A DNA stretch of 64,000 nucleotides, taken from assembly GCA_018651745.1 (NCBI GenBank), contig JABIDL010000011.1, forward strand, positions 32,616-96,615, written 5' to 3'. A model generated the notes under the pieces. That model worked only from the letters and a program-made list of their open reading frames with translations. It was not told the origin of the DNA and made no database searches. Shown piece by piece: positions 1-64,000 of the stretch. The stretch is from Candidatus Neomarinimicrobiota bacterium. GTDB taxonomy: Bacteria > Fidelibacterota > Marinisomatia > Marinisomatales > TCS55. A program made the translations under genes and the position numbers. The number at the start of each line of letters is the position of its first letter. Position 1 is the stretch's first letter.

Positions 1-1
1 C

Positions 2-913
2 CGCGTTTGGCCTTGGATTGCCGTTGCGCTGGTTAGTATGGTTGTTTTTCCGATTATCCCGGAATCTTATTCTGAATTGGGAACGAAGGCAGGTTATCCT
101 CTCATTATGAATGAATTTTTGGGCGCCGGACTCAAAGGTCTTTTGGTTGTTTCATTTCTTGCGGCATTTATGTCAACAATTGATACTCACCTGAATTGGG
201 GAGCTTCTTATTTGGTACATGATATTTATAAACGATTTATCAAAAAAGATGCCAATCAGCAGCATTATGTTTTGGTGAGCAGAATTATTACTGTAATACT
301 TATGATTTGCTCAGCATTTGTTGCTATCAACATGCAAAGTATTAGCAAGGCTTGGGAGTTCATTTTTTCTATGGGTGCTGGAATTGGTCTTGTACTCATT
401 TTAAGATGGTTTTGGTGGCGCATTAATGCCTGGACGGAAATTTCTGCTCTTCTTACCTCCATAATTATAACCATTGTCCTAGAAATTATTGCCTGGAACC
501 AAACCATTTCTGCGGGATTGGAGTACACACTTTTTGATAAATCACCCATTCTGTTCGGCGTAACTATTCAAGTTCATCATAAATTAATGATTATTGTTCC
601 GGTGGCTGTCATAGTCTGGATTATTGTCACATTCATAACCAAACCTGAATCCGAAAAAACATTAACGACTTTTTACCAAAAAGTTCAGCCGGGTGGATGG
701 TGGGGGTCTTATGCCAAAGGGGCCACACTGCAACCAGTAACTCAAGGGTTTTTCTTTAATTGGATCGCCGGCATTGGGTTAATCTATGGATTGAATTTTG
801 CTATCGGAAATTGGATGTTTGGGAATACAGGATATGCTATAAGTTTATTCTTCATCTCAGGAATTGGTTTCTGGTGGCTCTGGAATAATTTATTAGGAAA
901 AATAGACTCTTGA
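2..913 (+). CDS. Sodium:solute symporter family protein, C-terminal part
   Basis: The reading frame is open from base 2, so the gene begins outside the window and about 303 residues are visible. It is rich in long hydrophobic segments and carries the SSS-family stretch with FMSTIDTHLNWGASYL followed by a D-IYKRF loop, which normally lies in the middle of these transporters. Members import sugars, amino acids or other solutes with Na+ across the inner membrane. The substrate cannot be told from this part. An internal ATG at 38 is not a credible start, because the coding frame and homologous residues continue upstream. The stop overlaps the next gene's TTG start, suggesting co-translation and possibly a joint role in sugar or amino-sugar uptake (inference). 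Confidence 0.85.
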   Translation, partial: RVWPWIAVALVSMVVFPIIPESYSELGTKAGYPLIMNEFLGAGLKGLLVVSFLAAFMSTIDTHLNWGASYLVHDIYKRFIKKDANQQHYVLVSRIITVILMICSAFVAINMQSISKAWEFIFSMGAGIGLVLILRWFWWRINAWTEISALLTSIIITIVLEIIAWNQTISAGLEYTLFDKSPILFGVTIQVHHKLMIIVPVAVIVWIIVTFITKPESEKTLTTFYQKVQPGGWWGSYAKGATLQPVTQGFFFNWIAGIGLIYGLNFAIGNWMFGNTGYAISLFFISGIGFWWLWNNLLGKIDS

Positions 914-2022
914 ATTCATCTCAAAGAATTCTCGCCTTAGATGTCTTCCGCGGCATGACCATTTCGCTCATGATCCTCGTAAATAATCCTGGAACATGGG
1001 CTCACGTTTATGCGCCGTTTCGTCATGCAAAATGGCACGGTTGTACACTTACTGATCTCGTTTTTCCATTCTTCCTATTTATCGCGGGGACCGCAATGCG
1101 TTTTTCTTTGGGAAAGGTAAAATTTTGCCGGTGTAAAGATGTATACGTCAAGATTTTTTGGAGAGCCGTTACCATTTTTGCATTTGGAATTTTATTGAAT
1201 GCGTTTCCTTTCATACGACAGGATTGGGATTGGTCTCATTTTCGGATAATGGGAGTGTTGCAACGTATCGGAATTGCCTATGGAATTGGTGCTTTCCTTG
1301 TCCTTCGATTCTCGTTTAAGCAGCTGTGGGGAGTCATTTTTTCTACCTTGGTTGGATATTGGATTATTCTATGGGGATTCGGAGGTCCTGCGCCATTTTC
1401 ACTTGAAAATAATATGGTTAGAATGATTGACTTAACAATTTTGGGTGAATCTCATTTATGGACTGGAACCAGAATTCCATTCGATCCGGAAGGATTGTTT
1501 AGTACGCTTCCGGCAATCGCAACCCTGTTGATGGGATATATGGCAGGTGTCATGATTCATACCGCTGTTGACATGAATGAAAATGTAAAAAAAATGTTCA
1601 TTTCTGGTGGAATTCAGATTGTTGCCGGACTTGTTTGGAGTCTGGCGTTTCCGTTAAATAAATCACTTTGGACCAGTTCCTATGTTTTATTCACAGCCGG
1701 CCTTGCATCCATTATTCTTGCCGGTCTTATTTGGTGCATTGATCTAAAAGGAATAAAAAAAATCTTTTGGCCATTTGTAGTGTATGGAACCAATTCAATT
1801 TTTCTGTTCGTTGGTTCAGGTCTTTGGACTAAAACCATTCTTAAAGTCAAGTTTAGTCTTGATGAACAATCTATTTCAGGATATTCCTATTTATACAAAA
1901 CCATTTTCCAGCCATTGGCAGGTGATTTGAACGGCTCTATCCTGTTTGCCCTTTTCCATGTGATAATGTGGTGGCTGATTTTGCTGTGGCTTTATAGACA
2001 AAAGATATTCATTAAAATTTGA
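910..2022 (+). CDS. NagX-like membrane acyltransferase (DUF5009 / heparan-alpha-glucosaminide N-acetyltransferase family)
   Basis: A 370-residue polytopic membrane protein. The N-terminus has LDVFRGMTISLMILVNN (about residues 9-25) followed by a WHGCTLTDLVFPFFLFIAG stretch, the two hallmarks of the NagX/HGSNAT-like family, whose eukaryotic member acetylates terminal glucosamine across a membrane. The bacterial proteins are usually linked to amino-sugar metabolism, but their reaction is mostly unproven. The start is TTG at 910, overlapping the symporter stop as TTGA, with an AGGA-like ribosome site about 12 bases upstream. The neighbouring symporter fits import of the sugar acted on here (inference). 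Family assignment is good; substrate is unknown. Confidence 0.82.
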   Translation: MNSSQRILALDVFRGMTISLMILVNNPGTWAHVYAPFRHAKWHGCTLTDLVFPFFLFIAGTAMRFSLGKVKFCRCKDVYVKIFWRAVTIFAFGILLNAFPFIRQDWDWSHFRIMGVLQRIGIAYGIGAFLVLRFSFKQLWGVIFSTLVGYWIILWGFGGPAPFSLENNMVRMIDLTILGESHLWTGTRIPFDPEGLFSTLPAIATLLMGYMAGVMIHTAVDMNENVKKMFISGGIQIVAGLVWSLAFPLNKSLWTSSYVLFTAGLASIILAGLIWCIDLKGIKKIFWPFVVYGTNSIFLFVGSGLWTKTILKVKFSLDEQSISGYSYLYKTIFQPLAGDLNGSILFALFHVIMWWLILLWLYRQKIFIKI

Positions 2023-2771
2023 ATTCATCTTCACAAAAAGTTTTCATTACCGGCGCCAGCAGTGGAATTGGTGAATCGCTTGCTTATTATTATGCAAAAC
2101 TGGGCGCCACGGTTGGCATTGCTGCCCGCAGAAAAGATCGGCTAATTGCAGTAGGAACAAAAATCAAGGATCTTGGCGGAACGCCAATCGTCTTACAATT
2201 GGATGTTTCCGAACAAGATTCCTGCAAACAAGTGATCGATCGATTTCTAAATGAAGCCGGTAGCGTTGATATTGTAATCGCAAATGCCGGCGTGGGCGGA
2301 TCCGATAAACTTTCATCCGGTGATGCATCTGCAATAAACAAAATTTTATCCGTGAATATCTTGGGCGTTACCAATACAATCATTCCCTTCATCCCAACGC
2401 TAAAAGAACAGAAATCAGGGCGGATATGCATTATCAGTTCAATAGCCGGCACTCGCGGAATGGTTGGCCACGGTGGATATTCCGGGTCAAAAGCAGCTGT
2501 GCGGGTTTTGGGCGATAGTTGGGATTACAGTCTTCGCCTCCACAATATATCAACTACAGTTGTTTTCCCTGGCTGGATTGCCACCGAAATGACGGAAGAT
2601 CACTCATTCAAAATGTTTTTCCTGATGGATTCCAATACAGCCGCCTGTAAAATTTCCAACGCGATAGCCAAAGGTAAACGTAGATATACTCTTCCTTGGC
2701 AATGGAACATTATTGTCCCACTTTTTCGGATGTTGCCGAGATGGGTATTGGAGTTACTTTCTACTAAATGA
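2019..2771 (+). CDS. Short-chain dehydrogenase/reductase (SDR)
   Basis: A 250-residue classical SDR. The NAD(P)-binding TGASSGIG motif is at residues 11-18, the structural NAG at 89-91, catalytic Ser near 140-141 and the Tyr-x3-Lys pair at Tyr154/Lys158 (YSGSK). The basic pair ARRKDR after the second strand suggests NADP preference. It starts with TTG, overlapping the previous stop as TTGA, and the first 12 bases are identical to the start of the upstream gene. The stop overlaps the next start as ATGA, so the four genes from 2 to 3307 look like one operon. The substrate cannot be deduced. Confidence 0.85.
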   Translation: MNSSSQKVFITGASSGIGESLAYYYAKLGATVGIAARRKDRLIAVGTKIKDLGGTPIVLQLDVSEQDSCKQVIDRFLNEAGSVDIVIANAGVGGSDKLSSGDASAINKILSVNILGVTNTIIPFIPTLKEQKSGRICIISSIAGTRGMVGHGGYSGSKAAVRVLGDSWDYSLRLHNISTTVVFPGWIATEMTEDHSFKMFFLMDSNTAACKISNAIAKGKRRYTLPWQWNIIVPLFRMLPRWVLELLSTK

Positions 2772-3307
2772 TTAATTTTCTACCCCAAGTAATGCTTTCT
2801 GCGGCATTCATATTGCTACTGCCGCTGTTGGCAATGCAGATTACAGACGAAGTAAACTGGGACGTTGCTGATTTCGCAATCGCCTGGATTCTATTAGTCA
2901 GCACGGGTTTCACGTATAAGTTGGCAACGATTAAAGTAGGCAATACCGTGTACAGATTAGCTGTAGGTCTTGCGCTCACCGGCGCATTCATTCTCTTCTG
3001 GGTTAACGGTGCCGTTGGCAACATCGGGAGTGAAAATAACGACACCAATCTGATGTATGGCGGCGTGCTCGCCGTTGGAATCATCGGGACCATTATCGTG
3101 CGATTGAATCCACGGGGAATGTCACGGACGATGTTCGCAATGGCCGTCGCACAAACGTTGGTCACCATAATTGCTTTGATCGCTGGGATGCATCAGGGTC
3201 CTGAAATCTCCATGGTCGAGATCTTGATCTTGAATGGATTCTTTGTCGCGCTATTTGCGGGATCGGCTTGGCTGTTTCGCCATGCCGCACACAAATCGAA
3301 CCCATAA
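2768..3307 (+). CDS. Small polytopic membrane protein of unknown function
   Basis: A 179-residue protein with about five hydrophobic segments and few charged residues; I do not recognise the family. It starts with ATG inside the SDR stop (ATGA overlap), so translation is coupled. The DNA is visibly richer in G and C (about 48-57% on lines 3001-3120) than the AT-rich genes on either side, which may mean recent acquisition. No signal peptide, catalytic motif or metal-binding cluster stands out. The clean frame and tight spacing make it a real gene. Confidence 0.75.
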   Translation: MINFLPQVMLSAAFILLLPLLAMQITDEVNWDVADFAIAWILLVSTGFTYKLATIKVGNTVYRLAVGLALTGAFILFWVNGAVGNIGSENNDTNLMYGGVLAVGIIGTIIVRLNPRGMSRTMFAMAVAQTLVTIIALIAGMHQGPEISMVEILILNGFFVALFAGSAWLFRHAAHKSNP

Positions 3308-3316
3308 GAAGCAGCA

Positions 3317-4489
3317 ATGAAATTTAATTATTTATTTGTTATCCTAATCGCTATTACAACGTCAATGTCTCAAAGTTTAAGCGATCTGTCATTTGGAACG
3401 GATGATACTTTTGAAGTGATGACCTGGAATATAGAATGGTTCCCAAAAAATGGACAAACTACTGTTGATTCCGTGTCTGCAATAATACAGTCCTTAGATA
3501 TTGATTTGTATGCATTTCAGGAAATAACAGACACAACTTTGTTTAAACAAATGATTTACGATATTGATGATTATGAATACTATTTTCAGTCAAGTTGGTT
3601 TGGCGGCTTGGCATTTGTTTATAAAACGAGTGTGATTGAAATTGACAGCATGTATGAAATTTATACAGAAGAGCCCTATTGGCGTCCATTTCCCCGCTCG
3701 CCTATGGTGATGGATATGAATTATCAGGATCAGAAATATTATATTATTAATAATCATTTCAAATGTTGCGGTAATGGTACTATGGATCTCTCTGATTCCT
3801 GGGATGAAGAAACACGGCGGTTTGACGCTAGTAATCTTCTAAAGGATTATATTGATGTGAATTTGCCTGATGAAAATGTTATTGTATTAGGTGATCTCAA
3901 CGATATTTTAACGGATGCATCGGCACAAAATGTGTTTCAAACCATTCTTGATGATGACGGGAATTATCTTTTTGCCGATATTGATATTGCAAATGGTCCA
4001 AGTTCGGGATGGTCTTATCCAAGTTGGCCTTCTCATATTGATCATATCTTTATCACAAATGAACTATTTGATGGTTTTGGAAATACCAGTTCCCTTATAC
4101 AAACGATAGCAATCGATGAAAACATGGCAGGCGGATTCGATGCATACGATGAAAATTTTTCGGATCATCGTCCGGTTGCGCTAAAACTAGGACATGATTT
4201 GGCCATAAATGACGCTGTAGTAATTTCACAAAAATATTATGTAATGAATTATCCCAATCCTTTTAATCCTACTACGACGATTTCTTATGAAGTATTTGAA
4301 CCCGGATTCATAAACATTTCGATTTACAATTTGAATGGCCAGTTAGTTAAGATTTTAGTAAATGATAGAAAAACCAAAGGATTACAGTCATCTATTTGGA
4401 ATGCAAGAAATGTTAGTTCGGGTTTGTATTTTTACACCTTAACTTATGGGAATAAAACAGTTACAAAGAAAATGTTGTTGCTTAAATAA
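3317..4489 (+). CDS. Secreted endonuclease/exonuclease/phosphatase-family protein with type IX-like sorting domain
   Basis: A 390-residue protein with an N-terminal signal peptide (hydrophobic to about residue 18), then an EEP-fold domain: MTWNIEWF, FQEIT with the metal-binding Glu, VLGDLND and SDHRP near the end, which are the strand and catalytic motifs of the DNase I/exonuclease III/phosphatase superfamily. The last 80 residues form a C-terminal sorting domain with YPNPFNPTTTISYE, an IYNLNGQLVK strand and a terminal KKMLLLK. In FCB bacteria such domains direct export through the type IX system and surface attachment. Likely role is extracellular nucleic acid or phosphoester degradation (inference); the substrate is not visible. 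Confidence 0.88.
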   Translation: MKFNYLFVILIAITTSMSQSLSDLSFGTDDTFEVMTWNIEWFPKNGQTTVDSVSAIIQSLDIDLYAFQEITDTTLFKQMIYDIDDYEYYFQSSWFGGLAFVYKTSVIEIDSMYEIYTEEPYWRPFPRSPMVMDMNYQDQKYYIINNHFKCCGNGTMDLSDSWDEETRRFDASNLLKDYIDVNLPDENVIVLGDLNDILTDASAQNVFQTILDDDGNYLFADIDIANGPSSGWSYPSWPSHIDHIFITNELFDGFGNTSSLIQTIAIDENMAGGFDAYDENFSDHRPVALKLGHDLAINDAVVISQKYYVMNYPNPFNPTTTISYEVFEPGFINISIYNLNGQLVKILVNDRKTKGLQSSIWNARNVSSGLYFYTLTYGNKTVTKKMLLLK

Positions 4490-4573
4490 TGACCATTTAA
4501 GAGAGGTTGGTTACCGGGTGATCTCTGAGTTTATTTGTAAGCCAATCACAAAATAATTCAATAAATTAAGATT

Positions 4574-5143
4574 ATGAAAATAACTACAATACCAATGAAA
4601 CAAACGGGGATCATTTCGTTCGACACGCCAATAGCGCGTATTATTGCTGTGTTGTTGGGATCCCTTATCATTGCCGCACTTGCGCAGATTTCCATTCCGG
4701 TTCCGTTTGGTCCCGTTCCCATAACAGGGCAGACAATTGGCGTTATTTTGGTTGGAGGTTTGCTTGGATCTAAGCGCGGTGCATTCGCGGTGATGGCGTA
4801 TTTGGCTGAGGGTGCATCCGGACTTCCGGTCTTCGCTGAATTTAAAGCCGGCGCTCACGTTTTAGTAGGACCGACTGCTGGATATTTATGGGCGTTTATT
4901 CCCGCTGCATTTTTAACAGGTTACTTTGCAGAAAAGGGATTTACGCTAAAACCGATCCCTAGTTTTCTAACCTGTTTTAGTTCTACAACCTTCATTCTTT
5001 TTTCAGGGACAGCTTTCCTTACCTTATTCAATTTCGGATTTAACGAAGCCTTGGTGATAGGCTTCTATCCTTTTCTAGTCGGCGATATTGTAAAGTCAAT
5101 TGTTTGTGCAGCAATGCTGACGGGCGTTAGAAAAGTCAGTTAA
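4574..5143 (+). CDS. bioY: BioY biotin transporter substrate-binding (S) component
   Basis: A 189-residue membrane protein with the BioY signature PVPFGPVPITGQTIGVILVGGLLG in its first third and ASGLPVFAEFKAGAHVLVGPTAGYL after it. BioY binds biotin and imports it alone or with the energy-coupling AT module of ECF transporters. No EcfA/EcfT genes are beside it, so it either acts alone or uses a shared module elsewhere. It stands as a single-gene unit, with an 84-base upstream gap and a terminator immediately downstream. I see no clear BirA operator in the upstream gap. The ATG at 4574 gives a slightly long N-terminus; an in-frame ATG eight codons later is an alternative. Confidence 0.93.
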   Translation: MKITTIPMKQTGIISFDTPIARIIAVLLGSLIIAALAQISIPVPFGPVPITGQTIGVILVGGLLGSKRGAFAVMAYLAEGASGLPVFAEFKAGAHVLVGPTAGYLWAFIPAAFLTGYFAEKGFTLKPIPSFLTCFSSTTFILFSGTAFLTLFNFGFNEALVIGFYPFLVGDIVKSIVCAAMLTGVRKVS

Positions 5144-5167
5144 CGAAACTTAAATATCAAAATGTAG

Positions 5168-5192
5168 AGGGTTCACCGGAAACCCTTTTTTT
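5168..5192 (+). terminator. Rho-independent terminator after bioY
   Basis: A six-base-pair stem AGGGTT/AACCCT (5168-5173 with 5181-5186) and a seven-base loop are followed by a run of T to 5192. It lies 25 bases after the bioY stop and before the convergent pterin dehydratase gene, so it should end bioY transcription. Confidence 0.75.
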
Positions 5193-5201
5193 GTCGTTCA
5201 T

Positions 5202-5486
5202 CTATTCCTTCTTAAGTAATTCGGCAATCTCTGCCATGCCAAAACACGCCGAAGTTACTCCACCTTGATCATGCGATGTAAATGCGAGGTCAATCCTGCA
5301 CCAGCCTACAACCATATCCGGATGATGATTGGTTTCTTCTGCCTTTTCTGCTAACCGATTAATGAAGTCTATGCTTTCCATGTAGAACTTAAATGTGAAT
5401 GTTTTCTTGATGGCATTATCTTTGAATTCCCAGCCATATAAACTAGATAGTTTTTCCTGAATTTCGATATCAGTTAACCGACTCAT
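5202..5486 (-). CDS. phhB: Pterin-4a-carbinolamine dehydratase
   Basis: A 94-residue single-domain protein, the usual length. It has the catalytic NHHPDM motif (His54, His55, Asp57) and the SHDQGGVT motif (residues 71-78) of the PCD/DCoH family. The enzyme dehydrates 4a-hydroxytetrahydrobiopterin, the product left by aromatic amino acid hydroxylases, so the cofactor can be reduced and reused. That partner is present in this window at 37348-38058, which supports the annotation. The start overlaps the stop of the upstream MATE gene as ATGA, although no functional link between the two is evident. Confidence 0.93.
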   Translation of the reverse strand: MSRLTDIEIQEKLSSLYGWEFKDNAIKKTFTFKFYMESIDFINRLAEKAEETNHHPDMVVGWCRIDLAFTSHDQGGVTSACFGMAEIAELLKKE

Positions 5487-6880
5487 CGAATATCCTTATA
5501 AATACGATTTAATGCATTCAATTCTACTCTAACCCAACTCACAGCAATTGTAAATGCAACAGCTGTAGAAATCATCATTGCATACCAGATCCAAACGACA
5601 GGTTTATCTAATACAAACTTGAAATAGGTTGCCAATGCCGCACTCACAACCAGTACACGAATAGTGGTAATGACCAAAACTGGAATTCCTTTCCCCAGCC
5701 CTTGCATGATTCGTCCGGAAGAAATGGCAATAGCTACAAACGGATACATGAGACACATTAATCTCAAATAGCCAACAGCAACATCAATAATTTCTTGATC
5801 TTTAGTAAACATGGAAGAAAATATTTCTGCAAAATAATAAACAAATATGGATGAAACGATGGTAATAATAAAAACCCGTGAAATTCCATATTTTACAATT
5901 TGATTTAAAGCGTCAATTCTACTCGCACCATAAAACATTCCAACGAGTGTAGTTAATCCGCCTGCGATAGCAAATATGGGCAATAAAATAAGCATGTCCA
6001 ACCGCCCAGCGACCTGATATGCTGCAACTGTTTGAGGTGAATAATGGATGAGGATTTTATTAAAGACTCCCTGTCCAACTGCCATTATTATCATGGACAT
6101 GGATGCAGGCAATCCCACCTTTACAATATCCCATAGAATCACTTTTGAAGGTGAAAAATCTTTTAACCGAAATGTGATATAAGCATGTTTTTTAACAAAA
6201 AGCATAAAAATAAAAATAACAAAAACAACGCATTGTGAAATGATCGTTGCCATGGCAGCGCCTTTCACGCCTAAACCTAAACCAAATCCACCGTAATTAT
6301 TTAAATCAAAAATGAAAATTGGATCTAAAATGATATTCAATATTGTTCCCAGTCCTGCAACCAGCATAGGAAATTTCATATCACCTTCCCCGGCTAAAAT
6401 AGATCTAAAAAATCCGGAAAAAATCATGAAAGGTAATCCAAGAATTATGATATGAAGATAATCCCACGCTAAAGATAAAATTTCATTTTCCGCACCGAGG
6501 ATGATTAAAACTTTATGTCCAAAAAGTAAACCTGAAATAGTAAAAATTGTAGCAATCACAGCCGCCATTGCCAAAGCATGTTCTGCGCTATTGTCTGCAT
6601 TCCTTTTATTATTTTTCCCAATAAATCTTGCAATAGAAGCGGTTACACCGGAGCCCAATCCCATGGTGAGTCCGAGAACTAGAAAAAATACCGGCATATT
6701 AAAGGCAACGCCTGCAATAGCATTTCCACCTAATCTCCCAATAAACATCATATCAACAATGTTATAGAGCGTATGGATTCCCATACCAAGCATAATGGGA
6801 ATGGCCAATGTCCAAAGTGCTTTTTGTGGATTATCTAGAAAAAGTGTGAGGCGTGAATTGCGGTCATTTAGTTCGGACAT
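5483..6880 (-). CDS. MATE-family efflux transporter
   Basis: A 465-residue protein with about twelve membrane segments in two related halves, typical of MATE exporters that expel cationic drugs or metabolites against a Na+ or H+ gradient. Family landmarks are WTLAIPIMLGMGIHTLYNIVDMMF near the N-terminus, the GSGVTASIARFIGK loop, and the second-half VGLPASMSMIIMAVGQGVFN. The start follows a short gap behind the SLC13 gene and the stop overlaps the pterin dehydratase start. The substrate is unknown. Confidence 0.9.
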   Translation of the reverse strand: MSELNDRNSRLTLFLDNPQKALWTLAIPIMLGMGIHTLYNIVDMMFIGRLGGNAIAGVAFNMPVFFLVLGLTMGLGSGVTASIARFIGKNNKRNADNSAEHALAMAAVIATIFTISGLLFGHKVLIILGAENEILSLAWDYLHIIILGLPFMIFSGFFRSILAGEGDMKFPMLVAGLGTILNIILDPIFIFDLNNYGGFGLGLGVKGAAMATIISQCVVFVIFIFMLFVKKHAYITFRLKDFSPSKVILWDIVKVGLPASMSMIIMAVGQGVFNKILIHYSPQTVAAYQVAGRLDMLILLPIFAIAGGLTTLVGMFYGASRIDALNQIVKYGISRVFIITIVSSIFVYYFAEIFSSMFTKDQEIIDVAVGYLRLMCLMYPFVAIAISSGRIMQGLGKGIPVLVITTIRVLVVSAALATYFKFVLDKPVVWIWYAMMISTAVAFTIAVSWVRVELNALNRIYKDIR

Positions 6881-6939
6881 AAGCTGTTAATTTACGATCA
6901 CCAATCACCTGTAATAAAGTAATGATTAGGTTCAGGTAT

Positions 6940-8742
6940 TTATCCAATTACTGTAAACGGCCATAAGATGGGAATCAGGAAAGATGCCAAAAGCCAAAGT
7001 GCAATGGCAAGCGGAAGTCCGACAGTTAGATAATCTTTATACTTGTAACCTCCGGGGCCATAAACCATCAAATTTGTTTGGTATCCAATGGGTGTAATAA
7101 AAGAAGCAGATGCAGCAAAACACACTGCAAAAATGAATGGACGAGGATCATATCCAAGCTTTGCCGCCAATGCCAATGCAATTGGGCTCATGATAATTGC
7201 TGTTGCAGCATTGGATGACACTTCTGTTAAAATGACAGTAATTAGATATATGAGAGATAAAAGAATGTACGGCTGCCAAGCTTCCTCAAAAGACATCGAG
7301 AAGTTAAATAGAGAATTGCTGATCCAATCTGCAGTCCCACTGGTTTGAATTACAATACCAAGTGGAATGAGAGCTGCTATTAAAATAATCACATTCCACT
7401 GAACGGATTGGTAAGATTCATTTGGTGTAATAACTTTTAAAAGTAACAGAACAACCCATCCGATTAATGCCGCTATCATTATAGGCATAATTCCGAGAGC
7501 AGCAACCGTTACAACACCGATAACGGTAACAATACTCGCCCACCAGAACCGGCTTTTTTTCATAGTTGCTTCTATTTCCTCCAGAACAATAAAATTGTTC
7601 GAGTCCGCCAATTCCTGAATTTTATCACGAGGACCATAAACTAGGAGGGTGTCAAAAGCATGTAAAATCACCTTTGCGATTTTTTCCCGGAGAATGGACC
7701 CTTCGCGCCTAATCGCCAAAACAAAACTACCATACCTGCGTCTAAAATTTGATCCAAGTAAATTGAGTCCGATCAAGTCAGATTTCTCTGTTAGCAAAGC
7801 TTCCACCAAAATATTGTTTTCTTGTTGAAGTTCGAACTGTGTCAATTTTTCGTCGGTTAGCAAATTAACTTTTTCCACCTCTTTCATTCTTAAAAAGTTG
7901 TCAACTGAACCGCGTACAAATAAAATATCGTTATCCAATAAAATTGTATTTCTGATATTGGATGTTATCATAGATCCTTCGCGTAAAATATCAATCACAG
8001 TCACATCATAATTTTGGTTAATGGCGCGAGCGAGAATTGTTTTTCCAACTAAAGGTGAATCTTTACCAATTTTCATTTCCGTTAAAAATCCGCCCATATG
8101 ATAACTTTTAGTCAAACTAGATGTTACAGTACGAGATGGTAAAATTTTATATCCAATTGCAATCATATACCCTAAACCGACTAATAAAAGAATTGAACCA
8201 TATTTGGTGAATTCAAACATCCCTAACGGTTCGTTCCCCGATGCAGTGAGAATAGAATTCACAAGAAGATTTGTAGAAGTGCCAACTAAGGTCAATGTGC
8301 CACCCATAATCGCAGCGTAGCTTAGCGGAATTAACACTTTTGAAGGGCTGATTTTGTATTGATGAGCCATTCTGATTGTAATTGGCATGAAAATTGCCAC
8401 GATGGCAGTATTGTTTACAAAAGCAGATAAGATAGCAATACTAAAGAGGTATGCGGAAAGTCCCAACGAAAATGACCGGCTGGCGATGGTATTTATTCTT
8501 GCAACCAAGTATTCGAGTACCCCGGTTTTTTGAATAGCATGGCTTAAAATGAAAAGACAAGCAATCGTAATAACTGCCGGGTTGGCCAACCCGGACACCG
8601 CTTCTGAAGGGCTCAGGAAATCAAAAAGAATTAATATGCATAGGATTGCCAATGCCGATACTTCTAAGGCAAACACCTCGGTTACAAACAGGATAAACAT
8701 GAGGATTATTATCCCTATGACAATTGGTATTTCGAAACTCAT
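6940..8742 (-). CDS. SLC13/ArsB-NhaD-type permease with two TrkA-C domains
   Basis: A 600-residue membrane protein. Two blocks of membrane helices (about residues 1-200 and 395-600) flank a soluble middle of about 190 residues that resembles paired TrkA-C (RCK-C) domains, seen as two repeats of the pattern with LVGKTI/LIGLNL and DILFVRG/DTLLVYGPRD. The first helix block has FVNNTAIVAIFMP and the last a S-ASFITPIGYQTNLMVYGPGGY motif, both typical of the ion transporter superfamily that moves sulfate, dicarboxylates or other anions with Na+. The TrkA-C pair probably binds a nucleotide or ion that regulates gating. The transported anion is not determined. Confidence 0.9.
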   Translation of the reverse strand: MSFEIPIVIGIIILMFILFVTEVFALEVSALAILCILILFDFLSPSEAVSGLANPAVITIACLFILSHAIQKTGVLEYLVARINTIASRSFSLGLSAYLFSIAILSAFVNNTAIVAIFMPITIRMAHQYKISPSKVLIPLSYAAIMGGTLTLVGTSTNLLVNSILTASGNEPLGMFEFTKYGSILLLVGLGYMIAIGYKILPSRTVTSSLTKSYHMGGFLTEMKIGKDSPLVGKTILARAINQNYDVTVIDILREGSMITSNIRNTILLDNDILFVRGSVDNFLRMKEVEKVNLLTDEKLTQFELQQENNILVEALLTEKSDLIGLNLLGSNFRRRYGSFVLAIRREGSILREKIAKVILHAFDTLLVYGPRDKIQELADSNNFIVLEEIEATMKKSRFWWASIVTVIGVVTVAALGIMPIMIAALIGWVVLLLLKVITPNESYQSVQWNVIILIAALIPLGIVIQTSGTADWISNSLFNFSMSFEEAWQPYILLSLIYLITVILTEVSSNAATAIIMSPIALALAAKLGYDPRPFIFAVCFAASASFITPIGYQTNLMVYGPGGYKYKDYLTVGLPLAIALWLLASFLIPILWPFTVIG

Positions 8743-8779
8743 TTTACCTTAAGTTATTGAATAACCTCTTTGGATGTTT

Positions 8780-10462
8780 TCAATCAACATCAAGTTGGTG
8801 TTCAGCAAGATACTCTTTTGCATACGATTCCCAAATTCGTTCTTTGGTAAAGAGATCGTAAAGAAAAGGGTCTAGATGAGAATCATTTCGCATAAAACCC
8901 ATAATCCGAAGACTTTCAGAAACAGTTTTGCCCTTTTTATAGGGACGATCACTGGCAGTCAACGCTTCAAACACATCTGCAATAGCAACAATTCTTGGCT
9001 GAATTGGTAAATCCTCAGCAGTCAATCCCTGTGGATATCCTGTGCCGTCGAGTTTTTCGTGATGTGCAGCGGCCCAGCCAGGAACATTGGATAGTTTTTT
9101 AGGCCATGGTAGTTTTTCCAGCATATTGATTGTATGGATCGTATGGTCGTTTATTATTTGCCTGTCTTCTGCCGTTAGAGTTCCGCGGGATATGGAAAGA
9201 TTGTACACTTCGTCATCAGAAATAATTGGTTTTCTCTCTTTTCCATCTTTCCATTTTCGCTTGGCGATTGATTTGATTCTTTTCGCTTTCTCCGGCGAAA
9301 GATATTCACCGCCGATGTTTACAGAATTGATGAAATCCTGATCATCGGCAATCTGTTTAAGATTTGAACGATACAATTTTCTCAATTCTTTCATTTCATC
9401 TGTTTTTCCTGCTTGTTCTAATTTTAACTGTTTCTTAAGGAATTTAATTTCCTCATCTCTCCTGATAATCTCAAATCGTGTATTCACCAAATGGATTCTA
9501 TCTAAGATGGTTTCTAGTTTGGTGGATTTATCCACAATATGAGGCGGTGTGGCCACTTTTCCCGTATCATGAAGCCATGCAGCCACCAATAATTCCCGCA
9601 TGCCATCTTCATCAAAATACACATCTGCCAGTGCGCCGGTTTTACATTCATTAATTGCATTAGCAATCGTTTCAGTCAAGACGGGAATCCGCTGACAATG
9701 CCCGCCTGTATATTTTGATTTAGCATCAATGGCAGCGGCCAACACCTGAATGAAAGAATCAAATAGTTCTTCCAAATCTTTAATTAAGTTTTTATTCGTA
9801 ATAGCAACCGCAGCTTGGCTAGATAATGCTTCTACCAAATCCTGTACCTTTTCAGTGAATGCAATGACATCGCCGGTTTTCCGATCTTGCGCGTTTAAAA
9901 GTTGGAGCACGCCGATAATTTCATTTTCATGATCACGTAATGGAACCGTTAAAAAAGATTGGGATCTGTAACCGGTTTTTTCATCAAAAGCACGTGTGCC
10001 GGAAAAATCAAAACCTTCCGCTTTATACGCATCCGGGATATTTACGGTTTCACCCGAAAGACCAACATAGGCTGCAATCATATTATTATTTGGTTTTCCA
10101 TCATCCAAATATAGTTTAATTGGATAAAAGGGAATATCCACACCAGATGTGCCACCCATATGAAAATCAAGCGAATCCGTCTTCATTATTTTGAATGCTA
10201 ACCGATTATCATTTGTCCTCATATACAGAGTGCCACCGTCAGAATTTGCGATACGCTTCGCTTCCAACAAGATCATTTCCAAAAGAATATCCATATTCTT
10301 TTCCTTCGAAAGAGCAAAGCCAATTTGGCTCATCCGGGAAATTTGTTCTTCCAAATCGTTCACATACGATTGAATTTTCTTCGGAGTATCTTTCATTAAT
10401 ATGTTTACCTCACTCATCGAGTAAACATTGGGCTTGGCTTTAGCAGAATTTTTCTGTGTCAT
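8780..10462 (-). CDS. GAF / HD-GYP domain protein (putative cyclic di-GMP phosphodiesterase)
   Basis: A 560-residue soluble protein. An N-terminal helix is followed by a GAF sensor domain (about residues 40-225) and an HD-GYP domain (about 230-550). The HD dyad is His298/Asp299 with Lys302 (LHDTGK), the second motif is HHEKLDGTGYP with GYP at 476-478, and IADVFEALTASDRPYK lies further on, so the metal site looks intact. HD-GYP enzymes hydrolyse cyclic di-GMP. Between the HD motif and the HTIH helix is a charged, probably coiled insert of about 120 residues (310-430), longer than in most relatives. No output partner lies beside it. It is divergent from the ligase gene at 10678. Confidence 0.9.
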   Translation of the reverse strand: MTQKNSAKAKPNVYSMSEVNILMKDTPKKIQSYVNDLEEQISRMSQIGFALSKEKNMDILLEMILLEAKRIANSDGGTLYMRTNDNRLAFKIMKTDSLDFHMGGTSGVDIPFYPIKLYLDDGKPNNNMIAAYVGLSGETVNIPDAYKAEGFDFSGTRAFDEKTGYRSQSFLTVPLRDHENEIIGVLQLLNAQDRKTGDVIAFTEKVQDLVEALSSQAAVAITNKNLIKDLEELFDSFIQVLAAAIDAKSKYTGGHCQRIPVLTETIANAINECKTGALADVYFDEDGMRELLVAAWLHDTGKVATPPHIVDKSTKLETILDRIHLVNTRFEIIRRDEEIKFLKKQLKLEQAGKTDEMKELRKLYRSNLKQIADDQDFINSVNIGGEYLSPEKAKRIKSIAKRKWKDGKERKPIISDDEVYNLSISRGTLTAEDRQIINDHTIHTINMLEKLPWPKKLSNVPGWAAAHHEKLDGTGYPQGLTAEDLPIQPRIVAIADVFEALTASDRPYKKGKTVSESLRIMGFMRNDSHLDPFLYDLFTKERIWESYAKEYLAEHQLDVD

Positions 10463-10677
10463 AATTTTTCCTTAAAGATTATTTCACCAGAAACTTACAG
10501 CACCCTGTTCCAAAGGACAAATGGTAACTCCAATTTTTATAAACTGTTGACAGAATTTGTTTCCATTACAAATAACGAACTATGGCAAAAAATGACAATA
10601 TGTCTCTATTCAGAAATTTTATTCGTTTGCACTTGAAAAATTTCATACTGTGGAATTAATTATTCTAAATTCCGCTC

Positions 10678-13600
10678 GTGAAGTTAACCCCCGAATCCAC
10701 TCCTAGATTCCTTGAAAAGGTTGAATTAGGTGAAATATCTGCGTCTGAACTTTTGGAAATAGCCCAATCCATAAACGAAGATGTAGCCAACCATCAATCT
10801 ATTCATGCATTTTTAGATGTAGCTGCCCATCCTTATTTCCAACATTGCATTTCTGAGAATGATTGTATTGACCCATGGCTAAAGGAACTCGTTCGGCTGA
10901 TGGAACTCTCAGGATACCACATAGGTCATGTGATTGAAGACAGAGCAAAACGCTACGGCGATAAAACCGTATTTCAAATCATTCAACCCGATGAAATAGT
11001 AAAAATTTCGTTTAAACAACTTTTGAAATACATACGTCGAACAGGGCAGGGAATTTTTGCATTAACAAAAGGCAAAGAGCCCACTATTGGAATTTTAACA
11101 CCCAACACTTTCAAAGGAACTCTTGTGGATCTCGCCTGTCTTTCATTTGGATTTAACGTTGTTCCTCTTCCGCTGAATTCCACTTCAGAAGATTTAAAAT
11201 ATATCATTGAACATAGCGGTATAACGCACATTTTTTCTGGGGGACAGCGGGCAGCCGGACTCCTTGCTGCTGCCGTGAATCCTACTTCAGATATTCGAAC
11301 TATTCAGCTTCGTACAAAAGATCTAACAACAGCTTCCCAAATTGGCTGGGACGCCTTCCTTGCGAATGGGGCAGACATTCAACAGTCAGATTTGTTAGAC
11401 CGTCGGGATCAATTAGATATCAACGGCATCGCTACCATCATGTACACGTCAGGAACTACCGCTCATCCCAAAGGAATTGTTTTTACCCCATTAAATATAA
11501 TTTCAAAACGATTCGCAAGAGCTTTGGCCTTACCGGGGATCGGACCGGATGATATTTTCCTTTCATTCCTACCACTTTATCACACATTTGGGCGATATCT
11601 TGAAATGCTCGGAAGTATTTTCTTAGGAGCAACCTACACTTTTGCCAGATCTCCCCAATTTCAAAGTCTTCTTTCAGATTTTAAAATTATCCGGCCAACC
11701 GTGTTTATCAGCGTACCAAAACGATGGAATCAGATTTATGAATTATGCGACGGAGGATCTCCGGATACAATCACAGGTGGACGCTTAAAATGGGGATTGT
11801 CAGCCGCCGGATATCTTGAACCGGCAGTATTCAAGTTTTTCCAAAAAAACAATGTCAGCCTTATGAGCGGATACGGGATGACTGAGGCAACAGGCGGAAT
11901 TACAATGACACCACCAGCAGATTACAAACCGGATTCTGTTGGTAAATCCCTACCCGGCATTGAACTATTGATTGCAGAAGATGGGGAACTGCTAATTCGA
12001 GGTGCCTATGTATCACCGGGATATTTGGGTGAACAACAAAAAGTAATTCAACGAGATTCATCCTGGTTTCATACAGGAGATATTTTTAAAGAAACGAACA
12101 AACATTTTACGATAGTTGACAGGAAAAAAGAAATTTATAAAAATAGTCGGGGGCAAACAATCGCGCCACAAAAAATAGAAAATCTGTTTAAGGATTTTGA
12201 TTCTATCCATTCTGTTTTCCTAATTGGTGACGGAATGGAATACAATTGTATATTGATTTATCCGGATCAGACATTTACCGAATTAAAATCGACTGCCGAT
12301 ACTAAAGAAATACAGAACCATTTTTCCACCATCGTCAATTCTGTAAACAGTTTTCTACCACCTCATGAGCGACTTGTCAACTTTGCTTTAATACCACGGG
12401 CGTTCAGTTCTGAACATGGAGAACTCACCAAAAAAGGGACGGTTAAACGGAAAGCTATTATTAAGAATTTTTCCTCAGTTATAGAACCAATGTATAAACG
12501 TTCGAGCGTCAGTTTCATTAAAGATGAAATTGAATTGAGAATCCCAAATTGGATTATAAGAGAAAAAGGAATTTTGTCCTCAAATGTTGAATGGAACGGT
12601 AAAAAACTAACTATAAAGGGAAAACCCGTACTTACTTTACTATCTTGCGAAAAAGGGTTTCAGGTAGGCGATTTTGTTTACATTCTACCCAAGCCAACGT
12701 TTGATCTAGAAATGTATTTGAGGTCGCCCGAACTTTGGCTCGGCAATATTGAATTTGTAAATTTTTTAAGAGACATCCCCTTTCGCCTTAGTGAATTTAA
12801 TCCATCATCTGAAATTGACCTTTACGCTTCGCATGTTCCTCTTTTGAAAAATACTCGCCATGAAGCAGTTCCTTTCCCTGATGAGGATGGAAAAACTGAA
12901 GATTTTCTTAAATTCCTCCACAACCAAGCTATTGTACTTCGGAGCAATTCGTCTACGAAAATTATTTCGGCCGTTGCAAAATTTGAGTCTATGACCCAGC
13001 AACCCGGAAGTATATGGAATCACATTATTCCATCCATCCTATTGCGACTAAATACGCATCCAAAAATAAAATGCCGATCTGCCATGTTGAATCTTGCGGT
13101 TTCCTTATTGAAAGCGGATGTATTTGCCAAAATAATACGCGACAGTCTAGAACACGCATATAACTTAGAAGATTTAAACGCTGTCTCTTTTGATTCGGGC
13201 AAACTGGTTAATGACCATATTAAATCTTTCTTAAATCAATTAAATGAATACAAAATTCAACCGGATTCCTGCACAGGATTTTCTACAGAACTTATCAAAA
13301 AAGTATTCATTTGGATGGTGGACTTTGCCAAGGACAAACCTAAATATTTTCTACCCTTAAGAACTGAATTTTCCAGTTGGAACCAACCTTTTTTTCCGGT
13401 GGGGATTCAGAAAAATGCTGATAAAGCATTTCAAAAATTAGAAAGTAACTTTAGGACAAACCTTATACATGATTCAACTAAACCCTATCGGGAAAAAATA
13501 ATTGATTTGCCTGATTGGAAAGATGTTATTTCCTTTGACCCGAGTATTGATGAGGCCCTTCAAATTCACATAATAAATGCAATTGAAAATACTCCATTGC

Positions 13601-15237
13601 TAAATGAAGCTCTCGTTTTAGCTGGTAGAGAAATTATCACGTTAAATAATATTCCGATTGATGGTATTTGGATTAGTGCTTACCATTCAGAATCATTGGG
13701 TCGTGCATTCAGACTACTAGTTAGACCAAAAAACGATGCATCATTTAACCTCATTCTAAATAGTTATAATTCAACTGAGGAGCAAAATGTCAATAATCAG
13801 GTGAAAATATTGACATTAGCAGGACCAACATTTAACACTGATGCATGTAGCAATTTACTATTTGGGCATTATCCTAAATTTAATCTTTATACTGAAGCTT
13901 TTTCAATACATTCATCTGTAGAAGATTTACTTAACCGACACCGCGAGGATATTGAATCAGGATTGGCGATTGATCGATGGCAAATGCGTTGGTTTCATTA
14001 CATTTGGACTAGCGCTCAGTTATCTTTGGAATTATGGAAAAGAACCGGTTGCCAAAAAGGATTATCAGATCCTGATCCATCTCAATTTTGTATTCCGGAA
14101 CATGATTTCTCAGATGGTGGATATATCACTTCTATATTTTTTCTAAGAGAAACACAATCGCTTCTTATACTTATTCAGCGATTTGCCAATAGTTTCATTT
14201 CTAGGACCGAAGCTAGGTATAAAGAATTAAGCATGATGTCAGGATGGGAAGTTATCCTTACCGTTGTCTTGGAAGTCTTTGGGATTAGACAAGGTCTTGT
14301 TATGCTTCGATCTGCACGTGATGAGATGAAAGACGATGTAGATTATGGACTTTCTCAAGAAACTATTTCCAGTTTCATTTCGGAAGTTGAATCAGATGGA
14401 ATCCTCCCGAAAAAACTGGTATTTGCCACCATAAGATATGAGCGATGGAGTCAGTTGAATCCGAACGCAACTGTAGATGCAAAAAGTGAAATCATTTTCG
14501 ATCTTTATCAAGATTATCGTCTAGCTCATTTATTGCAAATTGATCCAAGTATCCGACTACAATTCTTTTTGATGACTTGCTTTAAAGATAGCCACGAACA
14601 ACTTCGTATTCAGCTTGAGCAAATGGTTCTCGAGACAAGGAAAGGGATCATTTCTGAAACTGAATTAACCGACAAACTTCAGATTATTCATAAAACAAGT
14701 TTGGCAAATAATGATGACAAATTTTTTCTTACACGTTTGATTTACGAGCATGTTGGTTCTGCAGATTTTGCCGAACTAGTGGCGCACGAAGGAGAGTCAT
14801 CTGGGCATCTTGATCTTATTTATTTAATTCATGATAAGGATGGGTTGCAATACACAGTTCGGCCACCTTCACGCCCAAAGGATATTGCACAATTTAATTC
14901 TCTATTGGAAAAGGCTGATTTTTTTATTTCAATTAAACAAGAACATGAATTTATGCTCTTATTTACAGAAGATGATGATTTAGTAGGTGGTATAATTTGG
15001 CGAGAAACCAGAAAAAATATTGCTCATTTAGAAAAAGTTGTAATAGCATCTGCATTTCGAAATAAAGGTCTCAGTATTCCTCTAATCAACGAACTCGTTT
15101 TTCGACTCCATAGCAGATCTTATTCCCATTTGACAGTTAACTTTATTCATTCTGATCTCTTTTACAAAATCGGCTTTAAAATTGATAATCGTTTTGGCGG
15201 TCTTGTTCTTCCAATAAAAGAAAAAATGTCGCCTTAA
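10678..15237 (+). CDS. Giant adenylate-forming (acyl-CoA synthetase-like) protein with C-terminal GNAT-like domain
   Basis: A 1519-residue protein starting at GTG. Residues about 80-600 form an ANL-superfamily ligase: the phosphate loop MYTSGTTAHPKG at 255-266, FLPLYHTFGRYLEM, SGYGMTEATGG, FHTGDIFK and the hinge DRKKEIYKNSRGQ are all present, so it should form acyl- or aminoacyl-adenylates, with fatty acid the usual substrate. The middle (about 640-1370) matches nothing I recognise. The last 140 residues resemble a GNAT acyltransferase (a strand with EKVVIASAFRNKG, then helix and YKIGFK). The single long frame has no internal breakdown, so the fusion appears genuine. There is no signal peptide. 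It sits alone between divergent and convergent genes. Confidence 0.8.
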   Translation: MKLTPESTPRFLEKVELGEISASELLEIAQSINEDVANHQSIHAFLDVAAHPYFQHCISENDCIDPWLKELVRLMELSGYHIGHVIEDRAKRYGDKTVFQIIQPDEIVKISFKQLLKYIRRTGQGIFALTKGKEPTIGILTPNTFKGTLVDLACLSFGFNVVPLPLNSTSEDLKYIIEHSGITHIFSGGQRAAGLLAAAVNPTSDIRTIQLRTKDLTTASQIGWDAFLANGADIQQSDLLDRRDQLDINGIATIMYTSGTTAHPKGIVFTPLNIISKRFARALALPGIGPDDIFLSFLPLYHTFGRYLEMLGSIFLGATYTFARSPQFQSLLSDFKIIRPTVFISVPKRWNQIYELCDGGSPDTITGGRLKWGLSAAGYLEPAVFKFFQKNNVSLMSGYGMTEATGGITMTPPADYKPDSVGKSLPGIELLIAEDGELLIRGAYVSPGYLGEQQKVIQRDSSWFHTGDIFKETNKHFTIVDRKKEIYKNSRGQTIAPQKIENLFKDFDSIHSVFLIGDGMEYNCILIYPDQTFTELKSTADTKEIQNHFSTIVNSVNSFLPPHERLVNFALIPRAFSSEHGELTKKGTVKRKAIIKNFSSVIEPMYKRSSVSFIKDEIELRIPNWIIREKGILSSNVEWNGKKLTIKGKPVLTLLSCEKGFQVGDFVYILPKPTFDLEMYLRSPELWLGNIEFVNFLRDIPFRLSEFNPSSEIDLYASHVPLLKNTRHEAVPFPDEDGKTEDFLKFLHNQAIVLRSNSSTKIISAVAKFESMTQQPGSIWNHIIPSILLRLNTHPKIKCRSAMLNLAVSLLKADVFAKIIRDSLEHAYNLEDLNAVSFDSGKLVNDHIKSFLNQLNEYKIQPDSCTGFSTELIKKVFIWMVDFAKDKPKYFLPLRTEFSSWNQPFFPVGIQKNADKAFQKLESNFRTNLIHDSTKPYREKIIDLPDWKDVISFDPSIDEALQIHIINAIENTPLLNEALVLAGREIITLNNIPIDGIWISAYHSESLGRAFRLLVRPKNDASFNLILNSYNSTEEQNVNNQVKILTLAGPTFNTDACSNLLFGHYPKFNLYTEAFSIHSSVEDLLNRHREDIESGLAIDRWQMRWFHYIWTSAQLSLELWKRTGCQKGLSDPDPSQFCIPEHDFSDGGYITSIFFLRETQSLLILIQRFANSFISRTEARYKELSMMSGWEVILTVVLEVFGIRQGLVMLRSARDEMKDDVDYGLSQETISSFISEVESDGILPKKLVFATIRYERWSQLNPNATVDAKSEIIFDLYQDYRLAHLLQIDPSIRLQFFLMTCFKDSHEQLRIQLEQMVLETRKGIISETELTDKLQIIHKTSLANNDDKFFLTRLIYEHVGSADFAELVAHEGESSGHLDLIYLIHDKDGLQYTVRPPSRPKDIAQFNSLLEKADFFISIKQEHEFMLLFTEDDDLVGGIIWRETRKNIAHLEKVVIASAFRNKGLSIPLINELVFRLHSRSYSHLTVNFIHSDLFYKIGFKIDNRFGGLVLPIKEKMSP

Positions 15238-15243
15238 CGTATA

Positions 15244-15870
15244 CTATAATTTTTGCGCAATCATAAGACCATCACGTATGGGTAGCAGTTGATTCGTCAC
15301 TCTTTCATCTGCCCGAATAAATAAATTCATGGCATTTAACGCCCTTGAATCTTTGTCCATTGGATTAAGCACATCTCCATTCCAGAGCATATTGTCCAAT
15401 ACAATCACTCCGCCTTGCCTAAGCAATTCCATAGAACAATTATAATAATTTCCGTAGTTGATTTTATCCGCATCAATAAAGACCAAATCTACTGAATCCG
15501 ATAATTCGGCTAGAGATTCCAAAGCAGCACCAATCTTTAATTCTACTCGATTCCCAAATGGTGCCTCTGCGATATATTTTTTCGCCAATTCTCTTTCATT
15601 AGTATCATAGGTTTTGACAATTCCGTCATCCTGGATTACCTCAGCCATTTTGAGTGCGGAATATCCGGTAAAAGTCCCGATATCAAGTGCCAGCTTTGGA
15701 TTTAGCAACCGTACCAATAATTGCAATAGGTTTCCAACCATCGGACCTGACAGCATTCTTGGGACATCTTCTTTATCGTAAGTATCTTTTGTAAGTCTTT
15801 TGAAAAAGTCCGATTCATTTTCTGAATGCTCAAGGCAATATTGCTCGATTTCTTTAGGAAGAAAATCCAT
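15244..15870 (-). CDS. Class I SAM-dependent O-methyltransferase (COMT / caffeoyl-CoA OMT family)
   Basis: A 208-residue protein with the SAM-binding motif ALDIGTFTGYSALKMAE, the acidic DTNERE after strand 2, VDLVFIDADKINYGNYY with the metal-binding Asp, and VLDNMLWNGDV near the end, matching the cation-dependent catechol/caffeoyl-CoA O-methyltransferase family. Such enzymes methylate vicinal hydroxyls on aromatic substrates; the bacterial substrate is usually unknown. It is the last gene of the second oxidase cluster, starting one base after the DUF420 gene, with only a 6-base gap to the convergent ligase gene. Whether it serves respiration, for example a quinone precursor, or only hitch-hikes is unclear. 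Confidence 0.88.
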   Translation of the reverse strand: MDFLPKEIEQYCLEHSENESDFFKRLTKDTYDKEDVPRMLSGPMVGNLLQLLVRLLNPKLALDIGTFTGYSALKMAEVIQDDGIVKTYDTNERELAKKYIAEAPFGNRVELKIGAALESLAELSDSVDLVFIDADKINYGNYYNCSMELLRQGGVIVLDNMLWNGDVLNPMDKDSRALNAMNLFIRADERVTNQLLPIRDGLMIAQKL

Positions 15871-15871
15871 T

Positions 15872-16399
15872 TTACAAATAAAGCATTCCGTAAATCAGCA
15901 CGCCCGTCACAGAAACATACAACCATATCGGAAGGGTTATTTTTGCAATTTTTTTATGTTTCGGAAGCTGAGATGTCCAACCGCGATATAAGGTAAAAAG
16001 TGCCAAAGGAACAATGACCGTAGCCATAATAATGTGTGTAATCAGGATAAAATAATATACTTCACTCCAACCGCCGTCGTACATCTTTGGTCCGATTTTA
16101 AACCAATGGTAAATCACATATGTCACAAGAAAAGCGAAGGAAAAGGCAAATGCGGTTAGCATTATTTTTTTATGTATTTCCCGTTTCCCTTTTTTTATCA
16201 TTATCCAACCGTTCGCTAATAATACGGATGTTGCAAAATTTAATGTCGCATTCACTAAAGGGAGCCCGGAAACATCCAGCATTCCTTTCATTCCATCCGG
16301 CCTAGGTCCGAGGAATAGAAACGCTATAGCAAAAACAATAATAGTTGAAACAATATATATAATGCGATTCCAAAATGAATCAGTTTTTACTTTATTCAT
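15872..16399 (-). CDS. DUF420 membrane protein, probable cytochrome oxidase assembly factor (CtaM-like)
   Basis: A 175-residue protein with about five membrane segments. It has the family features LPLVNATLNFATSVLL, a HKKIMLTAFAFS segment and HIIMATVIVPLALFTLYRGW with conserved His. DUF420 proteins are regularly encoded with cytochrome oxidase biogenesis genes, and the Staphylococcus member CtaM is needed for heme-copper oxidase maturation. Here it follows sco1, ctaB and ctaA with an 8-base gap, the same context. Confidence 0.85.
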   Translation of the reverse strand: MNKVKTDSFWNRIIYIVSTIIVFAIAFLFLGPRPDGMKGMLDVSGLPLVNATLNFATSVLLANGWIMIKKGKREIHKKIMLTAFAFSFAFLVTYVIYHWFKIGPKMYDGGWSEVYYFILITHIIMATVIVPLALFTLYRGWTSQLPKHKKIAKITLPIWLYVSVTGVLIYGMLYL

Positions 16400-16407
16400 T
16401 CTGAAAA

Positions 16408-16983
16408 TTATTGGACTAAGCGAACAATATCTTTTATCAATTTTTCCATTTCATCCGTTTCTGTTCCTGTATAATAACCACGAATCCGAGACTCCTGATC
16501 CACCAAGGCAAAGCGAGTACTGTGGAAAACAATATCCTCTGTATCTCCCATTTTAAACCCGTTTGCGACGAGAGATTGAATCGCTTCATAGGATCCGGTT
16601 AAAAAATACCATAGATCTGTCCGAGCTTTATACTGTTTCGCATAATTTGTCAATACTTCCGGAGTATCATAATCCGGATTAACCGTAATTGATACCATCC
16701 GAATTCTTTCATCGTCTTTGAATTCGTCATGAAGTCTTGACATGTGCATACTCATCACCGGGCAGGGACCTGCACACGTGGTAAAAATAAAATCAGCGAC
16801 CCAAACTTTTCCTCTTAATTCATCTAATCCGATTTGCACTCCATTTGAATTCGTTAATGAAAAGTTGGGGATTGTACCTAAAATTGGGAGAGGCTTTGAT
16901 TTAGAAATGAAATCGCATCCGCCTGCAAGGAAAATAATTATCCCAAAAATGATAAATGTATAATTTTTGAATCCGTGTGTCAT
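16408..16983 (-). CDS. sco1: SCO1/SenC/PrrC copper chaperone
   Basis: A 191-residue thioredoxin-fold lipoprotein. A hydrophobic leader ends in an AGGC lipobox (Cys23), anchoring it to the periplasmic face of a membrane. The copper-binding site is complete: FTTCAGPCP with Cys70 and Cys74, and a distal His in IVFHSTRFAL. SCO proteins deliver copper to, or reduce the cysteines of, the CuA site in oxidase subunit II. Its start overlaps the ctaB stop as ATGA, and two CuA-containing subunits are encoded nearby. Confidence 0.93.
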   Translation of the reverse strand: MTHGFKNYTFIIFGIIIFLAGGCDFISKSKPLPILGTIPNFSLTNSNGVQIGLDELRGKVWVADFIFTTCAGPCPVMSMHMSRLHDEFKDDERIRMVSITVNPDYDTPEVLTNYAKQYKARTDLWYFLTGSYEAIQSLVANGFKMGDTEDIVFHSTRFALVDQESRIRGYYTGTETDEMEKLIKDIVRLVQ

Positions 16984-17867
16984 AATAACAGAGCCCTATC
17001 AATTATCATCAGCAAAAGAAGTGCCGGCAAATAATACACGGATGCTTTCAATAGCAACAGCGCCGCTTCATCCGATAAAGACCTTCCAAGGGGAATGGCA
17101 GATGCTAAAAATCCGAATGCAAGGCATAGAACTCCGATTGCATAAACACCTCCCATCATCCCGATGATGTATGGAAGGAAAGAAATTGGAATTAATAATA
17201 ATAAATGCCAAAAAACTTGACGAATGGTTCTACTTCCGTTTGGTTCAATCACTGGAAGCATTTTAAAACCTGCTTTTTTATAATCATCACGACACATCCA
17301 GGCAATTGCATAAAAATGTGGATGCTGCCATAAGTATAAAATCCCGAATAAAATCCAAGCGCCTAAATCCAATGATCCGGTTGTTGCTGCCCAACCTCCT
17401 AACGGAGGGATTGCGCCGGGAATGGAGCCGATCGATGTATTAAGCCACGTTATCCTCTTCATAGGAGTATAAACCAGAATGTACAAAAAAGCTGTTAGAA
17501 GAGAAATAAATCCGGTAAGTACATTAATTTTAATTACCAAACCCGCACTTCCAACAAGAACCAAAATAATGCCAAACATTAATGCCTCACCCGGAGTAAG
17601 AATTCCAGAAGGAATTGGACGGTTTTTCGTTCGATCCATTAACATATCATAATTGCGTTCAAGATAATGATTTAACGCTCCGGCACCTGCGGCGGTTAAT
17701 CCGGTACCAATTAAAGTCCATAACAATCGTATCCAATCCAAATCAGTCGTCGAACCCATCACAAATCCAATTATCGTCGAAACCAGAACCATTGTCAGAA
17801 TACGCAGTTTGGACAGTTCAAGATACGCTCCTATTTTATTTTTTGCCGGTTGAGGGTGTTTCTTCAT
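16980..17867 (-). CDS. ctaB: Protoheme IX farnesyltransferase (heme O synthase)
   Basis: A 295-residue UbiA-fold membrane protein with about eight or nine helices. The prenyl-diphosphate binding motif NHYLERNYDMLMDRTKNRP (about residues 66-84) and YTPMKR are diagnostic. It attaches farnesyl to heme B to make heme O, the precursor used by CtaA. Start and stop overlap ctaA and sco1 as ATGA, giving a tightly coupled ctaA-ctaB-sco1 unit. Length and motifs are normal for the family. Confidence 0.95.
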   Translation of the reverse strand: MKKHPQPAKNKIGAYLELSKLRILTMVLVSTIIGFVMGSTTDLDWIRLLWTLIGTGLTAAGAGALNHYLERNYDMLMDRTKNRPIPSGILTPGEALMFGIILVLVGSAGLVIKINVLTGFISLLTAFLYILVYTPMKRITWLNTSIGSIPGAIPPLGGWAATTGSLDLGAWILFGILYLWQHPHFYAIAWMCRDDYKKAGFKMLPVIEPNGSRTIRQVFWHLLLLIPISFLPYIIGMMGGVYAIGVLCLAFGFLASAIPLGRSLSDEAALLLLKASVYYLPALLLLMIIDRALLL

Positions 17868-18835
17868 GATAATTTAATCGGAATAACTCTGAGAATGGTT
17901 AGGGAAACCATTGCTAAAAATCCAGCACCGGTAACAACGTGCAAACTTGTGATGATTGGATCCCTGAAGGTCCAAATGGAAGTTGCACCTAACGTAATTT
18001 GGATAATCAATAATATCAAAAGTCTAATTCCACTGGGTTTAACATTAGATATATTACCTTTAAAAACCTTAGTTACAAAATACACCGTTATTAAGGTAAC
18101 TGCCAACGCACCTAATCGGTGAATATAATGAATCCAAATCTGAATTATGGAAACTGATTCCATATCGTTTTCGTACATAATATCGTTGATATGACCTAAA
18201 AAATAATCATTAAATATTGGGAGCCACCCTCCTCCGATGGTTGGGAAATCTGGAATCGCCAAACCTGAGCCGGTGTGTCGCATGAGCGCTCCGAGAAATA
18301 ATTGTACCACTACTGCAATCAAAAGAATAAATGCTGGACGAATCAATTGCTTATTTTCTTCACCGTTGTTTGATTCTCTATTTTCTCCTTCTTTGGAAAG
18401 TGAATATCCAATGATGATGGTCATTATTAAAAATCCCTGCGCGAGCATTCCGTGGAATATCGAAATTATCGGCGGTAAAAAATAGAGAACCGTAATTCCA
18501 CCGAGCATTCCTTGAAGAATAACTACACCTAAAGCAGAGTAACCCATTTTTTTTATCCAAGACGGGCGATTCGACAAACCGAGCCCAACAACCAACACGA
18601 TTGTCAATATTCCAATGGTGGTCGCAATTAACCGATGCAAATGTTCATAAAAAATGCCACCAACCATTTCAGAAAATGGGAAAGTGAACATATGTTTTCC
18701 GTAGGTTGTAGGCCAATCGGGGACAGAAAGGCCAACTTCATGACTTTTGACAAGAGCGCCGGCAAAAATTAGACCGAGCGTTGAAATTATGACCAGTTTA
18801 GAAAACCAGCGTAGCCAAGGTTGGCTAAGATTCAT
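17864..18835 (-). CDS. ctaA: Heme A synthase (CtaA/COX15)
   Basis: A 323-residue protein with about eight helices in two pseudo-symmetric halves, as in COX15/CtaA. Landmarks are LVKSHEVGLSVPDWPTTYGK, FYEHLHRLIATTIG with a heme-ligand His, and the second-half LMRHTGSGLAIPDFPT and IHYIHRLGALAVT. It oxidises the C8 methyl of heme O to formyl, giving heme A. With ctaB beside it, the organism should make A-type heme for the oxidases here. Confidence 0.93.
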   Translation of the reverse strand: MNLSQPWLRWFSKLVIISTLGLIFAGALVKSHEVGLSVPDWPTTYGKHMFTFPFSEMVGGIFYEHLHRLIATTIGILTIVLVVGLGLSNRPSWIKKMGYSALGVVILQGMLGGITVLYFLPPIISIFHGMLAQGFLIMTIIIGYSLSKEGENRESNNGEENKQLIRPAFILLIAVVVQLFLGALMRHTGSGLAIPDFPTIGGGWLPIFNDYFLGHINDIMYENDMESVSIIQIWIHYIHRLGALAVTLITVYFVTKVFKGNISNVKPSGIRLLILLIIQITLGATSIWTFRDPIITSLHVVTGAGFLAMVSLTILRVIPIKLS

Positions 18836-18862
18836 CAGAGTTTAGAAAAAAAAGATAAAATT

Positions 18863-19702
18863 CTACCAATCCTCATCGTCACTTTCTTCTTCAAAATATT
18901 CTGCTTGTTCATCTAGCCAAGCTTGATATCCGGCTTTATCGTGAACCGTTAAATATCCTTTCATGCGGTAATGACCAAGTCCGCAGAGTTGAGCGCAGGC
19001 GATTTGGAAACCTTTTTCAACTTCAGGTAGTGTGTCCCGAGTGGTTCCATTGAGAGATTCAATAAATTCTTTAGAGGTCATCGATGCTTCAAACCACACA
19101 GGAATACTCATTCCCGGTACCGCATCTTGTTTTACTCTGAATTCAGGAAGAAAAAAGCTATGAATCACGTCCTTAGATGAAAGATCAATACGAATAGGTT
19201 TATTAACGGGGATATGAAGTTGATTCACCATCACAAAATCATCAGCAGCGTTGGGATCTTCTCTATCAATCCCAATTGGGTTTTCTGCTTCGTCAACTAA
19301 TGTGATATCCCGATTCCCAAATTTTCCATCTTCTCCAGGATAATGGATATTCCAAGCAAACTGCTGAGCGATTACTCTTATTTCTTCTGCGCCTGATGCG
19401 CTATTAGGAACATCATTTACACGAGTTGCCCAAATTGGGATTGCGAATCCAATTAAAATAACAAATTCAATAACTGCTACAGCCACTTCCAACCCAGAAG
19501 AAAGATGGCTTTGCACACCTGTATAATCAGCTTTGGGATTTCTTGATTTTCTAAATCGAATTAAGGTATAGATAAAGAAGAGCCCCCACCCTACAAACAG
19601 AAATAGCATAAGCCAGTGAAATAAAACCATAACTTCATCTATTGATCCCCCATGAGATGATGCATTTATGGGTAATCCATATTTTCTTAAAAGATCTAAC
19701 AC
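18863..19702 (-). CDS. ctaC: Cytochrome c oxidase subunit II (second oxidase cluster)
   Basis: A 279-residue subunit with two N-terminal membrane helices and a periplasmic cupredoxin domain. The CuA site is complete: VIHSFFLPEF His, then CAQLCGLGHYRM supplying two Cys, His and Met, with Gln where Glu is common (that residue binds through its backbone). The pattern VKQDAVPGM is standard. No cytochrome c domain is fused, so it must take electrons from a separate carrier. The protein ends in an acidic tail terminating EEESDDEDW, a feature shared with other periplasmic proteins of this cluster (see findings). Unusually, it follows subunits I, III and IV instead of leading the operon. Confidence 0.95.
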   Translation of the reverse strand: MLDLLRKYGLPINASSHGGSIDEVMVLFHWLMLFLFVGWGLFFIYTLIRFRKSRNPKADYTGVQSHLSSGLEVAVAVIEFVILIGFAIPIWATRVNDVPNSASGAEEIRVIAQQFAWNIHYPGEDGKFGNRDITLVDEAENPIGIDREDPNAADDFVMVNQLHIPVNKPIRIDLSSKDVIHSFFLPEFRVKQDAVPGMSIPVWFEASMTSKEFIESLNGTTRDTLPEVEKGFQIACAQLCGLGHYRMKGYLTVHDKAGYQAWLDEQAEYFEEESDDEDW

Positions 19703-19714
19703 AAGTTTTCCCTC

Positions 19715-19948
19715 CTAAATATCTTTCTTTTGTGCTTTGAATTTCTTTGCCCTGTTTTTCAATCGAATCATAACAGTAGCAACACTTCCAAGCATTGTTC
19801 CAGTAACGCCCAGCAATGTCATAATTGCCCAGTTCATTCCAATAGTCGCGGGGTCATCAGACGCGCCATAACAGGTTGCACATGCAAATGTAATATGTGG
19901 GAATAAAAAAAGGCCGGTTATTATCATTAATCGAAGCATATCAACCAA
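19715..19948 (-). CDS. Small secreted or membrane CxxC protein in the oxidase operon
   Basis: A 77-residue protein with a signal-like N-terminus, then FACATCYGASDD containing a CATC motif, one membrane helix and a basic tail. It lies between oxidase subunit genes with gaps of 12 and 1 bases, so it is surely co-expressed. The CxxC would sit at the outer face after cleavage or membrane insertion. I do not recognise a named family; a copper, heme or thiol role in oxidase assembly is a reasonable guess. A comparable miniprotein occurs in the first oxidase cluster at 23397-23576. Confidence 0.75.
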   Translation of the reverse strand: MVDMLRLMIITGLFLFPHITFACATCYGASDDPATIGMNWAIMTLLGVTGTMLGSVATVMIRLKNRAKKFKAQKKDI

Positions 19949-19949
19949 A

Positions 19950-20147
19950 TTAAATGGTTTTGAATTTCTTAATCATTTTTTGAAGATAAATGATAAGCCC
20001 AGAGCCACTTATTAATCCAAGAACTCCAAAAACTGTAGAAAAACTCACATAATTTGACAGATTCTGAAGTTGCCAAAATCCATATCCTAGGGTAACTACA
20101 ATTGAAATAGAAATAAAAAATATGTGAAACGATTTTAAACTTAGCAT
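19950..20147 (-). CDS. Small two-helix membrane protein in the oxidase operon
   Basis: A 65-residue protein with two hydrophobic helices and a lysine-rich C-terminus (KMIKKFKT). It is encoded one base before the CxxC miniprotein and two bases after the subunit IV gene, so spacing strongly supports it. I do not recognise it. It could be an accessory subunit or assembly protein of the oxidase. Confidence 0.65.
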   Translation of the reverse strand: MLSLKSFHIFFISISIVVTLGYGFWQLQNLSNYVSFSTVFGVLGLISGSGLIIYLQKMIKKFKTI

Positions 20148-20149
20148 CT

Positions 20150-20455
20150 TTAAATCACCGCTTGATCTGTAAAAGCTATATAAGGCAAAAACATAATTGT
20201 AATTAAAAAGAAGAATGTCAATCCTAAAACTGCTAAGACCGTTGTTCTTTCAGAAAACAAATGCATAAAATACCCTGCTACAAGCGTTCCTTTAACGGTA
20301 GCAATGATAATGGCGAGAAAAAAGGATTCTCCCGAACTTAAATCAAGATAAGATGCCGCAACGGTTACAACTGTTAAAACAGCTAAAGCTGCAAAAACAC
20401 CTATATAAATTTTGACACTTTTTTTTATGTCTTCTGTACTATGTCCACTCATCAT
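20150..20455 (-). CDS. ctaF: Cytochrome c oxidase subunit IV-like protein (COX4 prokaryotic family)
   Basis: A 101-residue protein with three hydrophobic helices, and KGTLVAGYFMHLFSE in the second, the hallmark of the prokaryotic COX4/CyoD-like family. It stabilises the oxidase core and has no redox cofactor. It follows subunit III by 6 bases. Length and helix pattern fit; the gene symbol is by analogy. Confidence 0.85.
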   Translation of the reverse strand: MMSGHSTEDIKKSVKIYIGVFAALAVLTVVTVAASYLDLSSGESFFLAIIIATVKGTLVAGYFMHLFSERTTVLAVLGLTFFFLITIMFLPYIAFTDQAVI

Positions 20456-20461
20456 TATCTC

Positions 20462-21058
20462 CTAAAGTAAGTAAAGTACCGGGAAAAGAAAAATCCAGAC
20501 TAAATCAACAAAATGCCAATATAGTCCGACAATTTCAATTCTATTAGTAAATCGTTCTGACTCAGTTCTTATCATTTTAGACCCGGGAAATAAAAAATAG
20601 AAAATGACAATCATCCCTCCAATTATATGAAGCATATGAAGTCCAGTTAAGGTGAAATAAATAGCAAAAAAGGTGGATGTTTCAGGGAAAATTCCATGAT
20701 GAAATTTCGCAGTATATTCAAAATACTTTACAACTAAAAACACTCCTGCTAATAACAGTGTGGTTCCTAGGTAGATTTTGAATTTCTTCTGTTCATCCAA
20801 TTTTAGTGAAACCCACGACATGATCATGGTTACACTGGATGAAATCAAAACTAAGGTGTTAAACGTAGCTAATGGGATATTTAATTCGCTAGATCCACTA
20901 ATAAATGCGCCAGTCACATCTCCCATTCTCAGAAAAACATAGGCAGAAAACAAGCCACCAAATAACATGACTTCCGAGGCCAAAAAAAGCCAAATACCCA
21001 GTTTGGCATTAAACATGCCAGTATCTTGTCTTTCTTCTACATTATATGGAATCTCCAT
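20462..21058 (-). CDS. ctaE: Cytochrome c oxidase subunit III (second oxidase cluster)
   Basis: A 198-residue protein with about five helices, the short bacterial form. Conserved features are LGIWLFLASEVMLFGGLFSAYVFLR, a FTLTGLHMLHIIGGM segment and the C-terminal GLYWHFVDLVWIFLFPVLYLL. It surrounds the D-channel entrance of subunit I and binds no metal. It follows subunit I by 12 bases. Confidence 0.95.
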   Translation of the reverse strand: MEIPYNVEERQDTGMFNAKLGIWLFLASEVMLFGGLFSAYVFLRMGDVTGAFISGSSELNIPLATFNTLVLISSSVTMIMSWVSLKLDEQKKFKIYLGTTLLLAGVFLVVKYFEYTAKFHHGIFPETSTFFAIYFTLTGLHMLHIIGGMIVIFYFLFPGSKMIRTESERFTNRIEIVGLYWHFVDLVWIFLFPVLYLL

Positions 21059-21070
21059 TAAAATCCTTTC

Positions 21071-22792
21071 TTACGCTTCAGATTGTGGGGTAAAATCTTT
21101 ATCAGCCCCCGGGACACTATACTCATAAGGTCCACGATGAACTTCTGGAATAACTTCAAAATTTCGATGAGGCAACGGAGGTGAAGGTGCATCTGTCCAT
21201 TCCAAAGTTGTGGCTTCCCAGTGATTACTTTCTGCTTTCTCGCCCGACTTCATACTTTTGATTAAATTATAGATAAACGGGATTTGTGCTAAGCCCAATA
21301 ACCATGCGGATGCTGACATTACTTCATTTAGCCAAAGAGTGTCGGTTGCGTGTGCGTAGGTAACGCCGCCATCCCACAATCTCCGTGAAATTCCAGCCAA
21401 TCCTTGAACAAACATTGGCATAAATATACCATTAATAAATAGCATTGAAAGCCAAAAGTGAATTTTCCCCAACGTTTCATTCAATAGTTTACCAGTCATT
21501 TTTGGAAACCAGTAATATACGCCTGCAAATAGCGCAAAGATGGTTCCAGGTGCAACAACATAATGAAAATGACCAATTACATAATAAGTATCATGAAGAT
21601 GAATGTCCGAAGCTGCAATTCCTAAAGGTAACCCCGTTAGCCCACCAATACCAAACATTGGAAGGAAACCCAATGCGAAAAGCATGGCCGAATTATATCG
21701 AATGGATGCCCCCCAAAGAGAAATAAACATCGCGGTTAAAATAACTACCGAAGGAACAGAAATGATCATTGTTGTGGTTTGAAAAAAAGCACTAATGGTA
21801 GCACCCATTCCTGTCATGAACATATGATGCGCCCAAACAATAAAGGACATGAATCCTAAAAAGACTGAAGCATAAACAATTGATCTATATCCCCAAAGTG
21901 GTTTCCTTGTGTTATTTGCTAATACCTCTGCGACAATTCCCATTGCGGGCAGAATAAGTACATATACTTCTGGGTGGGCAAGAAACCAAAACATATGCTG
22001 CCATAATAATGGACTACCGCCACCACGATCAACCAATACTTCGCCGGAAACAACCAAACCCGATGGTAGAAAAAAGCTTGTATCCAAAAGGCGATCCATT
22101 AATTGAAGTACGCCGGCTGCTTCTAAAGGTGGGAAAGCCAAAAGCAAAAGAAATCCTGTTACAAACTGGGCCCATACAAAGAATGGCAATCTCATCCATG
22201 TAAGGCCTTTGGCCCGCAGTTGAACAATAGTTGTTATTGTATTTACAGAACCCAACAGAGATGATGTAATCAGTAGAACCATTCCAAAAAGCCAAACTGT
22301 TTGGCCTGTGGTGGCAATAACAGCCAATGGCGGGTAGGACGTCCAACCAGAATTTGCTGCACCACCGGGGACAAAGAAACCAACCATCATCACAACCCCA
22401 CCTGCGAAATAACACCAAAAACTTGTCATATTTAATTTGGGAAAAGCCATATCCGGTGCCCCAATTTGAAGGGGAACAAAATAGTTGCCAAATGCGCCTA
22501 CTGCGAGTGGGACAACACCTAAAAATATCATGATAGTACCATGCATGGCACCTAATGAATTATACATTTCAGGCAGGATAATTCCGTTATCACCAAAAAG
22601 CCACCCGAACCAAGGTATGGGTTGTTCTGGATATGCCAACTGCCATCTCATCATCATCATGAGACAAAATCCAAAAAACAAAAAAATCAATGCTGTAATG
22701 CCGTATTGCAGACCGATAACTTTATGGTCTATAGAGAAAATATATTTTCTCCAAAATGACTCTTCGTGAGTCGTATCTGAATGTCCGCTCAT
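21071..22792 (-). CDS. ctaD: Cytochrome c oxidase subunit I (second oxidase cluster)
   Basis: A 573-residue heme-copper oxidase subunit I. The D-channel entry Asp (GAPDMAFPKLN), the Glu and cross-linking Tyr (HPEVY), the CuB pair (WAHHMFMTGMG) and the heme a/a3 ligands (HDTYYVIGHFHYV) are present, so it is an A1-type catalytic subunit. The K-channel lysine is missing: in an ungapped alignment with the bovine PTGVKVFSW segment, Ile occupies its place here (VPSVVILTAM). A good ribosome site AAAGGA precedes the ATG. It is first in its operon (I-III-IV-small-CxxC-II-ctaA-ctaB-sco1-DUF420-OMT). Confidence 0.96.
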   Translation of the reverse strand: MSGHSDTTHEESFWRKYIFSIDHKVIGLQYGITALIFLFFGFCLMMMMRWQLAYPEQPIPWFGWLFGDNGIILPEMYNSLGAMHGTIMIFLGVVPLAVGAFGNYFVPLQIGAPDMAFPKLNMTSFWCYFAGGVVMMVGFFVPGGAANSGWTSYPPLAVIATTGQTVWLFGMVLLITSSLLGSVNTITTIVQLRAKGLTWMRLPFFVWAQFVTGFLLLLAFPPLEAAGVLQLMDRLLDTSFFLPSGLVVSGEVLVDRGGGSPLLWQHMFWFLAHPEVYVLILPAMGIVAEVLANNTRKPLWGYRSIVYASVFLGFMSFIVWAHHMFMTGMGATISAFFQTTTMIISVPSVVILTAMFISLWGASIRYNSAMLFALGFLPMFGIGGLTGLPLGIAASDIHLHDTYYVIGHFHYVVAPGTIFALFAGVYYWFPKMTGKLLNETLGKIHFWLSMLFINGIFMPMFVQGLAGISRRLWDGGVTYAHATDTLWLNEVMSASAWLLGLAQIPFIYNLIKSMKSGEKAESNHWEATTLEWTDAPSPPLPHRNFEVIPEVHRGPYEYSVPGADKDFTPQSEA

Positions 22793-22855
22793 AAAATTCC
22801 TTTTAGCTTAGTCTTTTTTCGGATATGTTGAATAAAATCGTTAAAAACGAGATAA

Positions 22856-22888
22856 CAAATATAAATCAGTAAAATTGGTTCCTACAAA
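22856..22888 (-). promoter_or_regulatory. Candidate promoter of the ctaD operon
   Basis: On the - strand a TATATTTG box (22863-22856) lies 21 bases after a TTTG element (22888-22885), resembling the TTTG / TAnnTTTG promoters of Bacteroidetes, though with slightly long spacing. It lies about 65 bases upstream of the subunit I start, in the 127-base gap behind the Rrf2 gene. Motif match only, in an AT-rich gap. Confidence 0.35.
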
Positions 22889-22919
22889 CGGTTATTATAT
22901 ATTCGTGGCTTCCCCTAAA

Positions 22920-23372
22920 TCATCCATTCATTAATTTACGTTTTTTAATTACATTTTTCGCTAAAACATCGAGTGGCTCAGATGACATTAATTCTCGAAG
23001 TTTACTACGAATTGGTTTCCACTGATCATGGAGAGGGCACGGAGCATCATCTGTGCAAAGATCCAAACCAACAATACACTGTTCTTTTTCAGGAGGAAGT
23101 CCATCAATTGCATAAACGATATCATTCAAGAAAATCTTTTTGGGATCTTTTGCCAGTAATACACCTCCAGTTCTACCACGAACTGCTTTTATTAATCTCT
23201 GCTTCACCAATGTTTGCATGATTTTCGCTAAAAAATGGTATGGGATATTATACTCTGCAGCAATTTTTCGAATCATAACCGGTTTCTCGGGTTTTGTTTC
23301 CGCAAGATAAATCATTGCTTGAATCGCGTACTCTGCTGATTTAGAATAAAGCATAGTGTTGTATTTTACCAT
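22920..23372 (-). CDS. Rrf2-family transcriptional regulator with three-Cys cluster motif
   Basis: A 150-residue Rrf2 protein. Residues 7-90 form the winged helix (LYSKSAEYAIQAMIYLAE, YNIPYHFLAKIMQTLVK, RGRTGGVLLAK). A loop with CIVGLDLCTDDAPC supplies three cysteines, spaced as in the [2Fe-2S] or [4Fe-4S] binding members IscR and NsrR. NsrR senses nitric oxide and IscR senses iron-sulfur status. It sits between two oxidase gene sets, 24 bases after the last gene of the first and 127 bases before the second. An AAGGA site 11 bases upstream supports the ATG at 23372; MLYSKS at residue 7 is an alternative start. A redox or NO sensor controlling oxidase choice is a plausible inference. Confidence 0.88.
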   Translation of the reverse strand: MVKYNTMLYSKSAEYAIQAMIYLAETKPEKPVMIRKIAAEYNIPYHFLAKIMQTLVKQRLIKAVRGRTGGVLLAKDPKKIFLNDIVYAIDGLPPEKEQCIVGLDLCTDDAPCPLHDQWKPIRSKLRELMSSEPLDVLAKNVIKKRKLMNG

Positions 23373-23396
23373 AATTATTTCAATCCTTCAATAAAC

Positions 23397-23576
23397 TTAT
23401 TTTTGCCTTTTCACATACATAATGAAAAACCCTGATATAATAAACGGGCTAATAATAATACCTAACAAGGGAATATATGCTGAAATTGAACTTCCTATCG
23501 TATCACCAGCTGCGCAATAAGGGCAGGACAATACCTTCTCAAAAAATAATAGAAATCCGAATGATTTTACATTCAT
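23397..23576 (-). CDS. 59-residue membrane miniprotein with a CPYC motif
   Basis: A short gene, 59 codons plus stop, starting three bases after the subunit IV gene. The protein has an amphipathic N-terminus, KVLSCPYCAAGD with a CPYC motif, then two hydrophobic stretches (PLLGIIISPFIISGFFIMYV) and a basic end (KRQK). Position, spacing and CxxC make it a counterpart of the 77-residue CATC protein in the other oxidase cluster, though the sequences are not obviously alike. Possible thiol, copper or heme handling during oxidase assembly; function unproven. Confidence 0.65.
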   Translation of the reverse strand: MNVKSFGFLLFFEKVLSCPYCAAGDTIGSSISAYIPLLGIIISPFIISGFFIMYVKRQK

Positions 23577-23579
23577 GAT

Positions 23580-23864
23580 TTACATTGTCCAGGAATAAGC
23601 CAAATCATACATCACTCCCCAAAGGAAATACAACGCAAGTGGAATTGGAAGCGCTATGAGACGACGCAATGTTTTGGTTTCATATCTCAAATGCATATAT
23701 ACTAATGCAACCAGCATAATTTTTGTAACAGTGATTGAGAGTAATAACGCAATAAGCCCCATTCTCGGCAATCCTAACCCAATTACCCAAACTTCAATCA
23801 CTGTCAAAATAGCCAGTCCGATGGCATTCCATAAATAGGTTTTTTTATGATCTTCCATTGTCAC
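23580..23864 (-). CDS. Cytochrome c oxidase subunit IV-like protein (first oxidase cluster)
   Basis: A 94-residue protein with three hydrophobic helices; KIMLVALVYMHLRYETK in the middle matches the COX4/CyoD-like KxxLVxxxxMHL pattern. It follows the second subunit III gene by 4 bases. It is the structural subunit IV of the first oxidase. Confidence 0.8.
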   Translation of the reverse strand: MTMEDHKKTYLWNAIGLAILTVIEVWVIGLGLPRMGLIALLLSITVTKIMLVALVYMHLRYETKTLRRLIALPIPLALYFLWGVMYDLAYSWTM

Positions 23865-23868
23865 TCCT

Positions 23869-24501
23869 TTAAATGAGGTAAATTATTGTGAATACAAGAA
23901 TCCAAACGAGATCTATAAAATGCCAAAACAATCCGGCAATCTCAACACGGTCATAATTATCAGCAGAAAACTTTTGTTTTAATGCCATTGATAGAATAAC
24001 AGATAAATAAATTACTCCAGATAAAACATGAAGACCATGAAACATGGTTGTTACATAAAATACAGATCCATAAATGCCTGTAGTTGGCAAAAATTGATCT
24101 CCAGGAATCCCGACTGCCGCTAAGAGATTTCCTAAATGTTCACCACCCATAATAAAATGGGAATATTCCCAAACTTGAATACCAAGAAACATGACACCAC
24201 CTGCAATAGTAAAAGCTAAATATTTGATTAACCCATTTTGGTCATCTTTAAGAATAGAGTTCAATGCCATTACCATGGTAAAACTGCTGCAAATTAAAAG
24301 GAAAGTATTAAAAGCGGTCAGTGGTACGTTTAAAACAGACCCAGCGATAGGCCAAGTTTCTGTTGATATTCTTAAGCCGAGTCCGCCGATTATAATCGCT
24401 CCAAAGGTTAATCCATCCATTACGATAAATAACCACATCCCCAATTTTCCGGTGGTGGCTTTTCCAAAAAAAGATTTATTCATTGGTATTGCTTGATCCA
24501 T
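23869..24501 (-). CDS. Cytochrome c oxidase subunit III homologue, second copy in tandem (CoxP-like)
   Basis: A 210-residue subunit III homologue using the ATG at 24501, which has AAAGGA just upstream; a longer frame to 24582 would overlap the previous gene and its added residues look unlike an oxidase. Features are KLGMWLFIVMDGLTFGAIIIGGLGLR, VTTMFHGLHVLSGVIYL and the end GLFWHFIDLVWILVFTIIYLI. It is the second of two adjacent subunit III genes, the arrangement known from coxMNOP-type oxidases. Confidence 0.88.
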   Translation of the reverse strand: MDQAIPMNKSFFGKATTGKLGMWLFIVMDGLTFGAIIIGGLGLRISTETWPIAGSVLNVPLTAFNTFLLICSSFTMVMALNSILKDDQNGLIKYLAFTIAGGVMFLGIQVWEYSHFIMGGEHLGNLLAAVGIPGDQFLPTTGIYGSVFYVTTMFHGLHVLSGVIYLSVILSMALKQKFSADNYDRVEIAGLFWHFIDLVWILVFTIIYLI

Positions 24502-24511
24502 TGTATTCCTT

Positions 24512-25096
24512 TCATAATATGATGATAAAAAACACGAAGATAATACACCACAAAACAGTGAGGAAATGCCAAAACCATCCAATCATTTGATATCGAACGG
24601 ATTTCACTTGGCGGTTATTTTTAAGTTGATACCCTAACCAGCATAAAATTGATAAACCTACAATTAGATGAACCGCGTGGACAGCGCCAATCAAATAAAC
24701 CATTCCTGCAAGAACATTACCATTGCTTGTAAATCCTATGCCAACTAACATTAGCCATAATTTAATTTGGCCGAATAAGAATACAATTCCAAAGAAGGCG
24801 CTGGCGTACAAATAGTTGAAATTTGTCGTCCCATTTCTCACATTCCATCGGTTATAAGATGAATGAAACATTAAACTACTCAAAATCAAAAGAAGGGTGG
24901 TTACGCCGGCCACTATAATTGTGTCCCCATTTAGGTTAATGGTTGCCAATTCCTTAGCCACCATTGCAGAAAATGTTGCTAGAAAAGTAACAAAGAGCAT
25001 TATAATTCCACCCAAAGAAACAAGAACCCCCATTTTAGATGTGTCCATATCACATTCTATTCGAAGCGAATCAGCAGACTGTACTTGTGGACTCAT
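24512..25096 (-). CDS. Cytochrome c oxidase subunit III homologue, first copy in tandem (CoxO-like)
   Basis: A 194-residue protein with about five helices. It is more diverged than the following copy but keeps the subunit III pattern AVHAVHLIVGLSIL and the C-terminal IGWFWHFLTVLWCIIFVFF. It starts inside the subunit I stop (ATGA overlap). Two different subunit III proteins may pack on opposite sides of subunit I or replace one another; sequence alone does not decide. Confidence 0.85.
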   Translation of the reverse strand: MSPQVQSADSLRIECDMDTSKMGVLVSLGGIIMLFVTFLATFSAMVAKELATINLNGDTIIVAGVTTLLLILSSLMFHSSYNRWNVRNGTTNFNYLYASAFFGIVFLFGQIKLWLMLVGIGFTSNGNVLAGMVYLIGAVHAVHLIVGLSILCWLGYQLKNNRQVKSVRYQMIGWFWHFLTVLWCIIFVFFIIIL

Positions 25097-26805
25097 GATT
25101 CATTTCCAATTTTGACAGTTTGACAAACCCAATCTGCGTCTTTCACATTGGGATTACTGTACTCATGCGGACCGTTAACCACCTGAGGGGCTGTGCTAAA
25201 ATTTCCATGAGCAATGGGATAGTCCATTGTCCATTCTAATGTATTCGATTTCCATGGATTATTTTCTGCCACTTTTCCTTTTACCATTGAATGAATAAAA
25301 TTATATAAAAACAAGATTTGGAAAGCACCAAGTATAAATGCCGAAATTGTTATAAAAATATTGATATCTGCCAATGGCTTTAGGAATTCAAATTCACCCG
25401 GATTATATAATCTACGGTGCTGACCCGCATACCCAGTAGCCATCATGTTAAAGAAGACTAGATTAATCGATATAAATGTTCCCCAGAAATGAATTTTACT
25501 TAGAAGAGGGTTCAGCATTCGACCAAACATCCTTGGATACCAGTAAGCAATTGCAGCATATCCACCAAATAATACAGATGCAGCCATGGTGTAATGGAAG
25601 TGACCCACAACAAACATGGTATCGTGAAGATAAATATCAGCTGTAACTGTCGCATTATAAAGTCCTGTAAGCCCACCTATAGCAAATACCCAAATCACGG
25701 CCATAGTATGCAACATCGGGGGGTCAAAATGAAGGGACCCACGCCAAAGTGTTGCTAACCAGTTGAAAAAGAAAATAGAGGATGGAATGCTAATTAGAAG
25801 CGTTAGAAACATAAAAGTTTTCCCCAACAAAGGACTCATCCCCGTGGTGTACATATGATGCCCCCAAACGACTGAACTTAGGACCACGATCGTACTCATA
25901 CATATAACTGTAATTTTAGCACCAAATGCCGGTTTCCTTGAAAAAACCGAGAGTAATTCAGATACAATCCCCCATACGGGCAAAATCAAGATATACACTT
26001 CTGGATGTCCAAAAATCCAGAATACATGCTGGAATAATAAAGGATCACCGCCGCCGCCTGCGGCTAAACGCCCTGCCAAAAAGAATTGAGTTCCCAGTAA
26101 TTGGTCAGTCAATAACATAATCAATCCAGCAGCAATGACCGGGACAAAAATGACATTTAAAATGGATGCAAGCCACAATCCCCACACAGACAGGGGCATG
26201 CGAAAATAGGTCATTCCCGGTGCTCGGAGCCTGATGACTGTAATGACATAATTAATGGCACCCATCATTGTGGCCACACCCATGAGTGTAATGGACAACG
26301 TCCAGAAAGCCTGACCCAAACCAGGTATCCCCCCTGCCGGTAAACTCAGGGGTGGATAGGAAGTCCAACCACCCGAAGCTACACCCAACGGTAAAAAATA
26401 TGAAACCAATAACACCACTCCCGAAAGAAAGAATGTCCAAAATGAGAGCATATTCAATGTTGGGAAAGCCATATCCTTGGCACCAATCTGAAGCGGAATC
26501 ACAAAATTCCCGAAAGCACCGATTAATAATGGCGTTATTGCCCAGAATATCATAATGGTACCATGCATAGTAAATAATTGATTATAAACATCAGGAGTGA
26601 TCATTCCCGCTTCTCCATTCACTATAGATCCAAATAGCCACCATGGAACCGGCTGCTCCGGGTATGCCAACTGCCACCGGATAAGCATGGCCTGGAATCC
26701 ACCGAAAAGTAGAAAAAATATTCCGAGAAATAAAAATTGTTTACCAATCGTTTTATGATCGGTCGAAAAAATATGGGTACTCATAATCGATTTTGAACTG
26801 CTCAT
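25093..26805 (-). CDS. Cytochrome c oxidase subunit I (first oxidase cluster, CoxN-like)
   Basis: A 570-residue subunit I starting at ATG 26805, with AAGGA seven bases upstream and an ATGA overlap with subunit II. It keeps the D-channel Asp (GAKDMAFPTLN), Glu and Tyr (HPEVY), the CuB His pair (WGHHMYTTGMS) and heme ligands (HDTMFVVGHFHYT). The K-channel Lys position is Phe in the aligned segment IPSSIFFFNW. Gene order II-I-III-III-IV resembles coxMNOP clusters. It differs throughout from the subunit I at 21071, so the two sets are not a recent duplication. It lies downstream of, and on the same strand as, the NXR-like genes. Confidence 0.95.
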   Translation of the reverse strand: MSSSKSIMSTHIFSTDHKTIGKQFLFLGIFFLLFGGFQAMLIRWQLAYPEQPVPWWLFGSIVNGEAGMITPDVYNQLFTMHGTIMIFWAITPLLIGAFGNFVIPLQIGAKDMAFPTLNMLSFWTFFLSGVVLLVSYFLPLGVASGGWTSYPPLSLPAGGIPGLGQAFWTLSITLMGVATMMGAINYVITVIRLRAPGMTYFRMPLSVWGLWLASILNVIFVPVIAAGLIMLLTDQLLGTQFFLAGRLAAGGGGDPLLFQHVFWIFGHPEVYILILPVWGIVSELLSVFSRKPAFGAKITVICMSTIVVLSSVVWGHHMYTTGMSPLLGKTFMFLTLLISIPSSIFFFNWLATLWRGSLHFDPPMLHTMAVIWVFAIGGLTGLYNATVTADIYLHDTMFVVGHFHYTMAASVLFGGYAAIAYWYPRMFGRMLNPLLSKIHFWGTFISINLVFFNMMATGYAGQHRRLYNPGEFEFLKPLADINIFITISAFILGAFQILFLYNFIHSMVKGKVAENNPWKSNTLEWTMDYPIAHGNFSTAPQVVNGPHEYSNPNVKDADWVCQTVKIGNES

Positions 26806-27608
26806 TTTAATTCCTTCCATTGCCATCCCCATTTTGTTGGAACACCTTCATCCTCTTCCTCAAATCCCCAATCGTCGTCGTCGTCAGTCACTTCCGGTTC
26901 CTGAGCGACAATCCAATTATCAAATTCATCTTTTGACTCTACAGTAAGAAAACCCTTCATTTTAAAATGGCTATTCCCACATAATTCAGCACAGGCAAAT
27001 TCATAATCTCCTGTCTCTTTTGCCTGAAACCACATGGCCGTAACCATCCCCGGTGTTGCATCTTGCTTATACCTGAAATTGGGTAGATAAAACGAATGAA
27101 TGACATCGTAGGTAGTCAGTTGGACCACAATGGGCGTATTCACAGGAATATGTAAAATGTTTTGTGGAGGCACAATATCATCGTTTGTACCAAAAATATC
27201 ATCATCCCCAGGATAACGAATATTCCAAGCATACTGTTGTGGCATAATTTCTATCCTGACAACATCTTCTCCTTTGGGAAATTTCCAGAATGCTTCTTTT
27301 AAATCTTTAAATGCCATGGATTCAATCACCACATCGATTGAGAAAAATACTAAAAGACCCATAGCGACTGTCAAATAACGGTGTTTTTTAGTATTACCTA
27401 AATCATAAACTGCATGAGGGTGTTTACGTGCATTATAACGCCAAATAAAAAATATGAGTGACACAACCACAATACCAAAATAAAGCGTAATAACAAAATC
27501 TGTGTATTGGATGACATTATCGATTCTATACCCATTCAAAGAAATATCTTTAGGTGGATCCACTAACCATATTCCCCCTGTCATTGTTTTTATTATTTTT
27601 TTCATCAT
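26802..27608 (-). CDS. Cytochrome c oxidase subunit II (first oxidase cluster, CoxM-like)
   Basis: A 268-residue subunit with two membrane helices and a periplasmic CuA domain. The ligands are present: VIHSFYLPNF His, then CAELCGNSHFKM with two Cys, Glu, His and Met. There is no fused cytochrome c domain. Near the C-terminus is a strongly acidic patch, EVTDDDDDWGFEEEDEG, followed by a short Trp- and Lys-containing end, resembling the acidic Trp tails of other proteins in this cluster. AGGAG lies upstream of the ATG. It opens the oxidase part of the operon, 35 bases after the small membrane protein gene. Confidence 0.94.
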   Translation of the reverse strand: MMKKIIKTMTGGIWLVDPPKDISLNGYRIDNVIQYTDFVITLYFGIVVVSLIFFIWRYNARKHPHAVYDLGNTKKHRYLTVAMGLLVFFSIDVVIESMAFKDLKEAFWKFPKGEDVVRIEIMPQQYAWNIRYPGDDDIFGTNDDIVPPQNILHIPVNTPIVVQLTTYDVIHSFYLPNFRYKQDATPGMVTAMWFQAKETGDYEFACAELCGNSHFKMKGFLTVESKDEFDNWIVAQEPEVTDDDDDWGFEEEDEGVPTKWGWQWKELK

Positions 27609-27643
27609 TCTGTACTCCTTACAAACTTTAAATCAAATTAATT

Positions 27644-28096
27644 TTAAAATGATTCCCCCAATTGTTCTCTAATATTGCTTCCCTTCGATCGTACTCTATC
27701 CCATAATTGTAAAAAGATGAAACCGAGCGAAACCATTTGTAGAACTGATGCCCAAAAAGCCATAACTAACAGCGTACCGTCAACTTGATATCCGGCAAGG
27801 ACCTCTGTGAAAAATCGCCCGATGGTCGCCGTGGCCAATACCCAATACAAAGCCCAGATGAACTTTGGGTTGTAATACTTATATCCTTTTTTTGAACGTG
27901 GAAAAAACCACGTAGCTACACCAATAATCATATTCATCACACCTCCGATTAGAATAATATGTGTATGAGCCATAATGAGTGTTGATGGTGCCAACCAACC
28001 AAATACAAAGTGGCCATATTGCCAAAACCCCGTTGCCAACCCCAGCCCAAAGCAAAGGAAGGATGTTTTAATGAAGTATCTCGAAGTTTTAGTCAT
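27644..28096 (-). CDS. Small heme-copper-oxidase-like membrane protein
   Basis: A 150-residue protein with about four helices. MAHTHIILIGGVMNMIIGVATWFFPR resembles the histidine-bearing helix of cbb3/NOR-type subunit I proteins, and a YGHFVFGW segment precedes it. It is far too short for a catalytic subunit I and lacks the full set of six His. Stand-alone proteins of this type are often annotated as cbb3-like subunit I and are found near nitrogen-oxide genes. It sits between the hemerythrin-like gene and oxidase subunit II with gaps of 30 and 35 bases. It may bind a heme as an assembly factor or quinol/cytochrome partner; this is inference. Confidence 0.7.
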   Translation of the reverse strand: MTKTSRYFIKTSFLCFGLGLATGFWQYGHFVFGWLAPSTLIMAHTHIILIGGVMNMIIGVATWFFPRSKKGYKYYNPKFIWALYWVLATATIGRFFTEVLAGYQVDGTLLVMAFWASVLQMVSLGFIFLQLWDRVRSKGSNIREQLGESF

Positions 28097-28126
28097 TAAT
28101 ATTTTTTATCTAAAATATGCTGTTGG

Positions 28127-28672
28127 TTAATTATTTACTAATTCCTGCAATTCATTTGGACAAAAACAACAATAACCGATTTCATCACATTTAATTTTCA
28201 TTTTGTCCCATTGGGAATCTTCTGTGATTGCCTGTAATGCCATGGGATATAAAATGTGATTTTCTTTATGAATATGCTGTCGAAGTGTGTCGCACAATTC
28301 AATAATTAAATAAGAGAGTGAATTGACCTGTTCTTTCCAGTTATTTCCAAATTCAACTGTTTCCTTTTTTAATTGATGTTTCATATTTCGAATTAGCCCA
28401 TGTTCTTGCCTCATGACTTGTGGCGGACCAATTATTCCCAATAATTCAAGTGCCGGAAAAAGAACATCTTCTTCCCGTTGGTGATGGGGTTCAGCGGAAA
28501 TTAATTGAAGTGAAAATTGATTTATTTGGGGTAACAGTTTTTCATTATTTGAATGATCCTGTGATGATAATTGCTCTCTTAAAATTTGCAGTTCATCCAA
28601 AATAGTTAAAATATGTTCATGTTCTGTAAACATGGTTTTTATTACATGACCGTCGTTTAATTCTTTAAACAT
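28127..28672 (-). CDS. Hemerythrin-like domain protein with C-terminal Cys cluster
   Basis: A 181-residue helical protein starting at the ATG at 28672, chosen because AAAGGA lies six bases before it; an ATG six codons upstream lacks such a site. It has the histidine and acid pattern of a di-iron hemerythrin fold: TEHEHIL, EPHHQREEDVLFPAL, RQEHGLIRNMK and LRQHIHKENHILYPMAL. Relatives include DUF438-type and RIC/YtfE-like proteins involved in nitric oxide or oxygen sensing and iron-sulfur repair. The C-terminus carries KCDEIGYCCFCPNE, four clustered cysteines that could bind a second metal. Its place between NXR-like and oxidase genes fits a stress role (inference). Confidence 0.82.
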   Translation of the reverse strand: MFKELNDGHVIKTMFTEHEHILTILDELQILREQLSSQDHSNNEKLLPQINQFSLQLISAEPHHQREEDVLFPALELLGIIGPPQVMRQEHGLIRNMKHQLKKETVEFGNNWKEQVNSLSYLIIELCDTLRQHIHKENHILYPMALQAITEDSQWDKMKIKCDEIGYCCFCPNELQELVNN

Positions 28673-28761
28673 ATCTAATCCTTTAAGCATTGTTTAATTT
28701 GATGGTAATTTTTATTATTTTCATAATCTTGTCACATAAATATCATTGGGTAAAAAACTTT

Positions 28762-30024
28762 TTATCCATAAGCTAAACTCATACCAAGATTATCTTTATT
28801 ACATTGAGCAACATCAAGTAAAAATTTATCTATCAATTGCCAGTTTACGTGTTCCATGACAACAATCTTCCACCACTTGGGCTGGCCTTTATGCGTATCA
28901 GGTACCAAAGTATATTTTTCACAGATTCTCATTGGAATATCTTCCGAAGGAATTGTCACAATATTCATGAATTCATTCCTGAAAAACTGAACATCTAATT
29001 CAGATAAAGATTTACAAATAAAGTCCGATTTTATTATTAATTGTTCCATATGATCCATGAGACCTTTTGATCCATGCATATTTAAAATCATCCAAGTGGC
29101 AATTGCATTGGCTCCGGAACGGGAACCGCAAAGCGTATGGTCCAGTCCTTCTATATAACTGGCCTCTTCAGTCAAAACATTATCAATCAACCCTTTTCTT
29201 ATAAGGAATATCCCTGTACCATAAGGCGCCTGCAGCATTTTATGCCCATCAACTGATATTGAATCCACATTTGGGTTCTCAAAATTGAAGACATTATTGG
29301 GATTGGTAAATGGGTAAATAAAACCTCCGAATGCAGCATCAACATGTATTTTAAATTGAATGTTATGAGATTTATATAAATGAGTAATCGAATCAATATC
29401 GTCAATAGATCCAAACATGGTTGTGCCCATATTCAATACTGTGATAAAATATTTAACACCATCCGCTTTCAGTTCGCTCAATAAATTATCAAGTTTTTCA
29501 AAATCAATTTCTCTGCTATTGAAATCAACGTTCAGTAATTTGAAATTCAATTGTAAAATATTACAAACTTTAAAAAGAGAATAATGAGTATCCTCCGAGA
29601 ATAATACAATTATTTCATCATTTTTCGCATCTAAAACATTTTTATAATATTCACGGTAAATCCAAACAGCTTGCATATTGCATTCGGTGCCGCCAGAAGC
29701 AACATACCCGTCATAGTTGTTGGGTACTGCTTTAAATATCTCTTCTGCACATATCCGGAGTAAATCTAATTCAAGTTTTTGTGTACCCTGAAATGATGAA
29801 ATTGATTTTTCATAGGTATGGAGTCCAATATGATTTGGGTTTTCTATAAAGGATTTAATGAATGGTGCATTTTCAAGAAAATCCGCATCCGCAGGAAACA
29901 TTTTTGGATCAAGATATGTTGCTGGTAATCCCATTATATTATGGTCATAATAACTGGCATTATGCTCCAATGCATTAAATACAAAGGTTTTTAATTCATC
30001 AAAAGAATATACGGGCCAAAACAT
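28762..30024 (-). CDS. PLP-dependent group II amino acid decarboxylase-like protein
   Basis: A 420-residue fold-type I PLP enzyme. The PLP lysine is Lys262 in SVDGHKMLQAPYGTG, the PLP-contacting Asp is Asp229 in HVDAAFGGF, and GGTECNMQAVW (about residues 111-121) is the group II decarboxylase phosphate-binding motif. The family contains histidine, tyrosine, DOPA/5-hydroxytryptophan, glutamate and aspartate decarboxylases; the substrate cannot be fixed from motifs. It follows the chaperone gene of the NXR-like operon by 21 bases. An aromatic amino acid hydroxylase heads the same operon, making an aromatic hydroxy-amino acid a candidate substrate (inference). Confidence 0.88.
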   Translation of the reverse strand: MFWPVYSFDELKTFVFNALEHNASYYDHNIMGLPATYLDPKMFPADADFLENAPFIKSFIENPNHIGLHTYEKSISSFQGTQKLELDLLRICAEEIFKAVPNNYDGYVASGGTECNMQAVWIYREYYKNVLDAKNDEIIVLFSEDTHYSLFKVCNILQLNFKLLNVDFNSREIDFEKLDNLLSELKADGVKYFITVLNMGTTMFGSIDDIDSITHLYKSHNIQFKIHVDAAFGGFIYPFTNPNNVFNFENPNVDSISVDGHKMLQAPYGTGIFLIRKGLIDNVLTEEASYIEGLDHTLCGSRSGANAIATWMILNMHGSKGLMDHMEQLIIKSDFICKSLSELDVQFFRNEFMNIVTIPSEDIPMRICEKYTLVPDTHKGQPKWWKIVVMEHVNWQLIDKFLLDVAQCNKDNLGMSLAYG

Positions 30025-30045
30025 CTTTTAATCTTTCACATATTT

Positions 30046-30720
30046 TTAATTAATCGTGGCTTTTGATATTTTTTCACAATCAATAAAAGTGTGTAAAAAC
30101 TTTCCACTCAAATTGTAAAAGTCACCATTAATTTTATCAGCCAGATTTCCAGCAAACATTTTGGCCCAATCTGAAAAATGATTTTGATTGAAATCAATAA
30201 ATGCTGTTTCGCAAATCTCTTTTTCTTCATCTAATTCATTTGTTAGAGCTAACAACTCTTTTAGCAATAGGAAAGAAAGAAACTCGGTTTGAGTAGAAAT
30301 ATGATCGGCTCTTTCGATGGACTCCACTTCCATCCCGAATGCTTTATAAAATCCATTCAAGTCAGCCAGTTTCTGGGTGCGAAAAAACACATCGGAATTT
30401 TTTAAATGCTCCAATGCATAAGGAGCAATCTGCTTGGACAGGGTATGGCCAAATACATTCACAAATTCATTCCTGATATTTTCTTTTTTCTTTTCATCCA
30501 ATTTTGACATCAACATTTGGAAAGATTTTGACAAGGTGGTTTCTTCACTATGCTCCAACTCTTCTATTTGGAAACAGGCATCCAGAACACAGCCTTGGAT
30601 TTTGGGTGTGAACAACATGGCAAATTTTTCACTTTCGGGATCTGAAAACAGTGCAGACACAGTACCATAAAGAGTTGAACGTATTTCTAACAGATGGCTT
30701 TGTTTTGTTAATGTATCCAT
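30046..30720 (-). CDS. TorD/NarJ-family molybdoenzyme maturation chaperone
   Basis: A 224-residue helical protein using the ATG at 30720, one base after the NxrB-like stop; a longer frame to 30804 runs inside that gene and is unlikely. Diagnostic elements are FGHTLSKQIAPYALEH, the ERADHISTQTEFLSFLLLKE helix and FNQNHFSDWAKMFAGNL. These chaperones bind the twin-arginine leader and apo-form of DMSO-reductase-family catalytic subunits until the molybdenum cofactor is inserted, then release them for Tat export. Its place after the beta-subunit gene is the usual one. Confidence 0.88.
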   Translation of the reverse strand: MDTLTKQSHLLEIRSTLYGTVSALFSDPESEKFAMLFTPKIQGCVLDACFQIEELEHSEETTLSKSFQMLMSKLDEKKKENIRNEFVNVFGHTLSKQIAPYALEHLKNSDVFFRTQKLADLNGFYKAFGMEVESIERADHISTQTEFLSFLLLKELLALTNELDEEKEICETAFIDFNQNHFSDWAKMFAGNLADKINGDFYNLSGKFLHTFIDCEKISKATIN

Positions 30721-30721
30721 A

Positions 30722-32002
30722 TCAAATTGAATTAAAATGAATGCCCGGCCGTTCATACATGGGTTCTTCCACTGTGGTGCGAACGCATTCTTTACCCTGT
30801 TCATTGTAACCGATCACCGTATCGTTGTATATATTTAATATCTTTTGTGAACCGTCTGAAAGTGTGACTTCTTTTTCATAAATCTTGGGACCTTTTTTAA
30901 TTTGGTATTTATAGATCACTTCTCGTTGGGCACGGAAAAGTTGCAAAATCGCCATGAGTTCACGGGATGGCGCCGTGTAACGATCGATAGCTTGTTCCAC
31001 TCCCGGGCCAAACATTTGGGTCAAATAAGCTCTGGGCGCCCATCTTGGCGGGATGTAAAAAATATTCGGTTCAGTCCCAAATTGTGGATAGAGCGGCAGG
31101 GCGACTTTTTCCTTTTGGATCATCCAGTATAATGGATTTTCTTCATCTTTTGTCCACAATCCATCTTGATTCATTTTCACTAAACCCTGCATTCGGATTT
31201 TCCCCACACAAGATGCCATACATCGTGTTTCTACCGAAACACCATCGGGTGTAATATGGTCATCCTGACCTTCCAATCTGGGATAACAAGCAATGCATTT
31301 TTCCGAAATTTTTGTCTGACCATTATACATGGCTTTCTTGTACGGACATGCTTCCACACATTTTCGATAACCGCGACACCGTTCCTGATCGATAAGAACC
31401 ACACCGTCTTCATCTCGTTTATAAATGGCTTTTCTTGGACAAGCCGCCAAACAGGCTGGATAAGTGCAATGGTTGCAAATTCGCTGTAAATAGAAAAAGA
31501 AACTCTTATGTTCCGGCAGTTTGATAGGATCGGTAATATATCCCATTTTATCTTTCTTCGTCGATTTGGGCGGCGAAACATCTTCACCAATATTGGGTTT
31601 GGTCCATTCATGATCTTCAGGTAAATAGCCCAAAACACGGGATTGCCCATTTTGCGTTTTTTCTTTTTCAGCTGCTTCAAAAATGGTCATACCATCATAT
31701 TCACCTTCATCGTTCCAAGTCATAGTTTTGTCTTGACGGTCATGAGCCTTTTGCATCAGGTTGAGCAATTTCACATCCCAATATTGGGGATAACCGCCAT
31801 AGGGCTTTGTTTCAACATTATTCCACCACATCAATTCCTGTCCCTTGGAAAATGTCCAGGTGCTTTTGCAAGCCATGGTGCAGGTTTGGCAGGCAATACA
31901 GCGATTAATATTAAAAACGGCGGCAAATTGTCTTTCTGGATATTTCCCTTCATAAGGATAACTCATATCACGGTTTATTTGCCAATTATAGACTTTATTC
32001 AT
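30722..32002 (-). CDS. nxrB: Iron-sulfur beta subunit of NXR-like molybdenum oxidoreductase
   Basis: A 426-residue NarH/NxrB-family electron-transfer subunit. Its cysteine groups are C35-C38-C41-C45, C176-C179-C184-C188, C209-(Tyr212)-C215-C219 and C236-C239 with C261-C265, giving three [4Fe-4S] and one [3Fe-4S] cluster; Tyr212 in place of Cys is the CRGY variant seen in NxrB. Stretches such as WWNNVETKPYGGYPQ and FFFYLQRICNHCTYP closely match what I remember of NxrB from Nitrospira and Nitrospina. It has no signal of its own and should be exported with the alpha subunit. AGGAG lies before the ATG. The symbol reflects resemblance, not proof of nitrite oxidation. Confidence 0.9.
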   Translation of the reverse strand: MNKVYNWQINRDMSYPYEGKYPERQFAAVFNINRCIACQTCTMACKSTWTFSKGQELMWWNNVETKPYGGYPQYWDVKLLNLMQKAHDRQDKTMTWNDEGEYDGMTIFEAAEKEKTQNGQSRVLGYLPEDHEWTKPNIGEDVSPPKSTKKDKMGYITDPIKLPEHKSFFFYLQRICNHCTYPACLAACPRKAIYKRDEDGVVLIDQERCRGYRKCVEACPYKKAMYNGQTKISEKCIACYPRLEGQDDHITPDGVSVETRCMASCVGKIRMQGLVKMNQDGLWTKDEENPLYWMIQKEKVALPLYPQFGTEPNIFYIPPRWAPRAYLTQMFGPGVEQAIDRYTAPSRELMAILQLFRAQREVIYKYQIKKGPKIYEKEVTLSDGSQKILNIYNDTVIGYNEQGKECVRTTVEEPMYERPGIHFNSI

Positions 32003-32266
32003 TTAGTTCTCCTGCCCATTTATCACATGAATATTTTCATAAATCTGACCAACAATTTTTTCAATGGATTCCTTTCCAAGTTGACTATAAGCCATAAACA
32101 AACCACCATAAAAAGGATTGGAAAACATAGTCAATAATTCATCTTTTGTTGTTCCCATATCTCGAAATTCTTCCGACATCACCTTCGCTTGATGAATTAT
32201 ATTTCCACCGGGGATTTCCATCGCTTTCATTTCGAAAGGATCTTCTTTATCGTAGTCTTTTACCAT
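32003..32266 (-). CDS. 87-residue protein between the alpha and beta subunit genes, unknown
   Basis: A small acidic soluble protein with no cysteines and no membrane helix. It starts inside the end of the alpha-subunit gene (ATG shared with its Trp and stop codons) and ends directly against the beta-subunit start, so it is translated in step with both. The segment TMFSNPFYGGLFMAYSQLGKESIEKIVGQIY looks like two helices. I do not recognise it; a small assembly factor or additional subunit is a fair guess. Confidence 0.7.
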   Translation of the reverse strand: MVKDYDKEDPFEMKAMEIPGGNIIHQAKVMSEEFRDMGTTKDELLTMFSNPFYGGLFMAYSQLGKESIEKIVGQIYENIHVINGQEN

Positions 32267-35200
32267 TCATCATCTCCGATGGTTGTGATATTTCCGGCAA
32301 TATAATTTTCCATGAATTCATTTTCATTCGCTGGCGTGAAACCAGATTTAACTATGTCCAATTTCCCTTTTCCTTTCAAGCCACCTTTTTCAGCAAATGT
32401 GATTTTTACCAATGTTTCTTTTGGCGCGGTATTGATGGCGTGATTATCCGCTTCGTAACCGAATAAAAATCCCATTTTTGCTTTTGCTTTGTGGAAGAGA
32501 CTATCCAATTGCTGCATGGGCATCTGCCAGCCATAGGTTAAGGATTGGTGAGAACCATAGCGATAACTGGCCTGATATCCCGTATCTATGGATTGAGCAC
32601 GCCCATCCGCCCGGGTTTCATGAGCCAAAACAGATTTTTCAGTGGCCATCCATGCGCCGTGTTTTATCATGATCACATGGTAAGGATAAGATGGATTATA
32701 ACGGCAACGGACTTTTAACCGTGCCACTTTATAAAATGGATCCTTCACATCAAAATTGCGATAAGGGCGATTTTGGGGATCCGAATCCACATAAACATAA
32801 TCGCCATCTTCGATACCCAAATCCTTCGCCGCATCGGAATTCATATACATTGTATGCTCACCCACGCCGGGCTGCCGCTTATCCTTTCGATATGGATCGC
32901 CAAAGGGATTGCTCCAGATAAAGTGCCAATCCGTCACTGCCCAACTTGAATGGGTTGTATGGCGAGATTTTGGCGTTAAGCAATAAAATGAAAAACCGTC
33001 TTCCCATAAAAAGTTTTTGGTCTTTTTTACTTTCTGCCAAGGCAGTTTCAGATTCCGCGCCTGTCGTTCTCCCGCCGAAGTTGCATCAGCTGGAATACCA
33101 TAATCTTCTGGACGAATTAGGGGATTGTTGGAAACAATTACATTGGGCAGATAAGGCGTTGCTTCAGGACCTTCCCGATGGACGATGAAATTTTCACCAT
33201 ATTCGATAATTTCCGGTTCATCGTTGTAGGCTTGCAGTCTTCCAGTGGGGGTATAAAAAGGTGTACTTTCCTTGATCTGCTCATAAAAAGGAATCCGGGG
33301 ATAAGTCCGAAATAACATGAGCGCAGAACCGGGCTCGCCGTATTTCCCATCCATGATATCATTGGTTGTGTAACCTTTTGTCGTGTTGCTGCCGTCCAAC
33401 AGACGATCAATATAGATTTCCGTCTTTCCTTCCAGCACGAATTTCCAGTATTCTTCGAATCGTTTATCTTTCAGGATTTTACCCAACTTTTCGGCAACAC
33501 TTGCCCAAATGAGCACATCATCTTTGGAATCGAAAACTGGTTTCAAACCGCCATTCCAGATTTGCAAAAATGGATTGGAACAGGATGCAGTTAATTCATA
33601 ACTCTGTTGTTCTGCCCAACTGTTGGCCGGCAGCACAATATCCGCATACTCGCAGGTGGCAGTCATTTCAATATCCTGACTGATGATCATTTCAATCCCG
33701 GGATTGGTATTTTTTATCATTTCATAATGATACTTGGCGTTGTTCAGCAGGTTTACATTGTTATGCCAAATCGCTTTGGTGGGGGTGGGCATGTGGGTTT
33801 CGCCGGTGAATGATTTTTTACCAAATTTGGGCGTATCCACCAATAAAGGGAAATCCCCTACATTCCAATACGATGGCTCTTCTCCCCGGGCATACCCCTT
33901 GATATTTAATTCCTTTGCGGTGGCTTTTGGATCCAAGTTGGGTGCAAATGGATCTTCCGCTACCCAGCCTTTAAATCCGGGTCCAACTTCTTTTGACCCT
34001 TGGAAAATCCCTGCTTTATAATTTCCGGCCCAGGTATGGCACCCGGCACCCCGCTTGCCAATATTTCCGGTGAGAATCACCGGCAAATAACAGGCGCGAT
34101 TATTTTCCACAGCATGGAACCAGTGATTTAATCCTTCACCAATATGGATCGCCGCCGGCTTGATTGTGGCCAGATCTTTGGCCAATTGTTGAATCAATTC
34201 CCTATTTGAATGGGTGATTTCAACCACCGAATCGAGATCATAATCTTTTAAATGAATATGCTTATACGCCCAGAAAACGGTGCATATTTCAATTTCATTT
34301 CCGTCCTTATCTTTGATGGTTCCATCCCAATCAAGCGCCGGATCAATTTTTTTCTTTTTCAGGAATTCGCCAATATCTTCCCGGGTGAGCGGCTGGACAG
34401 ATTTGGTCGTCCTGTCAAAAATGGTAAAATCACCAATTTTTTCATACTGCTCTTTTTTCATGCCGTGGATTTTGAAACTGGGACCATTTTCGGATAGTTG
34501 GTTTTTATAGTCTGGAATAAAATCTTCCGGCTTCAGGCGTTTCAGCGTATCTTTTCTAATTAATAAGGGGAAGTCCGAAAATTCTTTCAGGAATTTCTTA
34601 TCGTGCCAGTTTTTATCAATAATAATCTTGGAAATACCGAGCAATAAAGCAGTATCTGTATTGGGTCGAACGGTGAGCCAATAATCAGCCTTGGAAGACG
34701 AAGCGCCGTATTCCGGTGAAATATTCACCAATTTTCCGCCCCGTTCCATGATCTCTGCCGCAAAGTGGTTATCAGCCCGTTTATTCTCCACCAAGTTTTT
34801 CCCAATCGAAACCAACAGTTTGCTGTAACGCATTTCATTCATATCCACATCGGAAGCCTGTAATCCATGAACAAATGGAAAACCGGGTGCCTGATCACCA
34901 TGCCAAGTATAGTTAGACCAATTGCGGCCGGCTTTTGCATCTTTTTTGCTAACGCCGCGAACATGATGATCCACCAACGCCAACGTATTGCTGAAGCGGT
35001 AAGCGCCATATTTCCCTATCACACCTAATAAACCCATACCACCCCGCAACTTTATAGTGCGCGTCCCGGCGCCTTCCCAATGGGTGAGCATTTCTTCAGG
35101 ATAGCCTTGTTCCAGCAATCGCTTTTTCCCAATATCGCCGCTGTAAGTTGTGGATATATTGATGAGTCCATTGGCAATGTAGTTTTCAATTTTATCCCAG

Positions 35201-35778
35201 GATATTTTCACCAAAGTATCCGTCCCGCGGGAATTGAATTTGTATTTGTCTCGGTTCGACTGCGTAAGGTATGGAAAGCCATCATCCGCCCATCGCTTCC
35301 AGCCTTTTCTCACCATGGGATATTTTAATCGGTAACTGCCGTAAATGCGCCGGTGAAAAGTGAATCCGTTGGAACAACCCCGTGGATTCCATGCATGGGT
35401 GCATTGGTTGCCGTAAAGGTCTTTAATTTTATGGGAATCGTAATTTTGTTCAGTCCGAATCATAACGCCATTGCGTTTGAAGCCCCGCATTCGGCATTCG
35501 TGGGTACAATTGGGAGAACAGATAAAAGTGAAAGAATCGTCAAATTTGTATTGGTTGCGGTAGATCTTTTCCCAATCCCTGTTTGGATAATGGGTCAGAG
35601 GATTCTCAATCCCGGGAATACCTTTCAGAAAAAACATACTTCCGGGCATGGACCATAAAAGTCCGGCGCTACCTAACCCAGCTGTACCGGCCTTTAAAAA
35701 ATCCCGACGGCTAATCCCGTTTTGTGGTTTTTGATTTTCAGGATTGACTTTACCATTATTAATAGAGTCTTTATTCAT
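32260..35778 (-). CDS. nxrA: Catalytic alpha subunit of NXR-like periplasmic molybdenum oxidoreductase
   Basis: A 1172-residue type II DMSO-reductase-family enzyme. The twin-arginine leader SRRDFLKAG (residues 23-31) indicates periplasmic location, unlike membrane-bound cytoplasm-facing NarG. The [4Fe-4S] site has Cys87, Cys91, Cys95 and Cys135, and the probable Mo-ligand Asp is Asp295 in TWHGDQAPGF. The C-terminal third (GVGEHTMYMNSDAAKDLGI, YRYGSHQSLTYGWQMPM, GFTPANENEFM) closely recalls NxrA of Nitrospira, Nitrospina and anammox bacteria, which interconvert nitrite and nitrate. Direction here is undetermined; the wider family also includes chlorate, selenate and hydrocarbon enzymes. It ends in GDDEW. 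AAGGA lies before the ATG. Confidence 0.9.
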   Translation of the reverse strand: MNKDSINNGKVNPENQKPQNGISRRDFLKAGTAGLGSAGLLWSMPGSMFFLKGIPGIENPLTHYPNRDWEKIYRNQYKFDDSFTFICSPNCTHECRMRGFKRNGVMIRTEQNYDSHKIKDLYGNQCTHAWNPRGCSNGFTFHRRIYGSYRLKYPMVRKGWKRWADDGFPYLTQSNRDKYKFNSRGTDTLVKISWDKIENYIANGLINISTTYSGDIGKKRLLEQGYPEEMLTHWEGAGTRTIKLRGGMGLLGVIGKYGAYRFSNTLALVDHHVRGVSKKDAKAGRNWSNYTWHGDQAPGFPFVHGLQASDVDMNEMRYSKLLVSIGKNLVENKRADNHFAAEIMERGGKLVNISPEYGASSSKADYWLTVRPNTDTALLLGISKIIIDKNWHDKKFLKEFSDFPLLIRKDTLKRLKPEDFIPDYKNQLSENGPSFKIHGMKKEQYEKIGDFTIFDRTTKSVQPLTREDIGEFLKKKKIDPALDWDGTIKDKDGNEIEICTVFWAYKHIHLKDYDLDSVVEITHSNRELIQQLAKDLATIKPAAIHIGEGLNHWFHAVENNRACYLPVILTGNIGKRGAGCHTWAGNYKAGIFQGSKEVGPGFKGWVAEDPFAPNLDPKATAKELNIKGYARGEEPSYWNVGDFPLLVDTPKFGKKSFTGETHMPTPTKAIWHNNVNLLNNAKYHYEMIKNTNPGIEMIISQDIEMTATCEYADIVLPANSWAEQQSYELTASCSNPFLQIWNGGLKPVFDSKDDVLIWASVAEKLGKILKDKRFEEYWKFVLEGKTEIYIDRLLDGSNTTKGYTTNDIMDGKYGEPGSALMLFRTYPRIPFYEQIKESTPFYTPTGRLQAYNDEPEIIEYGENFIVHREGPEATPYLPNVIVSNNPLIRPEDYGIPADATSAGERQARNLKLPWQKVKKTKNFLWEDGFSFYCLTPKSRHTTHSSWAVTDWHFIWSNPFGDPYRKDKRQPGVGEHTMYMNSDAAKDLGIEDGDYVYVDSDPQNRPYRNFDVKDPFYKVARLKVRCRYNPSYPYHVIMIKHGAWMATEKSVLAHETRADGRAQSIDTGYQASYRYGSHQSLTYGWQMPMQQLDSLFHKAKAKMGFLFGYEADNHAINTAPKETLVKITFAEKGGLKGKGKLDIVKSGFTPANENEFMENYIAGNITTIGDDEW

Positions 35779-35780
35779 TA

Positions 35781-37343
35781 CTAATCCTTCAGTTCTAATT
35801 CATACCAAGTTGAAACCATTTTTTGTCCATTCCGATCTTTTTCACTGCCATTCCAAATCGCAAATGCAATGGGAGAGGATTTGTCTTTCTTAAAATTCAC
35901 TTTTTGTTCTGAATCGGATTGGAGTTTGCGGACAAATACAACCTGCCATTTTTGTCCGTCCCATGTGCCATTACCCATTACCTTTTGTTCATTTTCAGAA
36001 AAGGGTGTTACCGTTTGGGGACCTACTGCTGTTACATTTTCGACAGGCGATGTTTTCCCTAATTCAGAATTGATATTTCCTGCATCTCTTCCGGAGAGAT
36101 AAGCCATATCATTCATGAGTGTGGGGTAAGTGTTCACATTTGAATCACTGATCCGATTGGCGTAAGCCAATACAATATCGGATTCCGTTTTTTCATTGGT
36201 CCGCATTTGCCATTCTGCTTTCCAAAACCAAATGTCTGTAGGATGATCTTCAGACCCCATTCCATGAAATCCTTTGGTTCCATCAAGTGAGAATTGAATA
36301 GCCGCCCCATCCTGAAAATCCTGTACCCGATATAATTCTTGATCTTGGGACTGATCTTCCCATTCCATTTTGATGGCAATATATTTTGAATTATAAAGAG
36401 CCTGCACATTCACCATTTGGTAATTCACATTGTCACTTTGCCATAGGCGGGAGATCGGAATGGAATAGGTTTTAGCACGATTCCATAAAGAAAAAGAAGC
36501 GTCCATAAATTGATCGGGTTTGACAAATCGACTTGTCTTTACGGCCGCCAGCTTTCTATCTTTTGCTTGATTCTGTAATATATTATCTGGTTTTGTTTCC
36601 AGACTTTTTACATAATGAACCAAAGCCCAAGCCAGTTTATTCTCTTCGGATTTTGGCTTTCCTAACACTTCAGCCAGATTTCCGTAGGATGGCATTGGCG
36701 TTCCATCCATTCCTCCTACAAATCGTAAATATAAATCCCGATTTGTTCCCCCGCCCAGGTATACACCGCTGGTAAAATCTTTTGGAATAATTGGATATCC
36801 TTGGGAATCCACCAGTTTTTGGGATGACAATCCATCACCTTTACCGGTATTCCCATGGCACATATTGCAACCAACTTCTGTATAAATTGATCTCCCTAAT
36901 TCAATGAGTTCATTCGTTACGGGTAATTCATCCGGTACAGATATTTTTTGAACACCTTTATTATTCATTGAACTGAATTTTTTCACAATATCAACCAGAG
37001 ATTTTATTTCATGTTTTTGTAAAAAATTGAAGGGCGGCATGGCCGTTCCCGGCATTCCATCGTGAATTGTAGTAAACAGATCCTGATCGGTGGGAGGGTT
37101 GCCGGCAGAAGTGGATTTTATTTTGAATACGCCATTGGTCAAGTCTCGTGGTTTTGGATAAAGTAGGTATGAATAATCTCCGTTCCCATTTCCATCTATT
37201 CCATGACATCCGGAGCAATATTCCTTATATAAAATTTCACTTTCTTTATTTTGAGCCAACAGAAAAGAGAGCGTGAATAAGATTGGAAGCGATCGTAAAA
37301 TAATTCTCTGAGTATTAATTTTATTTTTATTAAACAATTTCAA
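35781..37343 (-). CDS. nxrC: NxrC-like subunit: dicytochrome c fused to ethylbenzene-dehydrogenase-type heme domain
   Basis: A 520-residue exported protein: a signal peptide ending near residue 31, two c-type heme motifs (CSGCH at 43-47 and CNMCH at 158-162), then from about 265 a domain like the heme-b-binding gamma subunit of ethylbenzene dehydrogenase, with the typical ending IAFAIWNGSEKDRNGQK. It should carry electrons between the beta subunit and soluble or membrane cytochromes, replacing a NarI-type membrane anchor, which I do not find. Fusion of the two cytochrome domains to the heme-b domain makes it a one-piece electron wire. The start is TTG, 4 bases after the hydroxylase stop. Confidence 0.88.
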   Translation of the reverse strand: MKLFNKNKINTQRIILRSLPILFTLSFLLAQNKESEILYKEYCSGCHGIDGNGNGDYSYLLYPKPRDLTNGVFKIKSTSAGNPPTDQDLFTTIHDGMPGTAMPPFNFLQKHEIKSLVDIVKKFSSMNNKGVQKISVPDELPVTNELIELGRSIYTEVGCNMCHGNTGKGDGLSSQKLVDSQGYPIIPKDFTSGVYLGGGTNRDLYLRFVGGMDGTPMPSYGNLAEVLGKPKSEENKLAWALVHYVKSLETKPDNILQNQAKDRKLAAVKTSRFVKPDQFMDASFSLWNRAKTYSIPISRLWQSDNVNYQMVNVQALYNSKYIAIKMEWEDQSQDQELYRVQDFQDGAAIQFSLDGTKGFHGMGSEDHPTDIWFWKAEWQMRTNEKTESDIVLAYANRISDSNVNTYPTLMNDMAYLSGRDAGNINSELGKTSPVENVTAVGPQTVTPFSENEQKVMGNGTWDGQKWQVVFVRKLQSDSEQKVNFKKDKSSPIAFAIWNGSEKDRNGQKMVSTWYELELKD

Positions 37344-37347
37344 CCTA

Positions 37348-38058
37348 TCAAGTATTTACTTTCTGAACCAGTTCTTCAACACATCCATAAAGCTGTTCTT
37401 TATTATCTAATATGAATAGCTTGTTCTGCATTTCATCGATTCGAAATTCTTGATTAATCATAAGTTCAATATCAAAGTCAATTACTTCAGGTCCACCACT
37501 GAGTGCAAAGTCACATTCACCAATAGACGATGCAATTCCGGCGCCAAATGCACGGGGGCCGTCATCTGTTTTGATGAGGCCAAATTCAATGGTAAACCAG
37601 AAAAACCGTTCAAACTGATGGAATTTTTTTTCATTATCAATAAACATGCAGGCAACTTCACCAATTTTTTGACAAAAGTCAGCGTATTCTCTATCAATCA
37701 AAAAAGGAATATGTCCATACAGATCATGAATCATATCCGGTTCGGGTGTATAACTCAAATCTCCTTTATCTCTAATAAAATTCCCAATAGGGAATAATCG
37801 TTTTGCCAAAAGAGAATAAAAACTTTCTCCATTTTCCAGACCAGAAACATACACTCCATTAAATCCACTACTTTTCTCTAATTGTCTATTGATATCAAAT
37901 AGTTGTGGAATTTTTTCTGCTGAAATATTCAAAGTTGCCAGCCCGCTATGGAACACATCTACAACTTGTTGACTTCGGGTTTTTTCATGCATAGATAAAA
38001 CAGTATTCCATGTATCCATTTCATCCTTAGTAAATATTCTGCCCCTTGACAAGGGCAT
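37348..38058 (-). CDS. Aromatic amino acid hydroxylase (phenylalanine 4-monooxygenase family)
   Basis: A 236-residue catalytic-domain protein, near the length of bacterial PhhA. The iron triad is complete: His111 and His116 in YTPEPDMIHDLYGHIPFL and Glu158 in FWFTIEFGLI. The N-terminal helix pattern (FTKDEMDTWNTVLSMHEK, then FPIGNFIR) also aligns with the family. These tetrahydropterin-dependent enzymes hydroxylate Phe, Tyr or Trp; the YTPEPD wording is closer to animal enzymes than to typical bacterial PAH, so the substrate is open. It ends 4 bases before the NxrC-like start, making it the first gene of that operon. Its recycling partner phhB lies at 5202. Confidence 0.92.
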   Translation of the reverse strand: MPLSRGRIFTKDEMDTWNTVLSMHEKTRSQQVVDVFHSGLATLNISAEKIPQLFDINRQLEKSSGFNGVYVSGLENGESFYSLLAKRLFPIGNFIRDKGDLSYTPEPDMIHDLYGHIPFLIDREYADFCQKIGEVACMFIDNEKKFHQFERFFWFTIEFGLIKTDDGPRAFGAGIASSIGECDFALSGGPEVIDFDIELMINQEFRIDEMQNKLFILDNKEQLYGCVEELVQKVNT

Positions 38059-38149
38059 TATATAAACAATAACATCAATTTGATAACTCTCGGAGAAGCG
38101 CTAGAACAACAAAAATTTGCATTCATAAATACCTTTTTCACTCATTTCC

Positions 38150-38177
38150 TTTATATTATTAATGACAAAAATGTCAA
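38150..38177 (-). promoter_or_regulatory. Sigma-70-type promoter of the hydroxylase/NXR-like operon
   Basis: On the - strand a perfect TTGACA (38177-38172) is followed after 16 bases by TATAAA (38155-38150). Transcription would begin about 85 bases upstream of the hydroxylase ATG. No other promoter-sized gap occurs before the TorD-like gene, so this promoter probably drives hydroxylase, nxrC-, nxrA-, 87-residue, nxrB- and chaperone genes. Confidence 0.6.
38163..38176. promoter_or_regulatory. Perfect inverted repeat over the -35 box (candidate operator)
   Basis: TGACA-AAAA-TGTCA is a perfect 14-base inverted repeat. Extended by one base it reads as half-sites with a 6-base spacer, the geometry of CRP/FNR-superfamily sites, though the half-site is not the canonical TTGAT or TGTGA. 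It covers the -35 box of the hydroxylase/NXR-like operon, so a bound protein could repress or activate. Confidence 0.45.
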
Positions 38178-38285
38178 ATATTTTTTGTGGAATATATTAT
38201 CTCAATATAATATTATTGTGTTATTAAATACAAGCATCAAAGGTTGCATTATCTTTTTGATGATTATTAGTTTTAACAACACCCT

Positions 38286-38314
38286 TTGATTAGGTTAATT
38301 TGAGCAATTAAATT
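38286..38314 (+). promoter_or_regulatory. Candidate promoter of the cupredoxin gene
   Basis: TTGATT (38286-38291), a 17-base spacer and TAAATT (38309-38314) lie 43 bases upstream of the ATG. AAAGGAG at 38339-38345 is a strong ribosome site, 11 bases before the ATG. The 298-base gap 38059-38356 is otherwise very AT-rich and holds no other clear gene. Confidence 0.4.
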
Positions 38315-38356
38315 CGCAGGTTTAATTTAGAACAATCCAAAGGAGTTGTATCAGAT

Positions 38357-39061
38357 ATGAAATACAAAACTAGTTTTTTAATTCTTTTTTCATTTTCAGT
38401 TTCGTTGATTGCAGGCGATTTGTTAGGAACAGTAAAATATGAGGGAAAAGCTCCCAAAAGAAAAGCTGTCCGAATGGATTCTGACCCTGTTTGCGGTGCG
38501 TCTCATCAAGCAAAAGTTTATAACGAAAGTTTTATTGTTGATGAAAAAGGCAATATGGCAAACGTTCTTGTATATTTAAAAGATGTTAAATTTGACGGCG
38601 ACACGCCAACAGACCCAGTCATATTAGATCAAAGTGGGTGCATGTACTCTCCACATGTTTCTGGAGTTATAGCCGGTCAGAATGTAAAAATCTTAAATAG
38701 CGATGCTACAATGCACAATATCCATGGATTACCTAAAGTCAACAAAGAATTCAATTTTGGTATGCCTAAAACTGTGAAGGAAAAAGTTATTTCATTTGAA
38801 AAAGCTGAAGATGTGTTTAAAGTTAAATGCGATGTACACCCGTGGATGAGATCTTATATTCAAGTTTTTAATCATCCCTATTTTGCAGTAACTTCGAGTG
38901 ACGGTTCTTTTAAAATTAGTGATATTCCTCCCGGTCAGTATGAAGTTATTGCCTGGCAGGAAAAATTTAGCCCACGATACGGAATTTTAGAAAAAAGTGT
39001 TACCATTGGAAAAGAATCAACAGAATTAATTTTGACGTTTAAGAGACCCGATAAAAAATAA
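38357..39061 (+). CDS. Exported cupredoxin-like protein with carboxypeptidase-regulatory-like domain
   Basis: A 234-residue protein with a signal peptide (cleavage near residue 19-20). Residues about 100-170 have a type 1 copper ligand set, His120 (or His123) in TMHNIHG and Cys158, His161, Met164 in KCDVHPWM, as in plastocyanin-like electron carriers. Two further cysteines (DPVCGASH, SGCMYSPHV) may form a disulfide. The last 60 residues (SSDGSFKISDIPPGQYEVIAW) match a carboxypeptidase-regulatory beta-sandwich. It is divergent from the NXR-like operon and next to the bc-type complex, so it may shuttle electrons between periplasmic complexes (inference). Similar proteins are often labelled methylamine utilisation protein. 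Confidence 0.82.
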   Translation: MKYKTSFLILFSFSVSLIAGDLLGTVKYEGKAPKRKAVRMDSDPVCGASHQAKVYNESFIVDEKGNMANVLVYLKDVKFDGDTPTDPVILDQSGCMYSPHVSGVIAGQNVKILNSDATMHNIHGLPKVNKEFNFGMPKTVKEKVISFEKAEDVFKVKCDVHPWMRSYIQVFNHPYFAVTSSDGSFKISDIPPGQYEVIAWQEKFSPRYGILEKSVTIGKESTELILTFKRPDKK

Positions 39062-39085
39062 TCGGGTCAACCCTCCTACAAAAAA

Positions 39086-39112
39086 GGGGCGAGTTTACTC
39101 GCCCCTTTTTTA
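39086..39112. terminator. Strong bidirectional rho-independent terminator
   Basis: An eight-base-pair GC-rich stem GGGGCGAG/CTCGCCCC (39086-39093 with 39098-39105) with a TTTA loop is followed by seven T on the + strand and preceded by a run of A (39080-39085), so it can act on both strands. It separates the cupredoxin gene from the convergent octaheme cytochrome gene. Confidence 0.92.
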
Positions 39113-39141
39113 TTTAATAATTATTGGATTTGAGATTCTAG

Positions 39142-42100
39142 CTACCAATCCTCATCCTCTTCGTCCTCTACAATAAATCCGTACCCTTCTACTTTCAAAT
39201 GTTTCTTTACAATGGATGAAACATCCTTACGTCCTTCTAAGCCCCAAAGATAATCTCTAAGTGCATTGAGTAATATCTCGCTATCCGGATGCAATTTGGC
39301 AACATCTTTCCCCCAATTAGACCGCACATCTTCAGTGGGTTCATCAACCGGAAGATACGGTGCCGGCATTTTGGTTCCGGGCATGATAGCCTGTGGATCT
39401 CGTAACCAATCTACAACCCATCCGGGACGTAATCTCTCTTTGGTCAACGCCAGATTTGGAGCCCATGTTAGCGCCGCCTGTTTTGGTTTTTTAGATCCAT
39501 AAAAATGACAATTATTACAGGCGCCTAATTCCTGAATTACTTTTCCTGCTTTATACTTTGTTGAATTTCTATTAACCTTATGAGGATTTTCATACGCCAA
39601 CATTTGGTCATCTTTATACTGAAAATACTTTATCATTTTATTCCAATCATTATTGGATATCATATTAAAACTGGGCATTCGAACCTGTAAATTCGGTCGA
39701 ATCATGATTGGATTCTTGAAAAAATTATATAACCAAGTAGGTTGAACTTTTTTCCCTTCAGAATTTAAAATTGGTGGACCAAAAGATTGGACTAGGTTTG
39801 CGTCTTCCGCAGATTCTGTGCCTCCAACTTCTTCCAACCATTCAGCGACAGTCGATAATATAGCGCCACCATCTCCATCAATATTATGACACCCTTTGCA
39901 ATTATACGTTTGGAGAAGACGTTCACCCTCCTCAACCACCATATTACGCGTTGTTCTGGGAGGTAGTTTATCAGCGGGAAGTTCGTCATCAACCCACCCC
40001 ATAATAACCGTAACAATTGCATCAAGTTCGTCTTCATTTAATCCAAAATGAGGCATACGCATTTTTTCCAACGGACGCTTCACTTTCATTTCATAATTCT
40101 GTTCTCCTTGCGGAATCATATCATAAATACGGGGATTATCTAATTTCAAACGAAACCAATCCCATTTTGTGTGATCAATTTCATCATGCAAATAACCAAA
40201 ATCTAGTTTGGTAATTAATTTACTTCCCTCGATAGAAAGTGGAGTGCCAATTGGTTTCGCATTTTCAAACCCGCTAATATCATGACATCCAAAACAACCA
40301 TAATGACTTACCAACTTTTCTCCCGCAAAATTTAGTTTATGATTGATATCCATTGTATCAAGAACAGAATCCACCTCTTTTTTACGCCTAGTTTGTTCTA
40401 GGAACGATTTTACAATTTTATTTAGTTCGCCTTCATTTAAATCTGGAATAATTTGACTATCAAATTCTTCATTCCGATTGGACACTAAAAAGGCAGATAT
40501 ATCAGCTGCTTCTTGTTTATTTAAACGAAGATTCGGCATTTTGGATTCAGGATGATATCCTTGGGGATTTCTAATCCAATTGTAAACCCAACGCTGGGAA
40601 GTCTTGGATCCTAAATGAATTAGATTGGGACCTTGTTGGCGGCGCATTGAATTAAAGGAAGTTTCCCACTCGCTTTCAGAATCTTCTTCCATGCGATGGC
40701 ATCCTTTACAACCGAGAGAATTCACCAACATTCTGCCGTTTTCTATATTCCCCGTCGATACTCGATCCATTTTGTATGATTCGCTCTGATTAAACAGAAA
40801 TGTCACAATAGCATGGATTTCCTGATTTGTACGTTTGATCGATTCTTCATTATTGGAATTAATTTGTTTGAAAAAATGCGGCATCCATGTGTCGTGGCGG
40901 AATTCCCGTGGAGCATAAATCCACTTATATGCAAAATCTTTGGTTGTCTTAGACGCAATCTTTTTTAGTCCGGGACCAGATTTTGGAGTTTCTTCCCAAC
41001 GATCTATCTGATGGCAACCAAAACAGCCACCTTTTTCTACGATGGCGAGTCCAAGACTTAATTTCGGCGCCCCCTTTACAGGCATGGTTCCACTATGACA
41101 TTTATAACACGATGCTTCCACTAGGCTCATTGGCAGCATTGGCTCACTCCAATGGTGAAGTTTGTGCCAATGATATTTTTCTTCCCATTCTTTCTTCTGT
41201 TCTTCAGAATCGGGATAATGTACACTTGAAATAAAATCGGTACCACGTCCACGCCCCATATGGCAGGTTGTGCAACCAAATTCCTTCATCGGATGTGCAG
41301 AATTTGGTGCTATATATTTTTCTAAATCCGGATGAGTTGTATAGGGTTGTTGTGCATCCTCAAATCCGGGTTTATCAATTCCAAGATGACACGTCACACA
41401 TCGATCAACCTTCGGGACATCCAAGAAAATAAGGTCATCTTTTAAATCCTTTACCACAACTTGTTTCACTTCGTAATACGGGTTAATGAAATCAAGGATT
41501 GGTAAATCGCGCACCACATTCCCAATTTTATTGGCAAATGACATCGCTTCCGGATCAGTTTTTTTCAATCTACGTTCTAGGAGAACTTTAGACCGTTTAA
41601 CTCGCCCAACTCGATCTTTGGCCTTTTTAACATTTGACTGAATTTTCTTTACGGATTCTTCTTCTGTTTCGAGATACGATTCTATGGATTCCAAATCCAT
41701 TTTAAAGGTTAGAGTTTCCTCTTTTAACCGATTCAACTTCGCAGCCTCGACTTGTTTCTCTCCATGACCAAACATTGCCTGCTCAACAGTATATTTCTGA
41801 GCATCGTAGAGTGCTTTTGAAAATTGATAAAGCTGATTCATGCGATACTGTTCAGCTTTTAACGTGTCAATAGTGATTTGAAATGAATTAAGTTTATCCT
41901 CATTGGAAGACAATTCATTCTCAGCATCTTGAAGCTCTGAAGAAACAAGATCATATTTCTCGTTAGAAGCCAATTCTTTTTCAGCAGCACTAAGATCCAA
42001 TCGAATTTTTTCTATTTCTAATTTTCGGAAAGTTTTTTGGTATGGTTTCCATTGGCGATTAAAGTCATTCGCAAACACCAATAACCAAACAAAGGTGAAC

Positions 42101-42171
42101 AGTAAGCTTGAAATAGCGAACCATTTGTTCAACTTTAGAATATTGTAATGACGTTCTTGAGATTGATGCAT
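39142..42171 (-). CDS. Membrane-anchored octaheme cytochrome c of the bc-type complex
   Basis: A 1009-residue protein with one N-terminal membrane helix (about residues 14-35), a long charged coiled coil (about 45-210) and eight CxxCH heme motifs: CVTCH, CTTCH, CYKCH, CFGCH, CKGCH, CFGCH, CKGCH and CNNCH, spread over the remaining 750 residues and mixed with cytochrome-c-like domains with downstream Met ligands such as GTKMPAP. It is encoded 5 bases after the cytochrome b C-terminal half and so takes the place of cytochrome c1. It would carry electrons from the Rieske centre to periplasmic acceptors. The C-terminus is acidic and ends VEDEEDEDW. Its size and heme number are far above a usual c1. 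Confidence 0.9.
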   Translation of the reverse strand: MHQSQERHYNILKLNKWFAISSLLFTFVWLLVFANDFNRQWKPYQKTFRKLEIEKIRLDLSAAEKELASNEKYDLVSSELQDAENELSSNEDKLNSFQITIDTLKAEQYRMNQLYQFSKALYDAQKYTVEQAMFGHGEKQVEAAKLNRLKEETLTFKMDLESIESYLETEEESVKKIQSNVKKAKDRVGRVKRSKVLLERRLKKTDPEAMSFANKIGNVVRDLPILDFINPYYEVKQVVVKDLKDDLIFLDVPKVDRCVTCHLGIDKPGFEDAQQPYTTHPDLEKYIAPNSAHPMKEFGCTTCHMGRGRGTDFISSVHYPDSEEQKKEWEEKYHWHKLHHWSEPMLPMSLVEASCYKCHSGTMPVKGAPKLSLGLAIVEKGGCFGCHQIDRWEETPKSGPGLKKIASKTTKDFAYKWIYAPREFRHDTWMPHFFKQINSNNEESIKRTNQEIHAIVTFLFNQSESYKMDRVSTGNIENGRMLVNSLGCKGCHRMEEDSESEWETSFNSMRRQQGPNLIHLGSKTSQRWVYNWIRNPQGYHPESKMPNLRLNKQEAADISAFLVSNRNEEFDSQIIPDLNEGELNKIVKSFLEQTRRKKEVDSVLDTMDINHKLNFAGEKLVSHYGCFGCHDISGFENAKPIGTPLSIEGSKLITKLDFGYLHDEIDHTKWDWFRLKLDNPRIYDMIPQGEQNYEMKVKRPLEKMRMPHFGLNEDELDAIVTVIMGWVDDELPADKLPPRTTRNMVVEEGERLLQTYNCKGCHNIDGDGGAILSTVAEWLEEVGGTESAEDANLVQSFGPPILNSEGKKVQPTWLYNFFKNPIMIRPNLQVRMPSFNMISNNDWNKMIKYFQYKDDQMLAYENPHKVNRNSTKYKAGKVIQELGACNNCHFYGSKKPKQAALTWAPNLALTKERLRPGWVVDWLRDPQAIMPGTKMPAPYLPVDEPTEDVRSNWGKDVAKLHPDSEILLNALRDYLWGLEGRKDVSSIVKKHLKVEGYGFIVEDEEDEDW

Positions 42172-42176
42172 AAAGG

Positions 42177-43295
42177 TCAGATATTGAAAAAATACTCAGG
42201 AATTGCAATAATGTATTTGAGATTGAAAATCCATCTTAAATACATCTTAACGGGTAGCATAATTGTGGTAAGGAGGAGAATTACGAAAATTGAATATCGA
42301 AAAGATCCCAAATCATTGTAAAATCGTTTTAAGAGTGTCTTTGCTAACAGCGGAGGTAAAATTAGGAAATAGATTCCCAAAACAGCAAATCCCCATATTT
42401 CACGAAGTAGTATATTTTCCGGCAATGCGGAATGAAGCCATTTCACATATACAAATTCGGATAAATTAATATTGGTTAGGGGTGCCAGTTTATGAATATC
42501 CCAATATTCAAACGGACCAAAGAAATTCCAATTGGGACCGCGTAAAAAAGTGCCGACAATAATTAGCATATTCCACAAAATCAACCAACCAAACATGAAC
42601 ATTGCAATCGAAAATTTTCTATTTTTATAACTATAATATCCCGATCCTTCAGGATTTCTATCCAAAAATGGAATCGCCATTAAACCGACTATAATTAATG
42701 ACGGGAACAATACACCTGCAAGCCACGGATCAAAATATACGAGCAATTCCTGTAGACCCAAAAAATACCAGGGTGCTTTAGCGGGATTGGGTGATTCCGT
42801 TGGATTCGCAGGTTCTTCGATAGGTGCCGGTAATCCGATAGACCAAACCATCAAAAATGCTGAAAACAGAATCAGAGCAATAAATTCTACATAAACCAAA
42901 TCCGGCCATACCAATACTTTATCATTAGGCGGATCATAATATTCATCCGGTTTCTCACCGGCTAACATTCTTTCGTCATTTCGATACGCTTGTCGCATAG
43001 AAAGCCAGGTAAAGAAAAATAAAAGAAAAATGAGACCTGATATCGGTACATTATCAGGTTTTAAAACAATCGCTCGAAAATTAGGATCATTTAATCCAAT
43101 GATAAAAAATCCAATCATTGCAGTAGTAATTATGATGAAACCTTTTTTCGTCCAAATAAGATGAAGCCCTAAGCGTCTATGCCATTTATCAAACCATTCC
43201 GATGGAGGGAAAATAAAAAAGAACGATGTCACCGTGATCGTAAAAAGAATGGTCGGGTTTGACAGGGTATTTACAAGGTCTTTAAATGCTTCCAT
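42177..43295 (-). CDS. Cytochrome b, C-terminal half (b6f subunit IV-like, extended)
   Basis: A 372-residue membrane protein. The quinol-site motif appears as APWYFLGLQELLVY (Ala174-Pro175-Trp176-Tyr177), the counterpart of PEWY, with no Glu. About eight hydrophobic segments are present, more than the three of b6f subunit IV, so it is an extended form. It is encoded 3 bases after the N-terminal cytochrome b half. It builds the quinol oxidation site with the Rieske protein. Confidence 0.87.
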   Translation of the reverse strand: MEAFKDLVNTLSNPTILFTITVTSFFFIFPPSEWFDKWHRRLGLHLIWTKKGFIIITTAMIGFFIIGLNDPNFRAIVLKPDNVPISGLIFLLFFFTWLSMRQAYRNDERMLAGEKPDEYYDPPNDKVLVWPDLVYVEFIALILFSAFLMVWSIGLPAPIEEPANPTESPNPAKAPWYFLGLQELLVYFDPWLAGVLFPSLIIVGLMAIPFLDRNPEGSGYYSYKNRKFSIAMFMFGWLILWNMLIIVGTFLRGPNWNFFGPFEYWDIHKLAPLTNINLSEFVYVKWLHSALPENILLREIWGFAVLGIYFLILPPLLAKTLLKRFYNDLGSFRYSIFVILLLTTIMLPVKMYLRWIFNLKYIIAIPEYFFNI

Positions 43296-43298
43296 AAT

Positions 43299-44093
43299 CT
43301 ACACAGGAGTGGAAATTCCCCCATCCTTTCTAACGCGCCAAAAATGTACTGCCATAAATATCATGATAATAAATGGAAGGCCGATACAGTGGAGAACATA
43401 AAATCTTAACAATGCCGCTTCGCCCATAAATCGTCCACCGATAAGAGCAAATCTGACATCACTAGCCATGGTAACAAAATTAATATCACCGATTGCCAGC
43501 ATGGCTGCGCCCGGACCTTCGTGCCCAAGAAAAGGTGTTGCCCGCGCCATATTAGATCCAACCGTAATCGCCCAAATTGCCAGCTGATCCCATGGCAATA
43601 GATAACCGGTAAAACTAAGCAACAATGTTAATAGCAATAAAATTACCCCAACCGCCCAATTAAATTCTCTCGGCGGTTTGTATGAACCTGTCATAAACAC
43701 ACGGAACATATGCAGCCAAACCGTTATCACCATAGCATGTGCGCCCCAACGATGTACTTCGCGCATAATTCCGAAAGGAACTTGTTCGCCAAGATCAATA
43801 ATATCCGTATATGCATATTCAATTGTCGGTCTATAATAAAACATGAGTAAAATTCCAGAAATTGTCAAAATTAGGAATATGAAAAAAGATAGACCACCCA
43901 TGCACCAAGTAAACTTTAGCTTTACTGCATGTTTGGGAAGACGAACCGGATGAAGATGAAGAAATACTGAATTCAGCACTGCCATCATTCGCTGACGGCG
44001 ACTTTTTGGAACACCACCTCCGCGGAAAATTGATTTCCATACCGGAGTTTCTTTTGCCCTTTCTAAAAAAGGTTTCTTTTTGTTTTCAGCCAT
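43299..44093 (-). CDS. Cytochrome b, N-terminal half (b6-like)
   Basis: A 264-residue protein with four core helices. The four heme-b ligands are His114 and His128 (EVHRWGAHAMVITVWLHMFR) and His235 and His250 (VLHCIGLP to AVHFWRVRKDGG), spaced as in cytochrome b6. SFTGYLLPWDQLAIWA matches the conserved loop between helices. The split into separate b6-like and subunit IV-like genes resembles b6f-type complexes. It follows the Rieske gene by 6 bases. Confidence 0.93.
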   Translation of the reverse strand: MAENKKKPFLERAKETPVWKSIFRGGGVPKSRRQRMMAVLNSVFLHLHPVRLPKHAVKLKFTWCMGGLSFFIFLILTISGILLMFYYRPTIEYAYTDIIDLGEQVPFGIMREVHRWGAHAMVITVWLHMFRVFMTGSYKPPREFNWAVGVILLLLTLLLSFTGYLLPWDQLAIWAITVGSNMARATPFLGHEGPGAAMLAIGDINFVTMASDVRFALIGGRFMGEAALLRFYVLHCIGLPFIIMIFMAVHFWRVRKDGGISTPV

Positions 44094-44099
44094 AGAGTA

Positions 44100-44669
44100 T
44101 TATACCTTTAATAATGCCTCAGGATCAGACCATTGTCCTTTTTCCTGTTGAAACTTTCGTGTTTTATCTACAATAATTTGCCCGTCATCTGCCAATACAA
44201 TTCTATATCGTTCAAGTGGACGGGGAGCGGGTCCTTCAAAATTAATTCCAGAAGCCTGAAATCCGCTACCATGGCAGGGACACTTAAATTTGCGTTCATT
44301 GGGGAGCCAATTTGGCGTGCAACCTAAATGTGTGCACACAGTTGAAAGAGCATAAATCCCTTCGTCATTCCGTACCATCCACACGCCATATTTATCTTTC
44401 CACCGTAAATCAACATCGCCCTTGACATAATCATCCGGGAACCCAGCTCGAAAGGTTTGCTCCGGCTCAAACAGAACATTAGGAAAAAAGAATCGAAGCA
44501 TCATGGTAAAAAAGCCACCCGTTGCTGCAACAAATGCCAACCAGCCGAAAGAAAGCCAGGAAAAAAAGGATCTCCTAGTTACGTCTTTGGATTCTTTTGA
44601 ATGTTCTAGTGCAGCCGGTGGTCTTCGACCGGGATCTTTTGTGACGGTTTTCTTTTCAATATCTACCAT
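44100..44669 (-). CDS. Rieske iron-sulfur protein
   Basis: A 189-residue protein. The N-terminal TRRSFFSWLSFGWLAF (from residue 31) looks like a Tat-type uncleaved anchor. The cluster ligands are Cys112 and His114 (CTHLGC) and Cys130 and His133 (CPCHGSGF), with Cys117 and Cys132 able to form the stabilising disulfide. It moves electrons from quinol at cytochrome b to the octaheme cytochrome. It is part of a five-gene operon from the HEAT protein to the octaheme cytochrome. Confidence 0.95.
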   Translation of the reverse strand: MVDIEKKTVTKDPGRRPPAALEHSKESKDVTRRSFFSWLSFGWLAFVAATGGFFTMMLRFFFPNVLFEPEQTFRAGFPDDYVKGDVDLRWKDKYGVWMVRNDEGIYALSTVCTHLGCTPNWLPNERKFKCPCHGSGFQASGINFEGPAPRPLERYRIVLADDGQIIVDKTRKFQQEKGQWSDPEALLKV

Positions 44670-44677
44670 TTGAAAAT

Positions 44678-45547
44678 CTAACTTTCTTTTTCCTTCAATA
44701 TCTTTCTAGCCGCATTTCGTATATGCAGATTTCTATCGAAATCTCTTAGCTTTATTAATGATTGTTTTAATTCAGGATCCAAAATCCACCGCGAAGCTTT
44801 CACAGTAATCAAAATAGCCTGATCTTGCTCTCCAGCATCAATATTTGGAAAAGAATCTAAATAACTTCTATCCAAGAGGTCTAATAAAATTTTCTTTCCG
44901 GCATTATTTTGCATCTTTGCTAAAGCAATCGCTGAATCCCAACGAATATTTGGTTCTAAATCTTCAAGTGTTCGTATTAAATGCGGAATTGCAGATCTTT
45001 CACCAATAATCCCTAAACCAATAACTGCCTGCAGTTTAACTTGTGGTAAGGAATGTTCCAGTAATTCTATTAGTGGTTGAACGCCGTCCGAACTACCGAT
45101 AAGGCCAATTGCTCTCGTAGCTGATGCAATGATAACCTCATCATCATTTAATGCATTGATTAGAGGTTGTAAATAAGCTGTTTTCCCTGGTTGCCCCATT
45201 GCCAAAGCTAAATATTGTCTTACTCGAGGGTCACGATCGTGTTTAGCATACTCAAATGCTGATATCATTTCTTCCTCAAACCGTGGATCATTTGGAACTA
45301 ATTTGGGATTGGATAATATTTTAGATAATTCAAAGGCGCCTTGCCACCGTTTGGTGTTACCGCCTACTTTTACATCTACCAAGTAATCTTCTGCCGTCCG
45401 AGGTTCATCCGTAAGTATCCGCACCATGAGAAACACCAACAATGCAAACCCCGCAATAATTAGAGGAACCACAAAAAAGCTGTGGACTACAACTTTCAAT
45501 ATGGATTGTTTATCCTTTGGAGGATTTATCGGATCAAATGGTGTCAT
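44678..45547 (-). CDS. Membrane-anchored HEAT-repeat protein of the bc-type operon
   Basis: A 289-residue protein: an N-terminal membrane helix (about residues 22-47) followed by at least four HEAT/PBS-lyase-like helical repeats, each with a DPRVRQYLALAMG, DEVIIASATRAIGLIG or PNIRWDSAIALAKM type pattern. No cofactor motif is seen. It is the first gene of the Rieske/cytochrome b/octaheme operon, 8 bases before the Rieske start. A scaffold or assembly factor for the complex is the likely role (inference). Confidence 0.8.
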   Translation of the reverse strand: MTPFDPINPPKDKQSILKVVVHSFFVVPLIIAGFALLVFLMVRILTDEPRTAEDYLVDVKVGGNTKRWQGAFELSKILSNPKLVPNDPRFEEEMISAFEYAKHDRDPRVRQYLALAMGQPGKTAYLQPLINALNDDEVIIASATRAIGLIGSSDGVQPLIELLEHSLPQVKLQAVIGLGIIGERSAIPHLIRTLEDLEPNIRWDSAIALAKMQNNAGKKILLDLLDRSYLDSFPNIDAGEQDQAILITVKASRWILDPELKQSLIKLRDFDRNLHIRNAARKILKEKES

Positions 45548-45565
45548 GTATCATACATATATTTG

Positions 45566-45648
45566 TGCCGCGGAAAGGACTCGAACCTTCACGCTTTGAG
45601 AGCACTAGATCCTAAATCTAGCGTGTCTACCAATTCCACCACCGCGGC
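45566..45648 (-). tRNA. tRNA-Leu (anticodon UAG)
   Basis: An 83-base class II tRNA. The seven-pair acceptor stem GCCGCGG/CCGCGGC, D arm with TGGTAGACACG, anticodon stem CTAGA/TCTAG with loop TTTAGGA (anticodon TAG), long variable arm and GGTTCGAGTCC T arm are all present. CCA is not encoded. It lies just upstream of the bc-type operon; no integrase or flanking repeat marks it as an integration site. Confidence 0.95.
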
Positions 45649-45693
45649 ATTACTCAGACGCGGAAATTACATCCATTCATAGCGCACAGAAAC

Positions 45694-45722
45694 AAAAAAG
45701 GGCTGAGAAAGTCAGCCCTTTT
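45694..45722 (-). terminator. Rho-independent terminator after the cohesin-like gene
   Basis: An eleven-pair stem (45696-45706 with 45712-45722, core GGGCTGA/TCAGCCC) with a GAAAG loop is followed on the - strand by a T run (A at 45694-45699 on the + strand). It lies 27 bases after the stop of the large secreted protein gene and upstream of the tRNA. Confidence 0.85.
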
Positions 45723-45748
45723 AAATAATACTAATAAACAGTTACGGA

Positions 45749-48700
45749 TTATTTCATGAGAAGCATTTTTCGAGTAGCGGAGTGATATCCTGTGTTAATC
45801 CTGTAAAGATAAACACCTGCACTAACTGCTCGACCTTTTTCATCCGTTCCATTCCATGCGACTTGTTTTCTACCAGCAGACTCATGCCCCTGAATTAAAA
45901 CTTTAACTTGTCTTCCCATCATATCATACACGGTAAGACGGACATCAGATGCCTTTGGTAAATCGTAAGATACAATGGTTGCCGGGTTAAAGGGATTTGG
46001 ATAATTCTGATGTAGGCTAAATGTTTTTGGGATAACATTTGTTTCAGTATCCGTGGCTAATGCCACACTACTTTGTCCCATTCCCATAGAATACAGAACT
46101 TGTTGGCTTTCATTCGTGGCAGCTGTATGAGTTATCATTAACATTGCGCTACCAAAATATCCGGACGTTTCATCAACATAGACTGTTACATCTGCAATCG
46201 CCCCCGTGCCCGGTGCAATGCCTCCTGAATTGAAATAACCCCAAATGTATGCATCGCCTGTTTCAATTTCACCTGAACCAGGACCGATAGATCCGGAACC
46301 TGTTGTTCCTCCTGATAATCTAGTAGTAGGCTGAACATCAATAGCAAGTAACGCATTTGGTAAATCAATGACTTTTACTTCAAAATATCCCACAGTCGCT
46401 GTGTTTGCGAGCCCAATAGAATAACCACTCACCTTACCCGATGCAGTCGTCACAATATCCGTAATGGTAAAAATAGCTTCCGGAACTCCAACCCCGATTG
46501 ACGCAGGATATGATTCCACATACATTTCCACCGAGCTAGCATCTGTCATGCTCACATCTGAAATGTTAACAATGACAGCCGATCCGGTTGGGGCAAAGCT
46601 TGAAATTGCAAACTCGATATCCGCTAAATGCGTTGTGCCGGGACCAATTCCATTATTGCCTGAGAGATCAAAAAGTAAAATTTGATAAGTTCCACCAACA
46701 ATCGCACCACTAATCTGCCAACCATTCGTCGCATTCGTCACATTCACGGATGAGCCAACAACATATCCGGCACCACCATCATCAATATTAAACTGGACAG
46801 CATGTACATTTTGAGTATTATTGAGCAGTAGCGACAAAGATACTGATTGACCCGGATCACCATAATTATTTAATAACATTAATGATTGCGTCTCAACATC
46901 AATCTCAAAAATACCTGCATTTGAAGACCACGGCATTTCATTCCCATTGGCATCAACAATTTCTGCGCCGGTGATCGTTAGATTCAGCGTCAAAGCCTCA
47001 AGGCTAAACGGTGTAACTACAACTTTACAAACCGCACCGTTTCCAGATCCCAAAAGACTTCCTGTGGCCGAAAATCCTGTTACTTCAAATTCACCATCAG
47101 AGTTCTCCGCCACATCTACAATCCACCCATTGGTTCTGTCAGAAGTCAATACATCAACAGCAATTAGTTTGTCCGGGACATCTGCTACTATAAATCCAAA
47201 GGATGAAATTCCGCCGTCATTATTAATTGTGAGATCCAAAGTATCCGGATGACCTGAAAGTGCTTCACCGCTACCAATTCCAATTTCAACCCACTCGACA
47301 GGGGTACCGGTTGCTTCATTAGATGGACCGGATTCACCCATATCGCCATAATCAGCAGTCACAACATAATGGTAATCAACACCATTACTGACATCGGTAT
47401 CCTCATAAGTCTCGGCAGATGCGCCGACTGATGAAATGAAATTCAAAGAAGAAACATCTACAGGTGATGTTGTGGACCGATAAATATTGTAACCTGATAA
47501 ATCGCGATTTGTTTCTCTTGTATTGGGAAATGTCGGGTTTCCGTTAGATAATGCTAAAGTTTTTAATTCTGAAGATAATGGTTCTGAATTCCTTGCGGAA
47601 AAAATTGTACCGAAACCAGCTATTAAATCATCTGATCCAGTAATTGTTACATCATCCATATAAATGGCACCATTATCATCCGCAACCACATGAAAGCCGA
47701 CTATAACATTACTTTCTCCGGCATAAGCGGAAAGATCTAAATTTGTTTCATACCAAGTAAAATCTTCCCATTCGCCTATGTCTCCGAAAGTCCAAAGATA
47801 ATTACCCCAAGTGGTTCCACCATCGGTGCTGACTTTAACAAATAAATCACCATTGTCGTTGGTCACGTGCCATGTATAACTCGAATTCCAAAAAAATCCA
47901 AGTGAAACAGAAGTTTCACTACTTAAATCAAGCGAAGGTGTCATAAGCCATGTGTCAATATTAAATCCCCAATCTACCTGAGCGTTGTATGTCCCGGTAT
48001 TTGGATTTCCATCTGAAATATGCCAATAGGAATTCGGCCCTGTTGTCGCATCTCCCGGTGTTCCGCCACCTTGAATAGTTGCCCAGTTCCCAAATTCGCC
48101 ATCTTCAAACCCTTGGTCAATTGGAAGTTCGTCGGTTCCGCCTCCGCCACCTCCACCACCGCCGGATCCTGGTATACTCCAAGTCAGAGTTACTTGGGCA
48201 TCTTCTCCAGATGAAGCAGTTAACGAATGTGGTCTGTCTAAATATCCCGGCCAAACATTTACGGACCCGCTTGTAGCTTCAGAAATCCAATAAGAACCGC
48301 CAATACTATCAGAAGCGACCGGGTTTTCAATTTGTACCTCAACCTCTCCTACATAAGCTAATGAGTCGATCCGAAAACGAACATTCAATACTTCGCCACT
48401 TCCAGCAGCAACGTTATTATTACCGGAATTGTAAATTATAAATCGCGTTCCATTGGATTGGTTTGAAGTAGATAAAGTAAAATTTTCCGTACGGGTGGCA
48501 AGCCAAACAGAATCCAAAGTTAAATATTCCGGTTCATCCACCAAGTCAAACTGAAAGCCGCCAACAGCACCATCATTTACCATTGAAATGTGAAGCGTAA
48601 CTAAATCTGTAATATCACCTGAATCTGAATCCATACTAAAAGATACAACATTCCCAATTTCAATTTTTCCGTCCACGCCAACTGATGGGAGAGCCACTCC

Positions 48701-49138
48701 GGCCGAATCCGTAACGACAAGGTTGGAAATGGGCAATTCTATTACGGATGATGCAATGCTAGAAGCATCATAAATAAGTAATAACACAGTGTCGGAATTC
48801 GCCGGAATCGGGCTTATTCCTGTTCCATTGTAAAACAATATTCTATTCGTCCCATTTGAATATGTGGTGAATGATGCGGTAAATCCGGATGCATTTCCCG
48901 TACCGGAAACAGTAGTAAGGTCAACAATATCCGGGGAACCTGTAATATCAAATTGGATTCCACCCACAGTATTGGATGGATTGTTCACCATAACCGGCAC
49001 CGTCACAGAAGTTGGATACCCATCAAATTCAACCTCACCAATTGAAACCGTAACGGTATCAGCATAGAGAGGCGCTTGGCTAATTATAGCCAGAGCAATT
49101 GTAATTAATAACTGCATTAGTCGTGTTGTTTGTTTCAT
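45749..49138 (-). CDS. Large secreted multidomain protein with cohesin-like repeats and type IX-like sorting domain
   Basis: A 1129-residue protein. After a signal peptide (about residues 1-26) come two cohesin-like beta domains (to about 300), a fibronectin III start, a nine-glycine linker, a MAM-like/choice-of-anchor domain (about 345-510, with QGFEDGEFGNW and MDDVTITG), a fibronectin III domain, and three more cohesin-like domains. The end is a sorting domain with NYPNPFNPATIVSYD, YDMMGRQVKVL and KMLLMK. It should be secreted and surface-attached, perhaps for adhesion or polymer binding. No catalytic residues are visible. The repeated domains suggest internal duplication. Confidence 0.85.
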   Translation of the reverse strand: MKQTTRLMQLLITIALAIISQAPLYADTVTVSIGEVEFDGYPTSVTVPVMVNNPSNTVGGIQFDITGSPDIVDLTTVSGTGNASGFTASFTTYSNGTNRILFYNGTGISPIPANSDTVLLLIYDASSIASSVIELPISNLVVTDSAGVALPSVGVDGKIEIGNVVSFSMDSDSGDITDLVTLHISMVNDGAVGGFQFDLVDEPEYLTLDSVWLATRTENFTLSTSNQSNGTRFIIYNSGNNNVAAGSGEVLNVRFRIDSLAYVGEVEVQIENPVASDSIGGSYWISEATSGSVNVWPGYLDRPHSLTASSGEDAQVTLTWSIPGSGGGGGGGGGTDELPIDQGFEDGEFGNWATIQGGGTPGDATTGPNSYWHISDGNPNTGTYNAQVDWGFNIDTWLMTPSLDLSSETSVSLGFFWNSSYTWHVTNDNGDLFVKVSTDGGTTWGNYLWTFGDIGEWEDFTWYETNLDLSAYAGESNVIVGFHVVADDNGAIYMDDVTITGSDDLIAGFGTIFSARNSEPLSSELKTLALSNGNPTFPNTRETNRDLSGYNIYRSTTSPVDVSSLNFISSVGASAETYEDTDVSNGVDYHYVVTADYGDMGESGPSNEATGTPVEWVEIGIGSGEALSGHPDTLDLTINNDGGISSFGFIVADVPDKLIAVDVLTSDRTNGWIVDVAENSDGEFEVTGFSATGSLLGSGNGAVCKVVVTPFSLEALTLNLTITGAEIVDANGNEMPWSSNAGIFEIDVETQSLMLLNNYGDPGQSVSLSLLLNNTQNVHAVQFNIDDGGAGYVVGSSVNVTNATNGWQISGAIVGGTYQILLFDLSGNNGIGPGTTHLADIEFAISSFAPTGSAVIVNISDVSMTDASSVEMYVESYPASIGVGVPEAIFTITDIVTTASGKVSGYSIGLANTATVGYFEVKVIDLPNALLAIDVQPTTRLSGGTTGSGSIGPGSGEIETGDAYIWGYFNSGGIAPGTGAIADVTVYVDETSGYFGSAMLMITHTAATNESQQVLYSMGMGQSSVALATDTETNVIPKTFSLHQNYPNPFNPATIVSYDLPKASDVRLTVYDMMGRQVKVLIQGHESAGRKQVAWNGTDEKGRAVSAGVYLYRINTGYHSATRKMLLMK

Positions 49139-49250
49139 AGTATTTTACCAAATTTCCTTGTTTTCAGGGGAATAATCACCCACAACTGTTCTTGAGAAAG
49201 TGGCGAAAGTTATTTCATGACATCCTATTTACCAAAAACAATCCTGAGCA

Positions 49251-49266
49251 TGTGATTTAGATCAAA
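49251..49266. promoter_or_regulatory. CRP-like site upstream of the cohesin-like gene
   Basis: TGTGA-TTTAGA-TCAAA matches nine of ten bases of the CRP consensus TGTGA-N6-TCACA. It lies 113 bases upstream of the secreted protein ATG and 21 bases after the metB-like stop. A single AT-rich match can arise by chance. Confidence 0.25.
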
Positions 49267-49286
49267 TCTTCAATAAACACCTTGTT

Positions 49287-50465
49287 TTAATTAAAAGCGG
49301 TCAAAAGGTCAGACTTTAAATCAACCGTATCTTCAACACCTACGGATAATCTTATTAAGGATTCGGTAATACCCATTTTTAATTTTGAATCCTTTGGGAT
49401 TGCTGCATGTGTCATATGATAGGGACAACATACAAGGCTTTCCACACCGCCCAAACTCTCAGCCAAAGTAAACAACTGTAGTTTTTCCAAAAAGGAATCC
49501 CGCATTTTGATTGAACCTAAATCGAACGAAATCATGTTTCCAAAAATCGGAGTACCATCCGGTGTCGTTTGTTGTTTTAATGCCAATGCATATTGAGGAT
49601 GACTTTTTAGTCCCGGGTATATCAGCCCAGATATTTTTTTTTGTTTGGAAAGCCACCCAGCAAGTTCGTTGGCTGAGTCCGATGCTTTTTGGTACCTCAA
49701 TGCAAGTGTCTTTGTTGACCGTAAAATAATCCAGCAATCAAAAGGACTTGGAACCGCACCGGTTGCTTTTTGCATAAAATGAAGTTTTTCGGCCAAGTTT
49801 GAACTGTTTGTTATTAGCGCACCTCCTAATACGTCGGAATGTCCTGCTAAAGATTTCGTGGTGCTATGCATAACAATATCCACGCCAAATTCTAATGGAC
49901 GCTGACCATAGGGACTCATAAACGTATTATCCACACTAAGTAAAATCCCGTTGCTTTTACATAGGTTCGACATGGCTTCCAAATCACACAATTCTAAGAG
50001 TGGGTTCGTAGGAGTTTCAACGAATACCAACTTTGTGTTTTCTTTTATTTGGGTGGCAACATGTTCGGGGTCCCTCGTATCTACCCAACTAAATTCAATA
50101 CCCTGCCTCTGAAGAACTTCCATGCTCATTCTATAAGTCCCGCCGTATGTATTTCGGGAAATGAGAATATGGTCACCCTTATTAAAAAGTTGAAACAAAG
50201 CAGTTGATGCTGCCATTCCCGTGGCAAATGTAATTCCATGTTTACCACTTTCAAGCGCTGCCAAATTTTCTTCCAAACGCTGCCGACTTGGATTGCCAAC
50301 TCTGGAATAATCAAAACCGCGAGTTTTTCCAACTGCATCCTGTTTATAAGTGGATGTCAAATAAATTGGTGGCGAAATGGACCCCGTTTGTTCGTCACTT
50401 TTATTTCCGGTGTGGATCGCACGCGTCGAAAATCCCCATCTATTTTTTTTATCTTTAATGCTCAT
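49287..50465 (-). CDS. metB: Cys/Met metabolism PLP enzyme (cystathionine gamma-synthase/lyase type)
   Basis: A 392-residue fold-type I PLP enzyme of the trans-sulfuration family. Landmarks are the substrate and PLP contacts YSRVGNPSRQRLE, FATGMAAS, FVETPTNPLLE, SVDNTFMSPY and the PLP lysine in MHSTTKSLAGHSDVLGG. The family includes cystathionine gamma-synthase, gamma-lyase and beta-lyase, which motifs here do not separate; the symbol is provisional. Its ATG overlaps the secA stop (ATGA), an unusual pairing that looks like operon packing and not shared function. Confidence 0.85.
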   Translation of the reverse strand: MSIKDKKNRWGFSTRAIHTGNKSDEQTGSISPPIYLTSTYKQDAVGKTRGFDYSRVGNPSRQRLEENLAALESGKHGITFATGMAASTALFQLFNKGDHILISRNTYGGTYRMSMEVLQRQGIEFSWVDTRDPEHVATQIKENTKLVFVETPTNPLLELCDLEAMSNLCKSNGILLSVDNTFMSPYGQRPLEFGVDIVMHSTTKSLAGHSDVLGGALITNSSNLAEKLHFMQKATGAVPSPFDCWIILRSTKTLALRYQKASDSANELAGWLSKQKKISGLIYPGLKSHPQYALALKQQTTPDGTPIFGNMISFDLGSIKMRDSFLEKLQLFTLAESLGGVESLVCCPYHMTHAAIPKDSKLKMGITESLIRLSVGVEDTVDLKSDLLTAFN

Positions 50466-53400
50466 ACGCTTCTAGAGTATCCTTTATTTAAATATTGCTG
50501 AAGTTTTTTATGTTTAATCCATTCTTCTTTTCCACTTGGACTGACAACTTTAATTTTTTCATTCCTGCCTACTTTTTTATCGTTATGAACAGGTTGCTTG
50601 GGTTGTCCCTGCCGGGGTTGTTCGGTTTGGCGTGGAGCTGAAAACCCCATTCCGGTTGATTCATCGTGCTGCAAACTAACATTTCGAGATTGAGGTTCCT
50701 GAACAGCCGGAGCGCCCTCCATTCCTCTAATTTGTGTTCGAAACAAGCGTTGAACAGTTTCAGCTGTTGTAGTATTCATCATGTTAGAAAATAACGCGAA
50801 ACCTTCCGATTTATATTCCAACAACGGGTTTTTTTGTCCGTACGCACGCAAATTGATACCTTCTCGAATTTGATCCATGGCATAAAGATGGTCTTTCCAT
50901 TTATCGTCCATCGTTCTTAAAACCACAAACCGTTCAAAGCCCCGCATAGCATCTTCCGGGATAAGGGATTCTCTTGCAGTGTAAACGTCCTTTGCTCTGT
51001 CAAGAACAAAAGCATGAACATCATTTGCTGATATGGTAGTTCCTTTGTTGGTTTCAATTTTCTGTAAACCAACGTCAACAAGTAAATGAGACGCCAAATT
51101 TTGTTTTAATCCTTCCCAATCCCAACCATAAGGATCTTCAGATTCCTGGCGGTCTATCTCATTATCAATAAAATCTTCCATTAAATCTTGAATAAATTCT
51201 TTAACATTTTCACCGTTCAGTGCTTGATTACGGATATTATAGACAATTTGACGTTGTTGGTTCATAACATCGTCATATTCGAGTAGATGTTTTCGGATAC
51301 CGAAATTTCGCTCTTCCACTTTTTTCTGTGCATTTTCAATTGCGCGTGTTACCATGCCATGCGTAATAACTTCTCCTTCTTCCACGCCCATTTTGTCCAT
51401 GATGCTGGCAATCCGTTCACTATTAAATAAGCGCATAAGGTCATCTTCTAAGCTCAGATAAAACCGTGATGAACCGGGATCACCCTGTCGACCGGATCTT
51501 CCTTTGAGCTGAAGATCAATCCGTCTGGATTCATGTCGTTCCGTACCAATGATATGAAGACCGCCAAGTTCAATTACTCCTTTGTCCAATTTAATATCTG
51601 TCCCTCGCCCGGCCATGTTAGTCGCAATTGTCACAGCGCTTTTTTGTCCGGCCAATGTTACAATTTCCGCTTCGCTGCGATGCTGCTTGGCATTCAAAAC
51701 ATTATGAACGACACCTTTTCTTTTTAGCATTCGAGATAACAATTCCGAAACTTCCACCGAAATGGTTCCAACAAGCACAGGCTGTCCCCGTTTATTACAC
51801 TCTTCAATTTCATCAATCACCGCATTGAATTTTTCCCGTTTTGTTTTATACACGTAATCATTCCGGTCATCGCGTATAATTTCTTTGTTGGGTGGAATTT
51901 CCATGACTTCCAATTTATAAATGCTGCCAAATTCATCCGCTTCAGTTACAGCAGTGCCCGTCATGCCCGAGAGTTTTCCATATTGTCTAAAATAATTCTG
52001 AATCGTAATAGTTGCCAGCGTTTGGGTTTCACGCTCCACCGTTACACTTTCTTTGGCTTCCAGTGCTTGGTGAAGTCCATCGCTATAGCGTCTGCCGGGA
52101 AGTACTCTTCCGGTAAATTCATCTACAATTAACACTTTACCGCTATCCACAACATACTCCACATCTTTTTCATACATTGTGAATGCTCTCAACAATTGTG
52201 TGATATTATGAATCTTTCCACTGCGTTCGGCATGAAGTTGGTGTACTTTTTCCTTTTCTTGGTCTTTTTCTAAACTAGACAAATCTTCTTGCTCGTCAAT
52301 TTCATGAAGTAATTCACCAAGGTCCGGGATTACGAACGCTTCGGGATTGTCAGGTGCAATCGTTTCTCTACCCTTATCCGTAATATCAATAACATGCGTT
52401 TTTTCATCAATGCTGAAATAAAGATCTTCATCTGCTTCGTGGAGTTTTTTATCGCGAAGCAGTTCAGATTCTGCGTTGTGTGCAAGCTTTTTCGTCCCCT
52501 GTTCCTGAAACACTTTTAACAATTGACGATGCTTTGGCATTCCACGAGTTGCTTGAAGCAATTTATATCCTGCATCATCATCCTTTTCCACTTTCATAAA
52601 AGCTTCTGCTTCTGAAAGTAAAGACGATACAAGCGATTGCTGTCTTTTCACTAGACTTTGCACCAGCGGCCGAAGTTCAGTAAACGTTTTATCCACGGGG
52701 GCATCTACTGCGCCAGAAATAATTAAAGGTGTTCGTGCTTCATCAATCAGAACACTATCTACTTCATCTACAACTGCAAAATTATGTCCTCGTTGTACTT
52801 GGTCTTCCGGACGAAGGGCCATGTTATCTCGTAAATAATCAAACCCAAATTCATTATTCGTGCCGTAGGTTACATCACATCCATACATTTCTCTACGTTT
52901 TGAATTGTCCATGGAATTCAGAATAAAACCAACACTAAGTCCTAGCCGTTTATATATTTCGCCCATCCACTCTGCATCACGCTGTGCCAAATAGTCGTTC
53001 ACCGTAATCACATGCACACCTTTTCCGCTAAGCGCATTCAAGTAAATAGGCATGGTAGCAACCAAAGTTTTTCCTTCGCCTGTTTTCATTTCCGCTACAG
53101 AACCTTTGTTAAGAATCAACGCGCCAGCCAGCTGAACATCATAAGGAATCATTTGCCAATCGGTTTCGAGCCCAACCACATTCCATGATTGACCACATAA
53201 TCTTCGGCAAGTATCTTTCACCATCGCAAAGGCTTCTGGGAGAATTTCTTCTAATTTAATGTTTTGCGCTTCCCGGACTGCTTCCAGAACATCATCTGCT
53301 GCTTTCTCTTCCATAGATGAGCGAATGGATGATTCAATCTCGGAAAATTCAGATTGAAATTCGCGTGTTCGCGCAACCAACTCTTCATCACTTTTCGAAA

Positions 53401-53506
53401 GGAGCGACTCCGCAACGCGATTAATATCCTCAACTAGAGGGTTTAATTTCGTGATGGCACGATCAGAGTGAGTGCCGAACATTTTCTTTAAGGTATTCTG
53501 AAACAT
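50462..53506 (-). CDS. secA: Preprotein translocase ATPase SecA
   Basis: A 1014-residue SecA with Walker A MKTGEGKTLVATMP, Walker B-type VDEVDSVLIDEARTPLI, the preprotein cross-linking domain, an IATNMAGRGTDIKL helicase motif and the LLEYDDVMNQQRQIVY scaffold helix. It drives unfolded precursors through SecYEG. The C-terminus lacks the zinc motif CxCxSGx8CH: where it is expected the sequence reads KVGRNEKIKVVSPSGKEEW, keeping VGRN and SGK but no cysteines. Residues about 370-440 hold a charged insert (DEQEDLSSLEKDQEKEK), making the protein longer than E. coli SecA. Confidence 0.96.
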   Translation of the reverse strand: MFQNTLKKMFGTHSDRAITKLNPLVEDINRVAESLLSKSDEELVARTREFQSEFSEIESSIRSSMEEKAADDVLEAVREAQNIKLEEILPEAFAMVKDTCRRLCGQSWNVVGLETDWQMIPYDVQLAGALILNKGSVAEMKTGEGKTLVATMPIYLNALSGKGVHVITVNDYLAQRDAEWMGEIYKRLGLSVGFILNSMDNSKRREMYGCDVTYGTNNEFGFDYLRDNMALRPEDQVQRGHNFAVVDEVDSVLIDEARTPLIISGAVDAPVDKTFTELRPLVQSLVKRQQSLVSSLLSEAEAFMKVEKDDDAGYKLLQATRGMPKHRQLLKVFQEQGTKKLAHNAESELLRDKKLHEADEDLYFSIDEKTHVIDITDKGRETIAPDNPEAFVIPDLGELLHEIDEQEDLSSLEKDQEKEKVHQLHAERSGKIHNITQLLRAFTMYEKDVEYVVDSGKVLIVDEFTGRVLPGRRYSDGLHQALEAKESVTVERETQTLATITIQNYFRQYGKLSGMTGTAVTEADEFGSIYKLEVMEIPPNKEIIRDDRNDYVYKTKREKFNAVIDEIEECNKRGQPVLVGTISVEVSELLSRMLKRKGVVHNVLNAKQHRSEAEIVTLAGQKSAVTIATNMAGRGTDIKLDKGVIELGGLHIIGTERHESRRIDLQLKGRSGRQGDPGSSRFYLSLEDDLMRLFNSERIASIMDKMGVEEGEVITHGMVTRAIENAQKKVEERNFGIRKHLLEYDDVMNQQRQIVYNIRNQALNGENVKEFIQDLMEDFIDNEIDRQESEDPYGWDWEGLKQNLASHLLVDVGLQKIETNKGTTISANDVHAFVLDRAKDVYTARESLIPEDAMRGFERFVVLRTMDDKWKDHLYAMDQIREGINLRAYGQKNPLLEYKSEGFALFSNMMNTTTAETVQRLFRTQIRGMEGAPAVQEPQSRNVSLQHDESTGMGFSAPRQTEQPRQGQPKQPVHNDKKVGRNEKIKVVSPSGKEEWIKHKKLQQYLNKGYSRSV

Positions 53507-53645
53507 CTAATTAATTTAATGGGTTCTGAGTGTCAATATACTTTGCAAATAGAATTATTTATCCGCGATGTTTGCGATATTATAATTTGAAATCATGACC
53601 TCAAAGTTAGTTTGAAATTTAATGGTGTAAAAAGAAGTTAAGCTG

Positions 53646-54248
53646 TTATTCTTTTTTGAAAATAATCAATTTTTCTCGGCCTTTTCTTCGTTCAATTGAT
53701 AGTTCCGGAAATTCTTCCTTTTTTATTTTCCAACCAGAATTAAAGAGTGTTTTTACTTCTTCCACACTTGTTCCCCAAGGAGGCCCACCTTCATTAATGG
53801 TTTTGTCTAATGGAAACCAAAGCCCAATCAAGTGCCCTCCGGGTTTTAAAATTGATTTCACTAATGTTTCATAATTGATCCGGTAATTAGGATGCATAGC
53901 ACAAAAACATGTTTGCTCAATAATGTAGTCAAACGTTTCGGAGTATTTAGGTGTTAAAGAAAATATATCGGCCTGAACTGCATGAACTATAACATTTGAT
54001 TTTTTTGCTAAGTTATTTACAGCTTGAATCGCTGATGGTGCAAAATCAACGGCTGTAACGTCGAACCCTTTTTGAGCAAAACGTATTGCATCATGACCTC
54101 GCCCGCATCCTACAAAACAAATTTTTCCCGGGTTAAATTCTGAAGAAATTTGAATAAATATTGGTGTAGGACCTCCTAAATCCCAACCAAGACTATTATC
54201 CAAATATTTTTCTTCCCAAAATGAGGAGTTATTCTCTTTCTGATTCAT
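53646..54248 (-). CDS. TPMT-family SAM-dependent methyltransferase
   Basis: A 200-residue methyltransferase. The N-terminal FWEEKYLDNSLGWDLGGPTPIF is the thiopurine S-methyltransferase family signature, and ICFVGCGRGHDAIRFAQKGFDVTAVDFAPSAI is SAM motif I with the following acidic strand. Bacterial relatives methylate thiols, selenite/tellurite or halides; the substrate is unknown. It overlaps the end of nusB by 20 bases and its start has only a weak ribosome site, so it is probably translated by coupling. Confidence 0.85.
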   Translation of the reverse strand: MNQKENNSSFWEEKYLDNSLGWDLGGPTPIFIQISSEFNPGKICFVGCGRGHDAIRFAQKGFDVTAVDFAPSAIQAVNNLAKKSNVIVHAVQADIFSLTPKYSETFDYIIEQTCFCAMHPNYRINYETLVKSILKPGGHLIGLWFPLDKTINEGGPPWGTSVEEVKTLFNSGWKIKKEEFPELSIERRKGREKLIIFKKE

Positions 54249-54669
54249 TCAATACCGTTTTTTCTGCTTTGGTATTCTTATACACTGCATCTAAAATTCC
54301 ATTCACAAAAGATGCGCTTTCATCCGTGCTAAATATTTTAGCAATCTCAATCGCTTCTGAAATTGCTACTTTTGGAGGAACTTCATCAATGAAATGAATC
54401 TCACAAATTCCCATAATAAGAACCAGTTTATCTAAGAGCGCAACTCGATCCATATCCCAATTTTGAAGGTGCGACTTGATCTGTTCTTCGCACCATTCTT
54501 GTTTATCCACGCAGGTGGTAAACAAATTTTCTACAAAAGATCGAATTTTTTTTTGAGGATTTCCTCGAGCAAGGATATCTGCCAAAACCTTGTCTTTATC
54601 TTCTTTAGAAATCGCCATAGAATACAGTCCTTGCAAAACCCACTCTCTAGCTTTACGACGGGGATGCAT
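54229..54669 (-). CDS. nusB: Transcription antitermination factor NusB
   Basis: A 146-residue all-helical protein with RRKAREWVLQGLYSM at the N-terminus, DKLVLIMGICEIHF and the conserved AISEAIEIAKIFSTDESASFVNGILDAVYK at the end, the classic NusB/TIM44-like pattern. With NusE it binds boxA RNA for antitermination at rRNA operons. It is 6 bases after the aminotransferase gene. Confidence 0.93.
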   Translation of the reverse strand: MHPRRKAREWVLQGLYSMAISKEDKDKVLADILARGNPQKKIRSFVENLFTTCVDKQEWCEEQIKSHLQNWDMDRVALLDKLVLIMGICEIHFIDEVPPKVAISEAIEIAKIFSTDESASFVNGILDAVYKNTKAEKTVLNESERE

Positions 54670-54675
54670 CAGTTA

Positions 54676-55731
54676 TCACTTTTCGTCATTGGATTCTTTA
54701 TCTACTGGGTGAACCCAGCAAAACGGATCATCACGTTCTTCACGCTGAATTCCTACTATTTCTTTTCTTAATTGCGCTGTGATTTTTCCTTCTCCACCAC
54801 CGGAAATAGAATGCGCATCTTCTTCAACGGTAATGTTGCCAATTGGAGTGACCACTACGGCAGTTCCGGTACAAAAAGCCTCATCTGCCGCTAATAAGTC
54901 CTTAATCGTTATTTCTGTTTCTTCTACTTCCAATTTCAAAATATCTCTCGCAATTCGGATGACGGAATTTCTGGTAATACCGGGCAAAATTGATCCTGAT
55001 AATCTGGGTGTTTTAATCACATTGTCTTTCACAATAAAAACATTTGCAGATCCAACTTCTTCCAGTTGTGTTTCATCGGCAGCATGCAGATACAATACCT
55101 CGTCAAAACCTGTTTCCTTTGCAAGCTTTAACGGGAACAGAGATGCTGCATAGTTTCCGATAGCTTTGGCATTTCCGGTTCCATGCGGAGCGGCTCGGTG
55201 AAAATTTCTTGTCATTTTTAACTTGAGAGGTTTTACGCCATTTTTGAAATAAGATCCAACCGGTGTTACAAATACTATAAATGTATAGGTTGGAGCAGGA
55301 CGAACTCCAAGCACAGGTCCCGTTCCCCACAATAATGGTCTGATATAAAGAGATCCCTTTCCCAACGGTGGAATGAAATCCGCATTATCTCGAACAACCA
55401 TTTCTACCGCACTAAGGAAATCAATTTTTTCCACTTTGGGCATCACCAACCTTTTTGCAGATTGACCCAGTCTTTCCGCATTCATATCCGGGCGAAAAAG
55501 TACTATTCTATCTTTCACTGAACGAAATGCCTTGGTGCCTTCGAAAGCACCTTGACCATAATTCAATACACCCGATGCCGGAGAAAAAGAAAGTTCGCCA
55601 AACGGGATAAGTCCTCCATTATTCCATTGTCCGGATTCATTTGAATCCATCCGAAACATACTTCGAGTTGGAAAAAATTCAAATCCGAGACTATCCCAGT
55701 TAATATCGGAAGATGGGTTCATATTATTCAT
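54676..55731 (-). CDS. ilvE: Branched-chain amino acid aminotransferase
   Basis: A 351-residue fold-type IV PLP enzyme, taking the ATG at 55731; a longer frame needs a TTG at 55749 inside the upstream gene. Features are GVLNYGQGAFEGTKAFR, RPLLWGTGPVLGVRP, the PLP lysine region GTGNAKAIGNYAASL and EVGSANVFIV. It interconverts branched-chain amino acids and their 2-oxo acids. It lies after an acyl-CoA dehydrogenase and a thiolase, consistent with branched-chain degradation or simple operon packing. Confidence 0.93.
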   Translation of the reverse strand: MNNMNPSSDINWDSLGFEFFPTRSMFRMDSNESGQWNNGGLIPFGELSFSPASGVLNYGQGAFEGTKAFRSVKDRIVLFRPDMNAERLGQSAKRLVMPKVEKIDFLSAVEMVVRDNADFIPPLGKGSLYIRPLLWGTGPVLGVRPAPTYTFIVFVTPVGSYFKNGVKPLKLKMTRNFHRAAPHGTGNAKAIGNYAASLFPLKLAKETGFDEVLYLHAADETQLEEVGSANVFIVKDNVIKTPRLSGSILPGITRNSVIRIARDILKLEVEETEITIKDLLAADEAFCTGTAVVVTPIGNITVEEDAHSISGGGEGKITAQLRKEIVGIQREERDDPFCWVHPVDKESNDEK

Positions 55732-56866
55732 GTAGTAAAGACCTCGCAATCACCATTTCTTGGATTTCTGATGTACCCTCGTAAATTTGGGTTATTTTCG
55801 CATCCCGCATTAATCGTTCTACTCCATACTCACGCATGTAACCATAGCCTCCAAAAATTTGAACACAATCGGTAGAAGCCTCCATAGAAACTCGGGATGC
55901 AAATACTTTTGCCATAGCCGCTTCCTTTGAAAATGGTTTATGCTCATCTTTTAAATGAGCAGCATTCATAATGAGCAATCTAGCAGCATTGATATTCGTT
56001 GCCATTCTAGCCAGTTTACTCTGGATTGCTCCAAATTCTGCAATTGGTTTCTTGAATTGTTTTCGTTCCTTTGCATAGGCAACAGATTTTTCCATTGCGG
56101 CCCTGGCAATACCCAAAGCTTGGGTTGCAATTCCAACCCGCCCGCCATCCAATGTGCCAAGTGCAATTTTGAAACCGTCTCCTTCATTGCCAATGATGGA
56201 ATCTGCAGGCACTTCACAATTTTCAAAATATAGTTCACATGTGTCTGAACCCCGAATACCCATTTTATCTTCCTTTTTTCCGGTGGAAAACCCATTAATT
56301 CCCTTTTCAACAATAAAGGCAGAAATACCTTTGTTGCCCACATTTTTTTCGGTTACCGCCATAACAATTACCAACCCGGAACTTAATCCATTTGTAACCC
56401 AATTTTTGGTTCCGTTTAAAATATAATTGCCATTTTTACGCTCGGCGAACGTCCTCATATTTCCGGCATCCGATCCTGATTGTGGTTCGCTCAAGCTAAA
56501 AGCACCTAAGGTTGTTGCATTGGCAATATCCGGTAGATATTTGGTCTTTTGATCATCCGAACCAAAATGGATTATTAACTGAGAGACTAAAGAATTATTC
56601 ACAGACATGATGACGGAAGCCGATGCATCAATTGCAGCAATTTCTTCTAATGCAACTACATAGCTGACGGCATCCAAACCGGCGCCACCATATTCTTCCG
56701 GAACCATCATGCCCATAAACCCAAGATCGGCCATTAAAGCGATTTGTTCTTTCGGAAACGTACAAGTTTCATCTCGATCAATGACACCCGGTTCGAGATG
56801 TTCTTTCGCAAATTCCTTTGCGGTTTTTTGAATCAATAATTGTTCTTCTGTTAAATCAAAATTCAT
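55724..56866 (-). CDS. Acyl-CoA dehydrogenase
   Basis: A 380-residue protein starting at ATG 56866 (MNFDLTEEQ), which overlaps the thiolase stop as ATGA; a frame 16 codons longer is arginine-rich read-through of thiolase DNA. Family motifs include GFMGMMVPEEYGGAGLDAVSY, FSLSEPQSGSDAGNM, the FAD loop QIFGGYGYMREYGVERLMRDAKITQIYEGTSEIQ and the catalytic Glu in that last segment (YEGTSE). It oxidises acyl-CoA to enoyl-CoA, passing electrons to ETF. The substrate is probably a short or branched chain. Confidence 0.93.
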   Translation of the reverse strand: MNFDLTEEQLLIQKTAKEFAKEHLEPGVIDRDETCTFPKEQIALMADLGFMGMMVPEEYGGAGLDAVSYVVALEEIAAIDASASVIMSVNNSLVSQLIIHFGSDDQKTKYLPDIANATTLGAFSLSEPQSGSDAGNMRTFAERKNGNYILNGTKNWVTNGLSSGLVIVMAVTEKNVGNKGISAFIVEKGINGFSTGKKEDKMGIRGSDTCELYFENCEVPADSIIGNEGDGFKIALGTLDGGRVGIATQALGIARAAMEKSVAYAKERKQFKKPIAEFGAIQSKLARMATNINAARLLIMNAAHLKDEHKPFSKEAAMAKVFASRVSMEASTDCVQIFGGYGYMREYGVERLMRDAKITQIYEGTSEIQEMVIARSLLHE

Positions 56867-58056
56867 AATACTTTTTCCACGATGAGGGCAACAGCCTCGC
56901 CGCCGCCGATGCACAACGTTGCAAGTCCTCTGTTAGCATTTCGGTTTTCCATGGCATGTAGTAAAGTGGTCAAAACTCTCGCGCCACTTGCGCCAATTGG
57001 GTGACCCAAAGCAATCGCGCCGCCATGCACATTTACCTTTTCACGGTCTAAATTAAAATCTTCTATCGCTGCCAGAGCAACAGGAGCAAATGCTTCGTTT
57101 ATCTCCCATAAATCAATATCATCTGCTTGGATATTTGCTTTAGAAAGTGCCTTAGCAATTGCCTTACTCGGAGCAGTCGTAAACCATTCTGGATCATGAG
57201 CCGCGGAAGCTTGAGAGATTATTTTAGCCATTGGCTTTAATTGGTATTCCTGCACCTTTTTTTCCGAAGCAACTAAAACAGCTGCAGCGCCATCATTAAT
57301 TTTGGAAGCATTGGCAGCGGTAATAGTTCCATCCCGATCAAAAGCAGGGCGGAGTGATTTCATTTTATCAAAATTTGCACGGTTAGGTTCGTCATCTACT
57401 TCCACAATAATATCGTCTCCTTTTCGGCGGGGGACAGAAACAGGAATCATTTCTTCGTCAAATAATCCGTCAGCCTGAGCTTTTTGCGCTCGTGTGTATG
57501 ATTCAATCGCAAACGCATCCTGATCTTCTCGATCGTAATTTCTATCTGTAGCACAAGTTTCTGCACAATTACCCATGTGCTTATCGTTATATACATCCCA
57601 CAGGCCATCTCCAATCATGCTATCAATAATTTTCCCGTGACCTAAACGAAGCCCATCTCTTCCCTTTGGAATCAAATACGGAGACCGCGTCATATTTTCC
57701 ATTCCGCCGGCAATGATCAAGTCTGCATCTTCGGTTTTGATTGCCTGACTCGCAAGCATAACTGCTTTTAATCCGGATCCACACATTTTATTTATGGTAA
57801 GGCATTCAACAGAATTCGAGAGACCCGATCGTAAAGCAACCTGACGGGCCGGTGCCTGTCCAAGGCCGGCAGAAAGGACACAACCCATAATCACCTCATC
57901 AACAGAGTCGAGTGAGATTTTTGTTTCTTCTAAAATTGCTTTAACCACCTCCGAACCCAAAGTAGTTGCAGATACAGAAGACAAACTACCCTGAAATGCG
58001 CCTACAGGCGTTCGTTTAGCTGCTACTAAAAAGACATCTCTAAAGGTATTTTTCAT
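56863..58056 (-). CDS. Acetyl-CoA C-acetyltransferase (thiolase)
   Basis: A 397-residue thiolase with all three catalytic elements: the nucleophile Cys92 in NKMCGSGLKAVM, His in GGAIALGHPIGASGARVL and the proton-transfer Cys in LCIGGGEAVAL. It condenses or cleaves acetyl-CoA units in beta-oxidation or ketone/PHB metabolism. It is coupled to the acyl-CoA dehydrogenase by an ATGA overlap and lies 9 bases after the FAD oxidase gene. Confidence 0.94.
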   Translation of the reverse strand: MKNTFRDVFLVAAKRTPVGAFQGSLSSVSATTLGSEVVKAILEETKISLDSVDEVIMGCVLSAGLGQAPARQVALRSGLSNSVECLTINKMCGSGLKAVMLASQAIKTEDADLIIAGGMENMTRSPYLIPKGRDGLRLGHGKIIDSMIGDGLWDVYNDKHMGNCAETCATDRNYDREDQDAFAIESYTRAQKAQADGLFDEEMIPVSVPRRKGDDIIVEVDDEPNRANFDKMKSLRPAFDRDGTITAANASKINDGAAAVLVASEKKVQEYQLKPMAKIISQASAAHDPEWFTTAPSKAIAKALSKANIQADDIDLWEINEAFAPVALAAIEDFNLDREKVNVHGGAIALGHPIGASGARVLTTLLHAMENRNANRGLATLCIGGGEAVALIVEKVL

Positions 58057-58065
58057 ATTTTTTTC

Positions 58066-59298
58066 CTATGCTGCAAATCGTTGTGTGTAAAATAAATCAC
58101 TATTTGGTGTTTTGCCTTCAATCATCATTTCCGCTGCCATTTTTCCGAGCGATCCGGCAAATCCTAAGCCGTGCCCTGTATAGCCACCACAAACAAATAC
58201 ATTTGAGCTTCCCGGAACTGCGCCCAAAAGCGGAAGTCCATCCTGACTAAAACCCATTGTTCCTGCCCAAGCGTGGGAAATGTTAACCGACTTTGCCTGT
58301 GGGAATAAGGATGTGAAGTAATCATATAATCCCTGCAACAATTCAAGATCAACATTTTCGGAATCATTTTCCTCAGAATTTTGAGCATTTTCTCTAAATC
58401 CGCCAACCATAAATCTGCCATCTTGAAGTTGTCGCCAATATTCATATCCAAAATTTGCGTAAATCACTTCTTCAAATAATTTTTCAGAAAAAGGATCCGT
58501 CACAAACCCCTGACCCTTCACCGGAACAATTTTATCTTTTAGGCGAGATTGAAGTTTCGCGGAATAAGCATTGGTTGCAAGAATCGCCATTGCACAAGAC
58601 ACAGTTCCTTTATCTGTTTCAATCTGAACAGAATCAGATGTTTCATCAGTTGAAATATGGTTTACCATCGTTTTTTCAAAAACGGGCATACCATTATTTT
58701 TCAAAATATTCGCCAAATCCCGAACAAATTTCACCGGCTGAATTTCGCCATCATTTCGCATTCTAATTGCACCGTTAAATTGATTAGAATTCAAATGTTC
58801 TCTGCAAGCAACTTCATCCAAATAATCTACGTGAAACCCATCAGAAACTAATTCTGTATAAGTTGCTTTTAATTCTTTCCCTTCCTGTTCGCTTACTCCA
58901 AGAATTAAACTTCCGTTTTTTCTGTATTCACATGCAATTTTTTCGTTTGAAATAATGTCAAACAAAACTTCATGATTTTCTTGTGTCAGGTTCCACAATC
59001 TTTTTGCTTTTTCTTTTCCAAGTAGTTCTTTAACACGACTATAATGTTCAACGGTACCGGTTAATATAAATCCTGTATTCCGTCCGGTTGCTGCTTTCCC
59101 AATAATTTGCCCTTCAAGCAAAACAGTTTTTATTCCGGCTTCTGCCAAAAAGTATGAAATTAAAACACCGGTGATACCGCCACCCACTACAGCAATATCC
59201 GCCGTGATGTTTTTTTCTAAGGTGCCAAATGTTTGATCCAAATCTACCCCTAGAGATTCCTTTGAAAGAAAAAACGGAGTGGAATTATTGCTCGTCAT
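58066..59298 (-). CDS. FAD-dependent amino acid/amine oxidase (DAO family)
   Basis: A 410-residue flavoprotein. The N-terminal FAD-binding motif is IAVVGGGITGVLISYFLAEAG and the C-terminal one GYTGHGLGFAGSLGKMAAEMM; GKAATGRNTGFILTGT is the conserved loop before the flavin site. Members oxidise glycine, sarcosine, D-amino acids or gamma-glutamyl polyamines. The substrate is not evident. It overlaps the phoH stop as ATGA. Confidence 0.87.
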   Translation of the reverse strand: MTSNNSTPFFLSKESLGVDLDQTFGTLEKNITADIAVVGGGITGVLISYFLAEAGIKTVLLEGQIIGKAATGRNTGFILTGTVEHYSRVKELLGKEKAKRLWNLTQENHEVLFDIISNEKIACEYRKNGSLILGVSEQEGKELKATYTELVSDGFHVDYLDEVACREHLNSNQFNGAIRMRNDGEIQPVKFVRDLANILKNNGMPVFEKTMVNHISTDETSDSVQIETDKGTVSCAMAILATNAYSAKLQSRLKDKIVPVKGQGFVTDPFSEKLFEEVIYANFGYEYWRQLQDGRFMVGGFRENAQNSEENDSENVDLELLQGLYDYFTSLFPQAKSVNISHAWAGTMGFSQDGLPLLGAVPGSSNVFVCGGYTGHGLGFAGSLGKMAAEMMIEGKTPNSDLFYTQRFAA

Positions 59299-60236
59299 TT
59301 TCCACCATTCGAATCGTATGCTTTAATAATATCGCGCACAAGTTTATGCCTTACCACATCCATTTCAGTGAGTTTCGCAAATCCAATTCCATCTATATTT
59401 TGCATAATATCCATAATTTGCAAAAGCCCGGATTCGGTTCGTTTTGGTAAATCAATCTGTGTTGCGTCACCTGTAATAATCGCTTTTGAATTCACGCCCA
59501 ATCGTGTTAAAAACATTTTCATTTGCATGGTTGTGGCATTTTGCGCTTCATCCAAAATCATGAACGCATCACTCAAGGTGCGACCTCGCATATAGGCTAA
59601 AGGGATGACTTCAATCGTGTTGTTATTTAACATTGGGTTCAATCGGGATTTGGGTAGCATATCATCCAGCGAATCGTAAAGCGGTGTTAAATACGGATCT
59701 ACTTTTTCTTTTAGATCGCCGGGAAGAAATCCCAAATTTTCACCTGCTTCAACTGCCGGCCTGCATAATACAATCCTGCTGACTTCATGGTTGTCTAAAG
59801 CGGCGACGGCCGCGGCAACGGCAAGATATGTTTTTCCTGTTCCGGCTGGACCAACAGCCACCACGATATCATTTTCTCGGAACGATTTCATATATGCGAT
59901 TTGTCCATCTGTGCGCGGTGAAATGGACCCTTTTATTCCATAATGAATGACATCATCCGGGGTAGTTTTTTCATGACCATTGTGCGCCCGCACCAAATCC
60001 ACCAATCCTTTTACATCCTTTTGTGTGAGTGATCCTTTTCGATTTAGTGTTTGAATCATTTCATGAAATATTTCATGGATTTGGTTGATCGCTTCAATTT
60101 CACCGCTTAATTTAATCTCCTCACCACGAACAATAATTTGAGCAGAAAATGTATCTTCAATTAAACGCAAATGTGCATCTGCAGCACCAAAGAGTGACGC
60201 AAGGTCTATTCCTTTTATTTTAATGGCTTTATCCAA
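59295..60236 (-). CDS. phoH: PhoH-family ATPase
   Basis: A 313-residue protein with Walker A VGPAGTGKTYLAVAAAV, IVLCRPAVEAGENLGFLPGDL and Walker B DAFMILDEAQNATTMQMKMFLTRLG, giving a clear PhoH-like P-loop ATPase; PhoH proteins are linked to RNA processing and stress. The N-terminal 90 residues include a small KH-like region. The start appears to be TTG at 60236, since the frame is closed upstream without an ATG. Confidence 0.92.
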   Translation of the reverse strand: MDKAIKIKGIDLASLFGAADAHLRLIEDTFSAQIIVRGEEIKLSGEIEAINQIHEIFHEMIQTLNRKGSLTQKDVKGLVDLVRAHNGHEKTTPDDVIHYGIKGSISPRTDGQIAYMKSFRENDIVVAVGPAGTGKTYLAVAAAVAALDNHEVSRIVLCRPAVEAGENLGFLPGDLKEKVDPYLTPLYDSLDDMLPKSRLNPMLNNNTIEVIPLAYMRGRTLSDAFMILDEAQNATTMQMKMFLTRLGVNSKAIITGDATQIDLPKRTESGLLQIMDIMQNIDGIGFAKLTEMDVVRHKLVRDIIKAYDSNGGK

Positions 60237-60299
60237 TTCCTTGAACCCATAAGGTATTGCGTGCGAAATTCCCGATTGTTAAACAATGAATTCCGGTCA

Positions 60300-61217
60300 A
60301 TGAACAATAAATTACACCTATCAAGTGTAAGCGATAAAATAACTGTTTCTTCACTTGCGAAAGTTACATCATTTTTCCTTATCATTTTGATATTCGTTTC
60401 CAGCTGTGCTTCATTTGGAGTAAGTGAAATACCTGATAATATTTCTGACAATGTCCAACAGTTGGTTGAGCGCGGAGAAAAACATTGGGGAAAGCGGGTT
60501 CGTTTTAAGGATGCCCGCTTGGCGCATGTCATGCTGAAACAAGCCGTTTCTCTAGCGCCGCACGATCAAAATGCAGTTGCTCTTTTTGCTCGCATTTGTC
60601 ATTTCCTTGGTTATTATGTAGAAGAAGATCCCGCTATGAAAGATGCTCTTTTTCAGGAAGGCGCTGATGCGACTTGGACTTGGATAACTTCATCAAAAAA
60701 TTATATGACTGTATTTGATTCAACCCAAGGTGATTCCATAGTCAAATCGTTTGCGGGATTGTCTGCCTTACCGGAAAATTCAGTGCCGGTAATGTACTGG
60801 TATTGCGCAAACAAGGGACGATTTCTTGCAAACAAAAAAGTGATTGAGCGATTGCAGTACAGAGAAACGCTTGAAGTGCTAATGCATAAAATTATAGCTT
60901 CTAATTCGGATTATTTCTTTGGAGGCCCCAATCGATTTTTCGGAGCATTTTATGCACGGTTGCCGGGAGTGGATCTTTCTTTCGCAACTGATTATTTTAA
61001 CAAATCTATCGCAACCGAGCCAAATTATTTCGAGACATATCTTTTGCGAGCGCGGTACTTACATACCAAGTCGGGTGACCGGGAATCTTTTGAAAAAGAC
61101 CTACAATTTGTGATTGATGCAGATCCTGCCCTTCTGCCGGATGCTATGCCGGAAAACTTGCTTTCACAAGAACGTGCAGAAGAACTTCTAACGCATACCA
61201 ATATGCTTTTTGAATGA
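60300..61217 (+). CDS. TatT-family (TRAP transporter T component-like) lipoprotein
   Basis: A 305-residue protein beginning at ATG 60300 (GTG at 60261 is an alternative). A long N-region and hydrophobic stretch end in FVSSCAS, a probable lipobox. The mature part is helical, TPR-like, with the TatT signature FGGPNRFFGAFYARLPGVDL and the ending YFETYLLRARYL. TatT (Pfam TatT) is a periplasmic trimeric helper proposed to work with TRAP transporter receptors. No other TRAP genes are near. It is divergent from phoH. Confidence 0.8.
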   Translation: MNNKLHLSSVSDKITVSSLAKVTSFFLIILIFVSSCASFGVSEIPDNISDNVQQLVERGEKHWGKRVRFKDARLAHVMLKQAVSLAPHDQNAVALFARICHFLGYYVEEDPAMKDALFQEGADATWTWITSSKNYMTVFDSTQGDSIVKSFAGLSALPENSVPVMYWYCANKGRFLANKKVIERLQYRETLEVLMHKIIASNSDYFFGGPNRFFGAFYARLPGVDLSFATDYFNKSIATEPNYFETYLLRARYLHTKSGDRESFEKDLQFVIDADPALLPDAMPENLLSQERAEELLTHTNMLFE

Positions 61218-61795
61218 GTATTGTCTTTTTACTACTTCAAATTTTTTGCGGACTTCTGTTCGTATTATTCTTTATTTCTATTCTCCCATGGAAAATATCT
61301 TTGGATGGAAATTTGGTTTTGAAAGAAACTATTATTTCTACAAAAGGCGTCGTAAAATTTGGCACAAATCAATTCGGTCTATCTGTTTTGCCTTCAAAAA
61401 TTATTTCTTTGGGCCCCTATCAAAATCCGTGGTTTCAGTTTTCAATAAAAAAAAGTAGGCGGACTCAAACTAAACTCGATGATACAACGAAAAGAAAGAA
61501 ATTTCTTTCAATAAAATATATGAAACCGGCGATAAAGTCACTACAATGGAACCAATTTGATTTAACCGGAAAACTGGGGTTTAAAAATTCTGCGCATACC
61601 GGAATCGTATTTGGCGGACTTCAGGCATTGAATGGATCCATTGTCTCTTCTCGATTCAATTTTAATATTCGACCGATTTTTACCCATCAACTTGATACAG
61701 ATTTGACCGGTTCCATTTGCTTCAAGCTTATACCTGTACTATTAGTGTGGAATCTCACTAAGACTTATTTTAATTTTAGCTTTCAGAAAGGATAA
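61214..61795 (+). CDS. DUF2953-like membrane protein (YtfI-like)
   Basis: A 193-residue protein with an N-terminal membrane helix (about residues 1-25), a basic soluble middle, and segments such as FDLTGKLGFKNSAHTGIVFGGLQAL resembling the DUF2953 pattern of Firmicutes YtfI. It starts in the stop of the TatT gene (ATGA) and precedes the GerW gene by 3 bases, the same pairing as ytfI-ytfJ. Function is unknown. Confidence 0.65.
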   Translation: MSIVFLLLQIFCGLLFVLFFISILPWKISLDGNLVLKETIISTKGVVKFGTNQFGLSVLPSKIISLGPYQNPWFQFSIKKSRRTQTKLDDTTKRKKFLSIKYMKPAIKSLQWNQFDLTGKLGFKNSAHTGIVFGGLQALNGSIVSSRFNFNIRPIFTHQLDTDLTGSICFKLIPVLLVWNLTKTYFNFSFQKG

Positions 61796-61798
61796 ATC

Positions 61799-62179
61799 AT
61801 GGACATTACAAACCTCATAAAAAATACATTGAATGAAATTCAAGATTTAATGCTTACGCGCACTGTAGTCGGTGACCCAATTGAAGCCGGAGATCATACA
61901 GTTATTCCGGTTTCCAAGGTGACATTCGGATTCGGCGGAGGAGGCGGTGAAAGTAAAGAAACTGATGCCGGACAAGGTGTTGGTGGAGGATGGTCTATCG
62001 AGCCGGTTGGGTTTGTGATCATCGGCCCGGATGGCGCTCGGTTATTGACCATTGGCGAAAAAGACAGCGTTACATCAAAACTGTTGGACCTTGCACCCAA
62101 AGTCGTAGAAACAGTAAAGGATTTTGTGAATCAGGAATCGAAAGAATCAGAAGAATCGCCCGATGAGTCAGGCAGTTAA
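61799..62179 (+). CDS. GerW / YtfJ-family protein
   Basis: A 126-residue protein with the full GerW pattern: LMLTRTVVGDPIEAGDHTVIPVSKVTFGFGGGGG followed by GGGWSIEPVGFVII and an acidic C-terminus. In Bacillus the family member is a spore protein, but it is found widely in non-sporeformers with unknown function. Paired with the DUF2953-like gene. It ends 3 bases before the convergent nucleoside phosphorylase-like gene. Confidence 0.9.
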   Translation: MDITNLIKNTLNEIQDLMLTRTVVGDPIEAGDHTVIPVSKVTFGFGGGGGESKETDAGQGVGGGWSIEPVGFVIIGPDGARLLTIGEKDSVTSKLLDLAPKVVETVKDFVNQESKESEESPDESGS

Positions 62180-62181
62180 AC

Positions 62182-62784
62182 TCAAATATTAGATTTTAAA
62201 CACAATTGAATAACCCGGGCTATTTCCGATATATTTTTTCGAACTAGTAAATCCACATTTATTGCGCTGAATTCAGACGCTTCCATCGCGTCCGATACTA
62301 TTTTCAGGAACACCATTCTATGCGCCGGGATGCATTTTATTCCAGCTTCAAACAGCGCGGATGCTTCCATGTCCACCAGATTTTCATATTCACCGTAACC
62401 GTCCGTGACCGCATTTTCCACAGTAGTTAATTCTGAAGTCTTCAAACCGTGCTTCAGCAGGATGTCCGGAAACCACTCACGTTTGGAATTTTTGTCTGTA
62501 ATTTTATGAATCACATACATTTCACCAATCTTGCTTGTTTTGGGATTTCCGCCTGCAATGCCTACATTGACCAGCAAATAATCTTCCGGATAAATTCTCA
62601 GAAATTCCGTTACCGATTCGGATGCTTTTTGTTTCCCGAGCCCGCAAATGAGAAGTGTGATGTAATCTTTATGGTAAACCCGAAATTGTGTTTCCGTCTC
62701 AAATTTCAGACCGTAATACTCAATCAACGGTTTTGCCTCTGATTTAAGTGCTGTAACTATGAGAGCTTTCTTGTCAGAATTCAT
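62182..62784 (-). CDS. Nucleoside phosphorylase-superfamily protein
   Basis: A 200-residue protein with ALIVTALKSEAKPLIEYYG at the start, LICGLGKQKASESV, a YLLVNVGIAGG phosphate-site strand and LVDMEASALFEAG, the MTA/SAH-nucleosidase and purine phosphorylase active-site motif (ME with a later acidic SDA). It probably cleaves an N-glycosidic bond in a nucleoside or nucleoside-like metabolite, such as methylthioadenosine, futalosine or a hopanoid precursor. It is shorter than most, so the exact reaction is unsure. Confidence 0.78.
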   Translation of the reverse strand: MNSDKKALIVTALKSEAKPLIEYYGLKFETETQFRVYHKDYITLLICGLGKQKASESVTEFLRIYPEDYLLVNVGIAGGNPKTSKIGEMYVIHKITDKNSKREWFPDILLKHGLKTSELTTVENAVTDGYGEYENLVDMEASALFEAGIKCIPAHRMVFLKIVSDAMEASEFSAINVDLLVRKNISEIARVIQLCLKSNI

Positions 62785-62852
62785 GATCCATAATAATTAT
62801 AATAGTAATAAAAAAGCTTTAGAAATTGCGAATTTGAGGGACGAGTGTCCTT

Positions 62853-64000
62853 CTATTTCACCAACACAATTTTCTGCACTTGTTGTTCCTTTCCGGATGT
62901 GAGGACGATAAAATAAACACCGGTGGATGATGATTCTGCATTCCATATGATTTCATGTGTTCCGGGTGCAATCGGTTCGTTTAGAAGGGTTTCCACCAGC
63001 CGGCCGGTGATATCGTAAATCCGCAATTGTAGTGGCGAGACATGTCTCGCCCCTACGCCAATATCAAACCGGATGGTGGTGGTTGGATTAAAGGGGTTCG
63101 GGTAGGCGGGATACAGGGTAAATGATGTTGGAACGGCTGCGGTGGTTTTTGTCTTTTTACTGCTTGCTGACTCTAAACCAGCCAGAAAGGTAAACGGCGA
63201 GTCTGGATGGTTTCTCTCAAGTTTACGGTAAACTTCTTTGGCACTAAGAGATACATCACTTCCTGCAACGGTTCTGCCTAAAGGACCATCGCCGCGTTTA
63301 TTTGCAATCAAAAATTCTTCATACAAGAGTTTGGGCTCCATCTCATGATTCGGGTATTCCGTGCGAATGGTATGAATGTGACCTTCTGCTTCTAAAAGCA
63401 TTGGTAGTTCACCGTCTTTGATCTTATGAGATGATAAGAGTGAGTGAGCGTGTTTATGGACACCGGTTCCTTCAAATTGTTCTGAAATAGAAACAAGTGA
63501 TTGTATCATGGCTTCTTCCTGACCAAGTGCCTTGTAACAGCGTGCCAATCCATACAGGGAAAGTTCTCCGGGCTTTTCATTCGGGACTGCCGTTACAACC
63601 TGGGAATATAGTTCCAGTGCCGTTTCAAACTCGCCTATGGCCTCAAGTTTGGAAGCTTTGTGATACAGCTCTTCAATATTGGCAATCTCTGGTGAAGGAA
63701 CCAGTTCTGCCAAGACCGGGGACCAAATTACATTTGGGGCTGATTCTTCATCAAAACCAAACGGACCGGTAAAAGAACAGGATTGTAAAGACCAGTTGTT
63801 TCCAATGGCGTAAATGGTACTTCCCTGATTATGGAATTGAACCTCATTACTGTAAATAGAGTTGTAACCCAATAAATCGTATGAAACATCAAGCCAGGGT
63901 CTGAGTCTGTAGGGACCATGACCAAGATTGGGGGAAGACATATGCCAGGTATGTACTGCAACTTGACAGCCTTTTATCACATTATTGGTGGTATTACAGG
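62853..64000 (-). CDS. Secreted protein with TPR-like region and type IX-like sorting domain, N-terminus beyond window
   Basis: The frame is open to base 64000 on the - strand (a GTG at 63980 is internal), so the start lies outside. About 381 residues are visible. The first 100 resemble turns of a parallel beta-helix (NNVIKGCQVAVHTW, YSNEVQFHNQGSTIYAIGNNW). A helical TPR-like region follows (about 110-270), then a sorting domain with YPAYPNPFNPTTTIRFD and a terminal VQKIVLVK. The sorting domain contains an in-frame palindromic insertion (63029-63056). Likely exported to the surface; function unknown. Confidence 0.8.
   Translation of the reverse strand, partial: CNTTNNVIKGCQVAVHTWHMSSPNLGHGPYRLRPWLDVSYDLLGYNSIYSNEVQFHNQGSTIYAIGNNWSLQSCSFTGPFGFDEESAPNVIWSPVLAELVPSPEIANIEELYHKASKLEAIGEFETALELYSQVVTAVPNEKPGELSLYGLARCYKALGQEEAMIQSLVSISEQFEGTGVHKHAHSLLSSHKIKDGELPMLLEAEGHIHTIRTEYPNHEMEPKLLYEEFLIANKRGDGPLGRTVAGSDVSLSAKEVYRKLERNHPDSPFTFLAGLESASSKKTKTTAAVPTSFTLYPAYPNPFNPTTTIRFDIGVGARHVSPLQLRIYDITGRLVETLLNEPIAPGTHEIIWNAESSSTGVYFIVLTSGKEQQVQKIVLVK
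63029..63056. repeat. 28-base palindromic repeat inside a coding sequence
   Basis: GTAGTGGCGAGACA / TGTCTCGCCCCTAC forms a perfect-length inverted repeat with one mismatch. It lies in the sorting domain of the edge gene and encodes the residues VGARHVSPL, lengthening a loop between two strands compared with the other two sorting domains in this window. GTAGGGGCGAGACATGTCTCGCC-type palindromes are known as dispersed repeats in several bacterial genomes. Confidence 0.75.

Follow-up and report, generated by a model that had tools for sequence, protein, structure and literature searches.

The window, by which is meant the whole stretch of 64,000 nucleotides analysed here from a Candidatus Neomarinimicrobiota genome, carries an operon of the nitrite oxidoreductase (NXR) family which, with a probability of about 0.6, works in the periplasm, oxidising nitrite to nitrate and passing the electrons through the haems of its gamma subunit to an oxidase and O2. 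The family of the enzyme, its ligand residues, the fusion that makes up gamma, the continuation of the gene row as far as a CuA-type oxidase and, in the same genome, a row of partial narH, narJ and narI together with two NarK genes are all read from the sequence; the direction of the reaction and the redox partner of NXR we infer.

Table 1. Features of the NXR region, in positions of the window.
Feature	Position	Strand	Remarks
Aromatic amino acid hydroxylase	37348..38058	-	contains the upstream breakpoint
NXR gamma subunit	35781..37343	-	520 aa; hydrophobic leader at the N-terminus, c-type haem motifs at residues 43 and 159, C-terminal haem-b (EB_dh) domain
NXR alpha subunit (NxrA)	32260..35778	-	1172 aa; Tat leader SRRDFLK
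NxrA key positions			Mo ligand D295; substrate N90; FS0 ligand position Cys91
NXR beta subunit (NxrB)	30722..32002	-	426 aa; cysteine motifs align with Kuenenia NxrB
TorD/NarJ-type chaperone (delta)	30046..30804	-	start overlaps beta by 83 bases
PLP decarboxylase, histidine/tyrosine-decarboxylase-like	28762..30024	-	within the exchanged block
Hemerythrin HHE protein	28127..28690	-	within the exchanged block
Membrane-type protein without family match	27644..28096	-	150 aa; contains the downstream breakpoint
Second cytochrome c oxidase	23869..27608	-	CoxB, CoxA, two CoxC-like genes
CoxB	26802-27608	-	carries CAELCGNSH
CoxA	25093-26832	-	
CoxC-like genes	24512-25096 and 23869-24582	-	
Rrf2-family regulator	22920..23372	-	
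Exchanged block	27881..37620		9,740 bases, 84 differences (99.1% identity) to L004 (G096)
Stretch missing in congener G081 (L128)	22793..38356		15.6 kb

The operon and its enzyme family

The four operon genes, all of them open and on the minus strand, occupy positions 30046-37343. The best PDB match of alpha is Kuenenia NxrA (7b04_B), with 1713 bits over residues 23-1165 (1143 residues), followed by 4ydd_A with 190 bits, which bears the label DMSO reductase family type II and which we take to be perchlorate reductase; the E. coli NarG chains reach 117-123 bits, and beta matches Kuenenia NxrB with 583 bits over residues 2-426. In a tree of 62 rows without ClrA, drawn from loci of the best 80 of 555 relatives and with the anammox rows as the only validated nitrite oxidisers (named Nitrospira and Nitrospina isolate sequences being left out of the alpha trees), alpha falls within the NXR clade together with the anammox rows, and NarG and the haloarchaeal rows fall outside it. 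D295 and N90 of alpha align with Asp275 (Mo ligand) and Asn70 (substrate) of Kuenenia NxrA, in the numbering given in the available part of PMC8387239, and are invariant among 13 aligned alphas. The original prediction had assigned both subunits to the NXR family and had named a position of alpha outside the NXR clade, or a set of molybdenum-binding residues like that of a chlorate, selenate or hydrocarbon enzyme, as what would speak against it; alpha lies inside the clade and keeps the Asp and the Asn. The Tat leader that it had also proposed is recognised by the Tat-signal model TIGR01409 (19.6 bits, cut-off 16.7), so that export of alpha to the periplasm is predicted.

The gamma subunit and the FS0 cluster

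Gamma had been described as two cytochrome c domains fused to an ethylbenzene-dehydrogenase-like haem domain, a description that holds, with CXXCH motifs at residues 43 and 159 and an EB_dh domain found at 91.8 bits. In the PDB, gamma scores highest with 6h5l, the Kuenenia Kustc0457/Kustc0458 complex (chain B, 157.7 bits), and NXR-C reaches 82.9 bits; a predicted model (pLDDT 81) matches the folds of 7b04_C and 6h5l_B. In the fold search, chain B of 6h5l, a HAO-like complex, shares 38% identity with the cytochrome half of gamma, but it is a separate protein of another complex, whereas in the window this half and the haem-b domain form one polypeptide. Two residues of gamma, M362 and K508, correspond to Met155 and Lys305, which bind haem b in Kuenenia NXR-C, and are invariant across 42 aligned gammas, namely that of the window and 41 chosen among the 120 matches listed.

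The Kuenenia stuttgartiensis enzyme (PDB 7b04; PMC8387239, available part) thus resembles that of the window in its full-length NxrA and NxrB, in the Met/Lys haem b of gamma, in the Mo Asp and in the substrate Asn. The two differ at the FS0 ligand, which is Asp71 in Kuenenia and Cys91 in the window. Ligation of FS0 by three Cys and one Asp, as in the solved anammox enzyme, is not found in this alpha, nor is it a defining NXR trait; according to the same source, in its available part, the ligand is lineage-dependent, being Asp or His (PMC8387239). Cys at this position is common to a clade of 20 rows in the alpha tree, whose members include NXR-like loci of Nitrospinota ARS89, ODZ_NOB7a, Tectomicrobia and Rokubacteria as well as of Planctomycetota, Myxococcaceae and a Bacteroidetes RIFCSP genome; among the relatives listed, the alphas of these FS0-Cys loci are 61-71% identical to that of the window. 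The change from Asp to Cys offers a residue at which the tuning of the first NXR cluster can be probed. Within the clade, the window aside, 15 tree rows have a complete gamma within reach, and all 15 gammas carry two CXXCH; in L017, L018 and L030 no gamma was found, and in L042 gamma is cut. Unlike gamma in the window, the six anammox-type gammas found (L022, L032, L036, L039, L043 and L048) have no CXXCH. The order of the window, gamma-alpha-beta-chaperone, differs from that of Kuenenia and also from that of L019 and L020, where gamma lies downstream of the chaperone.

Gene row and second oxidase

The operon is part of a row of 12 co-directional genes between 38058 and 23869. Neighbours in this row are at most 71 bases apart, except for the 257 bases between alpha and beta, and the row ends in a second cytochrome c oxidase, whose CoxB carries what we take to be a CuA-type motif. 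A subunit-IV-like ORF was seen by eye after the CoxC-like genes. CoxA and CoxB of this oxidase are about 44% and 32% identical, respectively, to the neighbouring CoxA and CoxB of the genome, which match PF00115 and PF00116. Among 130 genomes of the order, 15 hold an orthologue of CoxA (at least 70% identity); five of these 15 belong to the 12 NXR-bearing genomes, and no NXR was found in the other ten (Fisher p = 0.005, uncorrected for kinship or completeness). In G096, a genome with a near-identical NXR, the best CoxA match is just 45%; in G086, G093 and G095 the second oxidase stands beside hemerythrin and/or ACIII/Qrc-like genes (partly by eye), and G110, the other of the four NXR-free genomes in which oxidase neighbours were compared, lacks this pattern. 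The view that the oxidase is dedicated to NXR as a general rule was set aside on the ten of 15 CoxA-bearing genomes without an NXR found. Its place beside NXR is a fact of the gene row in the window genome, and it is no strict partner.

At the upstream end of the row, the aromatic amino acid hydroxylase was considered as a functional partner and rejected: in G096 and G075 it lies behind HPPD-like genes (by eye), and it is therefore probably a mere neighbour and not part of the NXR enzyme.

Direction of the reaction

The genes found elsewhere in the genome bear on the direction. Contig C16 carries a row of narH (346 bits, cut by the contig end), narJ (55.9 bits, just under the cut-off of 59.35) and narI (120.1 bits, cut-off 105.55); NarG itself is absent from the assembly, and a whole NarGHI would extend beyond the end of C16. 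The original prediction, which had noted the lack of NarI in the operon, is upheld in that the flanking genes scanned hold none. It had also proposed a search of the rest of the genome, which returned two NarK, likewise on C16 (292 and 237 bits, cut-off 311.7). For nitrite reductases, the NirS, NrfA and NIR_SIR models gave no match in the genome and NirK scored 19.1 bits, where the cut-off is 296.3; carbon fixation was covered by the RuBisCO model, again without a match in the genome. The nosZ model, without a match even in controls, was uninformative.

NXR is reversible, and its direction is not readable from sequence; electron flow from c-type cytochromes to nitrate is thermodynamically possible. 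The earlier proposal that the c-type wiring is that of a nitrite oxidiser is a good lead, and the c/b-haem gamma stands, but it does not settle the direction, because the same wiring would also serve nitrate reduction fed by cytochrome c. In this regard, a periplasmic nitrate reductase, in which a bc complex would feed the c haems of gamma and nitrate would be reduced to nitrite outside the cell, is the strongest rival, although we consider it rather unlikely. It is favoured by genes of a bc-type complex directly upstream at 39142-44669 (a multihaem cytochrome, a Rieske protein and cytochrome b genes, the last recognised by eye), by the similarity of gamma to Ser/Clr/Ebd wiring (PMC3578206, available part) and by transcribed nar genes of Marinisomatota in anoxic water, as cited in the available part of PMC10359470. 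On the other hand, the narH-narJ-narI row and the two NarK would leave no need for another nitrate reductase, the gene row closes with an O2-type oxidase, and alpha and beta remain far under the cut-offs of the NCBIfam narG (150 of 1084 bits) and narH (197 of 524 bits) models, beside which there is no NXR model for comparison. These scores, together with the flanking genes scanned being free of NarI, also led to rejection of a NarGHI respiratory nitrate reductase. A type II DMSO-reductase-family enzyme for chlorate, perchlorate, selenate or a hydrocarbon is highly improbable and was rejected on profile and PDB scores and the tree, since alpha shares its domain make-up with Ebd/Clr/Ser and scores 328 bits with TIGR03479 (DMSO reductase type II alpha) but stays far below the cut-off of 984.75 bits, matches NxrA over its full length and, in a tree of 64 rows, belongs with 57 NXR-type rows from which ClrA separates with full support and on a long branch.

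Under nitrite oxidation, alpha, exported by the Tat route, would form nitrate from nitrite on the periplasmic side, and the electrons would pass haem b and the two c-type haems of gamma to reach cytochrome c oxidase and then O2. Once O2 is gone, the cells would reduce nitrate inside, and on its return they would reoxidise nitrite outside. Points against nitrite oxidation are the absence of NarG, the non-strict oxidase, an FS0 without the anammox Asp and the lack of a RuBisCO match; moreover, NXR/NAR-like enzymes of Nitrospinota outside Nitrospinia are described as likely to reduce nitrate (PMC10839748, available part).

Probable exchange between genera

The operon, the decarboxylase and the hemerythrin gene lie in a 9.74 kb block that, judging from the alignment, likely moved recently between two Marinimicrobia genera by homologous recombination in two flanking genes. 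The other copy is in G096 (locus L004), of the same family as the window genome and of another genus. Both breakpoints fall inside the flanking genes, and outside the block the flanks differ at 102 of 443 and 74 of 238 bases (77% and 69% identity); cytochrome c1009 of the window genome is 61% identical to that of G096. The differences within the block form mosaic patches in alpha, with 44 of the 84 in 32,770-33,250 and 14 in 33,844-34,009; no donor emerged for the former patch, both versions of which are about equally distant from the seven rows compared. That the identity reflects a chimeric contig or mis-binning, with no transfer, is improbable: both genomes are fragmented (43 and about 100 contigs) and long identical stretches favour assembly joins, but the two junctions are the same in both assemblies, and at them each assembly links the block to its own diverged copies of the two flanking genes, so that one chimera would not explain both. 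Mis-binning has no effect on a comparison of two contigs, and the outer flanks of the window are syntenic with congener G081, which also counts against a chimera. In G081 the genes flanking the missing 15.6 kb are about 0.2 kb apart, and neither of the two congeners searched has an NXR (one of them, G082, being 85% complete). No convincing flanking repeats were seen at the insert. Phage carriage was discarded, as a scan of viral contigs gave seven pattern matches, none of them a relative. The tRNA look-up around the insert returned a single tRNA, a tRNA-Leu at 45565-45648.

Tentatively, and at less than even odds, the periplasmic NXR may be a travelling module in Marinimicrobia, gained or replaced through homologous recombination in flanking genes by cells of no known nitrite-oxidiser group that breathe nitrate with a cytoplasmic NarGHI beforehand; there it would sit beside a CuA oxidase, and a single cell would run the nitrate-nitrite loop in both halves. 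The features attached to such a module are an all-cysteine FS0 and a three-haem gamma, and the flanking genes have been termed housekeeping.

Relation to earlier reports

The presence of nxrA in the Marinimicrobia phylum, termed abundant and heterotrophic in the available part of PMC8748734, is already published: among Marinisomatota MAGs of oxygen-deficient zones 16 have nxrA, four of these with narG in addition (PMC10359470), and nxrAB, narGHI and hao are named together for Marinimicrobia MAGs (PMC8163782). Added here, and absent from the original prediction, are the FS0 Cys, the block shared with another genus at 99.1% identity, the run-on into a second CuA oxidase and the occurrence of narHJI and NarK in the same genome; the available excerpts of both accounts do not mention FS0, gamma, an exchanged block or an oxidase neighbour. 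Measurements show nitrite oxidation in seawater where no oxygen is detected, and the identity of the organisms responsible is still being established (PMC11373643, available part). If the reading as a nitrite oxidiser is true, one cell would hold both directions of the nitrate-nitrite loop, through an exchanged FS0-Cys NXR and narHJI, and host taxonomy alone would be insufficient for reading nxr genes. In the phylum as searched here, 16 of 245 genomes carry an NxrA-like alpha.

Genes of the NXR (nitrite oxidoreductase) operon, with other loci discussed in the text (window positions unless a locus or contig record is named)
Feature	Position	Strand	Description
gamma	35781-37343	-	two cytochrome c domains + ethylbenzene-dehydrogenase-like haem-b domain
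alpha	32260-35778	-	Kuenenia NxrA match
beta	30722-32002	-	NxrB match
chaperone, TorD/NarJ-type	30046-30804	-	
extra 15.6 kb			Rrf2 regulator, second CuA-type cytochrome c oxidase, 150-aa gene, NXR block, hydroxylase
c1009	39142-42171		1009-aa multihaem cytochrome
nar row, contig C16	L088:7443-13591		narH to iron-sulfur repair gene
molybdopterin oxidoreductases	L001:820-3120; L003:223-3069		
loci in relatives	L134:7477-13975; L008:7824-13306; L012:13905-15026		NXR operon with molybdenum-cofactor-like genes after it (by eye)
haloarchaeal alpha relative	L137:3501-7045		Natronococcus occultus plasmid
second NC10 alpha	L021:15859-19341		genome CSP1-5

Subunits and cofactor ligands

The original prediction of an NXR was borne out, with alpha scoring 1713 bits to Kuenenia NxrA (PDB 7b04, residues 23-1165), against 190 bits for the second-best solved enzyme, 4ydd, a perchlorate reductase, and beta matching NxrB over its full length (583 bits). 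The Tat leader proposed for alpha passed the Tat-signal model, and gamma is indeed the predicted fusion, its modelled structure (mean pLDDT 81) matching Kuenenia NXR-C and chain B of 6h5l. By alignment, using the numbering in the excerpt of PMC8387239, gamma M362 and K508 correspond to the haem-b ligands Met155 and Lys305 of NXR-C, and both are invariant in 42 aligned gammas. Among 120 gammas listed, 109 carry two CXXCH motifs, three carry one and eight none. Apart from the anammox and Chloroflexota rows, gammas with two motifs are widespread, and the fusion is therefore no peculiarity of this phylum.

An FS0-cysteine clade

Alignment with 7b04, under the same excerpted numbering, places alpha D295 at the molybdenum ligand Asp275 and N90 at the substrate residue Asn70, whereas Asp71, which in Kuenenia helps to bind the first Fe-S cluster (FS0), is replaced by Cys91. 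That excerpt gives FS0 of NXR and NAR as 3Cys/1Asp or 3Cys/1His depending on lineage; the cluster of this alpha is predicted from its sequence to be all-cysteine, a form for which our listing-level literature search found no paper in NXR, although one may exist. The position is Asp in 79, Cys in 75 and unreadable in 6 of 160 different alphas listed, and Cys in 27 and Asp in 53 of the best 80 of 555 relatives' loci.

A 62-row alpha tree, from which named isolates of Nitrospira and Nitrospina are absent, contains a clade of 20 rows (support 99/96) with Cys throughout. The clade comprises a nine-row Marinimicrobia group including the window, one Bacteroidetes row, five Planctomycetota rows, Nitrospinota ARS89, ODZ_NOB7a, Tectomicrobia, Rokubacteria and Myxococcaceae. 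All eight anammox rows (support 100/100) have Asp, and Cys recurs outside the clade in four rows elsewhere and two haloarchaeal rows; at least three changes are needed on this tree, in which the branching order of the NXR groups is for the most part unresolved. ODZ_NOB7a (L019), which shares the Cys form, is a nitrite-oxidiser MAG according to the excerpt of PMC11373643. The Natronococcus relative (34.7% identity in two pieces that together span 99% of the query) lies mostly where no protein gene is listed, in a table that leaves out pseudogenes. The second NC10 alpha, 40% identical, lies beside that genome's NXR, with a CoxB-CoxA pair upstream.

Distribution and a probable recent exchange

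The host genome (1.86 Mb, 95.8% complete), whose contig C11 carries the window at 32616-96615, belongs to a phylum variously named Marinimicrobia, Neomarinimicrobiota, Marinisomatota or Fidelibacterota. An NxrA-like alpha (E 1e-100 or better) occurs in 16 of 245 phylum genomes, five of these matches being partial, and in 10 of 94 of good quality; one of the 16, G198 (locus L079), has a more distant, Asp-form enzyme. The same search found none in the two congeners, G081 and G082, the latter only 85% complete. Bare presence in the phylum is already known, because excerpts of PMC10359470 (nxrA in 16 Marinisomatota MAGs, narG too in four) and PMC8163782 (Marinimicrobia nxrAB) report it; the present analysis adds the FS0 clade, the proposed exchange and the gene row, none of which turned up in the literature searched, mostly at listing level. 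A novel Arabian Sea nxrA lineage between anammox and Nitrospina, reported in the excerpt of PMC4830246, is not tied here to this enzyme.

From 37,620 to 27,881, gamma through the hemerythrin gene, the window differs from L004, a record containing DNA of another genus of the family (G096), at 84 of 9,740 positions. Outside it, identity falls at once, to 77% (102 of 443 differing) within the aromatic hydroxylase gene and to 69% (74 of 238) within the 150-aa gene, the blastn match stopping at 38,063 and 27,643. Cytochrome c1009 is 61% identical in protein to that of L004/G096 and 69% to that of G081. In the relative G075 just 4 bases separate the hydroxylase gene from the 150-aa gene, leaving no NXR at that site; its NXR is elsewhere on the same contig. 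The simplest reading of these sequences is a recent exchange through homologous recombination in the flanking genes, which holds whichever genome L004 belongs to; an assembly error is an unlikely alternative.

The wider site

Between coxA1 and the homologue of window 38357-39061, the congener G081 (L128) has about 0.2 kb and the window 15.6 kb. From 38058 down to 23869 run twelve co-directional genes, with gaps of at most 71 bases except 257 between alpha and beta. Fifteen of the order's 130 genomes encode an orthologue of the second oxidase's CoxA (at least 70%), and five of these are among the 12 bearing NXR. Four NXR-free genomes were retrieved, and in three of them the oxidase has hemerythrin and/or ACIII/Qrc-like neighbours, judged partly by eye. 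The oxidase is independent of its union with NXR, since it also occurs in NXR-free genomes among other neighbours.

The c1009 gene, adjoining bc-type complex genes, was present in 7/7 related genomes searched, the G082 copy being a fragment where its contig stops. In relatives (loci L134, L008 and L012), genes that by eye resemble molybdenum-cofactor synthesis, and which we take to be MobA, MoaA, MoaC, MoeA and MoaE, come after the NXR operon.

Direction and nitrogen metabolism

Nitrite would be oxidised at molybdenum, with electrons passing from FS0 to FS4, haem b, the two c haems and then cytochrome c or the CuA oxidase. We infer nitrite oxidation as the working direction: the gene row into the oxidase is consistent with O2 as the electron acceptor, and a second nitrate reductase is less needed because narHJI genes are present. 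But NXR can catalyse either direction, and electrons could flow the opposite way along this route; nitrate reduction, which the original prediction had allowed, is a possible alternative to nitrite oxidation.

The end of C16 carries narH (cut by the contig end), narJ, narI, two narK and a RIC/YtfE-type iron-sulfur repair gene; narI exceeds its curated cut-off, narJ lies below, and the two genes returned by the proposed search for NarK transporters are each under cut-off. Neighbouring genes, with best models QrcB, QrcC and DsrP, are called ACIII-like from gene order. Models for NirS, NrfA, NIR_SIR and RuBisCO had no match in the genome, and NirK reached 19.1 bits (cut-off 296.3). The assembly yielded no narG; the molybdopterin model hit three places genome-wide, the NXR alpha and two unlike NarG, which fits, without proving, loss of narG at the contig end. 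Besides the NXR alpha, molybdopterin oxidoreductases are encoded at L001 and L003; by eye they look like a thiosulfate/polysulfide-reductase type, and one adjoins an NrfD-like gene.
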